Below are positions 1 to 64,000 of a stretch of 64,000 nucleotides of DNA, in pieces. The DNA comes from Profundibacter amoris (GTDB lineage Bacteria > Pseudomonadota > Alphaproteobacteria > Rhodobacterales > Rhodobacteraceae), in contig NZ_CP032125.1 of NCBI RefSeq assembly GCF_003544895.1, positions 2,432,001 to 2,496,000 on the forward strand. The letters run 5' to 3'. A program made the translations under genes and the position numbers. The notes under the pieces are model-generated. The model saw nothing but the letters and a program-made list of their open reading frames with translations. It was not told the origin of the DNA and searched no databases. Within the stretch, counting starts at the first letter, position 1. Every line of letters starts with the position of its first letter.

Positions 1-1063
1 AGGGTGCGGCGGCATCAGGCGTCCAGCGCATCACTACGCTTTCGATGATAATCACCACCAGCCACAGGCCGAATATGCCGATGATCCCCAGCAATCCGTC
101 CGGCCCTTGCGGCAGGGCATAGTCGTAAAACCCGGCACCGGTTTTCGGGATCAACTGACCGTCGATGAACACGGCCCAGCGCAGCAGCCATGCCCCGCCC
201 AACGTGACCAGCCCCAGCAAGGCACCAAACCACAGTTTGCGGGCATAGATGCCGAATATCGCGCTGATGCCAAAGGCTGCCAACAGCTCCCACCCCAGCA
301 ATTGCCAATGGGGGGAAGCCGAAACCACAGCCAGCGCACGCGCTTCGGGGTTGGTGCCCCCGCCCATGCCCATCATCAACCAGACCGCGCCGGTCAGCAG
401 GGTCAGCAGCGAAAACAACGCCATCACGCGGCCCAGATGGGCACCGGTGGTACGGCGGGTTTCCGATCCGCTTTCCGCCAGAAAAGCATTGACCAGAAGG
501 CCCATCGCGGCACTTGCAGAAACACCCGAGAAGAAGAAAAACGCAATCAGGGTATAGCTGTGCCACAGTGGGCGCGATTTCACGATCATCACTTCCGAGC
601 CGGTATATAGCGCCACCAGCAAGGCCAGCAGACCGGTCAGCAGCGCCATCGGTTTGATCAGGCCGCTATAGTCGCCAGACCCAAGGCGCAGCCAACGGGG
701 CAGAACCGGCCGCATCACCAGCCAGCCATAAACGATTGAAACCGCAGCAAAGGCCGGCAGGAAATAGGCGCCCCAGCTCATCCAGCTCCAGGGGGTGAAA
801 TTGGCGTAGAAATGCCAGAACCGTGCTGGTTGGTGCAAATCGGCCAGCAAGGCCACAGGCGCGACCACCGCCGCCGACCACATCACCAGAATGTCGATAC
901 GGGCGGCATTTTCCCAATCCGGGCGGCGCAGAACCGTCCACATCAGACTGGTCAGCGCCGCGCCAACCGCAATGGCAACGAAAAAGAAATAGGACACCGC
1001 CCAAGGCAGCCACGAAATCTCGTGGGTGATGTTCACGGTTTCGATGATGTTTGGAACGCTCAT
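1..1063 (-). CDS. ttrC: TtrC-like NrfD-family membrane subunit (partial, runs off the window)
   Basis: Membrane quinol-oxidising subunit of a tetrathionate-reductase-type complex; it would pass electrons from quinol to the FeS subunit TtrB. About 354 codons are visible, starting MSVPNIIETVNITHEISW. The translation is a series of hydrophobic segments typical of the NrfD/PsrC family (for example the stretches around PWAVSYFFFVAIAVG and WHSYTLIAFFFFSG). The 3' end lies outside the window. Its start overlaps the ttrB stop by four bases (ATGA, 1060-1063), so the two are translationally coupled. The TtrC rather than generic NrfD/DmsC assignment rests on the TtrS/TtrR-like regulators upstream and on the conserved order ttrS-R-B-C; ttrA would be expected next, to the left. 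It could instead serve another sulfur-oxyanion reductase. Confidence 0.8.
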   Translation of the reverse strand, partial: MSVPNIIETVNITHEISWLPWAVSYFFFVAIAVGAALTSLMWTVLRRPDWENAARIDILVMWSAAVVAPVALLADLHQPARFWHFYANFTPWSWMSWGAYFLPAFAAVSIVYGWLVMRPVLPRWLRLGSGDYSGLIKPMALLTGLLALLVALYTGSEVMIVKSRPLWHSYTLIAFFFFSGVSASAAMGLLVNAFLAESGSETRRTTGAHLGRVMALFSLLTLLTGAVWLMMGMGGGTNPEARALAVVSASPHWQLLGWELLAAFGISAIFGIYARKLWFGALLGLVTLGGAWLLRWAVFIDGQLIPKTGAGFYDYALPQGPDGLLGIIGIFGLWLVVIIIESVVMRWTPDAAAP

Positions 1064-1836
1064 GATCTTGCCTCCTCATTCCCCGTGCCGAATTTTTCTT
1101 GCAGGGTTTGCAGAATGCCCTGCCCTTCCACCTTGCCTTCAAAGGCGGTTTCCAGACCGATGTAATAGACATGCGGATCGGTCCCCATTTCCGGGCGCAG
1201 CACCTTGACGGCATCACCCGCCTCGGCCAGCAATTTGCTGATTTCGCTTTCGGGATCGTTCACATCGCCAAAGATGCGCGCGCCACCGGTGCAGGTTTCA
1301 ACACAGGCCGGCAGCAACCCCGCTTCGACCCGATGCACACAGAAGGTGCATTTGTCGGCGGTGTTGGTTTTCGGATTGATAAAGCGGGCGTCATAGGGGC
1401 AGGCCTGAACGCAATAGGCACAACCGACGCATTTGTCGGCGTCCACCACCACAATGCCGTCTTCGCGCTGAAACGTGGCCTGAACCGGACAGACCGGCAC
1501 GCAAGGCGGGTTGTCGCAATGGTTGCACAGACGCGGCAGGGTAAAGCTGGCGACGGTCTGGGTTTCGTCATCCACATCCACCACATCGTATTGGGTGACA
1601 ATGGTGCGAAAATCGCCAATCGGGGTCTGGTTTTCCATTGTGCAGGCCACGGTGCAAGCCTGACAGCCAATGCAGCGGCGCAAATCGATCGCCATTGCAT
1701 AACGTTTGCTCGGATCCCCTCCGTGACGTTCGGGTGCCAGCGCAGCCGCATCGGCAGGGGCGGCCACGGCGCAACTGACAGCGCCGCAGGTCAAAGCCCC
1801 GCTTTTTGTTAAGAAAGAACGACGTGAAATATCCAT
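1060..1836 (-). CDS. ttrB: TtrB-like 4Fe-4S ferredoxin subunit with Tat signal
   Basis: 258-residue iron-sulfur subunit carrying electrons between the NrfD-type membrane subunit and a molybdopterin catalytic subunit at the periplasmic face. I chose the ATG at 1836, not the upstream extension, because it follows a GGAGG ribosome-binding site and begins with a twin-arginine signal (SRRSFLTK at residues 4-11). Four cysteine clusters are readable: CIGCQACTVAC, CNHCDNPPCVPVCP, CVGCAYCVQACP and CTFCVHR followed by PACVETC, the pattern of DmsB/PhsB/TtrB proteins binding four 4Fe-4S clusters. It overlaps ttrC by four bases. The family is certain; the tetrathionate specificity comes from the neighbouring TtrS/TtrR-like genes. 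Confidence 0.85.
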   Translation of the reverse strand: MDISRRSFLTKSGALTCGAVSCAVAAPADAAALAPERHGGDPSKRYAMAIDLRRCIGCQACTVACTMENQTPIGDFRTIVTQYDVVDVDDETQTVASFTLPRLCNHCDNPPCVPVCPVQATFQREDGIVVVDADKCVGCAYCVQACPYDARFINPKTNTADKCTFCVHRVEAGLLPACVETCTGGARIFGDVNDPESEISKLLAEAGDAVKVLRPEMGTDPHVYYIGLETAFEGKVEGQGILQTLQEKFGTGNEEARS

Positions 1837-1934
1837 GGCCCGAAACCTCCGAAAACTTAAGTATTCAAAAGAGTGGTAAGGCCATGGCGGCAGAGAAGGT
1901 ATTGGTGCAACCCCCAAGGAGGATAGGGAAAACC

Positions 1935-2552
1935 CTAGGTTTCGGCTAGCGCCCATATCCGGGCCAGCTCGGCAACGCTGTCGACCTGCATCTTGTCCAT
2001 CACGTTATGGCGGTGCAGTTCGACGGTTTTCTGACTGATCCCCAGATCGGCGGCGATTTCCTTGTTACGCAGACCGCAGCTGACCCGTTCGGCCACCTGC
2101 CGTTCGCGCTCGGTCAAAGCGTTGATGCGCTGGCGCAGTTCGGTCTGCTGGTCGCGTTCGGCCAACAAGCGGCGGTGCTCGGCCACGGCCTCTTGCACCC
2201 GATCCAGCAGCACTTGGTCATTGCAGGGTTTTTCCAGAAAATCGAACGCCCCCGCCTTGAAGGCCCGCGCCGCCATCGGCACATCGCCGTGGCCGGTCAG
2301 AAAAATGACCGGCAGGCTGCTGTTCAGCCGCTGCAACACCTGTTGCAAATCCAGCCCCGACAGGCCGGGCATGCGGATATCCAGCAACAGGCAGCCCGGG
2401 CGTTTGTCATTGAACCCCGCCATGAAGGCATCGGCCGACACATGGGCACGGCATTGAAGCCCGACCGAGCCGATCAGCCAGCACAGCGATTTGCGCATCC
2501 CTTCGTCATCATCGACAACGTGGATCAGCGGGGCGGCATCGGTGGTGCTCAT
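1935..2552 (-). CDS. ttrR: TtrR-like response regulator (FixJ/NarL type)
   Basis: 205-residue two-component response regulator. An N-terminal receiver domain shows the acidic pocket VVDDDEG (residues 12-18) and the phospho-acceptor aspartate near residue 58 in LLLDIRMPG. The C-terminal part is a LuxR-type helix-turn-helix (LTERERQVAERVSCG, then GISQKTVELHRHNVMDKM). FixJ-like regulators of this size pair with TtrS in tetrathionate reductase clusters. The start overlaps the ttrS stop by four bases (2549-2552), so kinase and regulator are coupled. About 100 bases separate it from ttrB, enough for the promoter it would be expected to activate. Confidence 0.85.
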   Translation of the reverse strand: MSTTDAAPLIHVVDDDEGMRKSLCWLIGSVGLQCRAHVSADAFMAGFNDKRPGCLLLDIRMPGLSGLDLQQVLQRLNSSLPVIFLTGHGDVPMAARAFKAGAFDFLEKPCNDQVLLDRVQEAVAEHRRLLAERDQQTELRQRINALTERERQVAERVSCGLRNKEIAADLGISQKTVELHRHNVMDKMQVDSVAELARIWALAET

Positions 2553-4330
2553 GCGTTATTTCCTTGATCAACCGGCAGGGTAAAGCTGATGCTTACCCCG
2601 CCATCAGGATTGTTATCGGCGTAAATCATGCCGCCGTGCGATTCAATGATCGAATAACTGATCGACAGACCCAGCCCCATGCCGCTGCTTTTGTCGCTGT
2701 TGAACGGCTCGAATATATGCTCGAGCGCATCCGCATCCAGCCCCGGCCCGCTGTCGCGGATGGTGACGCGCAGGCGGGTAGCATCGCGCTTGTCGCGCTC
2801 GCTGCTCACCTGCAATATTCGGGGGCCACTTGCCTGCGCCGCCATCGCCTCGATCGCATTGCGGACCAGATTGACAGCCACCTGTTCAATCGCCACCCCG
2901 TCAACCGAAAGCTGCGGCAGATCAGGTGCCAGACGGCTTTGCACGGTTATATCCGCCTGCCGCAGTTCCGCCCCCAGCAAATCAATTGCTTCGGTCAACA
3001 GGGCATTGATATCGGCCTTCTCGCGCGGGCTTGCCCGATTATCGACAAAGCCGCGAATGCGTTTCAGAACCCGTCCGGCATGTTCGGCCTGATGGGCAAT
3101 TTCGCGCAAGGGTTCTTCAAGCTGTGCGCTGGTGACACCATTCCTGATCATCCGCACCGAACCGGCGGCATAGTTCGATATGCTGCCCAGAGGCTGGTTG
3201 ATCTCATGCGCCAGCCCGCGCGCCATTTCCCCCAGCGTCGTCTGTCGCGACACATGCGCCAGTTCGGCCAGCCGCAACCGCGCCTTTTCCTGACTTTCCT
3301 TAAGCTGGCGGGTGCGCTTGAACACCAGAAATTCGGTGTGCCAGACGTGTAAAGCGGCCAGAATTACCAGGGCTAGCGCCAACAGGAACCAGCCTTTGTT
3401 GCGTTGCAAAAATTCGCGGAACACCTGACCGGCGGTCAGGGTATAGGGGCCGATATGCAAGGATTTGAACAGCTCGGTCACAGGTTGGTAGGACAGCGGA
3501 ATTGTCCAGCTTTGCCCTGCACCACCCTTGCTTTGCGGCGACATTTCCAACAGGGCAACCGCAACCCGTTTGGCCAGAACATGATTGGTTTGCCGCGCCT
3601 TGGCAAAAGGCCAGTTGGGATAAAGCGGACTGGACAGGGCGCAATCAAACCCGTCAACATGTTGCGGATTCAGGACGCGGAAATCTTCCATTTCGATCCG
3701 CCCCTCCTGCGCCATTTCCTCAAGCAGGCAGGCCCGAACGGTGCCGGCATCCGCATGGCCATTGGCCACCTGCGTAACGATATTATCCAGCGGGAAACCG
3801 GCAAAGGTAACCCCCGCCATATCGGTAAAAGGGTCGATACCGGCCCGTTGCAAAACGCCCCAGCCGATCTGGAACCCGCCAAAGGCCTCGCGGCTGACCC
3901 CCAACAGGGTTTTGCCACGCAAATCGCCCAGCGTGCGAATATCCGGCCTGTCAGAGCGGCTGAACAGAACTGCCCCGACACTGGCCGCCGGCGCCCCGAC
4001 CCGCACAGATTCCAGCGTGACCAGCCGCGAGGCGCCATAGCGTTGCTCCATCTCGATATAATTGCCCGGATTTGTGATAAAGAAATCCAGCTCTTGCGCG
4101 GCCAGGGCGGCCTCCATGCCTTTCAGGCCTATAGGACGTAGAACGATATTATATTCGGGAAATGCAGCCTGAAGGGTTGCGCGGGTCGGCTCCCATTGCT
4201 GCCGTGCTTTTTCGTCACCACGCCACGCCAACACCCCGATGGTTAGCGAAACAGTCGGCGCAGCTATGCTTGCTATGCCAGATAAAACAATCCCGAACAG
4301 TGTAAGGAATATCCAGCGCCATGCTCTCAT
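2549..4330 (-). CDS. ttrS: TtrS-like sensor histidine kinase with PhnD-like sensor domain
   Basis: About 593 residues. After an N-terminal signal/membrane segment comes a periplasmic-binding-protein-like domain of PhnD type (GVLAWRGDEKARQQWEPT, then ELDFFITNPGNYIEMEQRYG), as in TtrS. A second membrane segment (around GWFLLALALVILAALHVW) leads to a histidine kinase with H-box GLAHEINQPLGS and an ATPase with N-box NLVRNAIEA and G boxes DSGPGLD and GMGLGLSIS. The ATG at 4330 is preferred; a TTG at 4345 is also in frame. The sensor architecture is what identifies the ligand class. It is the first gene of the minus-strand ttr set. Confidence 0.85.
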   Translation of the reverse strand: MRAWRWIFLTLFGIVLSGIASIAAPTVSLTIGVLAWRGDEKARQQWEPTRATLQAAFPEYNIVLRPIGLKGMEAALAAQELDFFITNPGNYIEMEQRYGASRLVTLESVRVGAPAASVGAVLFSRSDRPDIRTLGDLRGKTLLGVSREAFGGFQIGWGVLQRAGIDPFTDMAGVTFAGFPLDNIVTQVANGHADAGTVRACLLEEMAQEGRIEMEDFRVLNPQHVDGFDCALSSPLYPNWPFAKARQTNHVLAKRVAVALLEMSPQSKGGAGQSWTIPLSYQPVTELFKSLHIGPYTLTAGQVFREFLQRNKGWFLLALALVILAALHVWHTEFLVFKRTRQLKESQEKARLRLAELAHVSRQTTLGEMARGLAHEINQPLGSISNYAAGSVRMIRNGVTSAQLEEPLREIAHQAEHAGRVLKRIRGFVDNRASPREKADINALLTEAIDLLGAELRQADITVQSRLAPDLPQLSVDGVAIEQVAVNLVRNAIEAMAAQASGPRILQVSSERDKRDATRLRVTIRDSGPGLDADALEHIFEPFNSDKSSGMGLGLSISYSIIESHGGMIYADNNPDGGVSISFTLPVDQGNNA

Positions 4331-4475
4331 CAAGTGTCCGTTCAAAATACAATTGGTTCAGTTGTCACCAATGCAGACGCAGTATTGATCAGCGGCATCT
4401 GCATGACCATCACGCATTTTGCCTCATGCAATCCCGTGGAACCAAAGATTCCGGTCGATGGGTCATACCGGTTAA

Positions 4476-4724
4476 CCTCACCAACCGTCTTCACCGTATG
4501 AGGGTTACGCCGCGATCAATCCGCTGGGCATGTTTATCGGCGCGATCATCATGTTCTTTGTTCTGGGTTTCTTGCCCGGGTTTATCGTTGCAAAGATCCT
4601 GAACGGTTTAGGGATGCTGCGCATTCCGCGCAAAGTCGAGCTGGAAGGCCTCGATTTTGAATCGACAGAAGCATACGATCAGGCGGTTGCCGAAGTCATA
4701 AAAGTCGAGCAAGCGCTCGTCTAG
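4476..4724 (+). pseudogene. Remnant: C-terminal end of an Amt-type ammonium/methylammonium transporter
   Basis: The frame between the stop at 4473-4475 and the stop ending at 4724 encodes the last membrane helix and cytosolic tail typical of Amt proteins: a hydrophobic segment (MFIGAIIMFFVLGFLPGF), then AKILNGLGMLRIP and a VELEGLD-type tail. The rest of the transporter (roughly 350-400 residues in the family) is absent: upstream DNA is non-coding and the ttrS gene starts about 150 bases away. The internal ATG at 4530 has no convincing ribosome-binding site. I infer a deletion remnant. An amt gene in front of a methylamine cluster makes biological sense as the former substrate importer. It is less likely to be a functional 64-residue membrane peptide. 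Confidence 0.65.
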
Positions 4725-4749
4725 TTTCAACAATTAAAGGAGACTTACC

Positions 4750-4968
4750 ATGTCTACGAATGGAATGACCGACTGGGCTGTTGATTTAGGCGAAGTCGCA
4801 GCTGTCTATCCTTTTCAGGGAACCGAGTTCGTGATGTTTATTCTCGGGGTTGCATTCTGGATCATCTGGCACATTTTGCAGTTCCGGGCTGAAAAGCACG
4901 AAGTGGATCACGAAATGGAAAGTGATGAAACCGGTGATAAAACCCGCGAGGTTATTGGCCGGTTCTAA
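4750..4968 (+). CDS. Small single-pass membrane protein, unknown function
   Basis: 72 residues starting MSTNGMTDWAVDLGEV, with a good ribosome-binding site (AAAGGAGA) 7-8 bases before the ATG. A single hydrophobic helix (FVMFILGVAFWIIWHILQF) is followed by a strongly acidic C-terminal tail. It sits 25 bases after the amt remnant, as if co-transcribed with the original transporter, and ends just before a strong terminator. I do not recognise a named family; a small accessory protein of the transporter is a guess based on position only. Confidence 0.7.
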   Translation: MSTNGMTDWAVDLGEVAAVYPFQGTEFVMFILGVAFWIIWHILQFRAEKHEVDHEMESDETGDKTREVIGRF

Positions 4969-4993
4969 CCTGCTGATCCAAAACTCGTTTGTG

Positions 4994-5030
4994 AAACGCC
5001 GGTTCAATCAATGAATCGGCGTTTTGCTTT
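4994..5030 (+). terminator. Rho-independent terminator
   Basis: Inverted arms AAACGCCGGTTCA (4994-5006) and TGAATCGGCGTTT (5012-5024) form a 13-bp stem with one G-U pair and a 5-base loop, followed by a T-rich stretch (TTGCTTTTCTT). It closes the short transcript containing the amt remnant and the 72-residue protein, and isolates it from the regulator gene downstream. Confidence 0.85.
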
Positions 5031-5084
5031 TCTTCTCTGGTGATAAGCCTTATGGCGGTGCGCAACGGATAGTATGAGGAAAGC

Positions 5085-5750
5085 ATGACAGACAAAAAGC
5101 CCAAGACAGATGATACCGCGACCGATCCAATGCTTATTCAAAACCCGCATGTTGTTGGCAAAACGGGCAAGAAGCCACTGGAAGAGTCCATCGGTCAAGA
5201 AGTCAAACGATTGCGCGAACAACTGGGCATAACAATATCCAAGTTGGCCAAGTCGGCTGATATGTCCAGCGGCATGCTCTCCAAAATCGAAAACGGGTCC
5301 ACATCCCCTTCGCTATCGTCGCTGCTGGCATTGTCGCGTGCCTTGCATGTGCCGGTTAGCGCACTGTTCAACCAGTTCGAGCAACATCGCCCGGCCACAT
5401 TTGTAAAAGCCGGGGACGGGTTAGAGATCGAACGGCGGGGGACGCGTGCGGGCCATCAATACGCCTTGCTTGGTCATTCCCCCCACAGCGAACTGACGGT
5501 CGAGCCCTATGTTATCACCTTGCAAGATTCCTCGGATGTCTTTCCGGTGTTTCAACACGAAGGACTTGAGTTCATCTATATGCTGGAAGGCGAAGTCGTC
5601 TACCGGCACGGGGATCAAACCTATCCGATGCAAGAGGGGGATTCTCTCTTTTTTGATGCCAGCGCCCCGCATGGACCAGAAGAAATGCGTAAACTTCCGA
5701 TAAGATACCTGTCGATTATTTCTTATCCACGCGAAAGCGCCGGCAGTTAG
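5085..5750 (+). CDS. XRE-family transcriptional regulator with C-terminal cupin domain
   Basis: 221 residues, start supported by GAGGAAAGC before the ATG. A lambda-repressor-type helix-turn-helix lies at about residues 40-95 (VKRLREQLGITISKLAKSAD, then MSSGMLSKIENGSTSPSLSS). A cupin sensor domain lies at about 145-215 (FQHEGLEFIYMLEGEVVYRH, then GDSLFFDASAPHGPEE). HTH-cupin regulators usually bind a small ligand and control the adjacent catabolic operon. It is co-directional with mgsABC-gmaS, about 127 bases upstream, so it most likely controls that operon; an inverted repeat overlapping the mgsA promoter is a candidate site. Confidence 0.85.
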   Translation: MTDKKPKTDDTATDPMLIQNPHVVGKTGKKPLEESIGQEVKRLREQLGITISKLAKSADMSSGMLSKIENGSTSPSLSSLLALSRALHVPVSALFNQFEQHRPATFVKAGDGLEIERRGTRAGHQYALLGHSPHSELTVEPYVITLQDSSDVFPVFQHEGLEFIYMLEGEVVYRHGDQTYPMQEGDSLFFDASAPHGPEEMRKLPIRYLSIISYPRESAGS

Positions 5751-5809
5751 TCCATTTATTCAATCACATAGGGGCGTGTTTCCTGTTGTGAAATTTTATT
5801 TACTGACAG

Positions 5810-5849
5810 TTGATGTGGGCGCTTACACCTGTTAATGTTCCTGTGAACA
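5810..5849 (+). promoter_or_regulatory. Candidate mgsA promoter with overlapping operator
   Basis: TTGATG (5810-5815), 17 bases, then TAATGT (5833-5838) resembles a sigma-70 promoter. The inverted repeat TGTTC-CTGT-GAACA (5836-5849) covers the -10 and start region, and the arm sequence GGAAC recurs close downstream. This arrangement fits repression by the adjacent HTH-cupin protein. It is read from sequence only. Confidence 0.45.
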
Positions 5850-5877
5850 GTATCATGGAACAATCGGGATAATCCTT

Positions 5878-6780
5878 ATGTGTGGAATTGTCGGTCTTTA
5901 CCTAAAAAACACAGACCTGCAACCGACCCTCGGCGCATTATTCGAGCCGATGCTGGTTGAAATGACAGACAGGGGGCCGGACTCGGCCGGGTTTGCCATT
6001 TACCGCAATCAGGTGGATCAGGACCACACCAAATTCACATTGGCCAGCGACAACCCCAAGCAGGATTGGAAGGCATTGGACGCCGACCTTGAAAAGGCAT
6101 TGAACTGCGATGTGCAGATTTCCCCCGTGGGCGATCACGCAATCCTGATTACAGATGGCGACGCAGGGCAAGTTCAACAGTGGTTGGCGGAACAAAGGCC
6201 GCAAATACGCATTGTCGGATCAGGGCGAAGCATCGAGATTTTCAAGCAAACCGGTTTGCCGCAAGATGTGGCCGACAAATTTGACCTGATCAATGCCCAA
6301 GGCAGCCACGCCATTGGCCACACGCGAATGGCCACCGAAAGCGCCGTTACGACCGAAGGATCGCACCCGTTCGCCACAGGGCTGGACCTTTGTCTGGTTC
6401 ACAATGGGTCCCTGTCAAACCACAACCGTCTGCGTCGCCAGCTAGAGCGTAACGGAATTACATTCCAGACCGAAAACGACACCGAGGTTGCAGCCGGTTT
6501 CTTGACATGGAAATTGCGCCAAGGAATGTCGCTAACCGAAGCACTCGAGGCCGGACGCGAGGAACTGGACGGGTTTTACACGTTCTGCATTGGCACCGCG
6601 GACGGGTTCGCGGTGATGCGCGACCCAATCGCCTGCAAGCACGCGGTGATGGCTGAAACTGATGATTGGGTGGCCATGGCAACCGAATACCGCGCCATCG
6701 CACATCTGCCGGGGGCTGACACGGCCCGGATATGGGAACCCGAGCCGGACCGGATTTACATATGGGGTGATGTTCAATGA
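5878..6780 (+). CDS. mgsA: N-methylglutamate synthase subunit A (class II glutamine amidotransferase)
   Basis: 300 residues beginning MCGIVGLYLKN, so Cys2 becomes the N-terminal nucleophile of an Ntn-type glutamine amidotransferase. Further family motifs are DRGPDSAGFA, GHTRMATES, HPFA and LVHNGSLSNHNRLR. Known role of the family: the amidotransferase-like subunit of MgsABC (also called GlxB), which releases or channels the amine for transfer to 2-oxoglutarate. It overlaps mgsB by four bases (6777-6780). The order amidotransferase, GXGXG protein, FMN synthase, type III glutamine synthetase matches the methylamine N-methylglutamate clusters. The alternative is the paralogous glxBCD-glnT cluster of rhizobia. 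Confidence 0.82.
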   Translation: MCGIVGLYLKNTDLQPTLGALFEPMLVEMTDRGPDSAGFAIYRNQVDQDHTKFTLASDNPKQDWKALDADLEKALNCDVQISPVGDHAILITDGDAGQVQQWLAEQRPQIRIVGSGRSIEIFKQTGLPQDVADKFDLINAQGSHAIGHTRMATESAVTTEGSHPFATGLDLCLVHNGSLSNHNRLRRQLERNGITFQTENDTEVAAGFLTWKLRQGMSLTEALEAGREELDGFYTFCIGTADGFAVMRDPIACKHAVMAETDDWVAMATEYRAIAHLPGADTARIWEPEPDRIYIWGDVQ

Positions 6781-7460
6781 GTGTTGCCAAACTGGATTTG
6801 AAAGCCATAGGTGTGCGCGGCGTGAACGCAGCACTTCATGACCTTCCCAAAGGGTCAAACGAAACCCAATGGGTGATCGAAAACCCGATGGGACAGCATA
6901 ATATTGCCTGCGGTCTGGATGCCCCGATCGAAGTCACGTTGAGCGGCCATGCCGGATTCTATTGCGGCGGGATGAACAAGGAAGCCACCATAACCGTAAA
7001 AGGCCATTCAGGGGTCGGGACCGGTGAAAACATGATGTCCGGCGTGATACGGGTCACCGGAAACGCCTCGGAATCCGCAGGCGCGACCGGCCATGGCGGC
7101 CTGTTGATCATCGAAGGCGATGCATCGTCGCGTTGCGGCATTTCGATGAAAGGTCTGGATATCGTTGTCGGCGGATCGGTGGGGCACATGTCGGCATTTA
7201 TGGCGCAGTCGGGGCATTTGGTTGTCTGCGGTGACGCGGGCGACGCATTGGGCGATTCCATCTACGAGGCCATCTTGTTTGTGCGCGGCAAAGTCGCCAG
7301 CCTTGGCGCTGATTGCATCGAGAAGGAAATGCGCCCCAAGCATCTGGCAAAACTGACCGAGCTTCTTGAAGCTGCAGGGTTTGATGCCGATCCGGCCGAA
7401 TTCCGGCGCTACGGCTCGGCCCGCAAGCTCTATAATTTTGACATTGATAACGCATATTGA
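6777..7460 (+). CDS. mgsB: N-methylglutamate synthase subunit B (GXGXG beta-helix protein)
   Basis: 227 residues related to the C-terminal GXGXG domain of glutamate synthase. Repeated glycine-rich turns are visible (HAGFYCGGMNKEATITVKGH, VGTGENMMSGVIRVTGNAS, GHGGLLIIEGDASSRCG), the signature of the right-handed beta-helix. In MgsABC/GlxBCD this is a separate structural subunit bridging the amidotransferase and FMN subunits. It starts inside the mgsA stop (ATGA overlap) and ends 12 bases before mgsC, so the three subunits are co-translated. Confidence 0.85.
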   Translation: MSVAKLDLKAIGVRGVNAALHDLPKGSNETQWVIENPMGQHNIACGLDAPIEVTLSGHAGFYCGGMNKEATITVKGHSGVGTGENMMSGVIRVTGNASESAGATGHGGLLIIEGDASSRCGISMKGLDIVVGGSVGHMSAFMAQSGHLVVCGDAGDALGDSIYEAILFVRGKVASLGADCIEKEMRPKHLAKLTELLEAAGFDADPAEFRRYGSARKLYNFDIDNAY

Positions 7461-7472
7461 GGTTCTTAAAAA

Positions 7473-8804
7473 ATGGCAGCAGAAACCCCTCATACGACGC
7501 CACGAAAATCGGCAACATTTGACGACTATACCCTGTCGGAAATTCGCCGTGCGGCGACAACGGGCATCTATGACATTCGCGGTGGCGGCTCGAAACGCAG
7601 ATTACCCGGTCTGGATGACTTGCTGTTCCTTGGCGCGTCGATCTCCCGCTATCCGCTGGAAGGATACCGCGAAGCATGCGACACCAGCGTGGTTCTGGGT
7701 ACGCGGTTTGCCAAGAACCCCATCAAGCTGGATATTCCCATCACCATCGCCGGTATGAGCTTTGGGTCCCTGTCAGCCCAAGCCAAAGAGGCGCTGGGAC
7801 GCGGTGCCACGCTGGCTGGAACCTCTACCACCACCGGCGACGGCGGCATGACCCCGGAAGAGCGCGGACAATCCAAAACCCTGATATATCAATATCTTCC
7901 GTCACGCTATGGAATGAACCCTGATGATTTGCGAAAGGCAGACGCGATTGAAATGGTTGTTGGCCAAGGTGCCAAACCAGGTGGCGGCGGAATGCTGTTG
8001 GGGCAGAAAATTTCCGATCGGGTTGCCGAAATGCGCGACCTTCCAAAAGGGATTGATCAGCGTTCGGCCTGCCGCCACCCCGACTGGACCGGTCCGGACG
8101 ACATGGAGATCAAGCTGAACGAATTGCGTGAAATCACCAATTGGGAAAAACCGATCTTTGTCAAAATTGGCGGCACCCGCCCCTATTACGACACCGCCCT
8201 TTGTGTGAAATCCGGCGCCGATGTGATTGTGCTGGATGGCATGCAAGGCGGAACGGCCGCAACCCAGGAAGTGTTTATCGAACATGTCGGCCTGCCAACA
8301 CTGGCCTGCATCCGGCCTGCGGTTAAGGCGCTTCAGGATCTGGGTATGCACCGCAAAGTGCAACTGATCGTTTCCGGTGGCATCCGCAACGGGGCCGATG
8401 TTGCCAAAGCACTGGCTTTGGGGGCGGATGCGGTATCCATCGGCACAGCTGCCATGGTGGCGTTGGGTGACAATGATCCGGCGCTGGAAGAAGAATACAA
8501 CAAGCTGGGAACCACAGCCGGTGCCTATGACGACTGGCACGAGGGCCGCGATCCGGCAGGGATTTCGACACAAGACCCTGAACTTGCCAAGCGGCTTGAT
8601 CCTGTTGCCGCCGGTCGCCGGTTGGCGAATTATCTAAAAGTGATGACACTGGAAACCCAAACCATCGCGCGTGCCTGTGGCAAAAGCCATGTGCACAATC
8701 TCGAGCCGGAAGATCTGGTTGCCCTGACCATCGAGGCCGCCGCAATGGCTGGCGTGCCGTTGGCGGGAACCGACTGGATTCCGGGTCATGGGGGCAGCTT
8801 CTAG
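7473..8804 (+). CDS. mgsC: N-methylglutamate synthase subunit C (FMN-binding glutamate-synthase-like)
   Basis: 443 residues corresponding to the FMN-binding synthase domain of glutamate synthase. Motifs of the FMN barrel include ITIAGMSFGSLSAQAKEALG, TTTGDGGM, KPGGGGMLLGQKIS, IVLDGMQGGTAATQE and SGGIRNGADVAKALALGADA. In the pathway it performs the reductive condensation giving N-methylglutamate (or glutamate in the Glx paralogues). It follows mgsB by 12 bases and precedes gmaS by 60. At family level the identification is certain; the substrate is inferred from the cluster. Confidence 0.85.
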   Translation: MAAETPHTTPRKSATFDDYTLSEIRRAATTGIYDIRGGGSKRRLPGLDDLLFLGASISRYPLEGYREACDTSVVLGTRFAKNPIKLDIPITIAGMSFGSLSAQAKEALGRGATLAGTSTTTGDGGMTPEERGQSKTLIYQYLPSRYGMNPDDLRKADAIEMVVGQGAKPGGGGMLLGQKISDRVAEMRDLPKGIDQRSACRHPDWTGPDDMEIKLNELREITNWEKPIFVKIGGTRPYYDTALCVKSGADVIVLDGMQGGTAATQEVFIEHVGLPTLACIRPAVKALQDLGMHRKVQLIVSGGIRNGADVAKALALGADAVSIGTAAMVALGDNDPALEEEYNKLGTTAGAYDDWHEGRDPAGISTQDPELAKRLDPVAAGRRLANYLKVMTLETQTIARACGKSHVHNLEPEDLVALTIEAAAMAGVPLAGTDWIPGHGGSF

Positions 8805-8864
8805 ATTTCAGCACCAAACCATCCCGCCCTGTTTGGCCGGATGAAAAGAGAGGGAATTTGAAAA

Positions 8865-10175
8865 ATGACACTTAGTCTGGAAACATTTGCCAAAGAGAAT
8901 GGCGTAAAGTTTTTTCTGATCAACTTCACCGATCTTTTCGGGGCCCAGCGCGCCAAACTGGTGCCAACCAGCGCCATCGCCGGTATGCAAAAGGACGGTG
9001 CCGGTTTTGCCGGATTTGCCACGTGGCTGGATATGACGCCGGGCCATCCGGATATGTTCTCATTGCCTGATGCCGCCTCGGTTATTCAACTGCCGTGGAA
9101 ACCCGAAGTCGCGTGGGTCGCCGGTGATCCGGTGATGGATGGCATGCTGGTCGAGCAGGCGCCGCGTGTTGTTCTAAAGAAACTGATCAAGCAAGCTGCG
9201 GATAAGGGCTGGGTGATGAAATCGGGCGTCGAGCCTGAATTCCATCTGATTAACCCTGATGGCACCGACATTTCGGATCCGCGCGATACCGCCGAAAAAC
9301 CCTGTTATGACCAATCCGCGATTATGCGCCGCTATGATGTGATTTCCGAGATTTGCACAACCATGCTGGATCTGGGATGGGGCCCCTACCAGAACGACCA
9401 CGAAGACGCGAACGGGCAATTCGAAATCAACTGGAACTTCAACGACTGCCTGACCACCGCCGACCAACATGCGTTCTTTAAATTCATGGTGAAAGAGATC
9501 GCCGAAAAACACGGGTTGCGCGCCACCTTTATGCCCAAACCCTTTTCCCACCTGACAGGCAACGGATGCCATGTGCATACCTCGGTTTGGGATCTGAAAA
9601 CCGGCAAGGAAAACCTGTTCTATGACAAAGATGGTGAACTTGGCGTCTCGCAATTCGGATACCATTTCCTGGGCGGGGTTATGGAACACGCCGAAGCACT
9701 GGTCGCGATCACTAATCCGACGGTGAATTCTTATAAACGCATCAACGCACCGACAACCAGTTCGGGGGCAACATGGGCCCCGAATACGATAACCTTTGGC
9801 GGCAACAACCGCACACATATGGTGCGTATTCCGGATGTGGGGCGGTTTGAAGTCCGTGTCGCGGACGGGGCCGCCAACCCATACCTGCTGCAAGCGTCTG
9901 TTTTGGCGGCGGGTCTGGACGGTGTTGCCAACAAGGCTGATCCGGGCAAGCGGCTTGATATTGATATGTATGCGATGGGTCACACTGTGGATAACGTTAA
10001 AACGCTTCCCCTAAATCTGATCGATGCAATACGGATATTTGCAAACAGCAAACCCATGCGCGCTGCATTCGGAGAAAGCTTTTCAACCGCCTACATCAAG
10101 CTGAAGACGGCGAACTGGAACCAGTATTGCCAGCAACTTACCCAGTGGGAACGCGATACGACACTTGACTGTTAA
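8865..10175 (+). CDS. gmaS: Gamma-glutamylmethylamide synthetase (type III glutamine-synthetase-like)
   Basis: 436 residues of the glutamine synthetase superfamily. Visible landmarks: MKSGVEPEFHL (metal-binding ExE-type motif), NGQFEINWNF, KPFSHLTGNGCHVHTS (substrate/ATP site), NSYKRINAPTT and FEVRVADGAANPYL. GmaS ligates glutamate and methylamine with ATP to give gamma-glutamylmethylamide, the first step of the indirect methylamine pathway. The N-terminal region (GFAGFATWLDMTPGHPDMF) resembles roseobacter GmaS as I remember it, and the mgsABC genes lie directly upstream. Type III glutamine synthetase (GlnT) is the alternative. A 7-bp inverted repeat (CTGTTAA/TTAACAG, 10169-10199) covers the stop codon but has no T-tract. 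Confidence 0.78.
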   Translation: MTLSLETFAKENGVKFFLINFTDLFGAQRAKLVPTSAIAGMQKDGAGFAGFATWLDMTPGHPDMFSLPDAASVIQLPWKPEVAWVAGDPVMDGMLVEQAPRVVLKKLIKQAADKGWVMKSGVEPEFHLINPDGTDISDPRDTAEKPCYDQSAIMRRYDVISEICTTMLDLGWGPYQNDHEDANGQFEINWNFNDCLTTADQHAFFKFMVKEIAEKHGLRATFMPKPFSHLTGNGCHVHTSVWDLKTGKENLFYDKDGELGVSQFGYHFLGGVMEHAEALVAITNPTVNSYKRINAPTTSSGATWAPNTITFGGNNRTHMVRIPDVGRFEVRVADGAANPYLLQASVLAAGLDGVANKADPGKRLDIDMYAMGHTVDNVKTLPLNLIDAIRIFANSKPMRAAFGESFSTAYIKLKTANWNQYCQQLTQWERDTTLDC

Positions 10176-10524
10176 ATCAACGCTGCGAAGACTTAACAGA
10201 GCTACCTGTGCAAATCGCAAAAATGATACGTGGAGCAAAACGCCACGCTGTTAGCAGCAATGACCCAATATGTTCAACGGAACCGGCACAACCAACATCT
10301 GATATTGACATGATAAAAGGATCTGCATGTCATGGGGGTCTTTTCCCAGCCGAAACAAGTTGTGAACGCCGGAATATACTTCTGGGAAATGGATCGGCAA
10401 ATTTAGACACCAGTGTCCCGACTTCTGTGTATGCGTAATTTGGTCCATGCTTCCAGATTGAAGGCACATAAAGACTATGACGATTTTAAGGGGTATCCGA
10501 TGCGCTTAGGTTGGAATGGACTAT
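10176..10524. other. Intergenic stretch, no gene recognised
   Basis: About 350 bases between gmaS and the convergent histidine kinase gene. A 76-codon open frame at 10208-10438 has no homology signal I recognise and no ribosome-binding site. I see no tRNA. The mgd (N-methylglutamate dehydrogenase) genes that often follow gmaS are not here. Confidence 0.6.
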
Positions 10525-11859
10525 TTAAGTATTCCCATTCAACAAGGCAAATCTCACTATCAGCCCACCGAGTTTCTCTGATTTTCCCAAAATCAGTTCC
10601 TGCCCGTATGAATGCAATAGGTCGGAAGAAATTGACAGCCCCAGACCATACCCCGGCTTGCCGATATCAAGTCGCTCGCCAGCGATTAGAACTGTCTTCG
10701 CGCTTTCCTTTGGAATACCCGGCCCGTCATCTTCAATCATCACAACAATATCGTTGCCATTCTGTTCAGCGGAAATTGATACAGTTTCATTGCACCACTT
10801 CAGAGCGTTCTCAAATAGATTGCCAATAATTTCATCAATATCTTGCTGATCCGCAAGGATGATAAGGTCCTCGGCAACATCTATTGATACGCTTATATTT
10901 TCGTTTCCCGGAACATTCATTAGGAACCGTGAAATTCTATCCACTGATTTCCGCAAGGATATAGGAACCGGTATCTTTGCTTTGCTGTTGTCAGCGCGCA
11001 GTTGTGCCAATGAACGACTGGTTTGTGCGTCAATTCTGTTTAATGCTTCTTCAGCAGCCCCTGTATCTATCCCCTTGGTGGAATAAGTCAGGAATTCATT
11101 TCTAATTATTGCGGACGGGGTTTTTAACGCATGTGCCAGGTCCGCTGCCCTTCGGCGACCGCGTTCGACAATATCGTGATTGTATTTCAGCAACTCGTTT
11201 AATTCAGATACCAATGGAGCCACTTCTTTTGGGTAGTCTTTTGCATTTAGGGCTGTCCGGTTCTCTTTTCTTTTAGCGACATCGGCGGCAAGATGGGACA
11301 AAGGCTGCAACGACGCATAGGTTTGCAGGATCGCACCTATGATCCCGAGGAATCCCATTATGACAAAAGCTGCAACCAGATTTTTTCGGAGCTGAAGTTT
11401 ATCCGCATTAACATTCTGGAGTGTTTCGGCAACCTGAACCAACCATTCACTACCATCTTCCAAATATATGGTTTTCCTAACCCCCGAGATTGGTCCCCCA
11501 GTAATATTCTTCTTCCAATACTGCAGTTCTGGCACTGATCTATCAGGGATATCAAACTGGAAATCGAACGTGGACTTGGAACCATAAATGAAACCATCAA
11601 CGTTTGATACCTGCCAGTAAACGCCTGAATATGGTTTCATATATACGGGATCGCTTGCAAACTGGACCATCAGGTCCGGATCCCCGCCACTGTTGCTAAG
11701 GGCGACGACTATTTGATTGTGCCGGTCAACCAGCGTTTGTTTGAAATTTCTATCCGCAAAATCGTCAATGATGGATAAAAGCACAATAAAGCCAATAAGC
11801 AGGTTCACTGCGGCCCAGATTGCCCCACCAATAATTGCGCGTTGTCTTAGTGAATGCAT
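10525..11859 (-). CDS. Sensor histidine kinase
   Basis: 444 residues: N-terminal membrane helix (AVNLLIGFIVLLSIID), a periplasmic domain of about 130 residues, a second helix (FVIMGFLGIIGAILQTYAS), a HAMP-like linker, H-box AADLAHALKTPSAIIRNEF, and an ATPase domain with N-box NLFENALKWC and G box EDDGPGIP followed by GYGLGLSIS. The HALKTP H-box and overall layout resemble PhoQ/QseC-type kinases. It overlaps the response regulator gene by one base (TAATG). The gene order places a PepSY protein first, a combination often associated with envelope or metal stress; the signal is unknown. Confidence 0.88.
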   Translation of the reverse strand: MHSLRQRAIIGGAIWAAVNLLIGFIVLLSIIDDFADRNFKQTLVDRHNQIVVALSNSGGDPDLMVQFASDPVYMKPYSGVYWQVSNVDGFIYGSKSTFDFQFDIPDRSVPELQYWKKNITGGPISGVRKTIYLEDGSEWLVQVAETLQNVNADKLQLRKNLVAAFVIMGFLGIIGAILQTYASLQPLSHLAADVAKRKENRTALNAKDYPKEVAPLVSELNELLKYNHDIVERGRRRAADLAHALKTPSAIIRNEFLTYSTKGIDTGAAEEALNRIDAQTSRSLAQLRADNSKAKIPVPISLRKSVDRISRFLMNVPGNENISVSIDVAEDLIILADQQDIDEIIGNLFENALKWCNETVSISAEQNGNDIVVMIEDDGPGIPKESAKTVLIAGERLDIGKPGYGLGLSISSDLLHSYGQELILGKSEKLGGLIVRFALLNGNT

Positions 11860-12518
11860 TACTCGACTTCAAATAAATATCCGCGCCCCCGCTCGGTCCG
11901 GATCAAATCTGTTCCCAGCTTTTTGCGTAGCCGACGGATGAACACTGCAATTGTATTGGAATCCCGGTCATCATCATAGGCATAAATATGTTCTGAGAGT
12001 TCGGTGCGCGATATGAAACGGCCAGGATTGTGAACAAGGTATGAAAGAACCGCCGTTTCTTGTGCGGTTAATGTGACAAAGATGCCGTCAACAAAGGCTT
12101 TGCCTGTTCTGGTATCAAAATTGAAATTCCCTTTTGTAATAAGCGGATTATTCAGGCCGGCCTTCCGGCGCAGCAATGATCTTACACGTGCGGTCAGCTC
12201 GGGCATATGAAAAGGCTTGGTGATATAATCGTCTGCGCCGGCATCCAGACCATCTATTTTTTCCGACCAGCTGTCCCGCGCCGTCAGGATGATAACCGGT
12301 GTATCAATGGATTGCCGCCTTAATCCTTTCAAAACGGATAAACCATCCTGTTTTGGCAGTCCGATATCCAGTATGATCAGGTCATACGGCTCTGTTTCTG
12401 CCAGAAAAGCTGCTTGCTCGCCGTCGTTGGAAATATCTACCGCATGCCCTTCGTCGGTCAGTGATTGTTTTATTTGCTCACCAATAACCAGATTGTCTTC
12501 TGCAATAAGTATTCGCAT
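11859..12518 (-). CDS. OmpR-family response regulator
   Basis: 219 residues. Receiver domain: acidic pocket AEDN (residues 6-9), phospho-acceptor Asp51 in LIILDIGLPKQDG, and the conserved LTARDSWSEKIDGLDAGADD. The C-terminal winged helix is of OmpR/PhoB type (LTAQETAVLSYLVHN, then SRTELSEHIY and NTIAVFIRRLRKKLG). It lies directly after the PepSY gene and overlaps the kinase gene by one base, forming a PepSY-regulator-kinase set read leftwards. Confidence 0.9.
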   Translation of the reverse strand: MRILIAEDNLVIGEQIKQSLTDEGHAVDISNDGEQAAFLAETEPYDLIILDIGLPKQDGLSVLKGLRRQSIDTPVIILTARDSWSEKIDGLDAGADDYITKPFHMPELTARVRSLLRRKAGLNNPLITKGNFNFDTRTGKAFVDGIFVTLTAQETAVLSYLVHNPGRFISRTELSEHIYAYDDDRDSNTIAVFIRRLRKKLGTDLIRTERGRGYLFEVE

Positions 12519-12583
12519 TATTGGAAACCCGTCTGAGGGTTGAATACGGGCGCTTGTTTATTGAAAATCAAATCCACCATAGG

Positions 12584-13165
12584 TCAAATCCCGCCAGCAT
12601 TACCATTCTCACCGCCATTGCCGTTACCATTCTCACCGCCATTGCCGTTACCATTCTCACCGCCATTGCCGTTACCATTCTCACCGCCATTGCCGTTACC
12701 ATTCTCACCGCCATTGCCGTTACCATTCTCACCGCCATTGCCGTTACCATTGCCACCACTATTGCCATTGCCGTTGCCACCGCTGTTACCATTGCCGTTG
12801 CCGTTTCCACTGCCTTTACCTTTACCGTTGTTAGGTGCAGTATTTGCTGCTTTCTGAACGGCTCTGCTCTTTGGGGATGTTGTTGAAAGCAGCCGTCCGG
12901 TTGCAGCATCAACAACAACACTTGCAAGGTTCCCATTCGGTCTGGAGATCAAAACACGATAGTAAATCCCATCGTTTTCAAATGCTCTCACATCCATAAT
13001 TTCACCCTTGGTTCTATTCTGGATGGTGCGGGCAATTTTCCCGAAGGAAACGCTTCTGCCATCAGAAACGGCTTGCCGTATCTGATGTGGAGTTAGCTCC
13101 TGCGCAAATACAGCTTTGCCAATAAGCAGATGCAAAGAAAGGATAGATAAAAGAAGTATTCTCAT
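12584..13165 (-). CDS. Secreted PepSY-domain protein with Gly/Asn repeat tail
   Basis: 193 residues from the ATG at 13165 (two upstream in-frame ATGs exist). A signal peptide (MRILLLSILSLHLLIGKAVFAQ) is followed by a PepSY domain (LTPHQIRQAVSDGRSVSF to VVVDAATGRLLST) at about residues 23-100. The C-terminal half is low complexity: two SGGNGNGN-type units, then six GGENGNGN units encoded by perfect 24-bp repeats, ending NAGGI. PepSY proteins next to two-component systems are thought to modulate the sensor in the periplasm. The repeat length could vary between strains by slippage. Confidence 0.75.
   Translation of the reverse strand: MRILLLSILSLHLLIGKAVFAQELTPHQIRQAVSDGRSVSFGKIARTIQNRTKGEIMDVRAFENDGIYYRVLISRPNGNLASVVVDAATGRLLSTTSPKSRAVQKAANTAPNNGKGKGSGNGNGNGNSGGNGNGNSGGNGNGNGGENGNGNGGENGNGNGGENGNGNGGENGNGNGGENGNGNGGENGNAGGI
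12602..12745 (-). repeat. Six perfect tandem 24-bp repeats in a coding region
   Basis: Six identical 24-base units, plus-strand phase ACCATTCTCACC then GCCATTGCCGTT, run head to tail with no mismatch and are followed by several degenerate units to about 12810. Each encodes eight residues (NGNGGENG in one phase). Identity at synonymous positions argues for recent expansion or homogenisation rather than selection on protein alone. There are no spacers, so this is not a CRISPR array. Confidence 0.95.
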
Positions 13166-13356
13166 GATCATGGTTTTTGATATCTCGCTAATAATCTCAA
13201 TAGCCATATTAAGGTGAACCCAACATGAACAGGTTGTTCCTGCTGGGTTTATCTAGGCTGTGCAATATCAGGTTTGGGTATTGATTCGTGATTAATTTGT
13301 TCCGCTCAAGGGATTAACCACTCACGGATCCGGGGCGTAACGAGAAGACTGATAAA

Positions 13357-13761
13357 ATGGGAAAACGCCTAGCAAGATTTGTTAGAAGGGCGATAAAAGA
13401 TAACGATGGAAGCATGACAATCGAGGCTGTCATCTGGATCCCGTTCTTTTTTGCTTTTCTGGTTTTTGTCGCTGATGTTTCGTTTGTGTTTTTCGGACAG
13501 GCACAAGCATATCGCATATTGCAAGATGCCAACCGGAACCTTTCGATCGGCCGACTTGAAACCGAGGAAGAGGTGGAAACCTATATTGATAATGCTTTGG
13601 CCAAGCTTGCGCCCAATGCGACTGTAAACTCGGTGATCTCCAATGGAACAATTACATCTTCGGCTGTAATTCCCACAACAGATTTGATCCCGGTCGGATT
13701 TATACCCGGCATCTCGAATATCAATATTTTTATCAAGTCTAGCCATATGGTGGAGTATTGA
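13357..13761 (+). CDS. TadE-like pilus assembly/pseudopilin-like protein
   Basis: 134 residues. Near the N-terminus is the TadE signature: a short basic leader ending in DNDGSMTIEAVIWIP, followed by one hydrophobic helix (FFFAFLVFVADVSFVFFG). The remainder is a small extracytoplasmic domain. TadE/TadG-like proteins are minor pseudopilins in Flp pili, but no secretion ATPase or prepilin gene is seen nearby, so this is an orphan pair with the next gene. Its stop overlaps the neighbouring start region by a few bases. Confidence 0.75.
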   Translation: MGKRLARFVRRAIKDNDGSMTIEAVIWIPFFFAFLVFVADVSFVFFGQAQAYRILQDANRNLSIGRLETEEEVETYIDNALAKLAPNATVNSVISNGTITSSAVIPTTDLIPVGFIPGISNINIFIKSSHMVEY

Positions 13762-13763
13762 TC

Positions 13764-15098
13764 ATGAAGACCATCACTCACGCGAAGACAACGTCAAAAA
13801 CCGCGAAATTCATAAAATCCGATGATGGCAGCATGACCATTATGGGTATCCTTCTGTTTGCAACAATGGCGATGATCGCAGCAATTGCAGTCGATGTAAC
13901 AAACCTGGTTGCGGCAAAATCACAATTGCAGATAACAGCAGACGCGGCGGCACACGCGGCGCTTTACTACCGCGACACACATGACGCCACTGAATCCAAG
14001 GTTATGGCGGTCGATGTTGCAACATCGGGAATGCCGGAAGGTGTCTATGGGGTAGTCCTCAAGCCCGAAGATATCAAATTCGGCCGCTGGGATTATGATA
14101 CGCAGGTTTTCATGATTGATGATACATCTAGAAAAGCTGTCATGGTCAAAACCGGCAGAATATCGGAAAGATCAAACTCAGTTGCCAGTTACCTGTTTCA
14201 GCTCGTCGGTAAGACGGACTGGGACGTTGTTACACCAGCCGTATTTGCAACCTTTCGGCCAATGTGTTTTCGCGAGGGGTTTGTAAGCGATGGCGTTGTC
14301 GATATTCAAAGCAACAACGGGTTCGAGAACGGATTCTGCGTTCATTCAAACGAATACGTTTCCCTGAACAGCAATAATACCTTCGAGCCCGGAACTGTAG
14401 TTTCGATGCCTGATACCGACGATATTGACTTGCCGCGGTCAGGGTATGAAACCAATGACGGTTTGCGGGCGGCCTTGCGTTCAGGTGTCTATAGACTGCG
14501 GATACTGAATAAAATGGATGACTTATTCGAAGGCTTGCTGACTGGCGATCCGGAATACATCCCAGATTACATTACGGACACTACTGTTATCAATATTCCG
14601 CCACCAACAAATTCACTAAAAAGCAGTGATCTCGAGCCAGGCCATGTTTACCGGCTGAATTGTAATCAATCTGGAAAGCTCACTCTGGAATCAGGCGAGA
14701 CCCCTTTTTCCGAGGTTGTTCTGATAACCAGTTGCGAGGTCAAATTCAGTGCCGGTGCAGTGTTGGAAGATGTCATCATGGCAAATACGAATACCAGCGC
14801 ACGATCATTTAACGCCCCGTCGTCTCTTCAACTTGGACGTGACGACAATTGTGCCGAAGGCGGCGGTGTCGAACTGCTCACATATGGGAGCATGATATTT
14901 GCCGCTGACTTGAAAATGTTTGGTGCGCAATTATTGGCCCAAGGGGATGTGACGTTCGCTGCAAATGCCACCGGAATACAGGGGGCCCAAATTGTAGCCC
15001 GAGGTGAAATCAGCGGCACATCAAACATGACAATGGGTTTTTGCGGCTCGGGAATGGAGAACAACTTCGAGGCAGAATACTTTCGATTGGCAAGATAA
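13764..15098 (+). CDS. TadG-like protein
   Basis: 444 residues from the ATG at 13764 (a TTG two codons upstream is also possible). The N-terminal segment FIKSDDGSMTIMGILLFATM and following helix match the TadE/TadG N-terminal motif; AKSQLQITADAAAHAALYY is typical of TadG. The long C-terminal part is rich in short hydrophobic/Gly turns (GAQLLAQGDVTFAANATGIQ) suggestive of a repetitive beta structure. It is probably envelope-anchored and exported. It pairs with the TadE-like gene and is followed by two hairpins. Confidence 0.72.
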   Translation: MKTITHAKTTSKTAKFIKSDDGSMTIMGILLFATMAMIAAIAVDVTNLVAAKSQLQITADAAAHAALYYRDTHDATESKVMAVDVATSGMPEGVYGVVLKPEDIKFGRWDYDTQVFMIDDTSRKAVMVKTGRISERSNSVASYLFQLVGKTDWDVVTPAVFATFRPMCFREGFVSDGVVDIQSNNGFENGFCVHSNEYVSLNSNNTFEPGTVVSMPDTDDIDLPRSGYETNDGLRAALRSGVYRLRILNKMDDLFEGLLTGDPEYIPDYITDTTVINIPPPTNSLKSSDLEPGHVYRLNCNQSGKLTLESGETPFSEVVLITSCEVKFSAGAVLEDVIMANTNTSARSFNAPSSLQLGRDDNCAEGGGVELLTYGSMIFAADLKMFGAQLLAQGDVTFAANATGIQGAQIVARGEISGTSNMTMGFCGSGMENNFEAEYFRLAR

Positions 15099-15130
15099 CC
15101 TCCAAATTAACAACCCATTCTTTGGAGGTT
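15097..15130 (+). other. Perfect 10-bp hairpin after the tadG stop
   Basis: Arms AACCTCCAAA (15097-15106) and TTTGGAGGTT (15121-15130) with a 14-base loop begin at the tadG stop codon. No T-tract follows, so it may protect the transcript's 3' end rather than terminate. Confidence 0.6.
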
Positions 15131-15167
15131 GGGGCTGTAGAGTACACACACACGCAGCTACACCCCT

Positions 15168-15205
15168 GCCCCCCTGGCTAACATTCTTAATCAGGGGGGC
15201 GAATT
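15168..15205 (+). terminator. Possible terminator (9-bp GC stem)
   Basis: GCCCCCCTG (15168-15176) and CAGGGGGGC (15192-15200) form a perfect stem with a 15-base loop, followed by GAATTTTACT. The tail is only moderately T-rich, so termination efficiency is uncertain. Confidence 0.5.
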
Positions 15206-15257
15206 TTACTTCAGCAAAATATATCAGCGGTCATTTATTGACCGTAGGGGAACACTG

Positions 15258-16271
15258 ATGACTACAACATTTTATGCCCGCGGCGATAGCTCTACCGCCA
15301 ACAACGCATCCCTGAACGCGGAAAACACCAGCACCACACCAGTTACAACGCTCGAGTTTGTTGCCACAGACGGCGGCGACATCATTCTGGAATACAATGG
15401 TGGCGCAGAAGACTCCGATACAGTTGTTTTGGTTGACGGGGTCGAGATGACATTCACCGTCGAGTTCTCAGGCACGCTCCCCTATACAAACAAGCTAAGT
15501 GATGTGAATGGCGAAGATTTGCGTGGCACCGAGATAATGGTGATCACTACATCCGACGGGCAGCGTTATTTTTTCGGAACGGACGGCACATTGTCTGTGG
15601 CGACGATGGAGGACTTTCCCAATGGCGCCCATTCAATCGAGAATGTTGACGATACAACGGACATATTGATTTGTTTTGCTGGTGGAACGTTTATCGAAAC
15701 GCCGGATGGCCAGATCAAAGTCGAAGACCTTCGTGTTGGTGGTGCAGTGAATACATATTCCGGCATTCAAACATTGCGCTGGATCGGGGTCCGTTCGATA
15801 TTTGCCAAAGAATTACAAGCCAAGCCGCATTTTCGGCCGGTTGTTATTTCTAAAGATGCCCTTGGCGCAGGGCTTCCCTCATCTGACTTGCTGGTTTCGC
15901 CTAATCACCGAGTGTTGCTGTCTGGTTGGCAGATGGAATTGAATTTTGCTACAGATTCTATGTTATGTGCCGCCAAATATCTGGTTAACGGCACAACAAT
16001 TGTAACAGATATGAAAACGTCAGAGGTCAAATATTATCATTTGATGTTTGATAACCACGAGATCGTCTTATCGAACGGGTTACCATCAGAAAGCCTGCTA
16101 CCATGTGGTTTGACCGCAAAGGTTGGCCAGTCTGCCGCAGAATACGAGTTTAAGGAAATTTTTGGCGTAAAGTCCTTTGATCCCGTCAATAAGAAAAAAT
16201 CTGTATATCCAGCATTGAAATGTCATGAGGCAAAACTCATGCACTCTATTAAAAAGTATTCGCTAAGTTAG
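15258..16271 (+). CDS. Hint-domain protein
   Basis: 337 residues. The C-terminal half carries a Hint (hedgehog/intein-like) domain: CFAGGTFIETPDGQIKVEDL at about residue 139, then VSPNHRVLLSGW and the block near YYHLMFDNHEIVLSNGLPSE. The Cys at the start of the domain is the expected autoprocessing residue. The N-terminal part (about 135 residues) is polar and rich in Thr/Asp. Many Rhodobacterales encode such proteins, often with secreted or RTX-like features; the function is unknown. No typical signal peptide is visible. The gene is AT-rich relative to the neighbouring operons, as are tadE and tadG. Confidence 0.8.
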   Translation: MTTTFYARGDSSTANNASLNAENTSTTPVTTLEFVATDGGDIILEYNGGAEDSDTVVLVDGVEMTFTVEFSGTLPYTNKLSDVNGEDLRGTEIMVITTSDGQRYFFGTDGTLSVATMEDFPNGAHSIENVDDTTDILICFAGGTFIETPDGQIKVEDLRVGGAVNTYSGIQTLRWIGVRSIFAKELQAKPHFRPVVISKDALGAGLPSSDLLVSPNHRVLLSGWQMELNFATDSMLCAAKYLVNGTTIVTDMKTSEVKYYHLMFDNHEIVLSNGLPSESLLPCGLTAKVGQSAAEYEFKEIFGVKSFDPVNKKKSVYPALKCHEAKLMHSIKKYSLS

Positions 16272-16667
16272 CAAATCATGCTCTGAGAACAGTGTGAGTT
16301 AATCATTTGAAAAGTCACCTTAAGGTCTGCCGCGTTATCCTTGCTCTTGTATATTTTCGCGGAGCACTCTTTCCATTCCTTCGAGCCCCGCCACACTTCG
16401 GTCCGGCCGAAATAGGCCAAACTTGACTATCCGGGACCAGATGGCGGGGATCAAGCACAGGATATGGGAAGAGCTTTCGAAGCTTTACAATCTGGACTTG
16501 CTCATCAATCTGTTTCGGCTTCCCTATAAGAAGGCTGTTATTTAATTTTTCTGTTTTATATCATTGCCATGTGGCGGTGGAAACGATTCTGACAGCGAAC
16601 GTTCTCTGGTCTGCGAAGGAAACCTGAAAAAATGGGAACCGCTCCATGCCCGCCCTTCGCTTCAAGG
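16272..16667. other. Intergenic stretch at the left edge of the defence-like island
   Basis: About 400 bases with no convincing gene. A short frame at 16441-16545 (MAGIKHRIWEELSKLYN onward, 34 codons) remains open well upstream in the same frame and could be the tail of a decayed gene, but I recognise no family. Sequence character changes here from the Hint region to the large minus-strand ATPase gene. Confidence 0.4.
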
Positions 16668-19600
16668 TCAGCTTCGTTTGAAACCATATCGGATGCCTTC
16701 GCCGAGAAGCTCTAAAACACCTTCTCCCTCTTCCGTCATTGGGTTTGGCAACATCTCCACTGATAGATTAGGCGGATCTGATAAGTTGCTGACATAGGCT
16801 ATTTTGTACTGAGTGCCGCTACGAAACTTGGCTGATGCGCGGGCAGCCTTGATTTCTGTCTCTCCCATTTCAAAGGATTGCGGATCCTCCAAGCTTGCTT
16901 TTACCTCTATTTGCCAGAATTGTTTATTATAAGTTACCTCAAAATCGTACCCTAGGCCGTCATCACTGGCACGCCCAGTTATCAACCCTCCGTTTTCCGA
17001 CCGCCAAGCAGCGTCGATATCCTGTTTTGGCAAGATTTTATTTAACCAGTGGTAGACCGCAATTTCACCTAAGCGTCCTATTAATTGGGTCTTTTCCTCA
17101 GGGGCACGTGATCGCCTTTTTGACGAACCACGTGGTGGTTTTTTTCTTTTCGGCGATCTAGGGTTTTGATTTATAGGTGCCAAACTCGACTGAGCTCCAA
17201 GCGATGCTTTTAGCATCTTTGCAGGAAGGGTTTCGGACAGCTCGTTTGATAGCTCCAGCAGATCGACTTTTTCCGGGTCAACCACTCGGCCATTGAACAA
17301 AATCGAACGTGCCTCACGTTTACGGACTTCGGCCTCTTCCCGCGCTTTTGCATCTTCTTGCTTCAGGTCATCAGAAGAGAGCCCCAACTGTTCGCAATCA
17401 AGTGAAACCGGCATTTCGTCGGGCCACAAATTCAGAATTTGGATCCATTCGAGCAAAGAGCCCTCGCCTAGTTTTCGGAAATCAAGCGCTCCCACCTCAT
17501 CCAACTTCTTGCGGATTTTTTCAGCACAGCTTTCTTGAGTTTGCCAAAGCGTCGGAATGAGGGTTTGGAATTTAACACACCAAGCCCGGACAAGCGGCAA
17601 CGCTTTCTTTGTCACATCTTGAATACAAAGGCGGTTGTGTTTGCGGACATCGTCCAAGGGTTCCAGGTCAGCGTCCTCAGCCCCAATCGGCCGTGCCCCG
17701 TGGGTTGCAAGCCACGCATTTACCTTGCTGATAATAATTTCTTCTGGTGGCGACTTAAATCTTACTAGCCAGTTAGGATCTGGACTGATTTCACGAATAT
17801 TACTTCGGATAGCGGCATAATTTTCTACCGGCTTCAGAGACTGGAGTAGTTTGGAATAAGCTGTCCTCAAGGCATCAATAATCGCCACCTCCTTGTCACG
17901 AATAAAATTTTCCATTTTCGACTTATGCACCTCGGGGTAAATATCAGGGTCAAGCCCCACGGCAATAAGGCTTGCATTGAAATCAGCAAAATCAAAACTT
18001 AGGTTTTCACGAAAGTCTCCAGGTCCAAGAGCGCTCCTACAAGCAGATAGAACATCGTCCGCCGAAAGTTCTGCAGGCTGGAGCAACGTAGAAAGCGCCC
18101 CATGAAGTAACGCCACATCCTTCAAAATGTCCGGACATTCACGATCAAACTCCTCTACGGCTTCTTCATCTACGACCAAGTGTAGTAACGCGCGTATCCA
18201 GGGCGCCTGTCGTTCCAGCCCAGCGCTAAGTGTACTGCGGGCCATGGTGCGTGCTTCCCGATCCAACTGCAGAATATCTGCGTATCGGTCGATGTCATCA
18301 TCGGGACAAAAACTGGCTTCGTCAATTTTACTCTCAGCTCCGAAATGAGCGAGCAAAAGCCTTAGATGGGGTGAAAGGGCACGCTGTTCGATGGCTTCGC
18401 ATAGCGCTGAAATACATCGGTCTATGAGATTTACGTCCCAATTACGGGCACTGCGCACAACTACAATTGGGTAACCATTATCCAAACTCAGGTGATATGC
18501 AGCACCCTCTTCCTGGCCGTGAGACACATCGAGGCCGTCAATCTTGAATGTAAGGTTTGCAGCCTTTTGCAGTTTGAGCAGGTCGAGTTTTGCCAGCACG
18601 ATAGAACGGTCAGCAGGCAGACGCTGAGCTTCGGTACCCTTTAGAGCTTCCATCGCCACTGCTACCATTACCCGCATCCTTGGACAGATGTCGAGCACTG
18701 AGGCGATGTCACCCTGGCCAACATCCCGACCGTCAGCAAGAAAGGTATATTCCGCTTTTGACAACCTTGTCACAATCTTGCCATAGAGGTGTTCAAGAAG
18801 ATCCCCAATTTGTGTGGGGTTACCTTCCTTCACTTCGAACAAGAGCTGACCGCTCGCCTCAACAAGGCGCAACTCAGCCTCCCGTTCGGTGTCTCTAACA
18901 TATAGCCGTTCAGATTCATTTTCCTCCAAGTCCGTCACTCTAAGTGTCTCGACATGTGAGCCTCGCCGCACCAGGATTTCATCCGGTAATAAGAAACCGC
19001 CGTCATCCAACTCGCCCTCAGCCCATGCACTCGCAGTCAACGCCCAAGTATGGCTGTATAGGTTGAGAAGGCGTCGTTCGAAATAACTGTCGAAACCCTC
19101 GCGGGTAAATTGCTCCACTAAGAATGTCAGCTGCTCGCCAAACGTCGTCGAGTCATTGAATGTGCGCAGTCCGGAATGGGTTTCGAGATTCTCAATCAAC
19201 TCCTCGGATGCCCGCTCCAACGCGCGCCGAAGTGGTAGCGAGGGGCGGCGAAGAAACGTGGGAAACCGTTCACCACCCGATTTGTGAAACCAGACTTCAG
19301 AAGGTTGTACAGTGATCCGTTCCGCGCCTCCGCGAGACGGTTCCTCGACAGGAACCCAACGTGCAGAGCGCAAAAACGCAGAAATGGGAGTGGGCCACAT
19401 CCGACTATCTGCATAGCGGCTGAAGTGATGATGAATCTCCACCTTCCAGCATTGTGGCAATTCGCCAGAAAGCCAGATGATAATCAATTGTGCGTAGTAT
19501 TCTTGGCACTCCCAAGAAAACTGTTCCACATCTGCCTGCCCGGGGAGCCACCATAATGAACCATCAACTACATAATCGGTCGCAGAAGGGAGATGTAAAA

Positions 19601-22151
19601 GCCCAGAATCCTGAACCTCAATATCGTCTTTCCAAAGTGTGGCAAATTCAATCGGAATTCCATAGCTCTGAAGGAAGGAAAAATCATGAATCTTCCAAGC
19701 GCGGAATGTACGCGGTTCACTTTTTTTCTCGACTGGATGCAATCCGGATTTCACACCGAGCTCCCTAAGGAATTCTGTCCAGTCTTCAATCCACTTATCG
19801 CGAAATGCAGGGTGATCCGGGGCCGCAAGTCGACGGTTCGATAAGTCTTCCAGATCGGGAATGCCGGACGGGCTAGAATCTAGAAAATCTTGAAGCAGTT
19901 GCCCGCAGGTATCTTTAGGCCAGCCCGTAGAAAAAACCAGCTCCCTTGCCTCAACATAATCACCTGTTACAGAAGGCAGCCGGAAGCGGTGTTGTGGCTG
20001 CAGCTTGAAAGGGCGACCGGTCGCCCGAGGCTGGCGCCAAAGATGAAACGCCCAACGCAATCCGCCTCGAAGCACTTCCTTGTTTTTTTCTTCCGCAAGA
20101 ATTCTGGAAAGCTGTGCCAGAACAGCCTCGCGATCAAATTCAAGCACCAGTTTATGGTCTTCAAGGAATTTCCGTGATTCACCCAATTCATCATGCCAGG
20201 CAAGCTTACCAGATAGAAACGCGAAGCGACTACTTAGCTTCGCAGGTGGATCAATATCCAGATCGTCATCAGTATTTGTTCTGCGCGGATCCGGAGGGGA
20301 AAAAACGACAGTTTCACGCCTTGAGCGGCGCTTGGCTCGTTTTCCCTTAACCTCTGCACTCGGTATGGAGGTCAACGCAAAATGCAGTTTTCCATCATCT
20401 CCCAGAAAAATGCGGTTGTTTTCCAAGGCCTCCCCGTAGTCACCCATAAAGTCAGGGAGATCTGCATAAAAAGCTGTCCACGTAGATAAATGGGTGCCCG
20501 GATCCGCGGCAAGTGATTTCGCTATACTGCTTACGAACACAGCCCGCTCATCACCGGTGGGCGGTCCCGGGTAGTTAGAAGCATGATCTTGCAGATAGGA
20601 ATCCAATAGGTCCATCCGTTCTTCAAGCGCCGGCCAAATCGGTGCGATGCCTGTTTCAAAGGTAAACAATGTGGAAAATTCAGCTGAAAAAGATGTGGTG
20701 CCGTCAGGCCAGCGCCGCGCTTGATTGGCCGGGCTCCATGACAAAGTTAGGACATCTTCAGTTGAGGCGAGGCATGGTACAATGGGCGCTTCGCCGAAAT
20801 CTGACGCACCGAACCGTTCGGCGACCTTTTGCGCGACCTGCCCAGCGAAATCTTCATCTGTATCAAGGCTATCCACATCACCCCAGCATAGCAGGTCAGC
20901 AACTGCTGTGGCGCGAGCATCGACATCTAGCCATTGTACGATCGAACTGGATGGTTCCGCGCTCAAATGGTGGATTGCGCGCGCCGCAAGACCAGTTGCT
21001 TCCTCGAGCAGCATTCTGTTTAGCGCAATATTCGCATCGAGACTTTTACGGTTGGATCTGGGGAAAAAACTACCGTGGAGATGCCCTGGTAAAGGTGCGG
21101 TTGCTTGCTCTCCCATTGGCAGGAAGGTGTAAAGCCGTGGGGTCCGCACTGAAGCATCAAGCCTGACGGCGAGCGCAACCTCTCCGGCTCCCTTCCAAGT
21201 GTTCCAGTTTTCGTTCAGTTGCTTCTGCTCAATGGCATGCGCGATAGCTTCTTTCATGGCAGTTTCCGGCACTGCCGTGCGAGCTAACAGATACGACCCG
21301 GCGAAACCAAGATCTACATGGGACAGACATTTTTCCGAACCGGAAAGAGGTTGTTCATTACGATCCAGAGAAAAACCAATCAATTTATCCGGGTCACTCC
21401 CGATCATTCGGAACCCAAGATGTGAAATGCGCTCAAGAAAAAGAATAATGGGGATATCTTGATCGCGGATAGCAATTATTTCCGCCTCCACTGCCAACCT
21501 GGCCGCCTCATCGCGCAAAGGTAGTTCGATGACGGTGGCAAACCCATCTACCGCAAACGCCGTTACAGGTGCCGGCTGCTCCGGGAGCCAGATTGGCACA
21601 TGGAACGCTGGAAGATCGCGGTGTGCGAGATCGAGGTGCTGACGCTTATTGATAAGCGCCGCAAGGTCTTCGCCTTGGGCAAATTTGAAACAGAACCCCG
21701 AAAAACGAGTGTGATCAATTTTACCTATAGCTTGGGAAAAAATCCTTGGGGAATCAGTTATCTGGACAACGCTCTGGAACCCGAGCCCCTTATTTCCGAT
21801 AGACTCTCCCAAGGGTTTTTTGGAGAGGCCCATGTCACAAAGATCTTTGACGTTGCCTTGGGCGAATGGACTACCCTTATTTGCGATGTAAAGCGTCCCG
21901 TTTTTACCTCGACTAAGATCCAGTACAATGTCGATCTGTCCATCTTTCGTTCTAGGGGCATGTGCATCGTAGGCGTTCTGGATAAGCTCAATCAGGAAAC
22001 GCCCTCGGTAGTCGATTGCGATATTTTCGGTCAGGCTTGCATTGCTTCGATAAATATCGTCGTAATACTCGCCATCCTCGTCAATCATTCTCCGAAAACC
22101 CGTTAGTTTTCGAGAGGCCAACTTCTCGACAAATTGACGATGTCTATCCAT
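16668..22151 (-). CDS. Giant sacsin/HSP90-type ATPase with C-terminal DUF3883-like nuclease domain
   Basis: 1,827 residues from the ATG at 22151. The N-terminus is a GHKL ATPase of the sacsin type: N-box FLIELIQNAYDAHA (about 53-66), the degenerate box YIANKGSPF, and the glycine loop ESIGNKGLGFQSV (about 117-128). A long middle region has no recognisable motif. The C-terminal ~135 residues look like DUF3883, a PD-(D/E)XK-type fold: GRLGEIAVYHWL, GYDFEV and the ExK-like IEVKAS. A basic linker (RSPKRKKPPRGSSKRRS) precedes it. Its ATG overlaps the partner gene's stop (TGATG), with GGAG upstream. Large HATPase/DUF3883 proteins occur in defence islands, but I cannot match this pair to a named system. 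An anti-phage role is inference. Confidence 0.75.
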   Translation of the reverse strand: MDRHRQFVEKLASRKLTGFRRMIDEDGEYYDDIYRSNASLTENIAIDYRGRFLIELIQNAYDAHAPRTKDGQIDIVLDLSRGKNGTLYIANKGSPFAQGNVKDLCDMGLSKKPLGESIGNKGLGFQSVVQITDSPRIFSQAIGKIDHTRFSGFCFKFAQGEDLAALINKRQHLDLAHRDLPAFHVPIWLPEQPAPVTAFAVDGFATVIELPLRDEAARLAVEAEIIAIRDQDIPIILFLERISHLGFRMIGSDPDKLIGFSLDRNEQPLSGSEKCLSHVDLGFAGSYLLARTAVPETAMKEAIAHAIEQKQLNENWNTWKGAGEVALAVRLDASVRTPRLYTFLPMGEQATAPLPGHLHGSFFPRSNRKSLDANIALNRMLLEEATGLAARAIHHLSAEPSSSIVQWLDVDARATAVADLLCWGDVDSLDTDEDFAGQVAQKVAERFGASDFGEAPIVPCLASTEDVLTLSWSPANQARRWPDGTTSFSAEFSTLFTFETGIAPIWPALEERMDLLDSYLQDHASNYPGPPTGDERAVFVSSIAKSLAADPGTHLSTWTAFYADLPDFMGDYGEALENNRIFLGDDGKLHFALTSIPSAEVKGKRAKRRSRRETVVFSPPDPRRTNTDDDLDIDPPAKLSSRFAFLSGKLAWHDELGESRKFLEDHKLVLEFDREAVLAQLSRILAEEKNKEVLRGGLRWAFHLWRQPRATGRPFKLQPQHRFRLPSVTGDYVEARELVFSTGWPKDTCGQLLQDFLDSSPSGIPDLEDLSNRRLAAPDHPAFRDKWIEDWTEFLRELGVKSGLHPVEKKSEPRTFRAWKIHDFSFLQSYGIPIEFATLWKDDIEVQDSGLLHLPSATDYVVDGSLWWLPGQADVEQFSWECQEYYAQLIIIWLSGELPQCWKVEIHHHFSRYADSRMWPTPISAFLRSARWVPVEEPSRGGAERITVQPSEVWFHKSGGERFPTFLRRPSLPLRRALERASEELIENLETHSGLRTFNDSTTFGEQLTFLVEQFTREGFDSYFERRLLNLYSHTWALTASAWAEGELDDGGFLLPDEILVRRGSHVETLRVTDLEENESERLYVRDTEREAELRLVEASGQLLFEVKEGNPTQIGDLLEHLYGKIVTRLSKAEYTFLADGRDVGQGDIASVLDICPRMRVMVAVAMEALKGTEAQRLPADRSIVLAKLDLLKLQKAANLTFKIDGLDVSHGQEEGAAYHLSLDNGYPIVVVRSARNWDVNLIDRCISALCEAIEQRALSPHLRLLLAHFGAESKIDEASFCPDDDIDRYADILQLDREARTMARSTLSAGLERQAPWIRALLHLVVDEEAVEEFDRECPDILKDVALLHGALSTLLQPAELSADDVLSACRSALGPGDFRENLSFDFADFNASLIAVGLDPDIYPEVHKSKMENFIRDKEVAIIDALRTAYSKLLQSLKPVENYAAIRSNIREISPDPNWLVRFKSPPEEIIISKVNAWLATHGARPIGAEDADLEPLDDVRKHNRLCIQDVTKKALPLVRAWCVKFQTLIPTLWQTQESCAEKIRKKLDEVGALDFRKLGEGSLLEWIQILNLWPDEMPVSLDCEQLGLSSDDLKQEDAKAREEAEVRKREARSILFNGRVVDPEKVDLLELSNELSETLPAKMLKASLGAQSSLAPINQNPRSPKRKKPPRGSSKRRSRAPEEKTQLIGRLGEIAVYHWLNKILPKQDIDAAWRSENGGLITGRASDDGLGYDFEVTYNKQFWQIEVKASLEDPQSFEMGETEIKAARASAKFRSGTQYKIAYVSNLSDPPNLSVEMLPNPMTEEGEGVLELLGEGIRYGFKRS

Positions 22152-23767
22152 CAAGTCGCTCCAGTGCGTCTATGCGCGGGCAAATCAGCGACAACTATTT
22201 GTTGGCTGGCATCATCCCAGCAATAGTAAATTCGAAGACATCTCGAAGGATCCCGGGTATTCCCTCCATTTTTAATATGCCAATCAGCTGTATATCTGTT
22301 CCCTTGCCAATCAAATTCGAACTGGTCACCCCCACAATGAGCATTTCGGATACCAGCCTCTACTTCTGCCTCTCTGATTGACCCCCCGCCTTGCAAAAAG
22401 TGACTCCTCCCTGTTTCAGCAAGCCACTTCAAACAGCGGATTGTGAGGCCCATATTTTCAAACTGGGGGTTTTTTGAATTTTTCCGTGCGCGAGGGGCGA
22501 GGACGACTAAACCCGACAAGTTTTCGTCAACCCACATTGTGAACTGTGGCCATGTCTCAGGCAAGTCACTTTCGATTGATGACGTGCCGCCCTGTTCCTT
22601 CAGCTGGGCAGTCAGACTATGGATTCTATACCCATATGATCGGGCCTGGTCTTCCGCAGCTTCCGCACGTTCAATTGCGCTTTTGTGCTCGGCATCAAAA
22701 TAGTCCATTTCCCCTTTGCTCTCGTCCAACTCTCGCTCCAAAGCGTCGATGCGCGATTTTGCCATCGAAAGCTGCTCAGTTTCGCTTGCGTCGCTCATTT
22801 GCTCCTGTTGCAGACGGAGGGATGTGTTTCTGACCGAAGCGAATGTTAGGATATTTCTGTTTATCTGGGTTCGATGAATGCTTTCATTTGCAGCTAAAGT
22901 TCGCATCAACCGAACACACTGCTCCCGCCCATTTTCATCCGAAAGGCGATCGGCAACAATAAGCCTATGGGGGTACGGTGGTTCGTCTGGTGAAAAGCCG
23001 GGTAAATAGGCTCGAACAGCCCCGCCAAATACGGAGTGCCTTCGCCCGAAATCTTGTGTGAGTCTCCATGTAAACTCTGAGGGAACGACTACCACATGGG
23101 CCAAACCGATAGTCGCCCGATTCAGAGCATAAGCGTCGATTGCCGGCATTTCTGTATTTGTGCTATCGTCCGCGATCGTGAGTGCAAGAATTGGAAGCTG
23201 ACGATTTTTGTCCAATAATCCTTCCGTTAGCTCCATGTAATCAGCTTCAGATTGAATTATGCGAGGATGGGCGGTTACAGGATATCTACCCCTAGCCAGT
23301 CCGACTTTTTCGACTACCTGTTGGATAAATCCAGGTGAATGCGGAACAATATTGACTTGATCTTCTGTACTACTGACAATCAAACGAGCACTGAAACGCG
23401 GAGGTTCTTCCTTTCCAAGACCAACAACTACCTCCGTCGTCCAAATCCTTCCCGCCACCGATTTATCGGGATCGTCAGCCCGAATCGCCCAAATGTCGGA
23501 GTCTTCAGTTTGAATGCGCACGCCAGCGCTATTTCGCCCTCCCGCAAGGTAGTCGAAGTCTTCAAATCCCCACGCCTTTGGGGGTAGCCGCCCACCGCAA
23601 CGACGTTGCACCCACCTTAAAACTTCCTGCCTTGCGTCGCCTGCTGATTTTTGGGGATCATTACCAAGTAAAATTCCAGCAACCCGCAACACCTCAGTTT
23701 CTTTCACAGAACGCGGCATTGCAGATCTCAGGGACTGCAGCTTATCCCACATCGGATTATCGTTCAT
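22151..23767 (-). CDS. Unknown partner protein of the giant ATPase
   Basis: 538 residues, start supported by GGAGATTAAAA before the ATG. No known enzymatic motif is visible. Residues about 320-400 form a probable coiled coil (QEQMSDASETEQLSMAKS onward). The C-terminal ~130 residues form a compact conserved-looking domain (GLTIRCLKWLAETGRSHFL, then DWHIKNGG and RCLRIYYCWDD, ending VVADLPAHR). Similar ends occur, as I recall, in poorly characterised defence-associated proteins. The stop overlaps the ATPase start by one base, so it is the upstream gene of a two-gene operon. I do not assign a function. Confidence 0.65.
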   Translation of the reverse strand: MNDNPMWDKLQSLRSAMPRSVKETEVLRVAGILLGNDPQKSAGDARQEVLRWVQRRCGGRLPPKAWGFEDFDYLAGGRNSAGVRIQTEDSDIWAIRADDPDKSVAGRIWTTEVVVGLGKEEPPRFSARLIVSSTEDQVNIVPHSPGFIQQVVEKVGLARGRYPVTAHPRIIQSEADYMELTEGLLDKNRQLPILALTIADDSTNTEMPAIDAYALNRATIGLAHVVVVPSEFTWRLTQDFGRRHSVFGGAVRAYLPGFSPDEPPYPHRLIVADRLSDENGREQCVRLMRTLAANESIHRTQINRNILTFASVRNTSLRLQQEQMSDASETEQLSMAKSRIDALERELDESKGEMDYFDAEHKSAIERAEAAEDQARSYGYRIHSLTAQLKEQGGTSSIESDLPETWPQFTMWVDENLSGLVVLAPRARKNSKNPQFENMGLTIRCLKWLAETGRSHFLQGGGSIREAEVEAGIRNAHCGGDQFEFDWQGNRYTADWHIKNGGNTRDPSRCLRIYYCWDDASQQIVVADLPAHRRTGAT

Positions 23768-23878
23768 TTTTTAATCTCCGTTCGTTGCCACATATGAGCA
23801 TCCAGCTCAACCAACGGCTTAGCTAACTTTAGTTTTACTATCTGCCTCATAATTCTTTCATTTCCCCGGTAAAATGCG

Positions 23879-26494
23879 CTAATCATCTAAAACAACTTTG
23901 AAGGTCAGCTTTTGCCCACCAAGTTCCCGGAATGCGCGCTGACGACAACTGAGTACAATAATTTGCAGATCACCTGCTTGTCTATGGAGAGCATCAAACA
24001 TGCGTTCTATCCTGTCATCATCCGTATAAACCAGCGCATCATCCAGAATGATGGGGGCATGGCGCCCGCCAGAGGCAAGTAATCGCGCAAATGCCAGACG
24101 GACCAGCAGCGCAATTTGTTCCTGGGTGCCGCCCGACAGGACTCCAATGCTTTCTTCCTGTCCGTCACGGATCAAAGCCGTGGGCAAAATTCTGTCCCCG
24201 TCAAATTTAAGATCGGCATCGGGCCATAACAATTTGAGCAAGGGTTTAAGTTCATTAATCACCGGCTCGAAATACCGGTCCCGAGCTGCGGTGCGGGCGG
24301 CATCAAGTGTTCCGGCAAGCTCCTTCAGGACCTCGACTTCAAATTGCAAAGCCGCAAGCGTTTTTTCAGCAGCCCCAAAACGAATAACCACGTCGGTAAG
24401 ATCTTCTTCAACACCTTCCCCCGAGCGAAGATCAATTTTCGTATCAAGGCCAGCAAGCTCCTGCCCTAGACTGTAGATTTCGGTTTTGGCCTGTTCGCAC
24501 ACGGATTTGGCTCGATCCAGTGCGGCTTGACTCACCGAGAGGTCTGGGGCTTCTGCAGCCAGCTTTGTATATTCTTTTTCCAGTTTCCCGAGTAACGAGC
24601 CGGCGTCATCCAATTCGATAATGGTTTTCCGTTCCAGAGTATCGACATCCTCAAATTCCTTCACTGCGGCCTCGGCCTCCTCCAGAGTTGACTGGGCTGC
24701 GTCCGCTAAAACACTGGCGCGGGCTGCGGCGTCGCGGTCCTGATCGCGCTGATCGCGCGCGTCCTCCAATTCATCTTCATTTTTCTTCAGCCTCGTTTTT
24801 GCTGCGTCCACAGCTACTTGCGCGGTCTTTTGATCTGGCAAGTCTGCATCCGGCTCAACCGCTTCTGGCAGAGACGCAAGTTCTATGCGCAATGCGTCCA
24901 GATCATCCGGGGCAAGAAGTGAAACTTTATCTTTGGCATCCTGAACCCGCTTGGCAGCTTCATCACGCTGGTTTGCCGCCTTGTGTGCCGCATCAAGTGT
25001 CGAAAAACCCAAGTCATCCAGAGCCTTCGCAAATTTCACCTTAGCCTTGTTTAATTCGTCATCATCGTTGGCACCTTGCCCGGGACGCAGAGTAAGAAGG
25101 CCAAACTCGGGGATGTCAATCGTGGCACCATCGGGGAGAGGGACAACCTCCTGATCTTTCAGAATACCCCCTGCAATCGTGGCGCGCGGGATTTCAGCAC
25201 TGACATAACTCAAGCTGACTTGTGGCGCGCTGCGCGTGCGCAGTTCTTGTTGAACAGAGACTTCCTGTGACAGCACATCCAGCTTTTCGATCGTTTTTTT
25301 GTCAGGGCCTGTCGCCGCTGCATTACTGTCGCTTGTGATCGACTTAGCCAAGGTTTCGACTTCGTTGATGCGCTTTTTCAGATCCTTTCGGCGTGTTTTT
25401 GCACTGCGCCCGCTCTCAGCCTTCAAAACTGCGTTAAGGGTCTTTACTGCATCTTCTTCAACCTCGCGGGCCGTTTTCACATCAGCCTTACAGGACACAA
25501 AATTCGCCTCGGAATCCTTCAACGTCTTAACGCATTCTGCCGCAAATTCAGATTTTTCGAATTCATCCTTTTGAGCTTTCTCAAATGATTTTCTGGCTTT
25601 TTGAAGTGCTTCCAGCTTGGCTTCCACAGCATCACGTTCCAGAGTTGCCGTTTTCACCGCATTTTGCGCGCGTGACACGCTATCTGCATGGCGAAGCGCA
25701 TCTTCATGGGCTTTGGTGGCGTCTGAAAGACGCTGTTCACGGCCAGAAATCACATCTGCATCCTGAAGCTCGGCAAGCGCCTTTTTTATTTCGCGTCGCC
25801 GGTTAATTGCGCCGGAAAGTTCCCGAACGGTGTCTTCCAATTCGCTCTTACGCTGCGCAAGGCTGGCCACTTCCTTTTCGGCCGTATCCAGCGGGCCACT
25901 TTTCAACACTCTCCCTGTTGCCGTGACATACTTGCTCAGATCATCCTGGCACCGGTCAATTGCGATATCCATGCGCCGCCCGCCGGTGAGGGCTTCAACT
26001 TCGCCAGCAACCGAGGACATCAGATCCTGGCGGGCGTATTGCGCACTTTCCTTCTCTTTTTTGGAACCTTGGTCGAGCGCCGTAATCCCTTGGCGCACCC
26101 ATAACAACCCAGCAGGCCCTCCTGCATCACCAGAATGCATTAATTTAGCAATCCAGGCTTCGGCATCATCTGCCTTGGCGATTAACCGATCACCCTTATA
26201 CACTTCGGCCATTGGCTGTTTCAACCAACGCTTGATGATGCGGAATCGACCATCCGGAGTTTCGACTTCGACTTCAACCTGCGGAGCCCCACCCGCATGC
26301 GGTTTTAGAGCCATAATTTCCTTGCTTTTAGCACGAAGCCCCTGAAAAAATACCGCTTGCAGAGCATCAAACAACGTGGATTTTCCATACTCGTTGGGTG
26401 CCGTCAGAACATTTAGTCCGTCACCTATGCCATCAATGATGACAGGCTTAGTAAAACGGCGAATATCGCTAAGCGTGACAGAAAGAAGTTTCAT
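23879..26494 (-). CDS. SMC/Rad50-like ATPase (YhaN/SbcC type)
   Basis: 871 residues. The N-terminal ATP-binding motif is PNEYGKSTLFDALQ (Walker A with the NEYGKS variant typical of YhaN-like proteins). Two long coiled-coil arms follow (about residues 170-700). The C-terminal half-site holds the signature LSGGTQEQIALLVRLAFARL and Walker B PIILDDALVYTDDDR. It should act with the adjacent phosphoesterase as a Rad50-Mre11-like DNA end-processing complex. Its start overlaps the phosphoesterase stop by four bases (ATGA). The function could be repair or phage-DNA degradation; the location next to other nucleases favours an accessory role. Confidence 0.85.
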   Translation of the reverse strand: MKLLSVTLSDIRRFTKPVIIDGIGDGLNVLTAPNEYGKSTLFDALQAVFFQGLRAKSKEIMALKPHAGGAPQVEVEVETPDGRFRIIKRWLKQPMAEVYKGDRLIAKADDAEAWIAKLMHSGDAGGPAGLLWVRQGITALDQGSKKEKESAQYARQDLMSSVAGEVEALTGGRRMDIAIDRCQDDLSKYVTATGRVLKSGPLDTAEKEVASLAQRKSELEDTVRELSGAINRRREIKKALAELQDADVISGREQRLSDATKAHEDALRHADSVSRAQNAVKTATLERDAVEAKLEALQKARKSFEKAQKDEFEKSEFAAECVKTLKDSEANFVSCKADVKTAREVEEDAVKTLNAVLKAESGRSAKTRRKDLKKRINEVETLAKSITSDSNAAATGPDKKTIEKLDVLSQEVSVQQELRTRSAPQVSLSYVSAEIPRATIAGGILKDQEVVPLPDGATIDIPEFGLLTLRPGQGANDDDELNKAKVKFAKALDDLGFSTLDAAHKAANQRDEAAKRVQDAKDKVSLLAPDDLDALRIELASLPEAVEPDADLPDQKTAQVAVDAAKTRLKKNEDELEDARDQRDQDRDAAARASVLADAAQSTLEEAEAAVKEFEDVDTLERKTIIELDDAGSLLGKLEKEYTKLAAEAPDLSVSQAALDRAKSVCEQAKTEIYSLGQELAGLDTKIDLRSGEGVEEDLTDVVIRFGAAEKTLAALQFEVEVLKELAGTLDAARTAARDRYFEPVINELKPLLKLLWPDADLKFDGDRILPTALIRDGQEESIGVLSGGTQEQIALLVRLAFARLLASGGRHAPIILDDALVYTDDDRIERMFDALHRQAGDLQIIVLSCRQRAFRELGGQKLTFKVVLDD

Positions 26495-27621
26495 TGTTGC
26501 CCCTCCTGAAGATATCCGTAAAGGCGGTTCAGGGCAGCCGCGGATATTTTGCGCGCCTCTGCACTGCGCTCGTTGTCCTGCGCTTTTTCGCTGAGTTCTT
26601 CGGCCGCCACCCGCAGGGCACCTGCATGATCAATTGTATCAAGATCGGCATCTTCAAATTCGGTTTCCAGTGCGCTTTCGTCCAGAATAAAGTGACAAAA
26701 TTCCGGTGCGGCGGTTTCGGCGGTAACCCGCAGGGCGGATTGCTCCGCCAAGGTTGAACGCCCGGAAGCGCGAACCCTGAACATGTAATCCCGCAGTAAC
26801 GCGCGATCTGGGGGTAGTAATGCTTCAAAAGCTTCTACAGCAGACTGCCCAGGAACAAGGGGCAGATCTTCATCGATCCAGTAGAATTTTCCGGTTTCGA
26901 TCGTCTCTATTATTGGCTCGGTTCCGGGACCATCGAGCGTGATGGCAAGGCAAGTTCCTCGTCCAACATGTCGAAAACTGTCCCGCTCGGGAGTTCCCGA
27001 ATACCATGTCCGTTTTCCAACGGAAATGCGGCCGTGCCAGTCCCCCAGTGCCAGATAGTCCAGCCGGGCCGTTTCAGCGCGATCAGGCGGTATGATATCG
27101 TCCCCTTCTATGCTGCCTTCGCTGAAATCTCGGATTGCCCCGTGAGCCAGTCCGATGCGCAGCGCTTGCGGATCGGTTTTATGGTTTACCATCCAGGCCG
27201 TAAGATCACGGCCCGGATACCGCCGCGGCAAAGGGCAAGGTAAAAGACATACGTTTTTCTCAATCTCGATCGGCTTATCGGTGTCGATCAAATGCACATT
27301 GGCGGGAGCATGATGGCGAAACCTCTGCCACAGGCTTTCAGCGGCAAGGCTGTCATGGTTTCCGGGGATCAACCACCACTGGATATCAGGATTGCGCCCC
27401 ATGGCCGTTAAAGCTTGGCGCCAAATAGGGTCGGTTGGTGTTTCCGTGTCAAAGATGTCACCGGCCACAAGAATATGGGTCGCGTTATGATCACAGGCTG
27501 CCTGCACAAGCCGGTCGAGAATCTGATGTCGGGCATCGACAAGCCGCCCTCGGACATCTTCGGGCATATTGCCAAACCGGCGGCCAAGGTGAAGATCGGA
27601 CGTATGGATAAAGCGGATCAT
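26491..27621 (-). CDS. SbcD/Mre11-like metallophosphoesterase (YhaO type)
   Basis: 376 residues with the calcineurin-like metal-binding motifs in order: HTSDLHLGRRFG (residues 6-17), LVAGDIFDTETP, LIPGNHDS, LAHGAIRDF and LALGDWHGRISVG. The C-terminal ~90 residues form the expected capping region. It is the nuclease partner of the SMC-like ATPase, co-translated through a four-base overlap. The two genes are read leftwards and lie between the large ATPase module and the RecB-helicase gene. Confidence 0.88.
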   Translation of the reverse strand: MIRFIHTSDLHLGRRFGNMPEDVRGRLVDARHQILDRLVQAACDHNATHILVAGDIFDTETPTDPIWRQALTAMGRNPDIQWWLIPGNHDSLAAESLWQRFRHHAPANVHLIDTDKPIEIEKNVCLLPCPLPRRYPGRDLTAWMVNHKTDPQALRIGLAHGAIRDFSEGSIEGDDIIPPDRAETARLDYLALGDWHGRISVGKRTWYSGTPERDSFRHVGRGTCLAITLDGPGTEPIIETIETGKFYWIDEDLPLVPGQSAVEAFEALLPPDRALLRDYMFRVRASGRSTLAEQSALRVTAETAAPEFCHFILDESALETEFEDADLDTIDHAGALRVAAEELSEKAQDNERSAEARKISAAALNRLYGYLQEGQQ

Positions 27622-27688
27622 ACGAGTTCTTCCAACCGGTTAACATACACCAATGCACTAATCGACAAAGTCTTACCAAATCTGATTT

Positions 27689-28102
27689 TCATGGCCGAAT
27701 ACCATTGTCCCACGCCTCGGATCCCGCCTGTCGAGCCGTTGCAACGTTTGCAAACCGCTCGGCCAATTCACGGTCCCCAATCCGAACCGAGTAGACATCC
27801 TTGCGTATCGCGGTATGCGTATCGCTCTTAAAAATTACAGCTACAGGAATAGCCGAATCTGCCGTTTCAAAGGCAAAGAATTCAGGGACGTCTCGATTGT
27901 GAGGCTCCCACCACAATGACCCTACTTTTTTCCGGTTATCCAATTTGCGCCCGGTCAACTCTGCTTTGATAGCCAAGCCCAAGCGCTGCGCATCCACATT
28001 TTCTGGATCACGCGCCAAAACCCGGTCAACGTTGGTGCAACGATCCTTGAGGGTTTTTAACGAGTCCTGGGGCAACCTCGAAATTATCCTGTCAATGTCC
28101 AT
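27689..28102 (-). CDS. Small unknown protein coupled to the RecB-like helicase
   Basis: 137 residues starting MDIDRIISRLPQDSLKTLKD. The N-terminal ~60 residues are helical and basic; the C-terminal part contains WWEPHNRDVPEFFAFE and TAIRKDVYSVRIGDRELAER. I recognise no family. Its ATG lies inside the 3' end of the helicase gene (11-base overlap), so it is translated with it and is probably a subunit or modulator of that enzyme. This is an inference from coupling only. Confidence 0.65.
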   Translation of the reverse strand: MDIDRIISRLPQDSLKTLKDRCTNVDRVLARDPENVDAQRLGLAIKAELTGRKLDNRKKVGSLWWEPHNRDVPEFFAFETADSAIPVAVIFKSDTHTAIRKDVYSVRIGDRELAERFANVATARQAGSEAWDNGIRP

Positions 28103-31100
28103 CGAATTCCCTTTCTTTCAACGCACATAGCGTATTCACCAGTTTCATCTGTTCCACCGTGTTGCATTTTGCCTCGCGAAAGCGCGGTGCACCAAAGACC
28201 AGCGCCAGCCCCTTTGCCCGTGATACCGCCACATTGATCCGGTTGAGCGAGAACAGGAATTCCATGCCGCGCGATGTTTCCTCGGCGGAACTGGCTGTCA
28301 TGGAGACAAGGCAGATTGGCGCTTCCTGTCCCTGGAACTTGTCCACCGTGCCGGTGCGGATACCGGTAGGCAGCGCCTCGGCCAAGGCATTGACTTGCGC
28401 GTTATAGGGCGCAACGACGATGATATCGTGCGGGCGCACAGGGCGGGCGGTGCCGTCCTTGTCGGTCCAGTGGCCGCGCAGCAGCTCGGTGATTGCTGCC
28501 TTGATCGCCGCCACTTCCTCGGGCGCAGTCTGGGCGTTGCCTTCGTGGGGGACCGGCACCCAGAATGCGCCAGCTTCGGGGAAGGACGTGCCGGTCACGC
28601 TTTGGCAGGCTGTATCGGAATGGCTTTGCAGCCGACCCTCGTAAACCTGCTCCGAGATAAACCTGCATACATCAGGATGCATCCGGCGGGTGACAGGCAG
28701 AAAGATGCCGCGCTCGGGCGGGATGGTGGCGTGATCTCCCAGTACCCATTCAAGGCAAGACAGGTTGGCAGGATGCGGGTGCGCCCCCTGAATGACTTGC
28801 GGCAATTGCTGAGGATCGCCGACCAGAACGATATTACGCGCGGCGCGGCCCATGGCCAACATATTCGCCAGCCCCACTTGCCCCGCCTCATCGACAAACA
28901 GCCAGTCAAAGGCCTGAATGTTCTGCTCCCGAGCAAAGAAAAACGCGGTGCCGCCCACCACATGAGAGTCTGTAAGCGCCGGATCATCATTCGAGGTCGG
29001 GCGAGAAATCTCCTCCACCCCCTCGGGGTAGCCGTCATTGCCCGGTGACACCTTATGCGCCATTTCCAACGTAATTGGCGTATCCTCGTCCTCAACAGCC
29101 TCCAAGCATCCCATTAGCACATTGCGGATCGCCTCGTGGCTGTTGGAGGCCACGCCGACCCGCGCGCCGCTGCGCACCAAAGACAGAATTACGCGGGCGG
29201 AAACATAGGTTTTGCCGGTACCGGGAGGGCCTTGAATGGGCAGCACGGTTTCGTCCATGCGGGCCACGGCATTGATGGTGCCCGCAACGAAATCGACGTC
29301 GTTCAGGATGTTATCCCCCGCAGGGGGCGTTAGCCGCGGGGGGCTGCGTGACAGAAGGTCATCCAGCGCGCGGTAAGTTCTGGCCCCGCATTGGTCTGCA
29401 ATTACATCGCGCAGGGCATCAGCAATGATCGCGGTCGAGATCGGCTTGTCCGGATGCAGGGTCAGGGTATCGGTCAGAAGATCCGCATTTTTGTTACCGA
29501 TTTTAAGGGTGATATGCCGCGCAGCGCGGTCCAGTTCCGTGACATTGACGGTGGCCATACCGTCCAGCGTCGGGATGGTCGCCTTGCGCCCCGTCCGCAG
29601 CTTGGTTTCCTGTTCGGGAAAACGATATGTACGCTGGACCGAGCGTTTGATTGGCTCGACCGGCCCTATGGCTTGCAATCCCGCAAGCGCGTCCAGATCG
29701 TCAATCAGATCATCCTCATCCTTGCCGAGACTGTCGAAAATCGCCCACCATGCCGGCTTCGCCTCGCGGGTGTGGAACATCCCCAGATCAAACAACATCG
29801 CCTGCCGATCTTCGGGCAATTCCGATGCCGTCAGCATGGCCCGCAGGGCGTCAGCCTCGGCGTCCTCCTCCACCTCTTTGTCGCCGAAGTCCTCGGCCAT
29901 TTCCGGCCACGGCCCATCGGGACGGATCCCCACCAGCCAGTCGCGTAGATCCTCGGTCGAGACGCAATCGATGCGGTTGTAATCCTCAATCTCGTCGAGA
30001 ATCTTCTGCTCGCCGGTCTCCAGCCATTTTTCATAGGCCACGACAGAGCCGCCAGCGGTTTTCACCTCGCCATCGCGCACAAGACCGTAAAACGCCTCCA
30101 TGGATTTGATCGAATAATTCGGTTCCGAACCGATCAACCCGCCGCGTACCACGGCAAACAGATCGACAAACCGCCGTTCGCGCAGCAGGCGGTCAAGAAA
30201 AGCTTCGCCGATACCGTATTTTGCGGTCAGGCGGCGAAGGGCGGTAATTTCATAGGGGGCGTAGTGGTAAATGCGGGCCTGCGGGAATTTCTCCAGACGG
30301 GCGCGAAAGAAATCAAACAGATCGACGACCGCCTGCTTTTCAGCCTCGTGGCTGTGCGCCCAGAATTTCACAAACTCGGTATCTTTGGCCCAGACCCCGT
30401 GCAAATATTCCAGTCCGCCTTCAAAATGCGGGTCGCCCTCGATGTCGTAAAACAGATCCCCCGCTTGGGGTTCGGGCAGCAGGTCAAAGCCCTTGCCGGG
30501 CTCTGGCGGGCGCAATTCGAAATCCGGCGCACCGGTCTTGCGGGCTTGTTGCAGGCGCGCCTGTGTCACCAACCGTGCGCGTGTCGGCTCACTCAACCCG
30601 CGCACCGGATGGTCCAGCGTGGACAGCGCCGCGAGTGTATCCACCCCCGTCGCTTCCAGCTTTTTCACTTGCGTGCGGCTGATATTGGCCACGTTGAACA
30701 GGCTGTCTTCTTTGACCCAGATATCCGCGCAATGATCCGCCCAGCGACACAGCCCGCAATCGGTGCAGGGCACAGGACGAGTTACCGCGCGGGGTTCCTC
30801 GGGACTTGCCACAAAGCTCTCAAGCCTCTCCCGCGCCGCCCGCGCATAGGCGCTGTAATCCCTAAGGCGCAACGTGGCGCGCTCGCCAGTGCCCAGTTCC
30901 ACATGGGCAAATTCCGGCATCACCCCCTGAATTTCCGCCAGCAGGTCGGAATAGAGCACCAATTGCAGCACATGCTTGGGGTGCGGCGTGCGTTTCAGCT
31001 TGGTATCGGTCACCTCATAGCTGAAATCCCCCAGTTTCGAGGGGCGCTCCACCCGTTCCAGGAAATCCGACCAGCCACCCCAGTTGCCCGACAGGAACGC

Positions 31101-31412
31101 ACCCTGGAAAACCACACCCGGCCCCTGCGCCAGAACCTTGCGGGTTTCGGCGGCATTGGCCGCAAGATCTCCGCTGTCGATTTCGACAATCCGCCGTCCC
31201 TGCGATTTCAGCTTGTCCAGATGTGCGGCCTCGTGCGCGTCTCCCTGTTTTTGCAACAGTGCCGCATCCTCGCTATCTTCTCGTGGCTTTGGCCCTTCCC
31301 CGCGCATCCGCGCCATATCCAAAACGGTCGCGTGCTTACATCCCATGAATTTCATAAGGTCGGATGCCGAAAACAGGATATGGCCGTCAACTTTGCGCAA
31401 TAAATGCCCCAA
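28092..31412 (-). CDS. TM0106-family RecB-like nuclease fused to a superfamily 1 (UPF1-like) helicase
   Basis: 1,106 residues starting at a TTG (31412). The N-terminal nuclease domain shows WSDFL (D116) and YEVTDTKLK (E133, D136, K138), a RecB-type active site. Cysteines at about 25, 216, 219, 222 and 228 (CTDCGLCRWADHC) could hold an Fe-S cluster, as in AddB-like nucleases. The middle RNase H-like region contains FYDIEGDPHFEGG. The helicase has Walker A GPPGTGKTYVS (about residue 729), Walker B FVDEAGQVG (about 844) and late motifs VDKFQGQEAPIC and NVAVSRAKGLALVFG. This is expected to unwind and degrade nucleic acid. It is divergent from the WYL regulator and HEPN genes. Confidence 0.87.
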   Translation of the reverse strand: MGHLLRKVDGHILFSASDLMKFMGCKHATVLDMARMRGEGPKPREDSEDAALLQKQGDAHEAAHLDKLKSQGRRIVEIDSGDLAANAAETRKVLAQGPGVVFQGAFLSGNWGGWSDFLERVERPSKLGDFSYEVTDTKLKRTPHPKHVLQLVLYSDLLAEIQGVMPEFAHVELGTGERATLRLRDYSAYARAARERLESFVASPEEPRAVTRPVPCTDCGLCRWADHCADIWVKEDSLFNVANISRTQVKKLEATGVDTLAALSTLDHPVRGLSEPTRARLVTQARLQQARKTGAPDFELRPPEPGKGFDLLPEPQAGDLFYDIEGDPHFEGGLEYLHGVWAKDTEFVKFWAHSHEAEKQAVVDLFDFFRARLEKFPQARIYHYAPYEITALRRLTAKYGIGEAFLDRLLRERRFVDLFAVVRGGLIGSEPNYSIKSMEAFYGLVRDGEVKTAGGSVVAYEKWLETGEQKILDEIEDYNRIDCVSTEDLRDWLVGIRPDGPWPEMAEDFGDKEVEEDAEADALRAMLTASELPEDRQAMLFDLGMFHTREAKPAWWAIFDSLGKDEDDLIDDLDALAGLQAIGPVEPIKRSVQRTYRFPEQETKLRTGRKATIPTLDGMATVNVTELDRAARHITLKIGNKNADLLTDTLTLHPDKPISTAIIADALRDVIADQCGARTYRALDDLLSRSPPRLTPPAGDNILNDVDFVAGTINAVARMDETVLPIQGPPGTGKTYVSARVILSLVRSGARVGVASNSHEAIRNVLMGCLEAVEDEDTPITLEMAHKVSPGNDGYPEGVEEISRPTSNDDPALTDSHVVGGTAFFFAREQNIQAFDWLFVDEAGQVGLANMLAMGRAARNIVLVGDPQQLPQVIQGAHPHPANLSCLEWVLGDHATIPPERGIFLPVTRRMHPDVCRFISEQVYEGRLQSHSDTACQSVTGTSFPEAGAFWVPVPHEGNAQTAPEEVAAIKAAITELLRGHWTDKDGTARPVRPHDIIVVAPYNAQVNALAEALPTGIRTGTVDKFQGQEAPICLVSMTASSAEETSRGMEFLFSLNRINVAVSRAKGLALVFGAPRFREAKCNTVEQMKLVNTLCALKEREFDGH

Positions 31413-31431
31413 TTCACTCGAAAATCTACCA

Positions 31432-31449
31432 TCGAGAGAATCATCTCGA
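31432..31449. promoter_or_regulatory. Palindrome in the divergent promoter region
   Basis: TCGAGA-GAATCA-TCTCGA, with 6-bp arms, lies 20 bases upstream of the helicase start and 57 bases before the WYL gene ATG. A symmetrical site in an 88-94-base divergent promoter is the natural operator for a dimeric WYL repressor. Confidence 0.5.
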
Positions 31450-31505
31450 CAGAACTCACTGTGAACAATAGCCTATAAGGGTGTCAATTCCTGTCGTGGT
31501 TGAAA

Positions 31506-32489
31506 ATGTCTTTTGCAAAAGCCCAGGATCTGCTTCGTCTCGCACTAATGGCGTCCTCGCGCCACGGTGGGATCAGCCTTGCGGAAATCCGCGCCGAATT
31601 TGACGTGTCCCATCGCACCGCGCAACGCATGACCGATGCACTGGAAGCCACCTTTGCCAATGTGGAAATCACCGACGGGGCGGATCGGCGGCGGCGCTGG
31701 CGGTTGCTTGATCCGGCAATCGCGCGGCTGGAACCACGTCAGGAAACCACCATAGAGGCGTTGGAAATTGCCACCATCTCGGCCCGTGACGACAACCGCC
31801 TGCGCCACGCCCGTGCGCTGGAAGAAATGAGGGACCGGCTGATGGCCCGCCTACCAGCGCGTGACGCGCTCAGGGCTGAAGCGGATGCCGAGGCGGTTCT
31901 GGCCTCGCTTGGCCATGTTGCCCGCCCGGGGCCACGCGCGGCGCAACGTCCCGAGGTCATGGACGCGGTGATCGAGGCCTTGCGCGGCCCGTTCCGGCTG
32001 GAAATTTCCTATGGGGCACAGAATAGCAAGCAAAGGATTGTGGAACCGCACGGGGTTCTGCTGGGCCTGCGCAGCTATCTGGTGGCCCGCCAGCCCGCGC
32101 GTGGGCCGGAATTGCTAAACTTCCGCATGGACCGGATCCAGACGGCGAATTGCCTGGACGAAAGTTTTGCCTTTGAAGACGGGTTTTCCATCGACACCTA
32201 TGCGGCAAAAGCCTTCGGTGCCTATCAGGATCCGGCCCAATACGGCGAGGTTGTCTGGCGCTTCAGCCCCGCCGCCGCCGAGCGTGCTGCCGGGTTCCAG
32301 TTCCATCCGAACCAGAGTGCCGAGCATCAGCCCGATGGCAGCCTGATCGTCCGCTTCCATGCGGCCGGCTGGCTGGAAATGGCGTGGTTTCTCTATCAAT
32401 GGGGCGATGCGGTCGTAGTTCTGGAACCGGCAGGTCTCCGTCAACTCACCGAAGGTTACCGACGATCCGATTTCGATGCTTTGCCCTGA
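31506..32489 (+). CDS. WYL-domain transcriptional regulator
   Basis: 327 residues from ATG 31506 (a TTG two codons upstream is also open). An N-terminal winged helix-turn-helix (GGISLAEIRAEFDVSHRTAQ, then RMTDALEATF) is followed by the WYL region: LEISYGAQNSKQRIVEPHGV, LRSYLVARQ, FRMDRIQTANC. A C-terminal extension (WLEMAWFLYQWGDAVVVLEP) is the WCX-type oligomerisation part. WYL regulators commonly control phage-defence genes and may sense nucleic-acid ligands. It is divergent from the nuclease/helicase and lies upstream of the HEPN gene. Confidence 0.85.
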   Translation: MSFAKAQDLLRLALMASSRHGGISLAEIRAEFDVSHRTAQRMTDALEATFANVEITDGADRRRRWRLLDPAIARLEPRQETTIEALEIATISARDDNRLRHARALEEMRDRLMARLPARDALRAEADAEAVLASLGHVARPGPRAAQRPEVMDAVIEALRGPFRLEISYGAQNSKQRIVEPHGVLLGLRSYLVARQPARGPELLNFRMDRIQTANCLDESFAFEDGFSIDTYAAKAFGAYQDPAQYGEVVWRFSPAAAERAAGFQFHPNQSAEHQPDGSLIVRFHAAGWLEMAWFLYQWGDAVVVLEPAGLRQLTEGYRRSDFDALP

Positions 32490-32525
32490 ATTTCCTTCAG
32501 CCCATTCAAACCGCGAGAATTGCCC

Positions 32526-33191
32526 ATGCCAGAAACCATCCCCCACGCCACCCTGAAAGCAAAACAGCGCGCCCTTCGCGTGGATTTTCCCGAAACCATG
32601 GGCCTGCGCGTCCACCGCTCGATCAGCTGGATCGGGCGCGCTGAACAGGTCGGTGACGATCACGACGCAGCATTCCTGTTCCTGTGGATTGCCTTCAATG
32701 CCGCCTACGCAGATGAGGGATCATTGCAAGGCATCGCCACCGGCGAGCGCGGGGCCTTTGAAGGTTTCTTTGCCAAACTGGTGGCCCTTGATGCCGATCA
32801 GCAGATCTACAACGCCATTTGGAAACAGTTTTCCGGCCCGATCCGCAACCTCATGCAAAACAGGTATGTGTTCAATCCGTTCTGGCAATTCCATAACGGG
32901 GTCGATGGCTTTGACGACTGGGAAGAACGCTTCAACGCTTCCGCCCGCAGTTTCGCGCAGGCCGTTCAATCCACAGACACGACCCGCGTGCTGAGCTTTG
33001 TTTTTGACCGGCTCTACATTTTGCGCAATCAACTGATCCACGGCGGGGCCACATGGAACAGCGCCGTCAACCGCGCACAGGTTGGCGACAGCGCAGCCAT
33101 CCTTGGCTTCCTGATGCCAGTGTTCATTGACATCATGATGGATAATCCGGACGAGGATTGGGGGCAGCCGTTTTATCCGGTTGTGGATTGA
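32526..33191 (+). CDS. HEPN-domain protein (putative RNase)
   Basis: 221 residues from ATG 32526, 36 bases after the WYL gene. The HEPN catalytic motif RNQLIHGG (Rx4H type) lies at about residues 167-174, inside a helical protein with a hydrophobic helix AAFLFLWIAFNAAYA. HEPN proteins are frequently metal-independent RNases acting as toxins or defence effectors. Here it is probably co-transcribed with the WYL regulator. Its 3' end overlaps the convergent XRE regulator gene by 19 bases. The activity itself is inferred from the intact motif. Confidence 0.75.
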   Translation: MPETIPHATLKAKQRALRVDFPETMGLRVHRSISWIGRAEQVGDDHDAAFLFLWIAFNAAYADEGSLQGIATGERGAFEGFFAKLVALDADQQIYNAIWKQFSGPIRNLMQNRYVFNPFWQFHNGVDGFDDWEERFNASARSFAQAVQSTDTTRVLSFVFDRLYILRNQLIHGGATWNSAVNRAQVGDSAAILGFLMPVFIDIMMDNPDEDWGQPFYPVVD

Positions 33192-33532
33192 CCTCCATAG
33201 TCAGGCGTTTCCACGTCACAAACAACCGTTCTCATAAAATCCAGCATGGCCTCTTGCTGCGCGTCTGATAAACGCCGGAAGTGCAAAACAAGCTGCTGTT
33301 CTATGGCCGTGGGGCTTGTTCCGTTAATCTTCATCAGCGCCGGATCGGGCTCCAAGAGGTCAAACGGATGGCAATCCAGCGCGACCGCAATCCGGTCCAG
33401 CCAATCCACGGTCAATCCTCGTCGCTCTTTTTCTAGATGGCTGATCTGTTGGTTGCTCGCGCCAACACGATCCGCAAGGGCTTGCAATGTAAGCCCTCGC
33501 TCTTTGCGTATTTTTGCGATGCAATTCTTCAT
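33173..33532 (-). CDS. XRE-family regulator
   Basis: 119 residues. An N-terminal helix-turn-helix (RKERGLTLQALADRVG, then SNQQISHLEKERRG) is followed by an acidic/helical tail (LVLHFRRLSDAQQEAMLDFM) resembling small phage or roseobacter repressors. It is convergent with the HEPN gene (19-base overlap) and lies just left of the phage lysis genes, so it may mark the prophage edge or belong to the island. I cannot tell which. Confidence 0.78.
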   Translation of the reverse strand: MKNCIAKIRKERGLTLQALADRVGASNQQISHLEKERRGLTVDWLDRIAVALDCHPFDLLEPDPALMKINGTSPTAIEQQLVLHFRRLSDAQQEAMLDFMRTVVCDVETPDYGGQSTTG

Positions 33533-33589
33533 TGTAAATCAACCCCTAAACCGGCATTGGCCCCAGCTTATACCGGAAACCCTTTGACA

Positions 33590-33844
33590 TCACGGAAAAA
33601 CACACGCCCTCGCCTGCTCCCGCATAACGGCATAATCGCTCAGCATGTCTACAACCGCCGACCCTTTCGGCAGCGCTTGCACTTCCGCGGCTGCCTGTGC
33701 CAGAACCCCCGCGTCATACTCCTCCACCGGCGGGCACACACCTGTGGGCCGCTCAGAACCCACCGTCGTGCAGGCGCTCAGCAAGCTCGTCACGATTGCG
33801 AGGGCGGCGAGACGCGGCCTCGAGCATTCGGCGCTGGATTTCAT
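33590..33844 (-). CDS. Outer-membrane spanin lipoprotein (Rz1-like)
   Basis: 84 residues from ATG 33844 (CGGAGAAAGCC upstream). A lipoprotein signal (LAALAIVTSLLSACTTVG, lipobox LLSAC) is followed by a short periplasmic domain. The start lies inside the upstream i-spanin-like gene, in another frame, the usual Rz/Rz1 arrangement. The predicted role is fusing inner and outer membrane at lysis. The assignment rests on lipobox, size and position, as spanins diverge rapidly. Confidence 0.65.
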   Translation of the reverse strand: MKSSAECSRPRLAALAIVTSLLSACTTVGSERPTGVCPPVEEYDAGVLAQAAAEVQALPKGSAVVDMLSDYAVMREQARACVFP

Positions 33845-34007
33845 TGGCTTTCTCCGTATTTTCGAGCCGTTCCGCCAGCCGTCCGGCGCGCTCACCGGAG
33901 CGGCGCAGGGACAGGAGGAACAGAGTTATTGTGAGGGCGATGGTGGCCCATTTTCCGGCAGTCAGCGCGAGGCGGCTGTTGGTGAGCCATGCAATGAGAG
34001 CGCCCAT
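33753..34007 (-). CDS. Inner-membrane spanin-like protein (Rz-like)
   Basis: 84 residues: an N-terminal membrane helix (TAGKWATIALTITLFLLSL) then a charged, probably coiled-coil region (ERAGRLAERLENTEKANEIQ). Its start overlaps the endolysin stop (TGATG), and its 3' end overlaps the lipoprotein gene by 92 bases. Topology and position fit an i-spanin; it could alternatively be a small holin-like protein. Confidence 0.6.
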   Translation of the reverse strand: MGALIAWLTNSRLALTAGKWATIALTITLFLLSLRRSGERAGRLAERLENTEKANEIQRRMLEAASRRPRNRDELAERLHDGGF

Positions 34008-34681
34008 CAGCGGCGGCCTTTACGCCAGTCATCCCAGCGGGCGTAGATGGTGGTTCCGATGCCGATCAAGGCGACAGCGATGAACAGCCAGCGCATTGCG
34101 TCGAGATACGGGATCAGCGGTTGCAGGGCGGACTGGGTATCGGTGACAGCCTGTTGCATCACCTCTACGCCCGCTGCGCCGATGGTGGCCACACCGGCTG
34201 CGCTGCCGCCTTTCATGGCGCGGCTTTCGGTCAGGGCTTCGCGCAGGCGTGGCGGCTCCGGTGCAAATCGGGCGGCTCTGGGCGGAAACGGGTCGCCCCA
34301 CTGACGTGCGCGGCCGATGTCGATGTGCATGAAGTTCTGGCGGGGATAGAAGCCGAAGCCGGTGAAGCCTGTTTCGCGCGCCGCCGCTTCAAAACTCTCC
34401 GGATCATGGTTGGCCATGGAAATGTCGAACGCCGCGCCCTGTAGATGCATGGAATGTTTGGCCCCGCCGACCTGCCGGTTATAGTTCGGGCTGCGGTAGG
34501 CGGAGTTAACAATCATTGGTACACCAAGGCGGTCCCGCAAGGCCTGCAGCTTGTCGAGGGCCGGCTCGTTGATGCGGATCGTGCCATCGCCACGACAGGC
34601 GATTTCCTCGGGGCTGAAGTTGGGCCAGCGCCAGAGTTTATCGGGCACGTCACGCCAGTCAGCGTAATAATGGGTGGTCAT
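34007..34681 (-). CDS. Membrane-anchored peptidase M15-type endolysin
   Basis: 224 residues. The N-terminal ~140 residues resemble the D-Ala-D-Ala carboxypeptidase/peptidase M15 fold: NSAYRSPNYNRQVGGAKHSM, HLQGAAFDI and FMHIDIG supply the expected His/Asp zinc ligands. A C-terminal hydrophobic helix (AMRWLFIAVALIGIGTTIYA) would anchor it, a feature of signal-anchor-release or GTA-type lysins, though here at the C-terminus. It is the first gene of the lysis cassette, preceded by a terminator. Confidence 0.8.
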   Translation of the reverse strand: MTTHYYADWRDVPDKLWRWPNFSPEEIACRGDGTIRINEPALDKLQALRDRLGVPMIVNSAYRSPNYNRQVGGAKHSMHLQGAAFDISMANHDPESFEAAARETGFTGFGFYPRQNFMHIDIGRARQWGDPFPPRAARFAPEPPRLREALTESRAMKGGSAAGVATIGAAGVEVMQQAVTDTQSALQPLIPYLDAMRWLFIAVALIGIGTTIYARWDDWRKGRR

Positions 34682-34696
34682 GGTTTCCTCCAGAAA

Positions 34697-34719
34697 TGAA
34701 AAACCCGCCAGTTGGCGGG
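34697..34719 (-). terminator. Rho-independent terminator between tail-fibre and lysis genes
   Basis: Read on the minus strand: CCCGCC-AACT-GGCGGG followed by TTTTTC. It lies between the DUF6127 gene and the endolysin gene, so lysis-gene expression would need read-through, antitermination or its own promoter. Confidence 0.75.
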
Positions 34720-34747
34720 CATGTGGTTGGGGTGATATTGGGTGGCG

Positions 34748-35029
34748 TCAGCCGAACAGCTTCAGCTTCACGGCAATGCCCGCGATCAGGGCAAGCAGCA
34801 GGCCGGTGGTGATCAGGCGCACGACGGTCTGCCAGGCGGTGCGCCGCGCCATGCGCAGACTGTCGAGCAATGTGCGCAGGTCGTGGATGTCAATGGCGGC
34901 TTCCGGACCGTCGAGGCCAACATCGGCCAAAGCACGACGCGCGCCCTGTTCGGCGGCGCGGGCCAGCATGGCTTCGAATTCGTCCTCGGGCATGCGGACA
35001 TAGCCCGCTTCAAGTTTCGGCGGTGTCAT
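34748..35029 (-). CDS. DUF6127-like small membrane protein
   Basis: 93 residues from ATG 35029 with AAGGAGA upstream. Starts MTPPKLEAGYVRMPEDEFEA; the C-terminus is a hydrophobic helix (LITTGLLLALIAGIAVKLKLF). Similar proteins sit near GTA or roseophage tail genes. A holin-like role is possible from topology and from its place just before the endolysin, but this is not demonstrated. Confidence 0.65.
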   Translation of the reverse strand: MTPPKLEAGYVRMPEDEFEAMLARAAEQGARRALADVGLDGPEAAIDIHDLRTLLDSLRMARRTAWQTVVRLITTGLLLALIAGIAVKLKLFG

Positions 35030-35055
35030 ATTCTCTCCTTGTTGTTCGGGGTGGT

Positions 35056-36336
35056 TCAGACTTCGCGCCACTTCGGGAACACCATCTGGTAGACCCAGTT
35101 GTTGGTCGAGGTCATGGTGCTGACGGGGTTGCCGGTCCAGCTGGCAGGCAAGCCACCGGTGATCGCGGCATTGCTGGCGTTCTCGTAAAGGAAAACCTGC
35201 GGGGCAACGACGCGGGGATAGGCGCTGGTGCCGCTGCTGTGCGGGTAGTATCGGGTCAGGCCGGGCGTCATCCAGCGGGCATAGCGCGCATAGGCTCCCG
35301 CACCACTTACCCCCATGGTGGTGACATACCAGCCTCTGGTCAGGGTTTGCGGGGTTGCCAGGTCGAAGATCTTGTGGCCCGCTACATCGGCCGGATTGGT
35401 CCCGAAATCCGCCACCCGATCCCCGATATCCCAGTCATCCCCGTTGGGCGCACCGAGCCGGTAGATACCGCAGCGGATCAGCGCGCCTGCAGTGGTCGAG
35501 GCGGTGCCCAGAGACACAAACCCGCCAAGCAGCTGAACGGGGCGATCGACAAAAACGGGCATGAAGTACATCTTGTCCTGCGACAGTGCCTGCGGGGATC
35601 CGGAACTGTAGCTCAGGGTGAACGGATCGACCGGCCCCCACCAGTCGGACCCGCCACCCTTGGTCAGGCCGCCGATGCTGCGGCGCTCGGGGTCGATGCC
35701 GTTGGGAAACTTGGCCGCGCCGGTATTACCGTCCGCCCGCAAGGTCTCGAAAAACGTGCTGCCGTCGGCACTGACCTTGAGGAAAAAATCGTCACTGCCC
35801 GCCGTGCCCATCTCGGCGCGCCCGGACCAGTTGGTCTGGAACAGCAGGCTGGCGGTGTCACCGGATGCGGCCTTGTTGATCTTGAGCTGGTGGCCGTTTC
35901 CGGCGTGATTGAGCAGGGTTGCGGCGGCGGAGACCGCCAGCTTGTTGGTGGCGTCCGATGAAGTGCCGATGCCGACGCCGGAGAGGTTTTGCAGGTTCGG
36001 CACGAAGGAAACCCAGGCGGACCCGTTCCAGACCAGCAATTCGCTGGCCGAAACATCCCACGCCATCCAGCCAACCTGCGGGATCAGGCGCAGCCATGCG
36101 CCGCCGGAAAACAGCGCGATGCTGTTGTCCCAGCCGGACCATGCGCCCGTGGCACCGCTGCCGATGATGTGGCGCTCCCCCTCGGCCGGTGTGCCGGGTG
36201 GAGTTGTTGCGCCAACTGCAACAACTGCCATTTGGGCCAGCGCGTCGAGCAGGCTCAGGGCCTCGTTGACGGTGATGTGCTTTTGCGCCTGCGCGGCGGC
36301 AAGATAGGGCAAGGACAGATTTGGTGTGTTGGTCAT
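35056..36336 (-). CDS. DUF2793 tail-fibre-like protein
   Basis: 426 residues. The N-terminal ~110 residues are the DUF2793 signature (NLSLPYLAAAQAQKHITVNE, then GWMAWDVSASELLVWNG); the C-terminal part is probably the receptor- or carbohydrate-binding region. In roseophages and GTA clusters this follows the host-specificity protein and is likely a distal tail component. It overlaps the preceding gene by four bases. Confidence 0.75.
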   Translation of the reverse strand: MTNTPNLSLPYLAAAQAQKHITVNEALSLLDALAQMAVVAVGATTPPGTPAEGERHIIGSGATGAWSGWDNSIALFSGGAWLRLIPQVGWMAWDVSASELLVWNGSAWVSFVPNLQNLSGVGIGTSSDATNKLAVSAAATLLNHAGNGHQLKINKAASGDTASLLFQTNWSGRAEMGTAGSDDFFLKVSADGSTFFETLRADGNTGAAKFPNGIDPERRSIGGLTKGGGSDWWGPVDPFTLSYSSGSPQALSQDKMYFMPVFVDRPVQLLGGFVSLGTASTTAGALIRCGIYRLGAPNGDDWDIGDRVADFGTNPADVAGHKIFDLATPQTLTRGWYVTTMGVSGAGAYARYARWMTPGLTRYYPHSSGTSAYPRVVAPQVFLYENASNAAITGGLPASWTGNPVSTMTSTNNWVYQMVFPKWREV

Positions 36337-39300
36337 AGGCTTTCCTTGACGGTGAGAATTTGGGCGAGTGGCACACCCCGACCGAGCGCGCCGATCTGGG
36401 TGATGCGGATAAAAAGACTGCTGACCGGCCCGCCGAAATCTGCGCTTTGCATGGCGGCGGTGTAGGTGAAGACCGGGGTGGCAATGGTCAAGGATCGCTT
36501 GACAGTTACGCCGTCCAAAAATTCCAGACCATAGGCCTCGGTGGCTTCCGACATCGGCACATCGGTCAGCACCCAGCTGTCTGCCGAGAGCGACCGGTCA
36601 CACCGCAGCCAGCGCAAGGTCAGATCGCCGTTTGCTTCCCGCCGCATCCGCACCTGCGCGGGTGCAAAAGGCATCAGCCCGCGCCCGTTCGGGGTGAATG
36701 TTTTGGCCTGCATGATCGCATTCGATGGGGCAGCGCTGGCCGGACCGATACGCCAGTTCCACGGCAGGCCGAGATCGGCCTCGGCAATGGAGAGCGGCTG
36801 GATGCCGGAGCCCAACATTACAACCCGCGCTCCGGTTGGTGCGGGGCTGCCCATGGCATCGCCAGTGCCGCGCTGGCCGCGTAGCAGGCGAGTCAGGCGA
36901 TAACGGCCCATGGCGACCAGTTCGGCATTGCCGAACTGGATGACTTCCCAAGTACCGGGCGCGCTTTCAACCGCCAGCGCATTGGCTCCGGCGAACAATT
37001 CCGTATCGGTAACGCTGGTCAGTGTGCCGGAGGAAACATCCAGCAGCAGCTCATTGCCATGATCGATCCGGTTGATCGGACCGGCAAGCAGATCCACAAC
37101 CAGCGCGCCGATCTGCGCGGCCTGAGCAATAGTGTCCAGCAGGGCAAAACCCGAGGTGTCCGCACTGCGCCATACGGCGGCCGTGCCATACCATGGTTTA
37201 GCGAATACGGCGGCATAAGGTCGATACGCCGGAACAGCATCGTCAAGCTGCGGCAGGTCCATCAGGGCAATTTCCGCCGGACCATAAACGGTGGCTCCGG
37301 GCAGGCTCGCCGGGCGATATTGCCCCGGTGGCAGGTCGTAAATGGCGGCGTCGGTGCGGGTTGCCTCAATGGAGCGTGCACCTGCATCGCCGATGCGGGT
37401 GATGCGATAGTCGATCAGGCGGCCATCATTATCCAGACTGACTACATCGCCGGGATCGAGCGACAAGCGTGACGGCGGCAGCTTGGCCGTCAATGTTTCG
37501 CGCCCGACCCAGGCTTCCATCAGGGCACGACGGCAACGCCGGTCGGCCTCTTCCAGCGACACCGCCAGCGGGAAGCTCTCCGAGGCCACGCGGGCGGCCT
37601 CCACCGTGACGCGGCGCGCCTCGACAGTGGCGGCATCATACTCCTCGTCGGGGCGCACCAACTGCCATTTGAGCGCTTGTGGCAGTTCGGTTTCCTGTCC
37701 GCGTGTCAGTTCCATGACATCGCCTTGCGCAGCCACCATATCGTCGGGTTTGATTGTGGCGGTGGCCCGCTGCCCGCGCGTCACAAACCGGATGATGCCA
37801 CCGCTTTCCACCGCATCAAACCCGAAATGCCGCGCCAGCGTCGAGATCGAGGCCCGCGGGCTTTCCAGAGCGGAAATTGCAAAGCCCGGAACCGTATCCG
37901 ACAATTCACTCACGTCGATTAGGCTGTCGTCCAGCCCCGCGCGGCGGCACAACTCGCGCACCAACGCGCCAAGCCCTACCGCCCCGAGCCGCCCGTTCAA
38001 CCAATGCCCGAGCCGCCAGTTGGGTGCATCGGCCCAGACATCCTCGCGGGCGGGGAAATCCGGATAAGGCCGCGCGTCCCATGTCCAGACAGCCGCCTCG
38101 CCCATGTCGATCATCGGCGCGGTGTACACGCTGCTGGTCGGATTGTTGGCCGCCTCACCCCAATAGCCCAGCATCGCTTCGATATAGCGCCGCTGGATGG
38201 CTTCGTCCTGCCAGCCCCGCGAAAAGTACGGCAAGGCGCTTTCGGTCGACTTCGGGTCATAGAATACATTCGGCTGGTTGGTGGCGCGATCGACCGCCGG
38301 GCAGCCGAGTTCGGTAAAGCGGATCGGCTTTGATTGCGGCACCCAGCTGGTGGGGGATGCGCTTTCCACCCCGCCTGGCCGGTCGTGATGGGGCAGCGTC
38401 CACCATGACCGGATGTCCTTGGGGCGAAATACCCATGGCTTGGCATAGGCCCCGTCGGTAATGGGCGTGCGGTTTTGGGCGCTGCGATCCGCATCCGAGG
38501 CATAATACCACTCAAACCCTTCGCCGCCCTCGATATTGCCGCGTAGATAGTCGAGATCACGAATTGAATTCCAGCCCGCCTGCGCATCGGCGTGTTCAAA
38601 GCCATCGCGCCAGTCGGACAGCGGCAGGTAATTGTCGATGCCGATGAAATCTATATCCGGATCGGCCCACAATGGATCGAGGTGATAGAACAAATCACCC
38701 GAGCCATCCGTCGGCTGGTGTCCAAAATATTCCGACCAGTCGGCGGCGTAGCTGATGGCGGTGCTGGGACCGAGAATACCGGCTACATCACCGGCCAGTT
38801 GCGTCAATGCAGATACGACCGGATAGGTGCTTGCCCCGTCCCGAATTGTGGTTAGCCCGCGCAATTCCGATCCGATCAGGAAAGTGTCCACCCCGCCAGC
38901 CGCTGCGCAGAGATGGGCGTAGTGCAGGATCATGCGGCGATAGCCCCAGTCGGTGCCGCCGGTCCAGGAGACGGCCTCGCCGCTGATGGCAAAATCGGAT
39001 TCCTGCGCATTGCCGAAGAATGCGGAAACCTGCGTGGCCGCAGTGGCTGTCTTGTCCGCGGTTCCCGCATAGCCCGCCGCCGGAGAACAGGTGATCCGGC
39101 CGCGCCATGGGTAAGAGGGTTGGCCAGTTGTGGCCGCGTTGTCCGAATACGGATCGGGCAGCGTATTGCCTGCCGGAATGTCCATCAGCAGGAACGGATA
39201 AAACGTGACCCGCAACCCGCGCGCTTTGATTTCCTGAATGGCCTGCACGACGGCAAAATCCGCTGGCGTGCCGCCATAGGCCGTGCGGCCTTTGGTATCG

Positions 39301-40280
39301 AGGCTGATCACATGGGCACCGGCACGTGTCACGCCATTTAGCGCCCAGATCTTTGGCGTGGTCACTTTGGTGGTGTTCTCGACTCCGGGCATGATCTGGC
39401 AGTTCCCGGCGCGCAGATCGGTGCCGAACCATGAAACCACAAGCGAGATGCTCTCGATATTCGGCGCGGCGGCCTGCAACTGGTCGAGCGCCGCGATGAT
39501 ATCGGGCACGGCATTGGTTGTGTGAACGTTTTCCGATGAGGTACTGCCGCCGGTTCCGCGAGACACCGGTTCCGTGGCATAGACAAATTCGCCAGTGCCC
39601 GGGATCAGGGTGACGGCGCGGATCATGCCTTCGGCGGTGTCGGGTTCAACAACGGGGTGGAAGACCTCAAAAGACAGCTGCGGGATGCGATTGCCGAATT
39701 GCTCCAGCGGCAATTCCTCGAACATCACATAGGCGGTGCCGCGATAGGCGGGGGCATTTCCCGTACCCATTTTTGTCTCGATGAACGGGTCCGGTTGCTG
39801 GGTCTCGTCGCCGGTGTAAATCCGCCACGTGACGCCGGAGAGATCGAGCGGTTTGCCATCGGCCCAGATGCGCCCGATCCCGGTGATGGGTCCCTCGCAC
39901 AGGGCTACCGCGAAAGACGCGGAATAAAGATAGGCCGTGGTGGTCACCTTCGGCCCGCCGCCCTTGCCGCCACCTTGGGTGGTCGTGTTCACCGTTTCGG
40001 TAAAATCCGTGGCCCAGATGATATTACCGCCGATGCGCATGCGGCCATAAATGCGCGGGATCACTGCCCCTTCGGTCGAGGTGGTGAGGGTCAGGTTTTC
40101 CAGCCGTTGGCCCTCGATCCGCTGCCCGGGGGCGAGTGACGACACAATCCAGCTGTCGATCATTGAGCCGGCAAACGAGCCGATCGCGCCGCCGATGGTG
40201 GCGGCGGACACGCCAAGGATGGCCCCGCCGATACTGCCGCCAATCGCGGCACCGGCCGAGGCCAGAAGAATGGATGCCAT
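36333..40280 (-). CDS. GTA-type host specificity/tail tip protein (TIM-barrel, phage tail 3)
   Basis: 1,315 residues. The N-terminal ~100 residues are hydrophobic/Gly-rich (GGSIGGAILGVSAATIGGAI), as in GTA gp15. The middle holds a glycoside-hydrolase-like TIM barrel (DFIGIDNYLPLSDWRDGFEH, GWNSIRDLDYLRGNI, EGFEWYYAS, then IRFTELGCPAVDR). The C-terminal part is the phage-tail hub. It corresponds to the lambda J/GTA orfg15 role: tail tip, host recognition and possibly cell-wall digestion. It is four bases from the NlpC gene and overlaps DUF2793 by four. Confidence 0.85.
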   Translation of the reverse strand: MASILLASAGAAIGGSIGGAILGVSAATIGGAIGSFAGSMIDSWIVSSLAPGQRIEGQRLENLTLTTSTEGAVIPRIYGRMRIGGNIIWATDFTETVNTTTQGGGKGGGPKVTTTAYLYSASFAVALCEGPITGIGRIWADGKPLDLSGVTWRIYTGDETQQPDPFIETKMGTGNAPAYRGTAYVMFEELPLEQFGNRIPQLSFEVFHPVVEPDTAEGMIRAVTLIPGTGEFVYATEPVSRGTGGSTSSENVHTTNAVPDIIAALDQLQAAAPNIESISLVVSWFGTDLRAGNCQIMPGVENTTKVTTPKIWALNGVTRAGAHVISLDTKGRTAYGGTPADFAVVQAIQEIKARGLRVTFYPFLLMDIPAGNTLPDPYSDNAATTGQPSYPWRGRITCSPAAGYAGTADKTATAATQVSAFFGNAQESDFAISGEAVSWTGGTDWGYRRMILHYAHLCAAAGGVDTFLIGSELRGLTTIRDGASTYPVVSALTQLAGDVAGILGPSTAISYAADWSEYFGHQPTDGSGDLFYHLDPLWADPDIDFIGIDNYLPLSDWRDGFEHADAQAGWNSIRDLDYLRGNIEGGEGFEWYYASDADRSAQNRTPITDGAYAKPWVFRPKDIRSWWTLPHHDRPGGVESASPTSWVPQSKPIRFTELGCPAVDRATNQPNVFYDPKSTESALPYFSRGWQDEAIQRRYIEAMLGYWGEAANNPTSSVYTAPMIDMGEAAVWTWDARPYPDFPAREDVWADAPNWRLGHWLNGRLGAVGLGALVRELCRRAGLDDSLIDVSELSDTVPGFAISALESPRASISTLARHFGFDAVESGGIIRFVTRGQRATATIKPDDMVAAQGDVMELTRGQETELPQALKWQLVRPDEEYDAATVEARRVTVEAARVASESFPLAVSLEEADRRCRRALMEAWVGRETLTAKLPPSRLSLDPGDVVSLDNDGRLIDYRITRIGDAGARSIEATRTDAAIYDLPPGQYRPASLPGATVYGPAEIALMDLPQLDDAVPAYRPYAAVFAKPWYGTAAVWRSADTSGFALLDTIAQAAQIGALVVDLLAGPINRIDHGNELLLDVSSGTLTSVTDTELFAGANALAVESAPGTWEVIQFGNAELVAMGRYRLTRLLRGQRGTGDAMGSPAPTGARVVMLGSGIQPLSIAEADLGLPWNWRIGPASAAPSNAIMQAKTFTPNGRGLMPFAPAQVRMRREANGDLTLRWLRCDRSLSADSWVLTDVPMSEATEAYGLEFLDGVTVKRSLTIATPVFTYTAAMQSADFGGPVSSLFIRITQIGALGRGVPLAQILTVKESL

Positions 40281-40283
40281 GAT

Positions 40284-40727
40284 TTACCTCACAGGAAAAC
40301 GAAAAGCGAAGGCGATCCGGCGCTGCCAGGCAGGCGTCAGATGTTCCTCGATTACGCCCGTGCGCTCATAGGCGTGGATGAAATGCCCACCTCCGGACAG
40401 AATTCCCACATGCTTGGCAATCGCGCCCGCGCGCATGCGAAACAGGATGATGTCACCGGCGCGGGCCTCTGCAACGTCCAGCTCCTGCATTGCCGCCCGT
40501 GCGGCCTCGGCCAACACCTCGACTGGCCCTGCTTCACCCCAGTCGCGGGAATAAGGTGGCATGGGCATTGGTTCGGGACCCACCACATCCCGCCAGACAC
40601 CGCGCAACAGGCCGAGGCAGTCGCAGCCCACACCGCGCACAGAGGCCTGATCGTGATACGGCGTGCCGATCCAGCGGCGGGCGGATTTGACGATGCGCGT
40701 CGGGGCTGTGTTTCGCGCGCCTGTCAT
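40284..40727 (-). CDS. NlpC/P60 tail peptidase (GTA gp14-like)
   Basis: 147 residues from ATG 40727, overlapping the DUF2163 stop by four bases. NlpC/P60 landmarks: Cys in GVGCDCLGLLRGVW, His in AGAIAKHVGILSGG, and a following HAYERTGV. A tail-associated cell-wall peptidase that opens peptidoglycan during DNA entry. Translation upstream of this ATG is open but is a shadow of the neighbouring gene. Confidence 0.85.
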   Translation of the reverse strand: MTGARNTAPTRIVKSARRWIGTPYHDQASVRGVGCDCLGLLRGVWRDVVGPEPMPMPPYSRDWGEAGPVEVLAEAARAAMQELDVAEARAGDIILFRMRAGAIAKHVGILSGGGHFIHAYERTGVIEEHLTPAWQRRIAFAFRFPVR

Positions 40728-41611
40728 AATACCGATCCCGAATTTGCATCGCCCTTGGCGGCATAGCGGATAATGGTGTCCTGCCCCGGGATATGCGGGA
40801 AGCCTCGGAAATTGACGGCGTTGGCGAACCTGGCCTGACAGGTCTCGAACCGCTTGTCGCACCCGGCGAAGATGTCGAAGGTGTGTCCGACTTCGATACC
40901 CCGCACAGGGGCCTCAAGCAGGGTGATGATTATGTCCGCGCCGGTGAGCGCGTGACTCAACACCTCGGCCCTGCGTCCGGTATTGGCACCCGTCAGCCAG
41001 TGCAGCGTGCCGAGCGCGAACCATTCATTCGAAAAGCCCGAGAGACCCGATACCGCAAAGCCGCGATCGCCCGACAGTGAAACCACAGTGCCCGATGCTT
41101 TGAAAGCGGGCGCATTCAGATCGACGCCGCAGCGGGCATCCCCCAAGGCGGCATCGCAACTCGCCTGAAACGTCCGCCCGATGGTTTGCCCCAACACATG
41201 GGCGAGACTGCGCATCTCGGCCACGAAATGCAGCCGACCCCGCCGGACCTGGCCGATGGCCCCGCGCCGCAGCAGGGCACGGCTGGCGGTGTCGGCCCAG
41301 TTTACCCGCCAGATCTCCACCGTTGCGTTGTCCCAGCGGCCATCAAGAATATCGGTCTCTGTGATGGTGGCGGAGGTCAGCACGCCTTCGGCTTCCTGCG
41401 CATCGACCGACAGATCGGAACCGGAACGGATTTCCGAGGCGGTAAAACCGGACTCGGGCTCGAATGTTGTGCCGTCAAACGTCAGAGGGCGATCGTGATC
41501 GGTGAAGCCGAACACCGCCCCGTCGTTGCGGGTCAGCCGCCAGCACCAGGCGAGCGTGGTGGTGCCGGAATCGAGATGGGTTTGCAGGGATTGTGGGAAT
41601 TGCTTTGCCAT
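40724..41611 (-). CDS. DUF2163 tail protein (GTA gp13-like)
   Basis: 295 residues. DUF2163 features: TTTLAWCWRLTRNDGAVFGF and TDHDRPLTFDG near the N-terminus, ADTASRALLRRGAIGQVRRG, and near the C-terminus CDKRFETCQARFANAVNFRG followed by FPHIPGQD. It forms part of the GTA-style distal tail with DUF2460. It should directly follow DUF2460, but here an antisense toxin-antitoxin pair is inserted between them. Confidence 0.85.
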   Translation of the reverse strand: MAKQFPQSLQTHLDSGTTTLAWCWRLTRNDGAVFGFTDHDRPLTFDGTTFEPESGFTASEIRSGSDLSVDAQEAEGVLTSATITETDILDGRWDNATVEIWRVNWADTASRALLRRGAIGQVRRGRLHFVAEMRSLAHVLGQTIGRTFQASCDAALGDARCGVDLNAPAFKASGTVVSLSGDRGFAVSGLSGFSNEWFALGTLHWLTGANTGRRAEVLSHALTGADIIITLLEAPVRGIEVGHTFDIFAGCDKRFETCQARFANAVNFRGFPHIPGQDTIIRYAAKGDANSGSVL

Positions 41612-41679
41612 TACGTCGCCTCTTGATTTGTGTATCTATCGTCTTTACATTGCAAGCATCACCTATTCCGGAGAAACCA

Positions 41680-41973
41680 ATGCCCGTATCCCACGCTGCC
41701 ACCCCCGCCGCGCACAAATCGCTGATCAACCTGCGCGTCACCCGACGTGACCGGGATCTTATCGATCGCGCGGCGGACGCTTTGGGCAAGAACCGCACCG
41801 AATTCATGCTCGAGGCCACACGGCGCGCGGCAGAAGACGCCTTGCTTGACCGCAGCCTGTTCCGGCTGGACCCCGAGCGGTTTGATGCTTTCCAGGCCGC
41901 GCTTGATGCGCCCGCGAGCCCCTCGAAAACCTTGCGTAAACTTATGGCAACCAAGGCTCCGTGGGAGGAATGA
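41680..41973 (+). CDS. DUF1778 antitoxin (TacA-like)
   Basis: 97 residues from ATG 41680 (CCGGAGAAACC upstream). Ribbon-helix-helix motif SLINLRVTRRDRDLIDRAAD, followed by LGKNRTEFMLEATRRAAEDA, typical of DUF1778 antitoxins. The stop overlaps the toxin start (ATGA). It lies on the strand opposite the surrounding phage tail genes, so it has its own promoter in the 68-base gap. Confidence 0.88.
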   Translation: MPVSHAATPAAHKSLINLRVTRRDRDLIDRAADALGKNRTEFMLEATRRAAEDALLDRSLFRLDPERFDAFQAALDAPASPSKTLRKLMATKAPWEE

Positions 41974-42485
41974 GTGCGCCAAAATCTCCCCTGCGGGCAC
42001 CGGAACTTCTCGACGACACTCATGAACTTGATGGGTTCGACTGCGGCGCGCCAAGCCTTGACCAGTGGCTGAAACGCCGTGCAAGGGGCAATCAGGCATC
42101 GGGGGCTTCGCGGATCTATGTTGTTTGTCGTAGTAACACCGTTGTCGGCTATTACGCTTTGGCTGCGGGTGCGGTCGAACGGGATGAGGCTCCGAGCAAG
42201 GTCCGGCGTAATATGCCGTCCCGCGTTCCCGTCATCATCCTCGGTCGTTTGGCCGTGGACAATCGTGAACAGGGCAACGGGATCGGTGCGGCGCTGCTGC
42301 GGGATGCGTTGCTGCGCGTTCTGAATGCATCGCAGGAAATCGGGGCGGCGGCGGTTCTGGTGCATGCGCTAAATGACCGAGCCAAGGCGTTCTATCTGGA
42401 GCACGGGTTTATCGAGAGTCCGATAGAGCCGCTGGTTCTGATGCTGCGCATCAAGGATATCGCTGCTGCACTTGGCGAGGGTTAA
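41970..42485 (+). CDS. GNAT acetyltransferase toxin (TacT-like)
   Basis: 171 residues from the ATG overlapping the antitoxin stop. GNAT features: FDCGAPSLDQWLKRRA, acetyl-CoA loop NREQGNGIGAALLRDALLR, and HALNDRAKAFYLEHGFIESP. TacT-type toxins acetylate aminoacyl-tRNA to halt translation. With DUF1778 upstream this is a complete module. It is transcribed against the phage late operon. Confidence 0.88.
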   Translation: MSAPKSPLRAPELLDDTHELDGFDCGAPSLDQWLKRRARGNQASGASRIYVVCRSNTVVGYYALAAGAVERDEAPSKVRRNMPSRVPVIILGRLAVDNREQGNGIGAALLRDALLRVLNASQEIGAAAVLVHALNDRAKAFYLEHGFIESPIEPLVLMLRIKDIAAALGEG

Positions 42486-42496
42486 GGCGGGAGCCA

Positions 42497-43123
42497 CTAC
42501 CGCCTCACCTCGATCAGCGGAATGGATGTGATGGACCCGAGGCGCTCCAGGTCATGGGTGACGTCGAGCTGGTCGGTGTCGAAACGCACCGGCACATCGA
42601 ATTCGAAACCGGCGGTTATGGCGGTTCCCGTGGCCGGAGCGGTGGTAAAGGTGATCTGACCCGTGGTGGTATCCACGGACCAACCCGAGGCTTGCGCGAT
42701 CCCGTCCAGCGCCACCGAGACCGTACCGGCCACCGGTTTTGTGATCGTGCGGGTCCATGCTTGCGCGCCCGATGAATAGGCTTTCACCAATTGGAACATG
42801 GTGGTGGTGCCGTCTCCCGTGCCGATCGTCTGATCTGTTGCGGCAGGCGCACCCGACGGCAGGCAGGATTTATAATCACCCCAATCCTTCCAGCGAAACC
42901 CGTAGAGCTGCCCGTTGCGCGCCTCGAAGAACGCCACCACGGCAGCCAGATCGTCAGCGCGGCGGATGCCATAGGCGGCATCATATCGGCGGCGCGAGTT
43001 GGTCCAGCTGGCGTTGCGCTCCTCGTCGCCCGAGGCCAGCTCGACAATCTGGGTGCGCCGCTCGGGGCCGCCACGCGCACCACGGCTGATATTGTCGGGA
43101 AAGCGAACCTCGTGAAACGCCAT
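42497..43123 (-). CDS. DUF2460 tail protein (GTA gp12-like)
   Basis: 208 residues. Opens MAFHEVRFPDNISRGARGGP with ERRTQIVELASGDEERN, the DUF2460 signature, and contains FEARNGQLYGFRWKDWGDYK. A distal tail component in GTAs and lambdoid roseophages. It directly follows the tape-measure gene. Confidence 0.88.
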   Translation of the reverse strand: MAFHEVRFPDNISRGARGGPERRTQIVELASGDEERNASWTNSRRRYDAAYGIRRADDLAAVVAFFEARNGQLYGFRWKDWGDYKSCLPSGAPAATDQTIGTGDGTTTMFQLVKAYSSGAQAWTRTITKPVAGTVSVALDGIAQASGWSVDTTTGQITFTTAPATGTAITAGFEFDVPVRFDTDQLDVTHDLERLGSITSIPLIEVRR

Positions 43124-45256
43124 CTACATGCCCCTCCGGCCCATGGCGACAGCACGGGCAATGTCGGCCGAGACCTGGGTGCGCGATTGCCGGAAGCTCT
43201 CGGCATCGCGGGTCTGGATGTTGATGGTGATGTTTTGGGAACTGGCAGTGTCGTATTGCGCGGCCTCGCGCCGGTTCAGCACCCGCTCGCCTTTTTGCAG
43301 AATGGCGGGTACCTCGTCTGGCCGCAGCCCTGCCCAGCCACCACCATGCATGCGGGGCGCGCTTGCAAAAGCCATGGCAGGAACCATGCGCTGTGGCGCG
43401 ACCCCGCCAACCATACCGCCCGCGTGTAACACCGGCGCAAAGATGCCGCCAAGACTTCCAAGGGCACCCGACAGGGCATTGGCGAGCGGCCCCAGAATGA
43501 ATTTGCGGGCCGATAGCTTGGCCATATCAGCCAGCAAAGAGGCCACCAGTGACCGGAAATCCAGCTTGCCGGTTTTGACAAATTCCCCAATGGCGTTTTC
43601 CGCGCTGGTGAAAGCGCTGACCAGCGCGTCACCAATCCCCTTGCCAACATTCGCCGCCTTGGCAGCGTAATCCTTGAGGGAACCTGCCGCCAATTCCCAT
43701 GCGGTTTTGGCAACCTCGGCCGCAGCACGCGCGGCCCCACCCGCACCGGTGACCGCTCGGGACAGAACCTCGGCAGCGGTCGTCGTGCCCGCAAGGACGC
43801 TCTCGCCATCCTCGGCGCTCGATGTCATCGCATCGCGCAGGGCCTGCATGGAGGTGAGCGGTGCGGTTTCGGCTTGGGCCATTTCGCGGGAGGAGGTCAC
43901 CAGCCCGTCGGCGGCATTCCTCGCTTCTTCGGCGGTGGCGGCCATCTCGTAATAGGCGGATCCAGCCATGATCGCGGCGTTTCCTAATGCCAGCATGGCG
44001 CTGTCCATGCCCGGGATATTGGCAATCCCGCGCGTCATGGCATGCAAAAAGTCCGTCCATGTCTTCTGGATGTTGGCCAGCATTGTCAGCCATCCGGCCT
44101 TGATCCGCGCCCAGACCGACGAGAGCGCCGCGCCGAGGGATTTGCCGCCGAGCTTGATGCGATCCCAGACCTCGATGGCGACATCCTTCAGCAACCGCAT
44201 GGCCTCGCCAAAGCCGCCTGCGCCTTTGACCAGACGCCCGAACCAGTAGATCAGTTCTCCCGCACCAATGATCAACGCCCCGATGCCGGTGCGGATCAGG
44301 GCACCACGCAGGGCGACCAGCGAAATCGACACGCCGTTGATCCCCAATGCCGCGCTGGCCAGTGCAATCACCAACTTGCCACCCAGCACGGCGGCGAAGG
44401 TGGCGGCAATGGTGGCGATCTCGCCGATATGGTTGAACAGGCCCTTGATGGCGCGCCCGAGCGGGCCGGTGACCTTACCGATCGCCGCCATGGCATTGGC
44501 CATTGCCTCAAGCGCTGGTGCCGCCGCCACCGCCAGCTGGTTGGCAATCCCGCGCCACAGCAATCCCATGCGCGAGAGGGCATCATTGGTGCGCTGGATT
44601 TGTGCAGCATCGCTTTCAGATACCGCGACGCCAAAATCCTGCACATCCTGTGTTGCCTGACGCAAGGTGGCGCTGTCGATACGGGTAAAGATCAGACCGG
44701 CACGCGAGCCAAATATCTGTGAGGCTACAGCCGCTTGTTGGGCCGTGGGGATGAACTTTGCAATTGCATCCTGAATGGCAGTCATTTTTTCATTGATCGG
44801 CAGCTTGGCGAGATCGGCGGCGGAAAGGTGCAACGCATCCAATGCTTTCACCGCCGGACCGGTCCCCTGCGCCGCCTGGCTCAGGCTCTTGGTCATCATG
44901 ATCGTGGCTTGTTCAACCTCGCCCTGCGAGACTCCGGCCAGATCGGCCGCGCGCGCCAGCACCTGCATGCTCGCCGTCGTGGTGCGCAGGGATGCCGCCA
45001 GTTTGGCCTGCTCGTCGATGGTCTGCAGGCTGGAGCGCACCATGGCAATGCCGGCCGCCACCGCAGCCGCCGCCATGATACCGGCCGCAATCTTTGCGCG
45101 GCGGGCAAAGCGGGCGAGACGGGCATTGGCAATCTCCATCTCGCGCGAGGCCTTGCCGAAACCCTTTTTGCCAGCGTCACCTATGCCCTCGAATTCGGCC
45201 TTGACCTGCTTGCCACCCACGGCCGCGAGGCGGACGGATACCCTTTTCTCGGCCAT
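43124..45256 (-). CDS. Tail tape-measure protein
   Basis: 710 residues. A helical N-terminus with FGKASREMEIANARLARFA, then a hydrophobic central part (KLVIALASAALGINGVSISL) with several membrane-like segments, and a C-terminal prophage-tail-length domain (LVASLLADMAKLSARKFI). It sets tail length and takes part in DNA ejection. It lies after the frameshifted chaperone genes, as in lambda (G/GT then H). Confidence 0.88.
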   Translation of the reverse strand: MAEKRVSVRLAAVGGKQVKAEFEGIGDAGKKGFGKASREMEIANARLARFARRAKIAAGIMAAAAVAAGIAMVRSSLQTIDEQAKLAASLRTTTASMQVLARAADLAGVSQGEVEQATIMMTKSLSQAAQGTGPAVKALDALHLSAADLAKLPINEKMTAIQDAIAKFIPTAQQAAVASQIFGSRAGLIFTRIDSATLRQATQDVQDFGVAVSESDAAQIQRTNDALSRMGLLWRGIANQLAVAAAPALEAMANAMAAIGKVTGPLGRAIKGLFNHIGEIATIAATFAAVLGGKLVIALASAALGINGVSISLVALRGALIRTGIGALIIGAGELIYWFGRLVKGAGGFGEAMRLLKDVAIEVWDRIKLGGKSLGAALSSVWARIKAGWLTMLANIQKTWTDFLHAMTRGIANIPGMDSAMLALGNAAIMAGSAYYEMAATAEEARNAADGLVTSSREMAQAETAPLTSMQALRDAMTSSAEDGESVLAGTTTAAEVLSRAVTGAGGAARAAAEVAKTAWELAAGSLKDYAAKAANVGKGIGDALVSAFTSAENAIGEFVKTGKLDFRSLVASLLADMAKLSARKFILGPLANALSGALGSLGGIFAPVLHAGGMVGGVAPQRMVPAMAFASAPRMHGGGWAGLRPDEVPAILQKGERVLNRREAAQYDTASSQNITINIQTRDAESFRQSRTQVSADIARAVAMGRRGM

Positions 45257-45257
45257 C

Positions 45258-45916
45258 TTACTTATCCATCTGTTCGTTGATTTTACGCACCATCACCGCC
45301 TCGATTGCGGGGAGGATTTCGGCGGTAGCTATCGGACAGATGCCAAGAGCCGAGGCCAGCGCCAGTGCCGTGCCCATGTCCCAGCCAATCACGCCACCGC
45401 TCGGGGCAACGCGCAGCTGGCCACCAAGGCGGGCGACCAGATCCCAGACCTGCCAGCCTTCAAATGTCTGTGGTTGGTTCAGGGTTTGCGGGCAGTCTTC
45501 ACAGGTGTCGATACAGGCTTGGCAATATCCGTCGCCCCCGCCGAAGACCCAGTCGGCAAGGGCGCAGAGGCGTTTTTTTCCGCGTCCAGCACCAGACCCT
45601 TGGCCACGTATTTGGTCTGGAAAGCTTCGAACAGCGGCCAGACATCCAGCAGGGCCGATATACCCTCAGGGGTAATTTGAATGACATTGCCGTCACCATC
45701 CCCCACCCCTTCCCAGTCAAGCGTGGCGTTGCGGGCCAGGGCCTTGGCGAAAACCAGCGCACTTTCCTCGTCGGTTGCATCCTCGTTCAGAGCCGCGACA
45801 GCGGGGTCATTGCGCGAGGCCACCATCATCGCCGTGGTCAGCGGGTGTAAATGCAGGCGAACGCCGTGGCCAAGATCAAGCCAGGCGGGTTCGCTATTCA
45901 AATCGAGATGGATCAT
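45258..45916 (-). CDS. Tail assembly chaperone G-T fusion made by -1 frameshifting
   Basis: Predicted 219-residue product: 115 residues from the G frame up to the slippery AAC codon, then 104 residues in the -1 frame (RLCALADWVFGG onward) to the TAA at 45258. The -1 segment has no ATG, GTG or TTG in frame before an internal GTG near 45390, so it is not a stand-alone gene. It carries a Cys motif (YCQACIDTCEDCP) and a block like WQVWDLVARLGGQLRVAP. In lambda, the GT fusion made in small amounts recruits tail-tube subunits to the tape measure. This T-like frame lies between G and the tape-measure gene, exactly as expected. Confidence 0.82.
45479..45916 (-). CDS. Tail assembly chaperone (lambda G-like, unshifted product)
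   Basis: 145 residues from ATG 45916 with GAGGA upstream. Begins MIHLDLNSEPAWLDLGHGVR. It ends ATDIAKPVSTPVKTARKP when no frameshift occurs. It matches lambda gpG in size and place between tail tube and tape measure; sequence similarity to gpG is not obvious by eye. The 3' third contains the slippery site and so encodes residues specific to the short form. Confidence 0.78.
   Translation of the reverse strand: MIHLDLNSEPAWLDLGHGVRLHLHPLTTAMMVASRNDPAVAALNEDATDEESALVFAKALARNATLDWEGVGDGDGNVIQITPEGISALLDVWPLFEAFQTKYVAKGLVLDAEKNASAPLPTGSSAGATDIAKPVSTPVKTARKP
45533..45578 (-). promoter_or_regulatory. Programmed -1 ribosomal frameshift signal
   Basis: Minus-strand heptamer A AAA AAC at 45578-45572 lies in the G frame as GAA-AAA-AAC, the canonical X-XXY-YYZ arrangement. 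After a 7-base spacer a stem forms between CGCCCTTGCC (45564-45555) and GGCGGGGGCG (45542-45533): ten consecutive pairs, eight Watson-Crick and two G-U, with a 12-base loop. Heptamer, spacer and structure are all within the known ranges. Confidence 0.85.
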
Positions 45917-45924
45917 GTTGTTCC

Positions 45925-46863
45925 TCAGTAGGTTGCGATGTCGTTGACAAGGGTGACGGTGCACATCTGCCCGGCGGTAGCGTCATAGGCGGCCTGCCAG
46001 TCAAAGCTGGCTTGCACACCCTGGGGGCCCTGGATTTCGATGCGCGGGCGCGGCAGATAGACAGCGTGGGCGGTGAAGGTCAGGGCTTCACCGGTGCCGA
46101 GATTATAGGCGAACTCCAACTCGGCGGGTGTGCCGTTCATCGCCTGGGTCATCAGCACCTGATCGGCAAAGCGCACATCCATCTTGCCGGTCAGCGCGGC
46201 AATCGAAGGGTCGGCCCCGTCGATACGCCCGTCCGAGCGGATGGTTTCGATCCGGTCAAGATTGTTGGCATACTGAATGTCGGCCGAGACGATATTACCG
46301 AGAGCTGTGCCGTTACGTTTGATCGAACCGTTGAAATGCCCGAACCGCTGCAGGGCCCAGCCGGTCGGCGTTCCGGCAGCGGTCGAGGTTGCAATCGCCT
46401 CGCCTTGCGCGATTAGCTTGGCGGTGGCGGTCAGCAGGCCAGAGCGTTGCATCTGCCAGGAAAGCTGGTCGAGCACACAGCCGGAATACATCGCATAACG
46501 CGGCACCTCGGGCATGGCGGTTTCGATCGAGATGCTCGGCAGGGTCCAGTTGCCCGACGTGAACACATGGGTATACGGACCCGTGCCGGTGGTGACCGGA
46601 TCGCCAAATGCCGCCTTCAGCCAGAACCCGAAGGCTTCCGCATCGATCGGCACCACCACATCACCGTCTGCCGTTACCGCATCTTTGATCGGAGCCAGCG
46701 GATCACGGCCATACCCCAGAAGTTCCGATCCCAGCAGCGGTTGCTCTGCCCCCAGCGAAGTGCTGGCGAACGGCATCTGCATGTAACCGCCAACCGGCGA
46801 GGTGCCATAACTCGTCTCATACGCAGCCGCCATCAGCGACCGCGCGCCTTGTGCGCGTGCCAT
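45925..46863 (-). CDS. Tail tube protein (lambda V position)
   Basis: 312 residues from ATG 46863 (AAGGAC upstream). The middle (VTTGTGPYTHVFTSGNWTLP, then SISIETAMPEVPRYAMYSGC) is typical of phage tail tube proteins with a beta-rich core. Major structural subunit of the tail. It is followed eight bases on by the chaperone gene. Confidence 0.82.
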   Translation of the reverse strand: MARAQGARSLMAAAYETSYGTSPVGGYMQMPFASTSLGAEQPLLGSELLGYGRDPLAPIKDAVTADGDVVVPIDAEAFGFWLKAAFGDPVTTGTGPYTHVFTSGNWTLPSISIETAMPEVPRYAMYSGCVLDQLSWQMQRSGLLTATAKLIAQGEAIATSTAAGTPTGWALQRFGHFNGSIKRNGTALGNIVSADIQYANNLDRIETIRSDGRIDGADPSIAALTGKMDVRFADQVLMTQAMNGTPAELEFAYNLGTGEALTFTAHAVYLPRPRIEIQGPQGVQASFDWQAAYDATAGQMCTVTLVNDIATY

Positions 46864-46918
46864 AGTGTAGTCCTTTGTTTTGTGGTGGGGGCATCCTACG
46901 AGGTTCAGCCCATGAGGG

Positions 46919-47350
46919 TCAGCCCAGCGGATCGGCCGTGGTGTACGCCAAAATAAGGGAAACGATCGCTGCCTTCAGCGCCTCCGCCCCTTCCACCGGT
47001 AGATCGACCGGCTGCGGCGCTTCCGCCTCGACCCAGTCGCAGAGGCCGCCGAGGGTTCGGTCGGCCGTGATGGTGATGGCCAGTTCTGCCAACAACACAT
47101 CAAACGCGGCGTCGCGGTCAGCCGGAGTCTTCCCCTGCACGATCACCTCGACCTCGGCACGATGCTCAAAGTGATATTGCACCGGCGACAGCGTCACCTC
47201 CGGCGTTCCCGGATCGCCGTCGCGCAGGATCAGCAGCCCGTCAGTCGGGATACGTTCGGGCAGGACCGCCCCACGCAGCACTGTTGCAGCGGGCACGGTT
47301 TGCAGTGCCGCAAGCAAAGCCTGCAGGATGGTTTCACGGGGTGTGGGCAT
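46919..47350 (-). CDS. Tail terminator-like minor tail protein (lambda U position)
   Basis: 143 residues: MPTPRETILQALLAALQTVP, a central ILRDGDPGTPEVTLSPVQYH and VEVIVQGKTPADRDAAFDVL. Homologues are often mis-annotated as acyl-CoA transferase in phage genomes, as I recall; order (between Z-like and tail tube) identifies it as the U/tail-terminator equivalent. Confidence 0.7.
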   Translation of the reverse strand: MPTPRETILQALLAALQTVPAATVLRGAVLPERIPTDGLLILRDGDPGTPEVTLSPVQYHFEHRAEVEVIVQGKTPADRDAAFDVLLAELAITITADRTLGGLCDWVEAEAPQPVDLPVEGAEALKAAIVSLILAYTTADPLG

Positions 47351-47382
47351 GTTTTTGCTTGCCGGCCAAATGCCGGCTTACC

Positions 47383-47727
47383 TCAATGGTTCTGATCTGG
47401 CTGTTGTTTCTCAATGCTCGCCAGTTTGGCCGGCAAATCACTCCTGCTATGCAGAAAATCCACGATGATCACACTGGCCTCATCCTCGACAAACACGATA
47501 AAATGCTGCCCCGAACGGGTGAAGCGCAGATCCTCCTTCAGATCAGGGTCGATGATCGCCCGGCAACTTTGCGAAGCCACGCTGCCCGATGCAATTCCGG
47601 AACAACGCGCTATCAGGTCTTCCTCATAGGCCTGCGCCTGACGCGGGCCAAAAGTCTCGATCGTCCAGAGGGCAATATCCAGAAGGGACGCCTCGGCCTG
47701 ACGGGTCAGCCGCCAGGGTTTGGGCAT
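47383..47727 (-). CDS. ParE-type toxin
   Basis: 114 residues of the RelE/ParE superfamily: WRLTRQAEASLLDIALWTIE near the N-terminus, ARQTQ-like AYEEDLIARC, and C-terminal RFTRSGQHFIVFVEDEASVI then IVDFLHSRSDLP. Its start overlaps the antitoxin stop by one base. Same strand as the late operon, between the U-like and Z-like tail genes. Confidence 0.85.
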   Translation of the reverse strand: MPKPWRLTRQAEASLLDIALWTIETFGPRQAQAYEEDLIARCSGIASGSVASQSCRAIIDPDLKEDLRFTRSGQHFIVFVEDEASVIIVDFLHSRSDLPAKLASIEKQQPDQNH

Positions 47728-47984
47728 CAGGCCTTGTCCCGCGCGGTGGCAAAGACGCGCCGAATGGCATCCTCGCCGCTCCCCTCGGCCAGATCTCCAG
47801 CCCTGGCCTGCGCCAATCCGGCCGAGAGCTGGTTGCGCAGGGCATTGATTTCGCTTTCCTCACGCTCGAGAAGGCGCAAACCGGCGCGCAAGGCCTCGCT
47901 GGCATTCTGGTAACGGCCGGTCTCGACCAAACGGTCGACCAGGCTGGATTGTGCATCGGTCAGAACGACGTTTCGTGTGGCCAT
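47727..47984 (-). CDS. ParD-type antitoxin
   Basis: 85 residues from ATG 47984 (AAAGGATATCCC upstream). Ribbon-helix-helix N-terminus MATRNVVLTDAQSSLVDRLV, GRYQNASEALRAGLRLLERE, as in ParD/CopG antitoxins. The open frame upstream to 48092 is not needed. The gap to the Z-like gene contains a TATATT box that could start a separate transcript. Confidence 0.88.
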   Translation of the reverse strand: MATRNVVLTDAQSSLVDRLVETGRYQNASEALRAGLRLLEREESEINALRNQLSAGLAQARAGDLAEGSGEDAIRRVFATARDKA

Positions 47985-48063
47985 GGGATATCCTTTCGCG
48001 TCATTGGCAATATATGCTAATGCCGGGCGATTGTCCACAATGCAGGAACTTCCCGAGATTGGT

Positions 48064-48693
48064 TCACGCCTGATCCACCCATTTTTCCACAATCAACCCC
48101 GGCACGGACCCTGCCACCTTTTCCGCATCCCGCGCCAGATCGAGCTGTTTGCGCAGTTTTACCTGCGGTACCAGCAGGAATATCGGAGCCGTGACTTGTC
48201 CGCGGCCGGTTTTGGAACGCGACGCCACCGCCGTGCCGCGCGTGTTGATCCGCGCCTTTTCGGCCACCAGAAGGCTCGGCCCGTTGCGCCGGTAGATGAA
48301 CCGCAACCGCATACCGCGGCGGCGTTCCCATTCGCCGGGTGTGAGCCGCGCGCCACCGCGACCCTTGCCAGCGGCCTCGGTCGGGATGGCGAGATAGAAG
48401 CCGCGTTTCGAGCGGATCAGCACGCCCTTGTCATGGGCGCGGATGATCTTCGGGGCTTTCGACCAGACGAAGGCGGCGGCATCGAGGCTTTCGCCCCGCT
48501 CTGGATAGGTCTTGTTGCGAATGCTGCGCGCCAGCCGTTGCCCGAGGCCAGCGCCGGTGATCTGCCCGCGCCAGTCGACCTTCAGATCACTGCCCGCCTG
48601 ACGCATGGCGGCGGTGACCGCGCGCTCGCCCGCCAGCACCTCCGCCTGCATCTTCGCGGCGATGTCCGGATCGATGTCGAGTTTCAGCTTCAT
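48064..48693 (-). CDS. DUF6441 tail protein (lambda Z position)
   Basis: 209 residues: MKLKLDIDPDIAAKMQAEVL, LARSIRNKTYPERGES, then the basic FLLVPQVKLRKQLDLARDAE. Rich in Arg/Lys, as are minor tail/connector proteins. Its place between the head-tail joining protein and the U-like gene matches lambda Z. It overlaps the preceding stop by one to three bases. Confidence 0.72.
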   Translation of the reverse strand: MKLKLDIDPDIAAKMQAEVLAGERAVTAAMRQAGSDLKVDWRGQITGAGLGQRLARSIRNKTYPERGESLDAAAFVWSKAPKIIRAHDKGVLIRSKRGFYLAIPTEAAGKGRGGARLTPGEWERRRGMRLRFIYRRNGPSLLVAEKARINTRGTAVASRSKTGRGQVTAPIFLLVPQVKLRKQLDLARDAEKVAGSVPGLIVEKWVDQA

Positions 48694-49001
48694 GCCGGAT
48701 GCACATCGATGGTCCAGATCAGCCGTTCGGCGTCACGCACCGGCTCGCCCTGAATGAGAAACGCTTCGCCACCGATTTCCAGTCGGTCCCCGGGGCGAGG
48801 TGTGGCGACCTCGCTGACCCGCAGATCGAACCGCTGGGTTTCAGACCAGAGTTTCGCCTCGCCAAAGCCGGTAATATTGTCGGCGCGGCGTACCACTACA
48901 CGGACGAGAACGGGATTGCCGCCCTCGGCCGTGTAGATGGCATCCGTGGCGATATTGTCGTCCGCGAACAATGCGTCCATGCCAATGGCAAAGGCGTTCA
49001 T
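48690..49001 (-). CDS. Head-tail joining protein (lambda FII-like position)
   Basis: 103 residues from ATG 49001, overlapping the capsid stop (TGATG). MNAFAIGMDALFADDNIATD, a beta-rich middle and a C-terminal LIWTIDVHPA. The identification relies on order (directly after the major capsid protein), size and predicted beta structure. Confidence 0.65.
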   Translation of the reverse strand: MNAFAIGMDALFADDNIATDAIYTAEGGNPVLVRVVVRRADNITGFGEAKLWSETQRFDLRVSEVATPRPGDRLEIGGEAFLIQGEPVRDAERLIWTIDVHPA

Positions 49002-50014
49002 CAGGTGCGCCGCGCGCTGCGCAGAACCTGCGGGCGGGTGCAGATCGGCAGCGGGTTGCTTTCGATCTCGAGGCGCACCCATTCGTCGCGATCCCGATCC
49101 GGAATGGAACGGGCGTAGAGCGGCAGGCCGAGGGTGTTGACCGTCTCGAACGTGTCGGCCGGGGCGTAGTAAATTTCAAACAACCCCTCGACGCCCTCGG
49201 GATAGAAATACGCCTTGTCGACCGGCACCCCGAAGGCGGCATTGCCACGGTAGCGGCGGAAGTTGATGCCGCCAAAGCTGACCTCGTCGGACACCCGGCT
49301 ACGCAGATCGGCGGCGGCGGCGGTGTTGAGATAGGTTTCCCGCACCTCCTTGTGCGCCACCAGATCGGCAAAGAAGGCCGAACCGCATTCTGCGCGCAGT
49401 TGCACCGCGCCGGTGGAAAGGCCCCCGAGGCTATCCTCGACACTTTCGATCAGCGCCTGACAGCGCTTGCGCAGCACGCCGGAGCCGGGATTGGTGGCGG
49501 CAAGATCGAAGTTGACCTCGGTGGCCGGGGTAATCGCGAACTCGGTGAAGTAATCGATGACAGTGGCCCCGTCCTTGGGGTCGAGCACCTTGCCCTGAAT
49601 GCCGTTCAGCAGGTGGTATTCAAAGGTGGCCTCGGCGTCATTGCGCAGGCGACGCAGACGGCGGGCGACTTCGGCCTGAATCTGCTGGGTCTCGCTGTCA
49701 GTGCCAAAGGCGCGGATGCCCTGAATCTCGGAGGCCCAGAGCACGTCCTGCTTCTTGAACTGGCGGCAAACGAAGGCCCGCACGTCGCGACGCTCGGGCA
49801 CCTGTTGATCATAAGCCGAGCCACGTTCGGAAAACGGGATCAGCGACAGGGTGCCGTCGCGGGATTCAATGACAACAGTGCGGCTTCGCACGCCGCGATC
49901 GGAGAAAAGGCCGGAGCCCGAGAGGGTCGCGGGCTTGAAGGGGATGTTTTCAAGCGCGCGGGTGAGCTCGATCACCGAAAAGGCATCGGTCTCGAAGATA
50001 TCCATGGTGGCCAT
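49001..50014 (-). CDS. Major capsid protein (lambda gpE family)
   Basis: 337 residues. gpE-family signatures: DIFETDAFSVIELTRALENI, VVIESRDGTLSLIPFSERGS, and the E-loop/spine region GIQGKVLDPKDGATVIDYFT. The C-terminus (ADTFETVNTLGLPLYARSI) is typical of the family. Forms the icosahedral shell with the gpD-like decoration protein encoded just upstream. Confidence 0.9.
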   Translation of the reverse strand: MATMDIFETDAFSVIELTRALENIPFKPATLSGSGLFSDRGVRSRTVVIESRDGTLSLIPFSERGSAYDQQVPERRDVRAFVCRQFKKQDVLWASEIQGIRAFGTDSETQQIQAEVARRLRRLRNDAEATFEYHLLNGIQGKVLDPKDGATVIDYFTEFAITPATEVNFDLAATNPGSGVLRKRCQALIESVEDSLGGLSTGAVQLRAECGSAFFADLVAHKEVRETYLNTAAAADLRSRVSDEVSFGGINFRRYRGNAAFGVPVDKAYFYPEGVEGLFEIYYAPADTFETVNTLGLPLYARSIPDRDRDEWVRLEIESNPLPICTRPQVLRSARRT

Positions 50015-50029
50015 GAATGTGTTCCTTTC

Positions 50030-50407
50030 TTAGCGGGTGAGAATGCCGACAACGGCGAGCGCCGTATGGGCGGCGGTGATTTCCGGTGCTGTGGGCGTTC
50101 CGGCGAACACCAGATCATTGGCGTTGACGATGGCGGGGCCGCGCAGCAGCACCACGGCATCCACGTCGGCCGCGGTGGCGTCCGCCTTGCCCCAGAGCAC
50201 GGCGACGGCGGTTTCCGTGCCATCGAGAGCAGCCGGATCATGGGCGGCGTATTTGCCAGATGCGGTGATTTTGCCGAGCACGGTGCCAGGTTCCAGAACG
50301 GGGTTCGCGCCGCCGGTGGCGATGGTGACGACCTCGCGGCAATAATCGCGCGCGGCCTCCCAAGTAATAAAACCGCCTGCGTGGCGGGTTTCGGTCAGAG
50401 TGGTCAT
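50030..50407 (-). CDS. Head decoration protein (lambda gpD family)
   Basis: 125 residues: MTTLTETRHAGGFITWEAAR, VLEPGTVLGKITASGKY, and TETAVAVLWGKADATAADVD, the gpD pattern. It stabilises the packaged capsid. Placed between the head protease and the major capsid protein as in lambda. Confidence 0.88.
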   Translation of the reverse strand: MTTLTETRHAGGFITWEAARDYCREVVTIATGGANPVLEPGTVLGKITASGKYAAHDPAALDGTETAVAVLWGKADATAADVDAVVLLRGPAIVNANDLVFAGTPTAPEITAAHTALAVVGILTR

Positions 50408-50413
50408 GGGGTG

Positions 50414-51358
50414 TTATCCTTTGCGTTTGAAGGTGCAGGCGATCACGTCGCCCCAGGGTTTGGCCTGAGGCGCAGGCCCCGGTTGCGGGTGGGTGGAGGA
50501 GATGTCGGGATCATCGGCGGCGCGGGCGTCGATCAGGGCCTGGCGGATATCCTCGAGGGAGGCTTCGGAGTTGAGAAAGCCCGCCGCCATTTGCGGCTGA
50601 CCAGCAAGGCGGCAGAGATCGACGACAGTTTTGGCATAGGTCATGGCCTCGGCGCGGATGACAGCGGGGTCAGGCTCGGGGTCGGTTTCGTCCCCGGAGG
50701 AAGTATCCGGTTCAAGCCTTGCTTCAGGCTCCGGTTTCACCGCGACGGGTTCATCCTTTGCCTTCACCGCCTCGACGATTTCCGGCGGCGTGTTCCGAAA
50801 CCGGCTGACATCGAAACTGGCAGCCATTTTCACCGGCTCGGACATTGTGTCAGCAAAGCCCATCTCCAGCGCCTCGGCGGCGTCGAGCCAGGTTTCCTTG
50901 GCCATCAGCTGCGCGATATCCTTTTCCGCCTTGCCGGATTTCGCCGCGTAACCCCGCAGCAGACTGCCACCGATCTTGTCGAGGGCTTCGGCCATGGCGC
51001 GCATATCGGCCGCCGTGCCCATCACCATGCCCGAAGGATCATGGATCATCAGAAAGGCGTTTTCCGGCATGATAATTTCATCCCCCGCCATGGCAATGTA
51101 GGAGGCAGCCGATGCCGCGATGCCGTCGATACTGACGGTGACATTGCCTGCATGGCGCTGCAGGGCGTTGTAAATCGCCACTGCATCAAAAACCGAGCCG
51201 CCGGGGCTGTTGAGCCGTAATGTCAGCGGGGCCTTGTCCGGCAGCTTGCCGAGATCGGCCAAAAACGCTTTGGCCGAGACGCCATAGGCGCCGATTTCAT
51301 CATAGATCGAGATTTCCGCACCCTCGTTCAGGGCGCAGATCGAATACCAGTTTTTCAT
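50414..51358 (-). CDS. ClpP-like head maturation protease/scaffold (lambda C/Nu3-like)
   Basis: 314 residues. ClpP/S49-type protease core: LRLNSPGGSVFDAVAIYNAL, DGIAASAASYIAMAGDEIIM (catalytic Ser region), FLMIHDPSGMVMG (His region). The C-terminal ~110 residues are low-complexity, acidic/Pro-rich, consistent with an in-frame scaffold segment such as Nu3. Processes the prohead. Confidence 0.87.
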   Translation of the reverse strand: MKNWYSICALNEGAEISIYDEIGAYGVSAKAFLADLGKLPDKAPLTLRLNSPGGSVFDAVAIYNALQRHAGNVTVSIDGIAASAASYIAMAGDEIIMPENAFLMIHDPSGMVMGTAADMRAMAEALDKIGGSLLRGYAAKSGKAEKDIAQLMAKETWLDAAEALEMGFADTMSEPVKMAASFDVSRFRNTPPEIVEAVKAKDEPVAVKPEPEARLEPDTSSGDETDPEPDPAVIRAEAMTYAKTVVDLCRLAGQPQMAAGFLNSEASLEDIRQALIDARAADDPDISSTHPQPGPAPQAKPWGDVIACTFKRKG

Positions 51359-51371
51359 GGTGGTTCCTTTG

Positions 51372-52844
51372 CTACTGTTGCTGTTCTTCGGGGTCAGCAG
51401 GTTTCACGGGCGTCGCCCGCGCGCCCTGGGTCTCGCCGGGGCTGGTGCTGTAATGAAGGCCCAAAGCCGCAGCGCGCTCGGCATCCGCCGCGTTCTCGCG
51501 GTCGATTTCCTCGATGTCATAGCCAGTTGCTTCCACGGCTTTGCGCCGCGACATCAACCCGGCTTCGATCCCGAGCAACTGCGCCTGAATGTCTTTCAGC
51601 GGATCGACCCAATCCCAGCGTGGCGGAATCCAGTGCACCGGTTTGGCCTTGGCCATGTCCGGCAGATCGAGCGAGCCCGACAGGGCAGCCGCCTCCAGCC
51701 AGCGCGTCCAGACCGGTCGGCAGAATTGATGCGCCATCACCCCGTGCTGCAACTGGCCGATCCGGCGGCGAAACTCGACTAACTCAGCCCTGAGGCTCGA
51801 GTAATTGGCCTGGCGCACATCGCCGGTGACCAAGTGATACGGCAGCCCCAAGGACGCCGAGATTGCCAGCAAGGTGCGATATTGAAACGCCTCATAACCA
51901 CCGCCGACATCGGCGGGGCTGGAGAACTTGATGTCCTCACCGGGCAACAGCACCTGCAGGGTGCCGGGTTCCAGACTGGCGATACCAATGCCTTCGCCGG
52001 TATCCTCAACTTCGCCCATCAACGCCTCTTCCGGCGCATTCTTGGTGATGAATCCCGCAAACATCGCAGCGGTTTTCTTGCGGTCGAGCTCGGCATCATC
52101 GTATTGGTCGAGCAGAAACAGCCGCACCATGGCCGGAGCCACATGCGGCAACCCCCGGATCTGACCTGCATCGATGGGGCGGTAGATGTGCAGCACGTCT
52201 TCGGCGGGCACTCGTGTGGTGTCCGGGATCACCGAACTGCGATCGGTGCTGTCACCGGGATGGCGGCGGCGAAAATGATAGGCGACGCGGCGGCCAATCA
52301 GATCGAACTCGATACCACAGCGGATGGCATTACCATTGGCGGCGGTTTCGGTTTTCTCGAAGGGGAGCATTTCCGACTGCAAAAGCTGCAATTGCATCGG
52401 CACCAGCAAGCCGTCCTCGGCACGTCTCGGCCGGATGCGCACGAAGCATTCGCCGGCCACGAACATCTCGCGGGCAATCATTGCCTGCAGCCCGTAAAAA
52501 TCCGTCAGCCCGTCGGCATCGGCTTGATCGGTCCAGGCCAGCCACAGGCGTTGGACCGTGTCCCGAAGCTCCGGATCTTCGATCAGGGACGAGGGCTTGA
52601 TCCCGTCCCCGACCAGATTGGCCGCATAGGCCTCGCAGGCATTGGCGGCATAACCATTGGTCACCACCAACTCGCGCGAGCGCGCCAGCAATCGCGGCCC
52701 GCCCGAGGCCACCAGCGAGTTGATGTTTTCCAGCGGCGGCTGCCAGCCGCGCAGGCGACGACGCGACATTGCCCCTTCGAGGCGGGCGCGCACGCCGCTT
52801 GGGCCGCCGGCTTCCCGGCGACGAAGCATGTCAAACAGGCCCAT
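51372..52844 (-). CDS. Portal protein (lambda gpB family)
   Basis: 490 residues: basic N-terminus RRRLRGWQPPLENINSLVAS, conserved NGYAANACEAYAANLVGDGI, GECFVRIRPRRAEDG and HIYRPIDAGQIRGLPHVAPA, all typical of lambda-family portals. The dodecameric ring through which DNA is packaged. Overlaps the gpW-like gene stop by one base. Confidence 0.9.
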   Translation of the reverse strand: MGLFDMLRRREAGGPSGVRARLEGAMSRRRLRGWQPPLENINSLVASGGPRLLARSRELVVTNGYAANACEAYAANLVGDGIKPSSLIEDPELRDTVQRLWLAWTDQADADGLTDFYGLQAMIAREMFVAGECFVRIRPRRAEDGLLVPMQLQLLQSEMLPFEKTETAANGNAIRCGIEFDLIGRRVAYHFRRRHPGDSTDRSSVIPDTTRVPAEDVLHIYRPIDAGQIRGLPHVAPAMVRLFLLDQYDDAELDRKKTAAMFAGFITKNAPEEALMGEVEDTGEGIGIASLEPGTLQVLLPGEDIKFSSPADVGGGYEAFQYRTLLAISASLGLPYHLVTGDVRQANYSSLRAELVEFRRRIGQLQHGVMAHQFCRPVWTRWLEAAALSGSLDLPDMAKAKPVHWIPPRWDWVDPLKDIQAQLLGIEAGLMSRRKAVEATGYDIEEIDRENAADAERAAALGLHYSTSPGETQGARATPVKPADPEEQQQ

Positions 52845-53059
52845 TACAATCCCTTGCTTGTGGTCACGCGCACCTGCCGGATCACCCTGCGGCCCTCGAG
52901 CGCCGCGATTTCCCGATTGAGCACATCGATGGCCCGGTCGATTTCCGCAAGGCTGCGGTATTCCACCGTCTTGCCGTCATAGCTGACCCGGGCCACGCCA
53001 CTGGCGCGCGAGGTCGCCAGTGCCTCGCGGCGGGTTTGCAGTTCTGCCAATGTGGTCAT
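52844..53059 (-). CDS. Small head-tail connector (gpW-like)
   Basis: 71 residues: TLAELQTRREALATSRASG and YRSLAEIDRAIDVLNREIAA, the short helical gpW/head-tail joining pattern. Upstream of portal as in lambda. About 730 bases then separate it from terminase, because a toxin-antitoxin unit is inserted. Confidence 0.82.
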   Translation of the reverse strand: MTTLAELQTRREALATSRASGVARVSYDGKTVEYRSLAEIDRAIDVLNREIAALEGRRVIRQVRVTTSKGL

Positions 53060-53114
53060 GTTGTTCCCTGATGTTAGTCATTGACATATAGGTCGCTGAC
53101 ACCTATCTAATGTC

Positions 53115-53493
53115 ATGACCATTGTAACCGTTGTCGAAATGCCCGAATTCCAGCGCCGCGCCCGCGCAATCATGAGTGATGGCGAGCGTATGGAACTGGT
53201 CGATTTCGTTGCGCGAAATCCCCCTCTCGGCAGATTGCTTCGCAATCGCCTGCCGGGCAGTGATGAGTGGCGTTTCCATTGGCGGTGGTGTGCGCAAATT
53301 CCGTTTTGCGCGCGCGGGCAGCGGTAAAAGTGGCGGTTACCGGGTGATCCACGCCTTCAGCCCGGAAGACGGCACACCGGTCATATTGATCACGGTCTTC
53401 GCCAAGAACGAGAAGGCCAACCTGAGCAAGGCTGAAACCGAGGCCGTCAAAACCCTCGGCAAGGCCCTGACAGAAACCTACAGGAGCAAGTGA
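53115..53493 (+). pseudogene. Broken RelE/HigB-type toxin gene
   Basis: The N-terminal half reads in one frame (MTIVTVVEMPEFQRRARAIM, then ERMELVDFVARNP, from 53115) and the C-terminal half in the +1 frame (GGGVRKFRFARAGSGKSGGY, then VILITVFAKNEKANLSKAET, to 53493). Together they match a RelE/HigB-like toxin, but between ARNP and GGGVRK there is a run of five C and a stretch about 30-40 bases longer than usual. It contains small inverted repeats, for example GATTGC-TTC-GCAATC. An indel or short insertion disrupted the toxin; a sequencing error alone would not explain the extra length. Confidence 0.7.
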
Positions 53494-53783
53494 TGAGCGA
53501 CGCATTCAACAGCATCGAACAAGGCCTGAAAGAGGCTCTTGCCCACGCCAGGGGCAAAGGCCCGGCCACCATTCACGAGATCGACATTCCGGAACCCGAT
53601 GTTCAGCTCATCCGTGCCAGCACCGGTCTTTCGCAGGCCGAGTTTGCGCGCAGTATCGGCGTGAAGAAGGGCACCCTCCTCAATTGGGAATACCGCCGTC
53701 GCCGCCCTGACGGACCGGCGCGGGTCCTGCTGGCCATGATCGCCAAGGACCCTGAAATCGTGCAACGCACCCTGAACGATTGA
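53493..53783 (+). CDS. HigA-type XRE antitoxin
   Basis: 96 residues from the ATG overlapping the toxin stop (TGATG). HTH: TGLSQAEFARSIGVKKGTLL, then NWEYRRRRPDGPARVLLAMI, typical of HigA/RelB-type antitoxins. Intact although its toxin is broken. It converges on the terminase gene with a 4-base gap. Confidence 0.85.
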   Translation: MSDAFNSIEQGLKEALAHARGKGPATIHEIDIPEPDVQLIRASTGLSQAEFARSIGVKKGTLLNWEYRRRRPDGPARVLLAMIAKDPEIVQRTLND

Positions 53784-53787
53784 AACT

Positions 53788-55734
53788 CTACCTCATGTAA
53801 TTCGAGCGCACGGAACGGCGCTGTCTTGCGGGGCGGCTTTGGCGCGGTGTGGTAACATTACCTTTGCCAACTTCTGCATCCGGAGCCGCCACTTGCCGTT
53901 CCAGCTCATCCCATTGCTTGTCCGACCAGCGATCCGCCCCGAGGATCCACGCCGCCGCGCGGGAATAAACCCGGCAATCCAGCGCCTCGTTGCGTTCACG
54001 CAGCTTCTGCCATTCCAGCCGGACGAAACCGCGCTTGTTTCTGACGGTCACCAGCTGCTCGGCGACCAGCTGCTTCAGCCATTCGCTGTCTATCCAGCCC
54101 GGCAGGTGCAGGGTTCCGGGCGGATAATCCGTTCCGCCCGCAAGTTCCTCTGGCGTTGGCCGTTCCAGCCGCAAGAACCGGTAGGTTTCGGATTTGAACG
54201 TCGAGACCGCCACGGTCCAGAGCCGCGCGCCACGGCGCAGGCGTTTGCCGGCGATGGTCGCATCCACGAAGGTCGGCCCCGAGACAGGGCTGGCACGGTT
54301 GAAACCCTCCACGCCCTTGACCGGGGCCACCTGACCAAAGCCGACCTTGCGCGCCCAGCCATACACGGCCGGGGTTTCATAGCCGGTGTCGATGGCAAGC
54401 CGCGCGATGGTCATCTGGCTGCCGTTGCCGTGTTGCCATGTCCGGCCCAGCAATTCCGTCAGCCCATTCCAGCAAGCCTCTGACCCCGGCCCACCCTCGA
54501 TGACGATGTGGTCGATCAACCAGCTTTCCAGCCCGCGCCCCCAGGCCCAGACATCCACCTCAATCCGGTCCTTTTGCACATCCGCGCCCGCAGTCATAAA
54601 CAGGGCATTTGCGGGCACCGTGCCGGATTTCCACTCTTCCTTGCGATCGAGCAGCCGTTGCCAATCCGGCGCTTCGCCGCTTTCCACCCAGGTTTCCCCG
54701 AGCGAAGTGTTGATGAATGTTTTCATCGTGTCGTCACCCCCGGCGCGGGCCGAGAGGAACGCTTTTGCCATTGCCTCCAGCCGGACCCATGGCGAATAGA
54801 TTTCGTTGAGGTGGAAACCGGCAATACCGTCAAAAGGCGCGCGCGCCTGCCAATGCCCTTTCCCGATTGCTGTCCAGCGAGCCTCATCCGCCCATGCTGC
54901 GTTACAGTGGATGCAGTGATACTTTGCGGTGTCCGGTCTATGTGCCCCGCCCGCAGTCTTGTCCCATTTGACCTGCCCCCAGACCAGCACCTGCGGCTCA
55001 CCACATTCGGGACACGGCACATGGTATTGCCGCTGGTCACTTTCCTCATACGCCGCCTCGATCCGGCTTGCGCCCCTGTTGGTGGGCGTCGAGACCAGCA
55101 CGATCTTGCGGTTCCAGAACGTCACGGTCCGCTTCTTGGCCAAGTTCACCGGATCCCCCTCGGCCCCGGCGCTGAACGGATAGCGATCGACCTCGTCGCA
55201 CATCAACAGCCGGATCGGGCGGCTGGCCAGCCCCGAGGGCGCATTGGCCCCGACGATGGTCAGGTGCCCGCCCGGAAAGCGCTTGTGCAGGATCTTGTTG
55301 TTACCATCGCGGGATTTTGGATCGGCGATCTTGCCGGTCAGGCACGGGGTATCGCGCGCCATTGGTGAAAACCGGTCCTTCGACCAGGTCTCGGCATCCC
55401 GCTCGGTCGGCATCACCACCATGATCGGGGCCGGATCCTGATCAATATGGTAGGCGACGGAATTGTTCAGCATCTCGGTCTTGCCCACCTGTGAGCTGGA
55501 CATGATCACAACGCTCTCCACACCCGCATCGGAAATCGCCTCCATGATCCCGCGCTGGTATTCCGCGCGACTGGTGCGCCACTGGCCCGGCTCGGCGCTG
55601 GCCTCCGAACTCAGCCGCCGGTTCTGATCCGCCCAGTCACTGATCGTCAGTTCCGGTGGCGGGCGCAGAACTTCCAGCGCCCGTTTCACCGTCCGGCTCA
55701 GGATCGATGAGCCCGATATCGTCAGGGGTGGCAT
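53788..55734 (-). CDS. Terminase large subunit (lambda gpA family)
   Basis: About 648 residues from ATG 55734 (an ATG at 55752 is also in frame). ATPase Walker A variant MSSSQVGKTEMLNN near residue 80, LLMCDEVDRYPFSAGAEGDP Walker B region, and nuclease-side motifs MTAGADVQKDRIEVDVWAWG and IARLAIDTGYETPAVY. It cuts and translocates DNA into the prohead. Its 5' end overlaps the small subunit gene by roughly 100 bases in another frame. Confidence 0.92.
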   Translation of the reverse strand: MPPLTISGSSILSRTVKRALEVLRPPPELTISDWADQNRRLSSEASAEPGQWRTSRAEYQRGIMEAISDAGVESVVIMSSSQVGKTEMLNNSVAYHIDQDPAPIMVVMPTERDAETWSKDRFSPMARDTPCLTGKIADPKSRDGNNKILHKRFPGGHLTIVGANAPSGLASRPIRLLMCDEVDRYPFSAGAEGDPVNLAKKRTVTFWNRKIVLVSTPTNRGASRIEAAYEESDQRQYHVPCPECGEPQVLVWGQVKWDKTAGGAHRPDTAKYHCIHCNAAWADEARWTAIGKGHWQARAPFDGIAGFHLNEIYSPWVRLEAMAKAFLSARAGGDDTMKTFINTSLGETWVESGEAPDWQRLLDRKEEWKSGTVPANALFMTAGADVQKDRIEVDVWAWGRGLESWLIDHIVIEGGPGSEACWNGLTELLGRTWQHGNGSQMTIARLAIDTGYETPAVYGWARKVGFGQVAPVKGVEGFNRASPVSGPTFVDATIAGKRLRRGARLWTVAVSTFKSETYRFLRLERPTPEELAGGTDYPPGTLHLPGWIDSEWLKQLVAEQLVTVRNKRGFVRLEWQKLRERNEALDCRVYSRAAAWILGADRWSDKQWDELERQVAAPDAEVGKGNVTTPRQSRPARQRRSVRSNYMR

Positions 55735-56206
55735 TTCTTTCCGGCTGCACATCGCTGTTGGCTAAATCCTCAAGGGCCGCGCGCAGGGTTTTGCCGAGAA
55801 GGTTGCGGGTGTCGGCCAGACTGCCTGCGGCATAAACTTCCGGAGCCAGACGGTCCGGCACTGCCAGAACCCGCGTGCGCAACAGCGCCAGAACCTTGAT
55901 CCAGGCGGCCTCGATATCCTCCACCGCAATCAAAGCGCCGCGTCGCTGCGCGGCCTCCATTTCCACCAGATCGGCGCGGGCCCGGATGTAACGCGCCCGC
56001 TCGGCGGCATAATCGGGTGCACCGGCCTGTGCGCTCACGGCCTGATCGCGCAAATACTGCACATAGCCGCGCACCGAACCGACCAGGTCATATTGTCCGC
56101 GCGTTGCCTTGGGAATGATGCCTTCGCGGCTCAGTTGCTGCACCCGCCGCTCGGACAGGTCCAGAAGTTTTGCGATCACGGCCAAAGGCTGTGTGGCAGC
56201 GGCCAT
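55637..56206 (-). CDS. Terminase small subunit (Nu1-like)
   Basis: 189 residues. N-terminal winged helix-turn-helix (VIAKLLDLSERRVQQLSREG, IIPKATRGQYDLVGSV) that binds packaging sites, then a helical middle (YAAERARYIRARADLVEMEA) and an acidic C-terminus probably contacting the large subunit. First gene of the leftward packaging/head operon. Confidence 0.85.
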   Translation of the reverse strand: MAAATQPLAVIAKLLDLSERRVQQLSREGIIPKATRGQYDLVGSVRGYVQYLRDQAVSAQAGAPDYAAERARYIRARADLVEMEAAQRRGALIAVEDIEAAWIKVLALLRTRVLAVPDRLAPEVYAAGSLADTRNLLGKTLRAALEDLANSDVQPERNATPDDIGLIDPEPDGETGAGSSAPATGTDDQ

Positions 56207-56308
56207 TTACAATCCCCACCTTCCGATCAACGCAATGATATTGCTGCTATTTTACTGGATAATCATCCGGAAAAGAGCGATTCTGATTACACCAAAAGGA
56301 GCCAGACC

Positions 56309-56503
56309 ATGACAAGCAAAACCAACCAAACCGCCCCCGCCGACCTGATGGCCAGCATTGCCCGAAAGCACCTCTTCATCGAGACGCTGGAGGAGCGCAA
56401 AAGCGACAGCCTCGACTTTCACGAGGTTTCGGTCTGGGGTGTCAAAGCCGCGCTCGAAGCCGCCTGCGCCGCAGGGCTGGCCGCCGCACAGGAGGCAAAA
56501 TGA
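56309..56503 (+). CDS. Small phage protein (DUF6900-like)
   Basis: 64 residues from ATG 56309 (AAAAGGAGCC upstream): starts MTSKTNQTAPADLMASIARK, ends AACAAGLAAAQEAK. First gene of a rightward cluster of small phage genes divergent from terminase. Possibly an early-region protein; function unknown. Confidence 0.7.
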   Translation: MTSKTNQTAPADLMASIARKHLFIETLEERKSDSLDFHEVSVWGVKAALEAACAAGLAAAQEAK

Positions 56504-56727
56504 TGACCCCCAACGCCCGCAACAACGACAAAGCCCTTGCCGCCTTCATGACCCGCAAGGCCGAGATCGACACCATGCTTGCCCGCCTGCAGGCCCTGAG
56601 TGACGAGCATTTCGAGGCCAACCCCGACGAGATTCACTGGGGGCACGTTGGCGATCTGGCCGATATTTCAAAGAACCTGCGCGAGATTTGCGACCGCGCA
56701 TTTCAGGAAGGCGAATACGCCGAATAA
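56503..56727 (+). CDS. Small phage protein, unknown
   Basis: 74 residues from ATG 56503 (another ATG three bases upstream; GGAGG at 56491 favours 56503). Contains a helical acidic stretch KAEIDTMLARLQALSDEHFE. Overlaps the preceding stop. No family recognised. Confidence 0.65.
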   Translation: MTPNARNNDKALAAFMTRKAEIDTMLARLQALSDEHFEANPDEIHWGHVGDLADISKNLREICDRAFQEGEYAE

Positions 56728-56819
56728 TTCACGGCCCTTCCTGCCCGCCCCGCCACACGCGGGGCTTCAGGCGGTAGAAGGGTCGCGATGGTCGCGGCTT
56801 TGAGCCACGGAGACCGCCA

Positions 56820-57050
56820 ATGTTTTACCAGAAACTCCTTCATGAACTTGCGCCCGACCTGAACCCCGCCGGTGTCGAGGCCTCCATGCGCCTGCAATAC
56901 GGCACCCTCAATCATCTGCCCCGCGAGGTTTTCGCCGAGGAAGCCAGGCTGGCCGCCGATTGCGAGCGCCAATCGCCCGGATTTCTGCGCCGCACCGCCG
57001 AAAGCTTCGGCATGGGCGACGAATTCACCGTATGGGAGGCCAAGGCATGA
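56820..57050 (+). CDS. Small phage protein, unknown
   Basis: 76 residues, GGAGACCGCC before the ATG. MFYQKLLHELAPDLNPAGVE, then FAEEARLAADCERQ. Overlaps the next gene's start by four bases (ATGA), so it is co-translated with it. No family recognised. Confidence 0.65.
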   Translation: MFYQKLLHELAPDLNPAGVEASMRLQYGTLNHLPREVFAEEARLAADCERQSPGFLRRTAESFGMGDEFTVWEAKA

Positions 57051-57283
57051 GCAAGCCGACCAAGACAATCATTCTTTCCGACCGCAGCAACCGTCACCTG
57101 CGCCGCTGGGCCAAGGGTCGCATAGCCAAAACGGCCACACCGCTGCCGGGCGGGTTCTGGCAGGTTCCCGTCGATGACGAGATCATCGCCCGCATCAACG
57201 AATTGCGCAATGAGGGCGAGACCGACGATCAGGTGATCTGGCGCATGATGCGCGAAAGCTTTTCCGAAGGGATTGAAAAATGA
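57047..57283 (+). CDS. Small basic phage protein, unknown
   Basis: 78 residues: SKPTKTIILSDRSNRHLRRW, then WQVPVDDEIIARINELRNEG. Basic N-terminus suggests nucleic-acid contact. Coupled by overlaps to the genes on both sides (ATGA at 57047-57050 and 57280-57283). Confidence 0.65.
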   Translation: MSKPTKTIILSDRSNRHLRRWAKGRIAKTATPLPGGFWQVPVDDEIIARINELRNEGETDDQVIWRMMRESFSEGIEK

Positions 57284-57786
57284 GCAAGCTCACAGATACC
57301 CAGACCGTCATTCTTTCGCGTGCCTCCCGTCAGGGCGACCGCATTGCCCTGCCGCTGCCCGACCGCCTGCGCGGCGGGGCCGCCAACAAAGTGATCGTGC
57401 CCTTGATCCAGAAGGGTTTTCTGGACGAGGTCGAGGCCGACATCCGCAACGGCGAACCCACGTGGCGCAAGACCGGCGACGGCCACGGCACCACGCTGGT
57501 CATAACCGGCGCGGGGCTTGAGGCCATCGGGGTGGAAACGGAAACGCCGCAGCCCAAGCCGGAACGGGCCAAGCCGAAACCCCGCACGGGCACCAAGCAG
57601 GCGCTGTTGATCGGGATGCTCGAAGCCCCCGACGGGGCAACGATTGCCGAGATCGCCAAGGCTGTAAATTGGCAACCGCACTCGATTCGAGGTGTCATGT
57701 CGGGCGCGTTGAAAAAGCGGCTGGGGCTGACCATCACCTCGGAAAAGGTTGCCGATAGAGGTCGCGTTTACCGCATTGCCTCCTGA
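57280..57786 (+). CDS. DUF3489 protein
   Basis: 168 residues. The C-terminal ~70 residues match DUF3489: TKQALLIGMLEAPDGATIAE, IAKAVNWQPHSIRGVMSGAL, KKRLGLTITSEKVADRGRVY, a winged-helix-like fold. The N-terminal half (TQTVILSRASRQGDRIALPL) is also typical. Common in alphaproteobacterial phages; probably DNA-binding. Confidence 0.85.
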   Translation: MSKLTDTQTVILSRASRQGDRIALPLPDRLRGGAANKVIVPLIQKGFLDEVEADIRNGEPTWRKTGDGHGTTLVITGAGLEAIGVETETPQPKPERAKPKPRTGTKQALLIGMLEAPDGATIAEIAKAVNWQPHSIRGVMSGALKKRLGLTITSEKVADRGRVYRIAS

Positions 57787-57794
57787 TCCCGTAC

Positions 57795-57840
57795 TGGACT
57801 TCACCCTGATTGCGCACTATATTAGCATCTAATTAGATGC
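57795..57840 (+). promoter_or_regulatory. Promoter and palindromic operator of the Phd/RelE module
   Basis: TGGACT (57795-57800), 17 bases, TATATT (57818-57823). Immediately downstream is a perfect 16-bp palindrome, GCATCTAATTAGATGC (57825-57840), ending 18 bases before the antitoxin ATG. The layout fits autorepression by antitoxin or the toxin-antitoxin complex. Confidence 0.65.
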
Positions 57841-57858
57841 GCAGTCAGGAGCCACCCC

Positions 57859-58131
57859 ATGGACATCACCAAGGACATTCGCCCCCTTACCGAGTTCAAA
57901 CGCGAGACCTCGCGCTTTGTCGCCCGCCTCAAGGAAACCGGCCGCCCGTCGGTGCTGACGGTGAACGGCAAGCCCTCGGTCGTGGTCATGGATGCCGCCG
58001 CGTGGCAGGACATGCAGGACCAGATCGACTATGCCCAGACCGTTGCGGGCATCCGTAAGGGGCTGGATCAGGCGCGCGCGGGCGAAGGCGTAGAGGCCTC
58101 GGCATTCTTTGACGATCTTTCTGCCAGCTGA
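57859..58131 (+). CDS. Phd/YefM-type antitoxin
   Basis: 90 residues, CAGGAGCCACCCC before the ATG. Phd/YefM core: DIRPLTEFKRETSRFVARLK, ETGRPSVLTVNGKPSVVVMD. The C-terminal tail (VEASAFFDDLSAS) would bind the toxin. The stop overlaps the toxin ATG by one base. Confidence 0.9.
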   Translation: MDITKDIRPLTEFKRETSRFVARLKETGRPSVLTVNGKPSVVVMDAAAWQDMQDQIDYAQTVAGIRKGLDQARAGEGVEASAFFDDLSAS

Positions 58132-58442
58132 TGGCCAAGCAATATCGCGTCATTGTCACGCCCAAGGCGGCCGATGATCTCCGGCTGGAACATGCGTGGT
58201 TGCAGGAGCGCAATCCCCGTGCCGCCGAAGACTGGCTGACCGGCATGCGCAAACTGATCCTCGGCCTTGCATCCATGCCTCAAGCCCATGCCGTTGCACC
58301 GGAATCCGCCGAATTCGATGTCGAAATCCGCCGCGCATTATACGGGCGCGCCACCCGCTGGCGGGTATATTTCACGATCATGGACGAGACCGTTCAGGTT
58401 CTGCATGTGCGTCATGGTCGGCGGAGCGACTGGCAACCCTGA
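58131..58442 (+). CDS. RelE/ParE-type toxin
   Basis: 103 residues: YRVIVTPKAADDLRLEHAWL, AAEDWLTGMRKLILGLASMP, IRRALYGRATRWRVYFTIMD, VQVLHVRHGRRSDW, the standard RelE/ParE pattern including the C-terminal HVRHGRR. Its 3' end overlaps the convergent DUF7220-like gene by 65 bases. Confidence 0.9.
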   Translation: MAKQYRVIVTPKAADDLRLEHAWLQERNPRAAEDWLTGMRKLILGLASMPQAHAVAPESAEFDVEIRRALYGRATRWRVYFTIMDETVQVLHVRHGRRSDWQP

Positions 58443-58644
58443 TTGTCTCGAAAACCCGCCGCAGCGCAAAACTGCGAATGATTGACACGATCGAAAACAC
58501 CGCACCCATTTTCAAATTCTGCGCCAGCGTCGTCTGCAAACCAAACAGCGGAAACACCAGCATCTGTGTGGCCACGGCCACCCCGTAGCCAACAACGACA
58601 TTGGCGATGGCCTCAAGGAGCGACATGGCGCGCGATTGTTTCAT
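58378..58644 (-). CDS. DUF7220-like small membrane protein
   Basis: 88 residues from ATG 58644. MKQSRAMSLLEAIANVVVGY, two hydrophobic helices (VAVATQMLVFPLFG; KMGAVFSIVSIIRSFALRRV). Found in phages and prophages next to DNA methyltransferases, as here. Its 3' end overlaps the convergent toxin gene. Confidence 0.75.
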   Translation of the reverse strand: MKQSRAMSLLEAIANVVVGYGVAVATQMLVFPLFGLQTTLAQNLKMGAVFSIVSIIRSFALRRVFETIRVASRSADHDAHAEPERSRP

Positions 58645-58656
58645 TGTGCCGCCTCA

Positions 58657-59781
58657 TCAGCCATCATCTTTGAACCGAGCCGCAAGAATTCTGAACGCAT
58701 GTGCTGCAACCAAGGGGACCACGCCGTTGCCGCAAAGTCGAAGCCGGTTCACCCTGTGGGCCAGCCCATCAGCGCCTCGACAAAGGCCGGGTTCAAGCTG
58801 CGGCGCTGATCGCAGGTAGTCTCGCCAGCCTGCGAGATCGTCCGGGCCTGGCGGGAATACACGGCAAAATTCGCCAGTTGATCCATGTGATTGCGCGCTG
58901 GTGGTTGCTGTTTCACATGCTCCGGGCTGTTCGTTCCTTTCCAGTCCCGCGCCAGCGGGGTCGGCCACATCCCCGCCACATGGGTCAGGTCGGCAGTGCG
59001 GCGATTGCCGCCGCTCGGCTTGCAGCCGTCGCTCGCCATCGGCGTTGGCCAGTCCCGCGCCATGCGGTCCAGCCCCTTTTCGTTTTTGCGTGCTCCGCCC
59101 CGTGTCCGGAAACTGTCGGTCTGGGGTGTGGGCCACATCGCCGCTTTGGTCGCGAGATTCATCCCGTGTTTTCCGGCCAGTTGCGATGGCGTCGGTTTCG
59201 TCTGCCGGTTCTCGTTGGCGCTGGCCCTCGGTGTCGGCCAGTTGGTTTCGCCTGGCAAGGATGAACAGCCGCTGGCGCTTGTGCGGCGCGCCAACTTCTG
59301 CCGCCGTAAAGAGTCCTTCCGTAACCCGGTAGCCCAAGTTTTCCAACTCGCATCGGACCTCGCGATATCCGAGGTTGAGATGATTGGCGACGTTTTCCAG
59401 AAACACCCATTCGGGTTGGCATTCACCGATGATCCGCGCGAAGTGTGGCCATAGATGGCGGGGATCGTTGACCCCCTTGCGTTTGCCCGCGACGGAAAAA
59501 GGCTGACACGGATATCCGCCGCTGATAAAATCCACCGTTCCACGCCACGGTCGGCCGTCGAAGGTTCCAACATCGTCCCAGACAGGTGCTTTATCCAGGG
59601 CCTTGTCTTCCATCCGCGCCACGAGGGTGGCCGCAGCGTAACTTTCCCGCTCAACGTAACAGACAGTGCGATACCCGGGGCATGCGATGGTGAGGCCGAG
59701 GTCGATCCCGCCAGCTCCGGCGCACAGCGAGAGGCCGAAGAAGGCGTCGCAGCTTCGGGAAGATAGAGCCAACTCATTCAC
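58657..59781 (-). CDS. Phage C5-cytosine DNA methyltransferase
   Basis: 374 residues starting at GTG 59781, a few bases after the ParB-methyltransferase stop. Motif I LSLCAGAGGIDLGL (about 17-30), motif IV GGYPCQPFSVAGKR with the catalytic Cys, motif VI FLENVANH, motif VIII KRQRLFILARR, and motifs IX-X with NRLRLCGNGVVPLVAAHAFR. The target-recognition segment is short and repetitive (LADTEG, VAHTPD, LANADG, VADPAG). It probably protects phage DNA from host restriction. A second frame is open across almost the whole gene. Confidence 0.9.
   Translation of the reverse strand: MNELALSSRSCDAFFGLSLCAGAGGIDLGLTIACPGYRTVCYVERESYAAATLVARMEDKALDKAPVWDDVGTFDGRPWRGTVDFISGGYPCQPFSVAGKRKGVNDPRHLWPHFARIIGECQPEWVFLENVANHLNLGYREVRCELENLGYRVTEGLFTAAEVGAPHKRQRLFILARRNQLADTEGQRQREPADETDAIATGRKTRDESRDQSGDVAHTPDRQFPDTGRSTQKRKGAGPHGAGLANADGERRLQAERRQSPHCRPDPCGGDVADPAGAGLERNEQPGACETATTSAQSHGSTGEFCRVFPPGPDDLAGWRDYLRSAPQLEPGLCRGADGLAHRVNRLRLCGNGVVPLVAAHAFRILAARFKDDG
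58749..59777 (-). other. Second long open frame overlapping the cytosine methyltransferase
   Basis: 342 codons open in another frame, from ATG 59777, starting MSWLYLPEAA. It contains repeated WPTP blocks and ends near LNPAFVEALMGWPTG, a pattern I recall from separately annotated phage proteins found next to methyltransferases. Whether it is translated is unknown. It may be overprinting or a conserved by-product of the methyltransferase's repeated LADT/WPTP codons. Confidence 0.4.
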
Positions 59782-59786
59782 GGGTC

Positions 59787-61016
59787 TCAGCGTTTCTTGT
59801 CCGCCAGCTCGGCGAAGGTCTGATCTGTGCCATCCAGCGTTGCGGCTTGACCTGTCAGCCGTTGCCAGCGCTCGACAATCACATCGACATATTTCGGGTC
59901 GAGCTCCAGCAAAGCCGCCTTGCGCCCCGTGTTTTCAGCCGCAATTAGGGTCGTGCCGCTGCCCCCGAACGGGTCAAACACCAGATCGCCCTTGCGGCTG
60001 GAATTTTGAATGGCGCGCTCCACAAGGCTGACCGGCTTCATGGTCGGGTGCAGATCATTTTTGGTCGGGCGGTTGATGTTCCACACGTCGCCCTGATCAC
60101 GCGCGCCGCACCAGCGGCGTTTCACACCTTCGGGCCAGCCATAGAGGATAGGCTCATACTGGCGCTGATAGTCCGACCGACCCAGCGTGAAGCGGTTCTT
60201 GGCCCAGATCACAAAGGTCGACCAATGCCCGCCGGCCTTGGTGAAGGCGGCCTGCAACGTGTGCAATTCGCTCGAGGACATGCAGATGTAAACCGCTCCA
60301 TTGGTATGGGTGTTGATCAGCAGGCAGGCATCATAAAGGAACTGGCCGAAAGCATCGCCAAGCGCATCGTTCTTGATCCGCCGCCCCTTGCCTGCCTGTT
60401 CAGCCCCCGCTCCACCGGCGTAATCGACGTTATAGGGCGGGTCGCAAAAACAGAGATTTGCCTTGGCATCCGCCAGCACCCGCTCGACATCGGTGGCCAC
60501 CGTGGCATCGCCGCACAACAGGCGGTGGTTGCCCAGCACCCACAAATCCCCCGGTCGGCTGATCGGATCCTCGGGCGGTTCGGGAATGTCGTCTTCGCCC
60601 TCTCCGTCATTTTCCCCGTCCAGACCGGACAGCAGGCTGTTCAATTCCTCGTCGGTAAAACCGGTCAGTTCCAGATCGTAATCCGCGTCCAGCAGATCGC
60701 CCAATTCAAGGCTCAACAGATCTTCCATCCAATCGGCATTTTCCGCCGAGCGGTTGTCCATGATCCGGAACGCCTGCGCCTGCGTTTCGCTCAACCCCTT
60801 GGCGACATGCACCGGTGCGGATTTCAGGCCCAGCTGCTGCGCGGCCGCAAGCCGGGTGTGACCGGCCAGAATAACCATGTTCTCGTCAACCACGATCGGT
60901 TGCCGCCAGCCGAATTCGGCAATCGAGGCCGCGACCGTGGCAATGGCTTTCTCGTTCTGGCGCGGGTTGCGCGCATAGGGAATGATCTGCCCGAGAGGCA
61001 GTTCGATCACGTCCAT
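59787..61016 (-). CDS. ParB-domain plus DNA adenine/N4-cytosine-type methyltransferase
   Basis: 409 residues. The N-terminal ParB/Srx-like domain (PYARNPRQNEKAIATVAASI, MVILAGHTRLAAAQQLGL) is followed by an acidic linker (GLDGENDGEGEDDIPEPP) and a beta-class methyltransferase with FCDPPYNVDY (DPPY motif IV) and DPFGGSGTTLIAAENTGR (motif I). Typical phage/prophage enzyme that modifies DNA against restriction. It precedes the cytosine methyltransferase, so the two are probably co-transcribed. Confidence 0.9.
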   Translation of the reverse strand: MDVIELPLGQIIPYARNPRQNEKAIATVAASIAEFGWRQPIVVDENMVILAGHTRLAAAQQLGLKSAPVHVAKGLSETQAQAFRIMDNRSAENADWMEDLLSLELGDLLDADYDLELTGFTDEELNSLLSGLDGENDGEGEDDIPEPPEDPISRPGDLWVLGNHRLLCGDATVATDVERVLADAKANLCFCDPPYNVDYAGGAGAEQAGKGRRIKNDALGDAFGQFLYDACLLINTHTNGAVYICMSSSELHTLQAAFTKAGGHWSTFVIWAKNRFTLGRSDYQRQYEPILYGWPEGVKRRWCGARDQGDVWNINRPTKNDLHPTMKPVSLVERAIQNSSRKGDLVFDPFGGSGTTLIAAENTGRKAALLELDPKYVDVIVERWQRLTGQAATLDGTDQTFAELADKKR

Positions 61017-61413
61017 GATTTTTCCTTGGGTTGGTGGGCCGAAACGAAACGCATCAGCGTGCGAAACGAAATGCCCCCGGGAGGCCGTTTCGTTTCAGGC
61101 GGGATTTTTGGGCCGTCACGCCCTTGTTTCATTGAGGTTATGGTAAAAACGAAACGAAACGGGTGTTTTTTCAAACGTCACTGGGAAACTTGCGCGCCTA
61201 GCCCCCCCGTATACGTTTTGCACAGGAAGGGACCCGTACAATATCAAGGGGTTAGCTATGCGCGCTTGCGTTTCCACGACAGGCATTTCCGCCCACGTCT
61301 CTCGCGATTATGTCCAATTTGTAGCCCCCGAAGCCGAATGTGTCACGCGTTTCGGTGTACACCCGAAAATTGTACCGCAAACACGATTTTGCTTGACAGG
61401 TATCACATGGAAA
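61017..61413. promoter_or_regulatory. Intergenic region with repeated GAAACGAAAC motifs
   Basis: About 400 bases with no convincing gene. GAAACGAAAC occurs at 61041-61050 and 61151-61160, GAAACGAAAT at 61063-61072, and the inverted copy GTTTCGTTTC at 61087-61096. All lie just upstream of the leftward methyltransferase operon. They look like repressor-binding sites. The rest (to 61413) shows nothing I recognise. Confidence 0.55.
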
Positions 61414-61806
61414 TCACTCCGCAAGATGCGCGCGCACCCATTCGGTCAGTGCGACCTCGGTCAGATCACCAGCTGCCAAAGACATGACCAGGTCATACTT
61501 CTCGCCCGCCGTTGCCGCCAGCTCCGCGCCGTTCAGTTTCAAAAACAGCCGCATCACGATCAGGGCCGTGCGCTTGTTGCCATCGGCAAACGGATGGTTG
61601 CGCGCAATACCAAAACCATAGGTCGCTGCCAGTTCGGCAAGGTCGGGCGGCGGGTTGCCATAGGTCAGGCGGTTGCGGGGCCGGTCAAGGGCCGAGGCCA
61701 GCGCGCCCGCGTCCCGCACACCTTCCGCGCCGCCGTGTTCCGCAAGTTGCCGCCGATGGATGGCCTCGACAACATCCGCGCGCACCCAGACAGGTCCGGG
61801 CGTCAT
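61414..61806 (-). CDS. Doc/Fic-type toxin
   Basis: 130 residues. Fic-fold motif HPFADGNKRTALI with the catalytic His, preceded by AATYGFGIARN and followed by LVMSLAAGDLTEVALTEWV. Doc toxins phosphorylate EF-Tu. Its start overlaps the antitoxin stop by four bases. It is the fifth toxin-antitoxin module in the prophage region. Confidence 0.9.
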   Translation of the reverse strand: MTPGPVWVRADVVEAIHRRQLAEHGGAEGVRDAGALASALDRPRNRLTYGNPPPDLAELAATYGFGIARNHPFADGNKRTALIVMRLFLKLNGAELAATAGEKYDLVMSLAAGDLTEVALTEWVRAHLAE

Positions 61807-62027
61807 TCGGCCAGCTTTTTCAGAACGTCGCGGTCCTCGCGCATGATCTCCTCGGCCGCATCCATCTGGGCCGCGAAGGCGGGGTCATAGGGGGTCAGCT
61901 CGATCCCGTTCGGGGTCTCGATGGCATAGAGCCGATCGCCGCGCTTCACCCGCAAACGGGCCAGCAGGTCTTTTGGCAAAACAACCCCGACGGAATTTCC
62001 GATACCGGTGAGTTTCAAGCTGGACAT
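61803..62027 (-). CDS. AbrB/MazE-type antitoxin of the Doc toxin
   Basis: 74 residues from ATG 62027 (AAAGGAGAGCACC upstream). SpoVT/AbrB swapped-hairpin fold: SSLKLTGIGNSVGVVLPKDL, LARLRVKRGDRLYAIETPNG, then a toxin-binding tail. A four-base overlap links it to the Doc-like gene. The open frame extending upstream to 62324 is a shadow. Confidence 0.9.
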   Translation of the reverse strand: MSSLKLTGIGNSVGVVLPKDLLARLRVKRGDRLYAIETPNGIELTPYDPAFAAQMDAAEEIMREDRDVLKKLAE

Positions 62028-62047
62028 GGTGCTCTCCTTTGATGCGG

Positions 62048-62069
62048 GGTTATAATAGGTGTTATAACC
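62048..62069 (-). promoter_or_regulatory. Palindromic operator upstream of the AbrB/Doc module
   Basis: Arms GGTTATAA (62048-62055) and TTATAACC (62062-62069) around TAGGTG form a 22-bp inverted repeat starting 21 bases from the antitoxin start. The arms contain TATAA/TATTAT boxes, so operator and promoter overlap. Expected site of AbrB-type autoregulation. Confidence 0.65.
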
Positions 62070-62092
62070 TGATAATTCAACCACTCGCGCGA

Positions 62093-62533
62093 TCACCGCA
62101 CCCTCGGGCCGGTTCTGGCCCGTTTGATCACAAAATCCATGGACCGCCGCAAGGGTGGCTTCCGCCCGTTCAGCCGCCAGACGATCACTGCAAGCCCGTA
62201 GTGCCACCGGCGGGTTGCGGCGGTGCGCGACAGTCCAAACTGCCAGCAGATCGGTTTCCATGGCTTGCCATTGGCGCGGAGCCAGAGCAGTTTGGCATCC
62301 TCGGCCTCCAGCCAGTGCAGCCACAGCATGGCCTCGTCGGCCTGCGAGATCATACGCGGGCTTGGGCGGGGTTGGCGCATTTTCGGTTCCTGTCCGACCT
62401 GATCGGCGAAGCTGTGGAGGTAGTCGGGCCAGGCGTTGAAATACCCCTGCGGTTTCACGTCCGGCATCTGCCGGAACACTCCGGCCGCCAGTTCCAGCCG
62501 GTCCTGCACCCTTGTCATGGTCCAGTCATTCAT
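62093..62533 (-). CDS. DUF6362 phage protein
   Basis: 146 residues from ATG 62533: NDWTMTRVQDRLELAAGVFR, QADEAMLWLHWLEAEDAKLL, then GKPWKPICWQFGLSRTAATR (HTH-like). The helix-turn-helix-like segment suggests a DNA-binding role. The start overlaps the upstream stop by four bases. Confidence 0.8.
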   Translation of the reverse strand: MNDWTMTRVQDRLELAAGVFRQMPDVKPQGYFNAWPDYLHSFADQVGQEPKMRQPRPSPRMISQADEAMLWLHWLEAEDAKLLWLRANGKPWKPICWQFGLSRTAATRRWHYGLAVIVWRLNGRKPPLRRSMDFVIKRARTGPRVR

Positions 62534-62736
62534 CGCGTCGCCTCCCCGTCCTGCGGGCGTTTGCCATAAAGCTTTTCGCCCAGTTGGCGCACCAATTCCC
62601 GTTCCGGCCATGTCAGCCGGTCATCATCAAGCGCCACGGCCAACAACCCCTGTTCCTTCCAGCCCTCGCGCTTGACCTGATCGGGCGTGCGGCGGGTGCC
62701 ACCATAGCCCCTCGGGGTAAACCTCATGCCGTTCAT
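62530..62736 (-). CDS. Small phage protein, unknown
   Basis: 68 residues from ATG 62736: MNGMRFTPRGYGGTRRTP, then VALDDDRLTWPERELVRQLG. Basic N-terminus, no family recognised. Coupled by overlaps to DUF6362 and the RuvC-like gene. Confidence 0.68.
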   Translation of the reverse strand: MNGMRFTPRGYGGTRRTPDQVKREGWKEQGLLAVALDDDRLTWPERELVRQLGEKLYGKRPQDGEATR

Positions 62737-63263
62737 GCCATGCCTCCCTTCGTTTCCATCGCCCAGTGCAGGATGGCGATGGCGTCGGCCTCGTTGTCGT
62801 CTGCAGGACTGTAACCGCGCGCCTGTGCGGCTTCGATCATCATGGCCTTGCTGGCATTGCCCTTGCCGGTGGCGTGTTTCTTGATCGTGCCAACCGGCAC
62901 CCCCTGATAGGGCACGCCCCGCATTTCCGCCCAGGCGGTCAGCGTGGCCATGAGCCCGCCATAGACGTGCGCGGCGTCGGTGCCCGCGTGGCGGCGGACC
63001 TCTTCGAACCAGATGGTTGCGATTGGCCCCGCGAGGTGGTCCAGCTCGGTCAGCCAATTGACGAACCTCAGGTAACGCATACCCCCGCCATCAAAGCGTC
63101 TGGGGCGAAACGATACGGTCCCGCTGGTTATCAAGCCATCGTGCCCGCGCATGGCCCAGCCCGTGGTGGTGCCAAGGTCGAGGGCAAGGAAGGCTCCGAG
63201 GGTTGGGGTTGGAGTGGCCAACGTAGGCCCAGGCTTGCAAAGGGTGGGATCAATATTGTTCAT
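62733..63263 (-). CDS. RuvC-like resolvase/nuclease
   Basis: 176 residues from ATG 63263 (AGGAGCC upstream). RNase H-fold acidic residues: FLALDLGTTTGWA (Asp), IWFEEVRRHAG (Glu), DDNEADAIAILHWA (Asp pair). Phage Holliday-junction resolvase, likely used in recombination or in resolving branched DNA before packaging. Coupled to the downstream small gene by overlap. Confidence 0.87.
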   Translation of the reverse strand: MNNIDPTLCKPGPTLATPTPTLGAFLALDLGTTTGWAMRGHDGLITSGTVSFRPRRFDGGGMRYLRFVNWLTELDHLAGPIATIWFEEVRRHAGTDAAHVYGGLMATLTAWAEMRGVPYQGVPVGTIKKHATGKGNASKAMMIEAAQARGYSPADDNEADAIAILHWAMETKGGMA

Positions 63264-63306
63264 CGGTAGGCTCCTGTTGTTTGAACTGCTCTGGAATTGG
63301 AAATGC

Positions 63307-63639
63307 TCAGACACGGGATTTCCTCCGCGTCGGGTTTCGTTTGAGAAATCGCTGGCGACGCTTTCGCCCGGCCATGGTGACGGCTCGGCCAGGGCGATGG
63401 TGGTCCGGGCAACGTCGGTTGAAATACCCGTTCGCCACCAGACCCGTGACCACCTCGAAAGCCACGCCACAATCGCAGCAATGACTGCGCCAAACCAAAA
63501 GGGTTGTCGCTGCACCATCGCGGCGAATGTGCGGTTCGTGCGCCACCAACTCATAGCGCTGACCTTCCCGCATCAGGACGAAGCCGACATCCGGGGGCTG
63601 CTGGAAATGAATTCTGCGGGCAAGTTTTTTGGTAGCCAT
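63307..63639 (-). CDS. Phage zinc-binding-like protein, unknown
   Basis: 110 residues from ATG 63639 (AAGGAGAC upstream): MATKKLARRIHFQQPPDVGF, LVWRSHCCDCGVAFEV with a CCxC pattern and a later Cys (NRRCPDHHRPG) that could form a zinc site, then a very basic C-terminus. First gene of the leftward cluster after the regulatory stretch at the window's right end. No named family recognised. Confidence 0.72.
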   Translation of the reverse strand: MATKKLARRIHFQQPPDVGFVLMREGQRYELVAHEPHIRRDGAATTLLVWRSHCCDCGVAFEVVTGLVANGYFNRRCPDHHRPGRAVTMAGRKRRQRFLKRNPTRRKSRV

Positions 63640-64000
63640 GGGCTGGGTCTCCTTGGTGGTTGAATGCAATGCGCGGAAACCCTCCGGAACGGAGCCCGGA
63701 GGAGGAGACGCAAGGCGTAGCCGCCAGCGTCCTCCTCCCACTCCGTAGGAGTGGGTTTCACCCCCTAAACTAGGAACGAGATGTAAGAGGTTGTTATTGC
63801 CGGTGAAAATGCAGTTTGGGACGCTTAAACCGTGATCGCCCGCCCAATCTGGTTGGGACGAAGCACGACGCGTTCGGGCGTAACGCTGCAGGGGTAGTTT
63901 GGGTTGCGAAACCAAACTGGTCCAAACTGGGTAGCGCGTAGTCTGTCGGGATTTTGTCGGGGTAGTTTCGGAAATCCGCCCCATCTGGCTCAAACTGGCT
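63640..64000. promoter_or_regulatory. Phage regulatory region (hairpin and repeated CCAAACTGG sites)
   Basis: About 360 bases without a gene. A perfect 8-bp hairpin, CCCACTCC-GTA-GGAGTGGG, lies at 63737-63755. Near the right edge AGTTTGG and CCAAACT arms surround GTTGCGAAA, CCAAACTGG occurs twice close together, and CAAACTGG recurs near 63990. These look like operator or replication iteron sites at the head of the leftward operon. The integrase and phage repressor are not in the window. Confidence 0.5.

Follow-up and report, generated by a model that had tools for sequence, protein, structure and literature searches.

A Tiamat-type ATPase gene and a HEC-07 family gene end a six-gene run headed by a TM0106 nuclease-helicase gene in Profundibacter amoris

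The DNA analysed here, referred to as the window, is a stretch of 64,000 nucleotides of the Profundibacter amoris contig NZ_CP032125.1 (positions 2,432,001 to 2,496,000). A preliminary description had pointed to two overlapping minus-strand open reading frames in it, and both were confirmed, with products of 1827 aa and 538 aa. The product of the longer one (16668-22151; 1827 aa from the ATG, 1828 aa from a TTG one codon earlier) matched the PADLOC profile PDLC03971 of TmtA, a Tiamat-type protein, over its full length (1578 bits, residues 6-1827 of 1828). Its layout runs from a sacsin/GHKL ATPase through a long middle region to a C-terminal NOV_C/DUF3883 PD-(D/E)XK-like domain. The N-terminus matched Pfam SACS (3.3e-8), the NCBIfam sacsin ATP-binding-like family (1.7e-20) and, in a PDB search, sacsin chains (best 3.8e-7), and the C-terminus carries a DUF3883 domain (Pfam NOV_C, 5.1e-6). 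A motif scan located the GHKL motifs ELIQNAYD and GESIGNKGLG as well as the nuclease-type motifs GRLGE, DFE and IEVK; the key residues of both sets were invariant in an alignment of eight sequences (the window and seven relatives), including D1736, E1749 and K1751 of the NOV_C domain in ATG numbering (8/8). These data support the view, already put forward for both ends of the protein, that TmtA joins a very large ATPase of the sacsin type to a predicted PD-(D/E)XK-like NOV_C domain. In ATG numbering, the ATPase-box residue formerly given as N60 becomes N59.

The second gene (22151-23767, minus strand) encodes the 538-aa protein, which matched the PADLOC profile PDLC04161 of HEC-07 over its full length (663 bits, residues 4-538); its stop codon and the ATG of TmtA share one base (TGATG). 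Both genes thus match named PADLOC families, TmtA and HEC-07, although the region had been regarded as unmatched to any named defence system. A conserved C-terminal domain and a coiled coil had been proposed for this protein. The domain, of about 140 aa, held, as it was alignable over 13 sequences, the window included; the coiled coil was backed only indirectly, by weak matches of residues ~319-399 to coiled-coil-type families in Pfam and a further library search. In the PADLOC search the domain was related to some NsnC (Menshen) profiles; searches of Pfam and the PDB with it gave nothing firm, nor did a search of PHROGs with the whole protein. No HEC-07 relatives were found in viral contigs with the two patterns used or, by tblastn, in phage records. 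A RelE-like fold of the C-terminus, suggested by visual inspection and by how the strands are ordered in a low-pLDDT model, gained no support from hhalign (ParE, P 0.08 over 13 columns; HigB, P 0.011 over 17 columns); the control was itself weak, ParE against HigB giving no better than P 0.0014 over 56 columns. Single-sequence AlphaFold2 models, one of HEC-07 (mean pLDDT 38.9) and one covering the C-terminal 450 aa of TmtA (mean pLDDT 39.2), were of too low confidence to serve in a fold search.

TmtA and HEC-07 are the last two of six same-strand genes, in a run extending upstream to 31412. The run begins with a gene (28092-31412, minus strand), called here the head, for a protein of 1106 aa that combines a TM0106 RecB-like nuclease (TIGR03491, 3.3e-75), an RNase_H_2 domain and an SF1 helicase of the IGHMBP2 type (Pfam AAA_11 and AAA_12). 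It is followed on the minus strand by the first gene of what we call the slot (27689-28102), which encodes a 137-aa protein of no assigned family, with marginal library matches (best E 0.02) and no match in plasmids, and by two genes resembling sbcD and sbcC. The SbcD/Mre11-like metallophosphoesterase (26491-27621, minus strand, 376 aa) matched Pfam Metallophos (2.9e-10) and TIGR00619 (8.3e-18), the latter at 65.1 bits, under the cut-off of 77.65; the SbcC/Rad50-like ATPase (23879-26494, minus strand, 871 aa) was recognised by Pfam AAA_23 and SMC_N and by NCBIfam ASRP, and a motif scan of its 871 aa revealed no CxxC zinc hook. The head and the 137-aa gene overlap by 11 nt and the SbcD-like and SbcC-like genes by 4 nt, the remaining gaps being 67 and 111 nt. 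The slot of the window thus stacks the SbcCD-like pair, HEC-07 and TmtA. Divergently from the head gene lies a gene for a WYL-domain regulator (31500-32489, plus strand; Pfam WYL and WCX), which adjoins TM0106 in other loci too. Behind it, a gene at 32520-33191 (plus strand) encodes a HEPN-type protein with an RNQLIH motif, assigned by phmmer (360 bits) to a protein of locus L172 that RefSeq annotates as HEPN; neither of these two proteins had a match in Pfam. The continuation of the same-strand run up to 31412 had been overlooked in the preliminary description, and one DUF2793 gene was noted in the neighbourhood.

This nuclease-rich region looks variable, as HEC-07 was found in none of the 60 relatives searched, 7 of them from the same genus. 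In an empty-site analysis, two flank genes matched only distantly within the genus and a prophage-type gene matched partially. A defence role of the TmtA/HEC-07 region is likely.

The head protein led to 20 further loci (identity of 70% or more), which we surveyed: 17 plasmids and the loci L189, L208 and L209. The slot behind the head contained McrBC in 7 of them, an SbcCD-like pair in 7, a sacsin-type TmtA-like gene in 3 and no recognised module in 3. WYL was present in 20 of 22 hub loci, the window and L074 included, and in loci with cargo, L209 excepted, the first slot gene started approximately -40 to +94 nt from the head stop. The head, in which a WYL gene lies divergent from the TM0106 nuclease-helicase gene, therefore recurs, while the module that follows is replaced by McrBC, SbcCD-like or sacsin-type genes; in 9 relatives carrying different cargo, the head protein was 71-76% identical. 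The closest relative of TmtA (53%), in L074, lies in the order WYL-TM0106-DUF4357-type-TmtA, with neither HEC-07 nor SbcCD, and a Roseovarius plasmid (L071) shows WYL-TM0106-DUF4357-TmtA. On the head-protein tree the slot label changed at least 9 times, and 4 changes of the sacsin-type label were forced by well-supported branches. All 7 SbcCD loci lie on Sphingomonadales plasmids and are near-copies of one another; the tree includes 6 of them, as one clade. McrC appears split in L175 and in L249. In nine further TM0106 loci, more distant or partial (L190-L198), no queried module was coupled behind the head; in one of them, L193, McrBC is divergent from it.

That the defence module at this position differs from one relative of the head to another suggests a platform into which modules are plugged. 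The other substantial reading is an ordinary defence island, in which TM0106, the SbcCD-like pair, HEC-07 and TmtA would be independent neighbours with no shared mechanism and TmtA a self-sufficient Tiamat; we regard it as quite possible, if somewhat short of an even chance. Defence genes cluster anyway, which counts against a joint operon. TM0106 lay within the fetched stretch in 4 of 90 other TmtA loci, leaving 86 of 90 without it (some flanks being short); in L094 the order of the two genes was reversed, in L070 TmtA lay approximately 11 kb from TM0106, outside the slot, and in genome G096 TmtA, TM0106 and an SbcC-like gene were on three separate contigs, a split consistent with linkage as well as with its absence. 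In the HEC-07 loci seen, whose neighbours were annotated unsystematically, no common partner emerged. SbcC-like relatives occurred in Thioclava (L256), where the context is ordinary, and, as matches alone, in 68 Rhizobium records. On the head tree the sacsin-type label showed no clustering beyond chance (213 of 500 shuffles gave a value as low), and those placements may therefore be passing neighbours. Against loose clustering, however, the overlapping genes and the repeated refilling behind one conserved head argue for more order. The better-supported association of TmtA, though infrequent, is the one with the WYL/TM0106 head gene.

The adjacency of TmtA and HEC-07 has been seen only in the window. 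The preliminary description had treated the pair as a two-gene module, and had named a partner occurring mostly without the ATPase as evidence to the contrary. This is what we observed: HEC-07 was absent from all 90 other TmtA loci (profiles, E up to 1e-5; 42 strong matches), TmtA (match above 60 bits) was absent from all 14 other HEC-07 loci, and among 387 genomes of the class a strong TmtA coincided with a HEC-07 match only in that of the window. A dedicated module was rejected on this co-occurrence; the TGATG junction and the adjacency might suggest that TmtA has its own sensor or regulator in HEC-07, but this is quite improbable. A DNA-repair or plasmid-maintenance operon, in which the Mre11-Rad50-like pair and the Dna2-like enzyme would resect ends, is least credible of all, for although resection machinery resembles the SbcCD-like and nuclease-helicase gene content and many carriers are plasmids, the McrBC, TmtA, HEC-07 and HEPN-type neighbours and the WYL gene point to defence, as does the patchy distribution (11 of the 387 genomes of the class carry the head, E up to 1e-60).

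Returning to the platform, we consider the chances evenly balanced that TmtA and HEC-07 lie at the far end of a defence operon under WYL control, and we infer that the six genes may act jointly. They would form one transcript, repressed by the WYL protein until infection. The effector in the slot (TmtA in the window, McrBC elsewhere) would recognise foreign or aberrant DNA and then make or hold a break; in TmtA, the GHKL domain would close on the target in an ATP-dependent manner, licensing the NOV_C nuclease. The TM0106 protein, Dna2-like in its predicted domain content (RecB-type nuclease and SF1 helicase), would degrade DNA from that end, aided in the window by the SbcCD-like pair. HEC-07, a defence candidate, would have been captured in the slot and set beside TmtA, and may modulate it or act alone. 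The wider proposal is more tentative and falls somewhat below an even chance. It sees an immune platform in which the WYL-regulated Dna2-like nuclease-helicase is the shared engine of DNA destruction, and in which a single slot takes up, by exchange, McrBC, sacsin-type TmtA or SbcCD-like modules that make breaks or act as sensors. If it is correct, TmtA-type ATPases would, at least here, recognise targets at the front of a larger machine rather than work as single-protein systems, and the choice of module would be a testable unit, as swapping the slot may shift the target range with the engine constant. If one conserved nuclease-helicase drives several unrelated restriction modules, systems catalogued separately would share machinery. 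Among the papers listed, no title or abstract opening described a TM0106 hub or a TmtA/HEC-07 pair, which is weak evidence of absence, bioRxiv lying outside the scope.

Several known systems resemble parts of this locus. Like SbcCD/Mre11-Rad50, the window pair joins a metallophosphoesterase to an SMC-type ATPase in overlapping genes, but it lacks the CxxC hook and its SbcD-like member scores below the subfamily cut-off. The HEC-07 protein matches the profile of the PADLOC Hma-embedded candidate full length, whereas its gene adjoins TmtA and no Hma gene was present among the seven window proteins scanned against PADLOC; embedding in an Hma operon is the setting that gave HEC-07 its name, not a sequence feature. 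Tiamat, with which the window gene shares the full-length profile and the sacsin-type ATPase N-terminus, is catalogued as a single-gene system, whereas here six same-strand genes end with TmtA, whose ATG shares a base with the HEC-07 stop. In architecture TmtA probably resembles plant NO VEIN and animal sacsin; it matches Pfam SACS, NOV_C ('Protein NO VEIN, C-terminal') and the sacsin N-domain in the PDB; those proteins are eukaryotic, however, and TmtA is bacterial. A works-like analogue is VcSduA, a Shedu variant with demonstrated anti-phage activity that combines a GHKL ATPase with a PD-(D/E)XK nuclease (PMC12137116). Its GHKL domain is hypothesised there to control the C-terminal nuclease and is related to paraMORC3, and the word 'sacsin' is absent from the main text of that paper; the nuclease domain is DUF4263 in VcSduA (PMC12137116) but NOV_C in TmtA. 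In CoCoNuT, a McrBC-type GTPase is conservedly associated with the UPF1-like SF1 helicase CnuH, described with helicase and OB-fold domains in a paper whose main text does not use the word 'RecB' (PMC11090510). This coupling of a restriction GTPase to an SF1 helicase recalls McrBC behind the TM0106 head, whereas the TM0106 hub holds TmtA-like or SbcCD-like modules too.

The reading frames and domains of the two genes were re-examined. With the ATG as start, the large gene (16668-22151, minus strand) encodes 1827 residues; the TTG codon directly before it would make 1828. As anticipated in the preliminary description, the region near the N-terminus of the product is a sacsin-type ATPase (Pfam SACS, 3.3e-8; NCBIfam, 1.7e-20; best match of an 8-sequence profile to PDB sacsin chains, 3.8e-7) and the C-terminus is a NOV_C (DUF3883) domain (5.1e-6). 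The motifs ELIQNAYD, GESIGNKGLG, GRLGE, DFE and IEVK were found, with key residues invariant in an alignment of the window's protein and 7 relatives. The stop codon of the partner gene (22151-23767, minus strand, 538 residues) has one base in common with this ATG, and the TGATG junction of the two minus-strand frames was confirmed in the window sequence. The earlier statement that the genes match no named defence system fails gene by gene, since both have PADLOC families: PDLC03971 (TmtA, Tiamat) matches residues 6-1827 of the large protein with 1578 bits and PDLC04161 (HEC-07) residues 4-538 of the partner with 663 bits. Both belong to already catalogued families. Predicted structure models of HEC-07 and of the C-terminal part of TmtA were of poor quality.

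Tiamat is a tested single-gene defence system. At one Pseudomonas island hotspot, Tiamat and type IV restriction outnumber all other systems, according to the part of the source consulted (PMC12629846). Regarding the partner, several Hma-embedded candidates, including HEC-06, have antiviral activity in the excerpts of PMC12988326, in which no mention of such activity of HEC-07 itself was found. The HEC-07 C-terminal domain (22151-22582) seems common to two defence catalogues, because 3 of 13 alignment members match a Menshen NsnC profile (best 1.1e-9); the window's own domain is absent among the NsnC matches listed at E up to 0.01. A RelE-like fold for this C-terminus was not supported on profile comparison.

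The proposal that both genes form a two-gene module did not survive the co-occurrence survey. A search of 387 genomes of the class, among them the window's, matched HEC-07 in 12 genomes and TmtA in 35, with three strong TmtA matches (737 bits or more). Only the window's genome combines a HEC-07 match with a strong TmtA; G196 has a HEC-07 match too, and its TmtA-type match is weak and lies on a different contig. An alignment scan of the genome collection gave 76 TmtA loci. None of the 90 TmtA loci examined besides the window, from plasmid, genome and viral collections, contains a HEC-07 profile match (E up to 1e-5); two of them (L060 and L084) are apparently one contig and many others match the ATPase region only. 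TmtA loci above 500 bits numbered 42, with at least 1.8 kb upstream in 40 and on both sides in 33. Reciprocally, 15 HEC-07 loci were taken, of which 14 matched HEC-07 profiles (L059 did not). No TmtA match above 60 bits was found in these 14, some of which come from identical or closely related genomes and one of which (L055) is a 5.7-kb contig. On plasmids, 13 HEC-07 and 25 TmtA records have no accession in common, and HEC-07 was found in none of 60 relatives searched, 7 of the same genus. Within the range of these samples, the pairing is confined to the window, and HEC-07, which occurs elsewhere without TmtA, is most plausibly a captured gene.

Both genes belong to a six-gene minus-strand run led by a 1106-residue protein (28092-31412), hereafter the head, in which a TM0106 RecB-like nuclease, an RNase_H_2 domain and an SF1 helicase are joined. 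A 137-residue protein (27689-28102), an SbcD-like metallophosphoesterase (26491-27621) and an SbcC-like ATPase (23879-26494) complete it. As adjacent genes overlap or are separated by gaps of 67 and 111 nt, the run would probably form one transcript. The SbcC-like protein has no CxxC motif anywhere and therefore no Rad50-type zinc hook. The WYL regulator at 31500-32489 is oriented divergently from the run, as is the HEPN-type protein at 32520-33191, so named from the RefSeq label of its relative in L172 and an RNQLIH motif; the latter protein has no Pfam match. A DUF2793 prophage-type gene (35056-36336) adjoins the island, and a second copy in the same genome (G000:C1:3090970) is partly similar (51% over the first half). 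The Hint_2-domain protein at 15258-16271 has 7 further matches in this genome and 7 to 12 in each of 7 other genomes of the genus examined.

The closest TmtA relative (L074) lies in the order WYL-divergent-TM0106-DUF4357-type-TmtA. The head matches 68 plasmid records at E up to 1e-30, 21 of them 60-80% identical; 19 of these 21 are among the matches listed, every one at 70% identity or more, and 17 of the 19 loci were compared (not H47 and H57; L071 was initially found via TmtA). One genome locus (L189) and two from the viral collection (L208, L209) bring to 20 the loci that can be reached independently of TmtA, a count that leaves out L074 and the window. Behind the head stand McrBC in seven (L172-L175, L189, L209, L249; two of them, L175 and L249, with an apparently split McrC), a pair of SbcD and SbcC genes in seven (L176, L177, L250-L253, L285), sacsin-type TmtA-like proteins in three (L071, L171, L208) and no recognised module in three (L169, L170, with a 133-residue protein, and L254). 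These labels come from family matches of representatives, phmmer and record annotation (annotation alone for L285), so that recognisable modules are those of the queried families; the L208 gene, cut by the contig end, was identified because it resembles the second sacsin-type protein in L171. A 2103-residue protein of L171 (16277-22588), with two sacsin-type stretches, comes after a TmtA-like gene behind TM0106. The first slot gene starts -40 to +94 nt from the TM0106 stop in cargo loci, except in L209, where a McrB-type frame begins about 0.6 kb past it. WYL is present in 20 of 22 loci, L074 and the window included (in pieces in L173 and L250; not found in L209 and L249).

In nine further TM0106 loci that are more distant or partial (L190-L198), no queried module is coupled behind the head, McrBC being present but divergent in L193; about 52% and 40% identical heads are followed by a sacsin-type protein behind DUF4258 (L255) and a small hypothetical gene (L284), respectively. 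Seen from TmtA, TM0106 occurs in the compared stretch of 4 of the 90 loci, in slot arrangement in L071 and L074, in reversed order in L094 and about 11 kb apart in L070. Beyond WYL, L251 (7052-7885) has a gene annotated as HEPN and a small one for NOV_C, with equivalents in the Sphingobium plasmids L176, L177, L250, L252, L253 and L285; depending on the lineage, NOV_C proteins are therefore found on one or the other side of the hub. In a scan of L251 only, the small gene matched PADLOC PDC-S36 (396 bits). Separately, other large proteins, whose representatives are 1113, 1612 and 2106 residues long (in 9, 8 and 7 loci), recur in nine mostly Bacteroidota TmtA-type loci (L080, L125, L126, L128, L130, L135, L140, L141, L207), possibly another multi-gene system with a TmtA-type ATPase.

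On a tree of 31 TM0106 proteins (L285 left out; six forks open, long branches on some rows), slot labels change at least 9 times against a shuffled mean of 18.7; none of 200 shuffles gave so low a number of changes. By itself McrBC requires 3 changes, SbcCD 1, its members being near-copies that form one clade, and the sacsin-type label 6; well-supported branches force at least 4 of these 6. The latter label, which takes in L094 and L255, both outside the 70% clade, clusters at chance level (as low in 213 of 500 shuffles); its pattern shows repeated placement, and passing neighbours would fit it too. The sacsin-type L171 and the McrBC-bearing L172 are sisters (95/93). Judged by sequence similarity, the TmtA-like cargo does not form a single lineage: it is 53% identical to the window's protein in L074 and 25% in L071, and the L171 protein best matches another TmtA profile, PDLC03964.

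Taken together, the comparison establishes which parts are present, how they are arranged and that slot content is exchanged. A plain defence island, whose genes would simply lie side by side, is the main rival, and co-location is no proof of joint action. In the proposed joint mechanism, the TM0106 protein, which we take to resemble Dna2 from its domain content, would degrade DNA from ends, the slot modules would provide recognition and the first cut, and in TmtA an ATP-dependent closing of the GHKL domain may license the NOV_C nuclease. No description of a head with an interchangeable slot was found among the matches listed in the open-licence PubMed Central literature. Such GHKL control of a nuclease has been hypothesised, in the part of the source consulted, for VcSduA, a GHKL-Shedu protein with anti-phage activity demonstrated there (PMC12137116).
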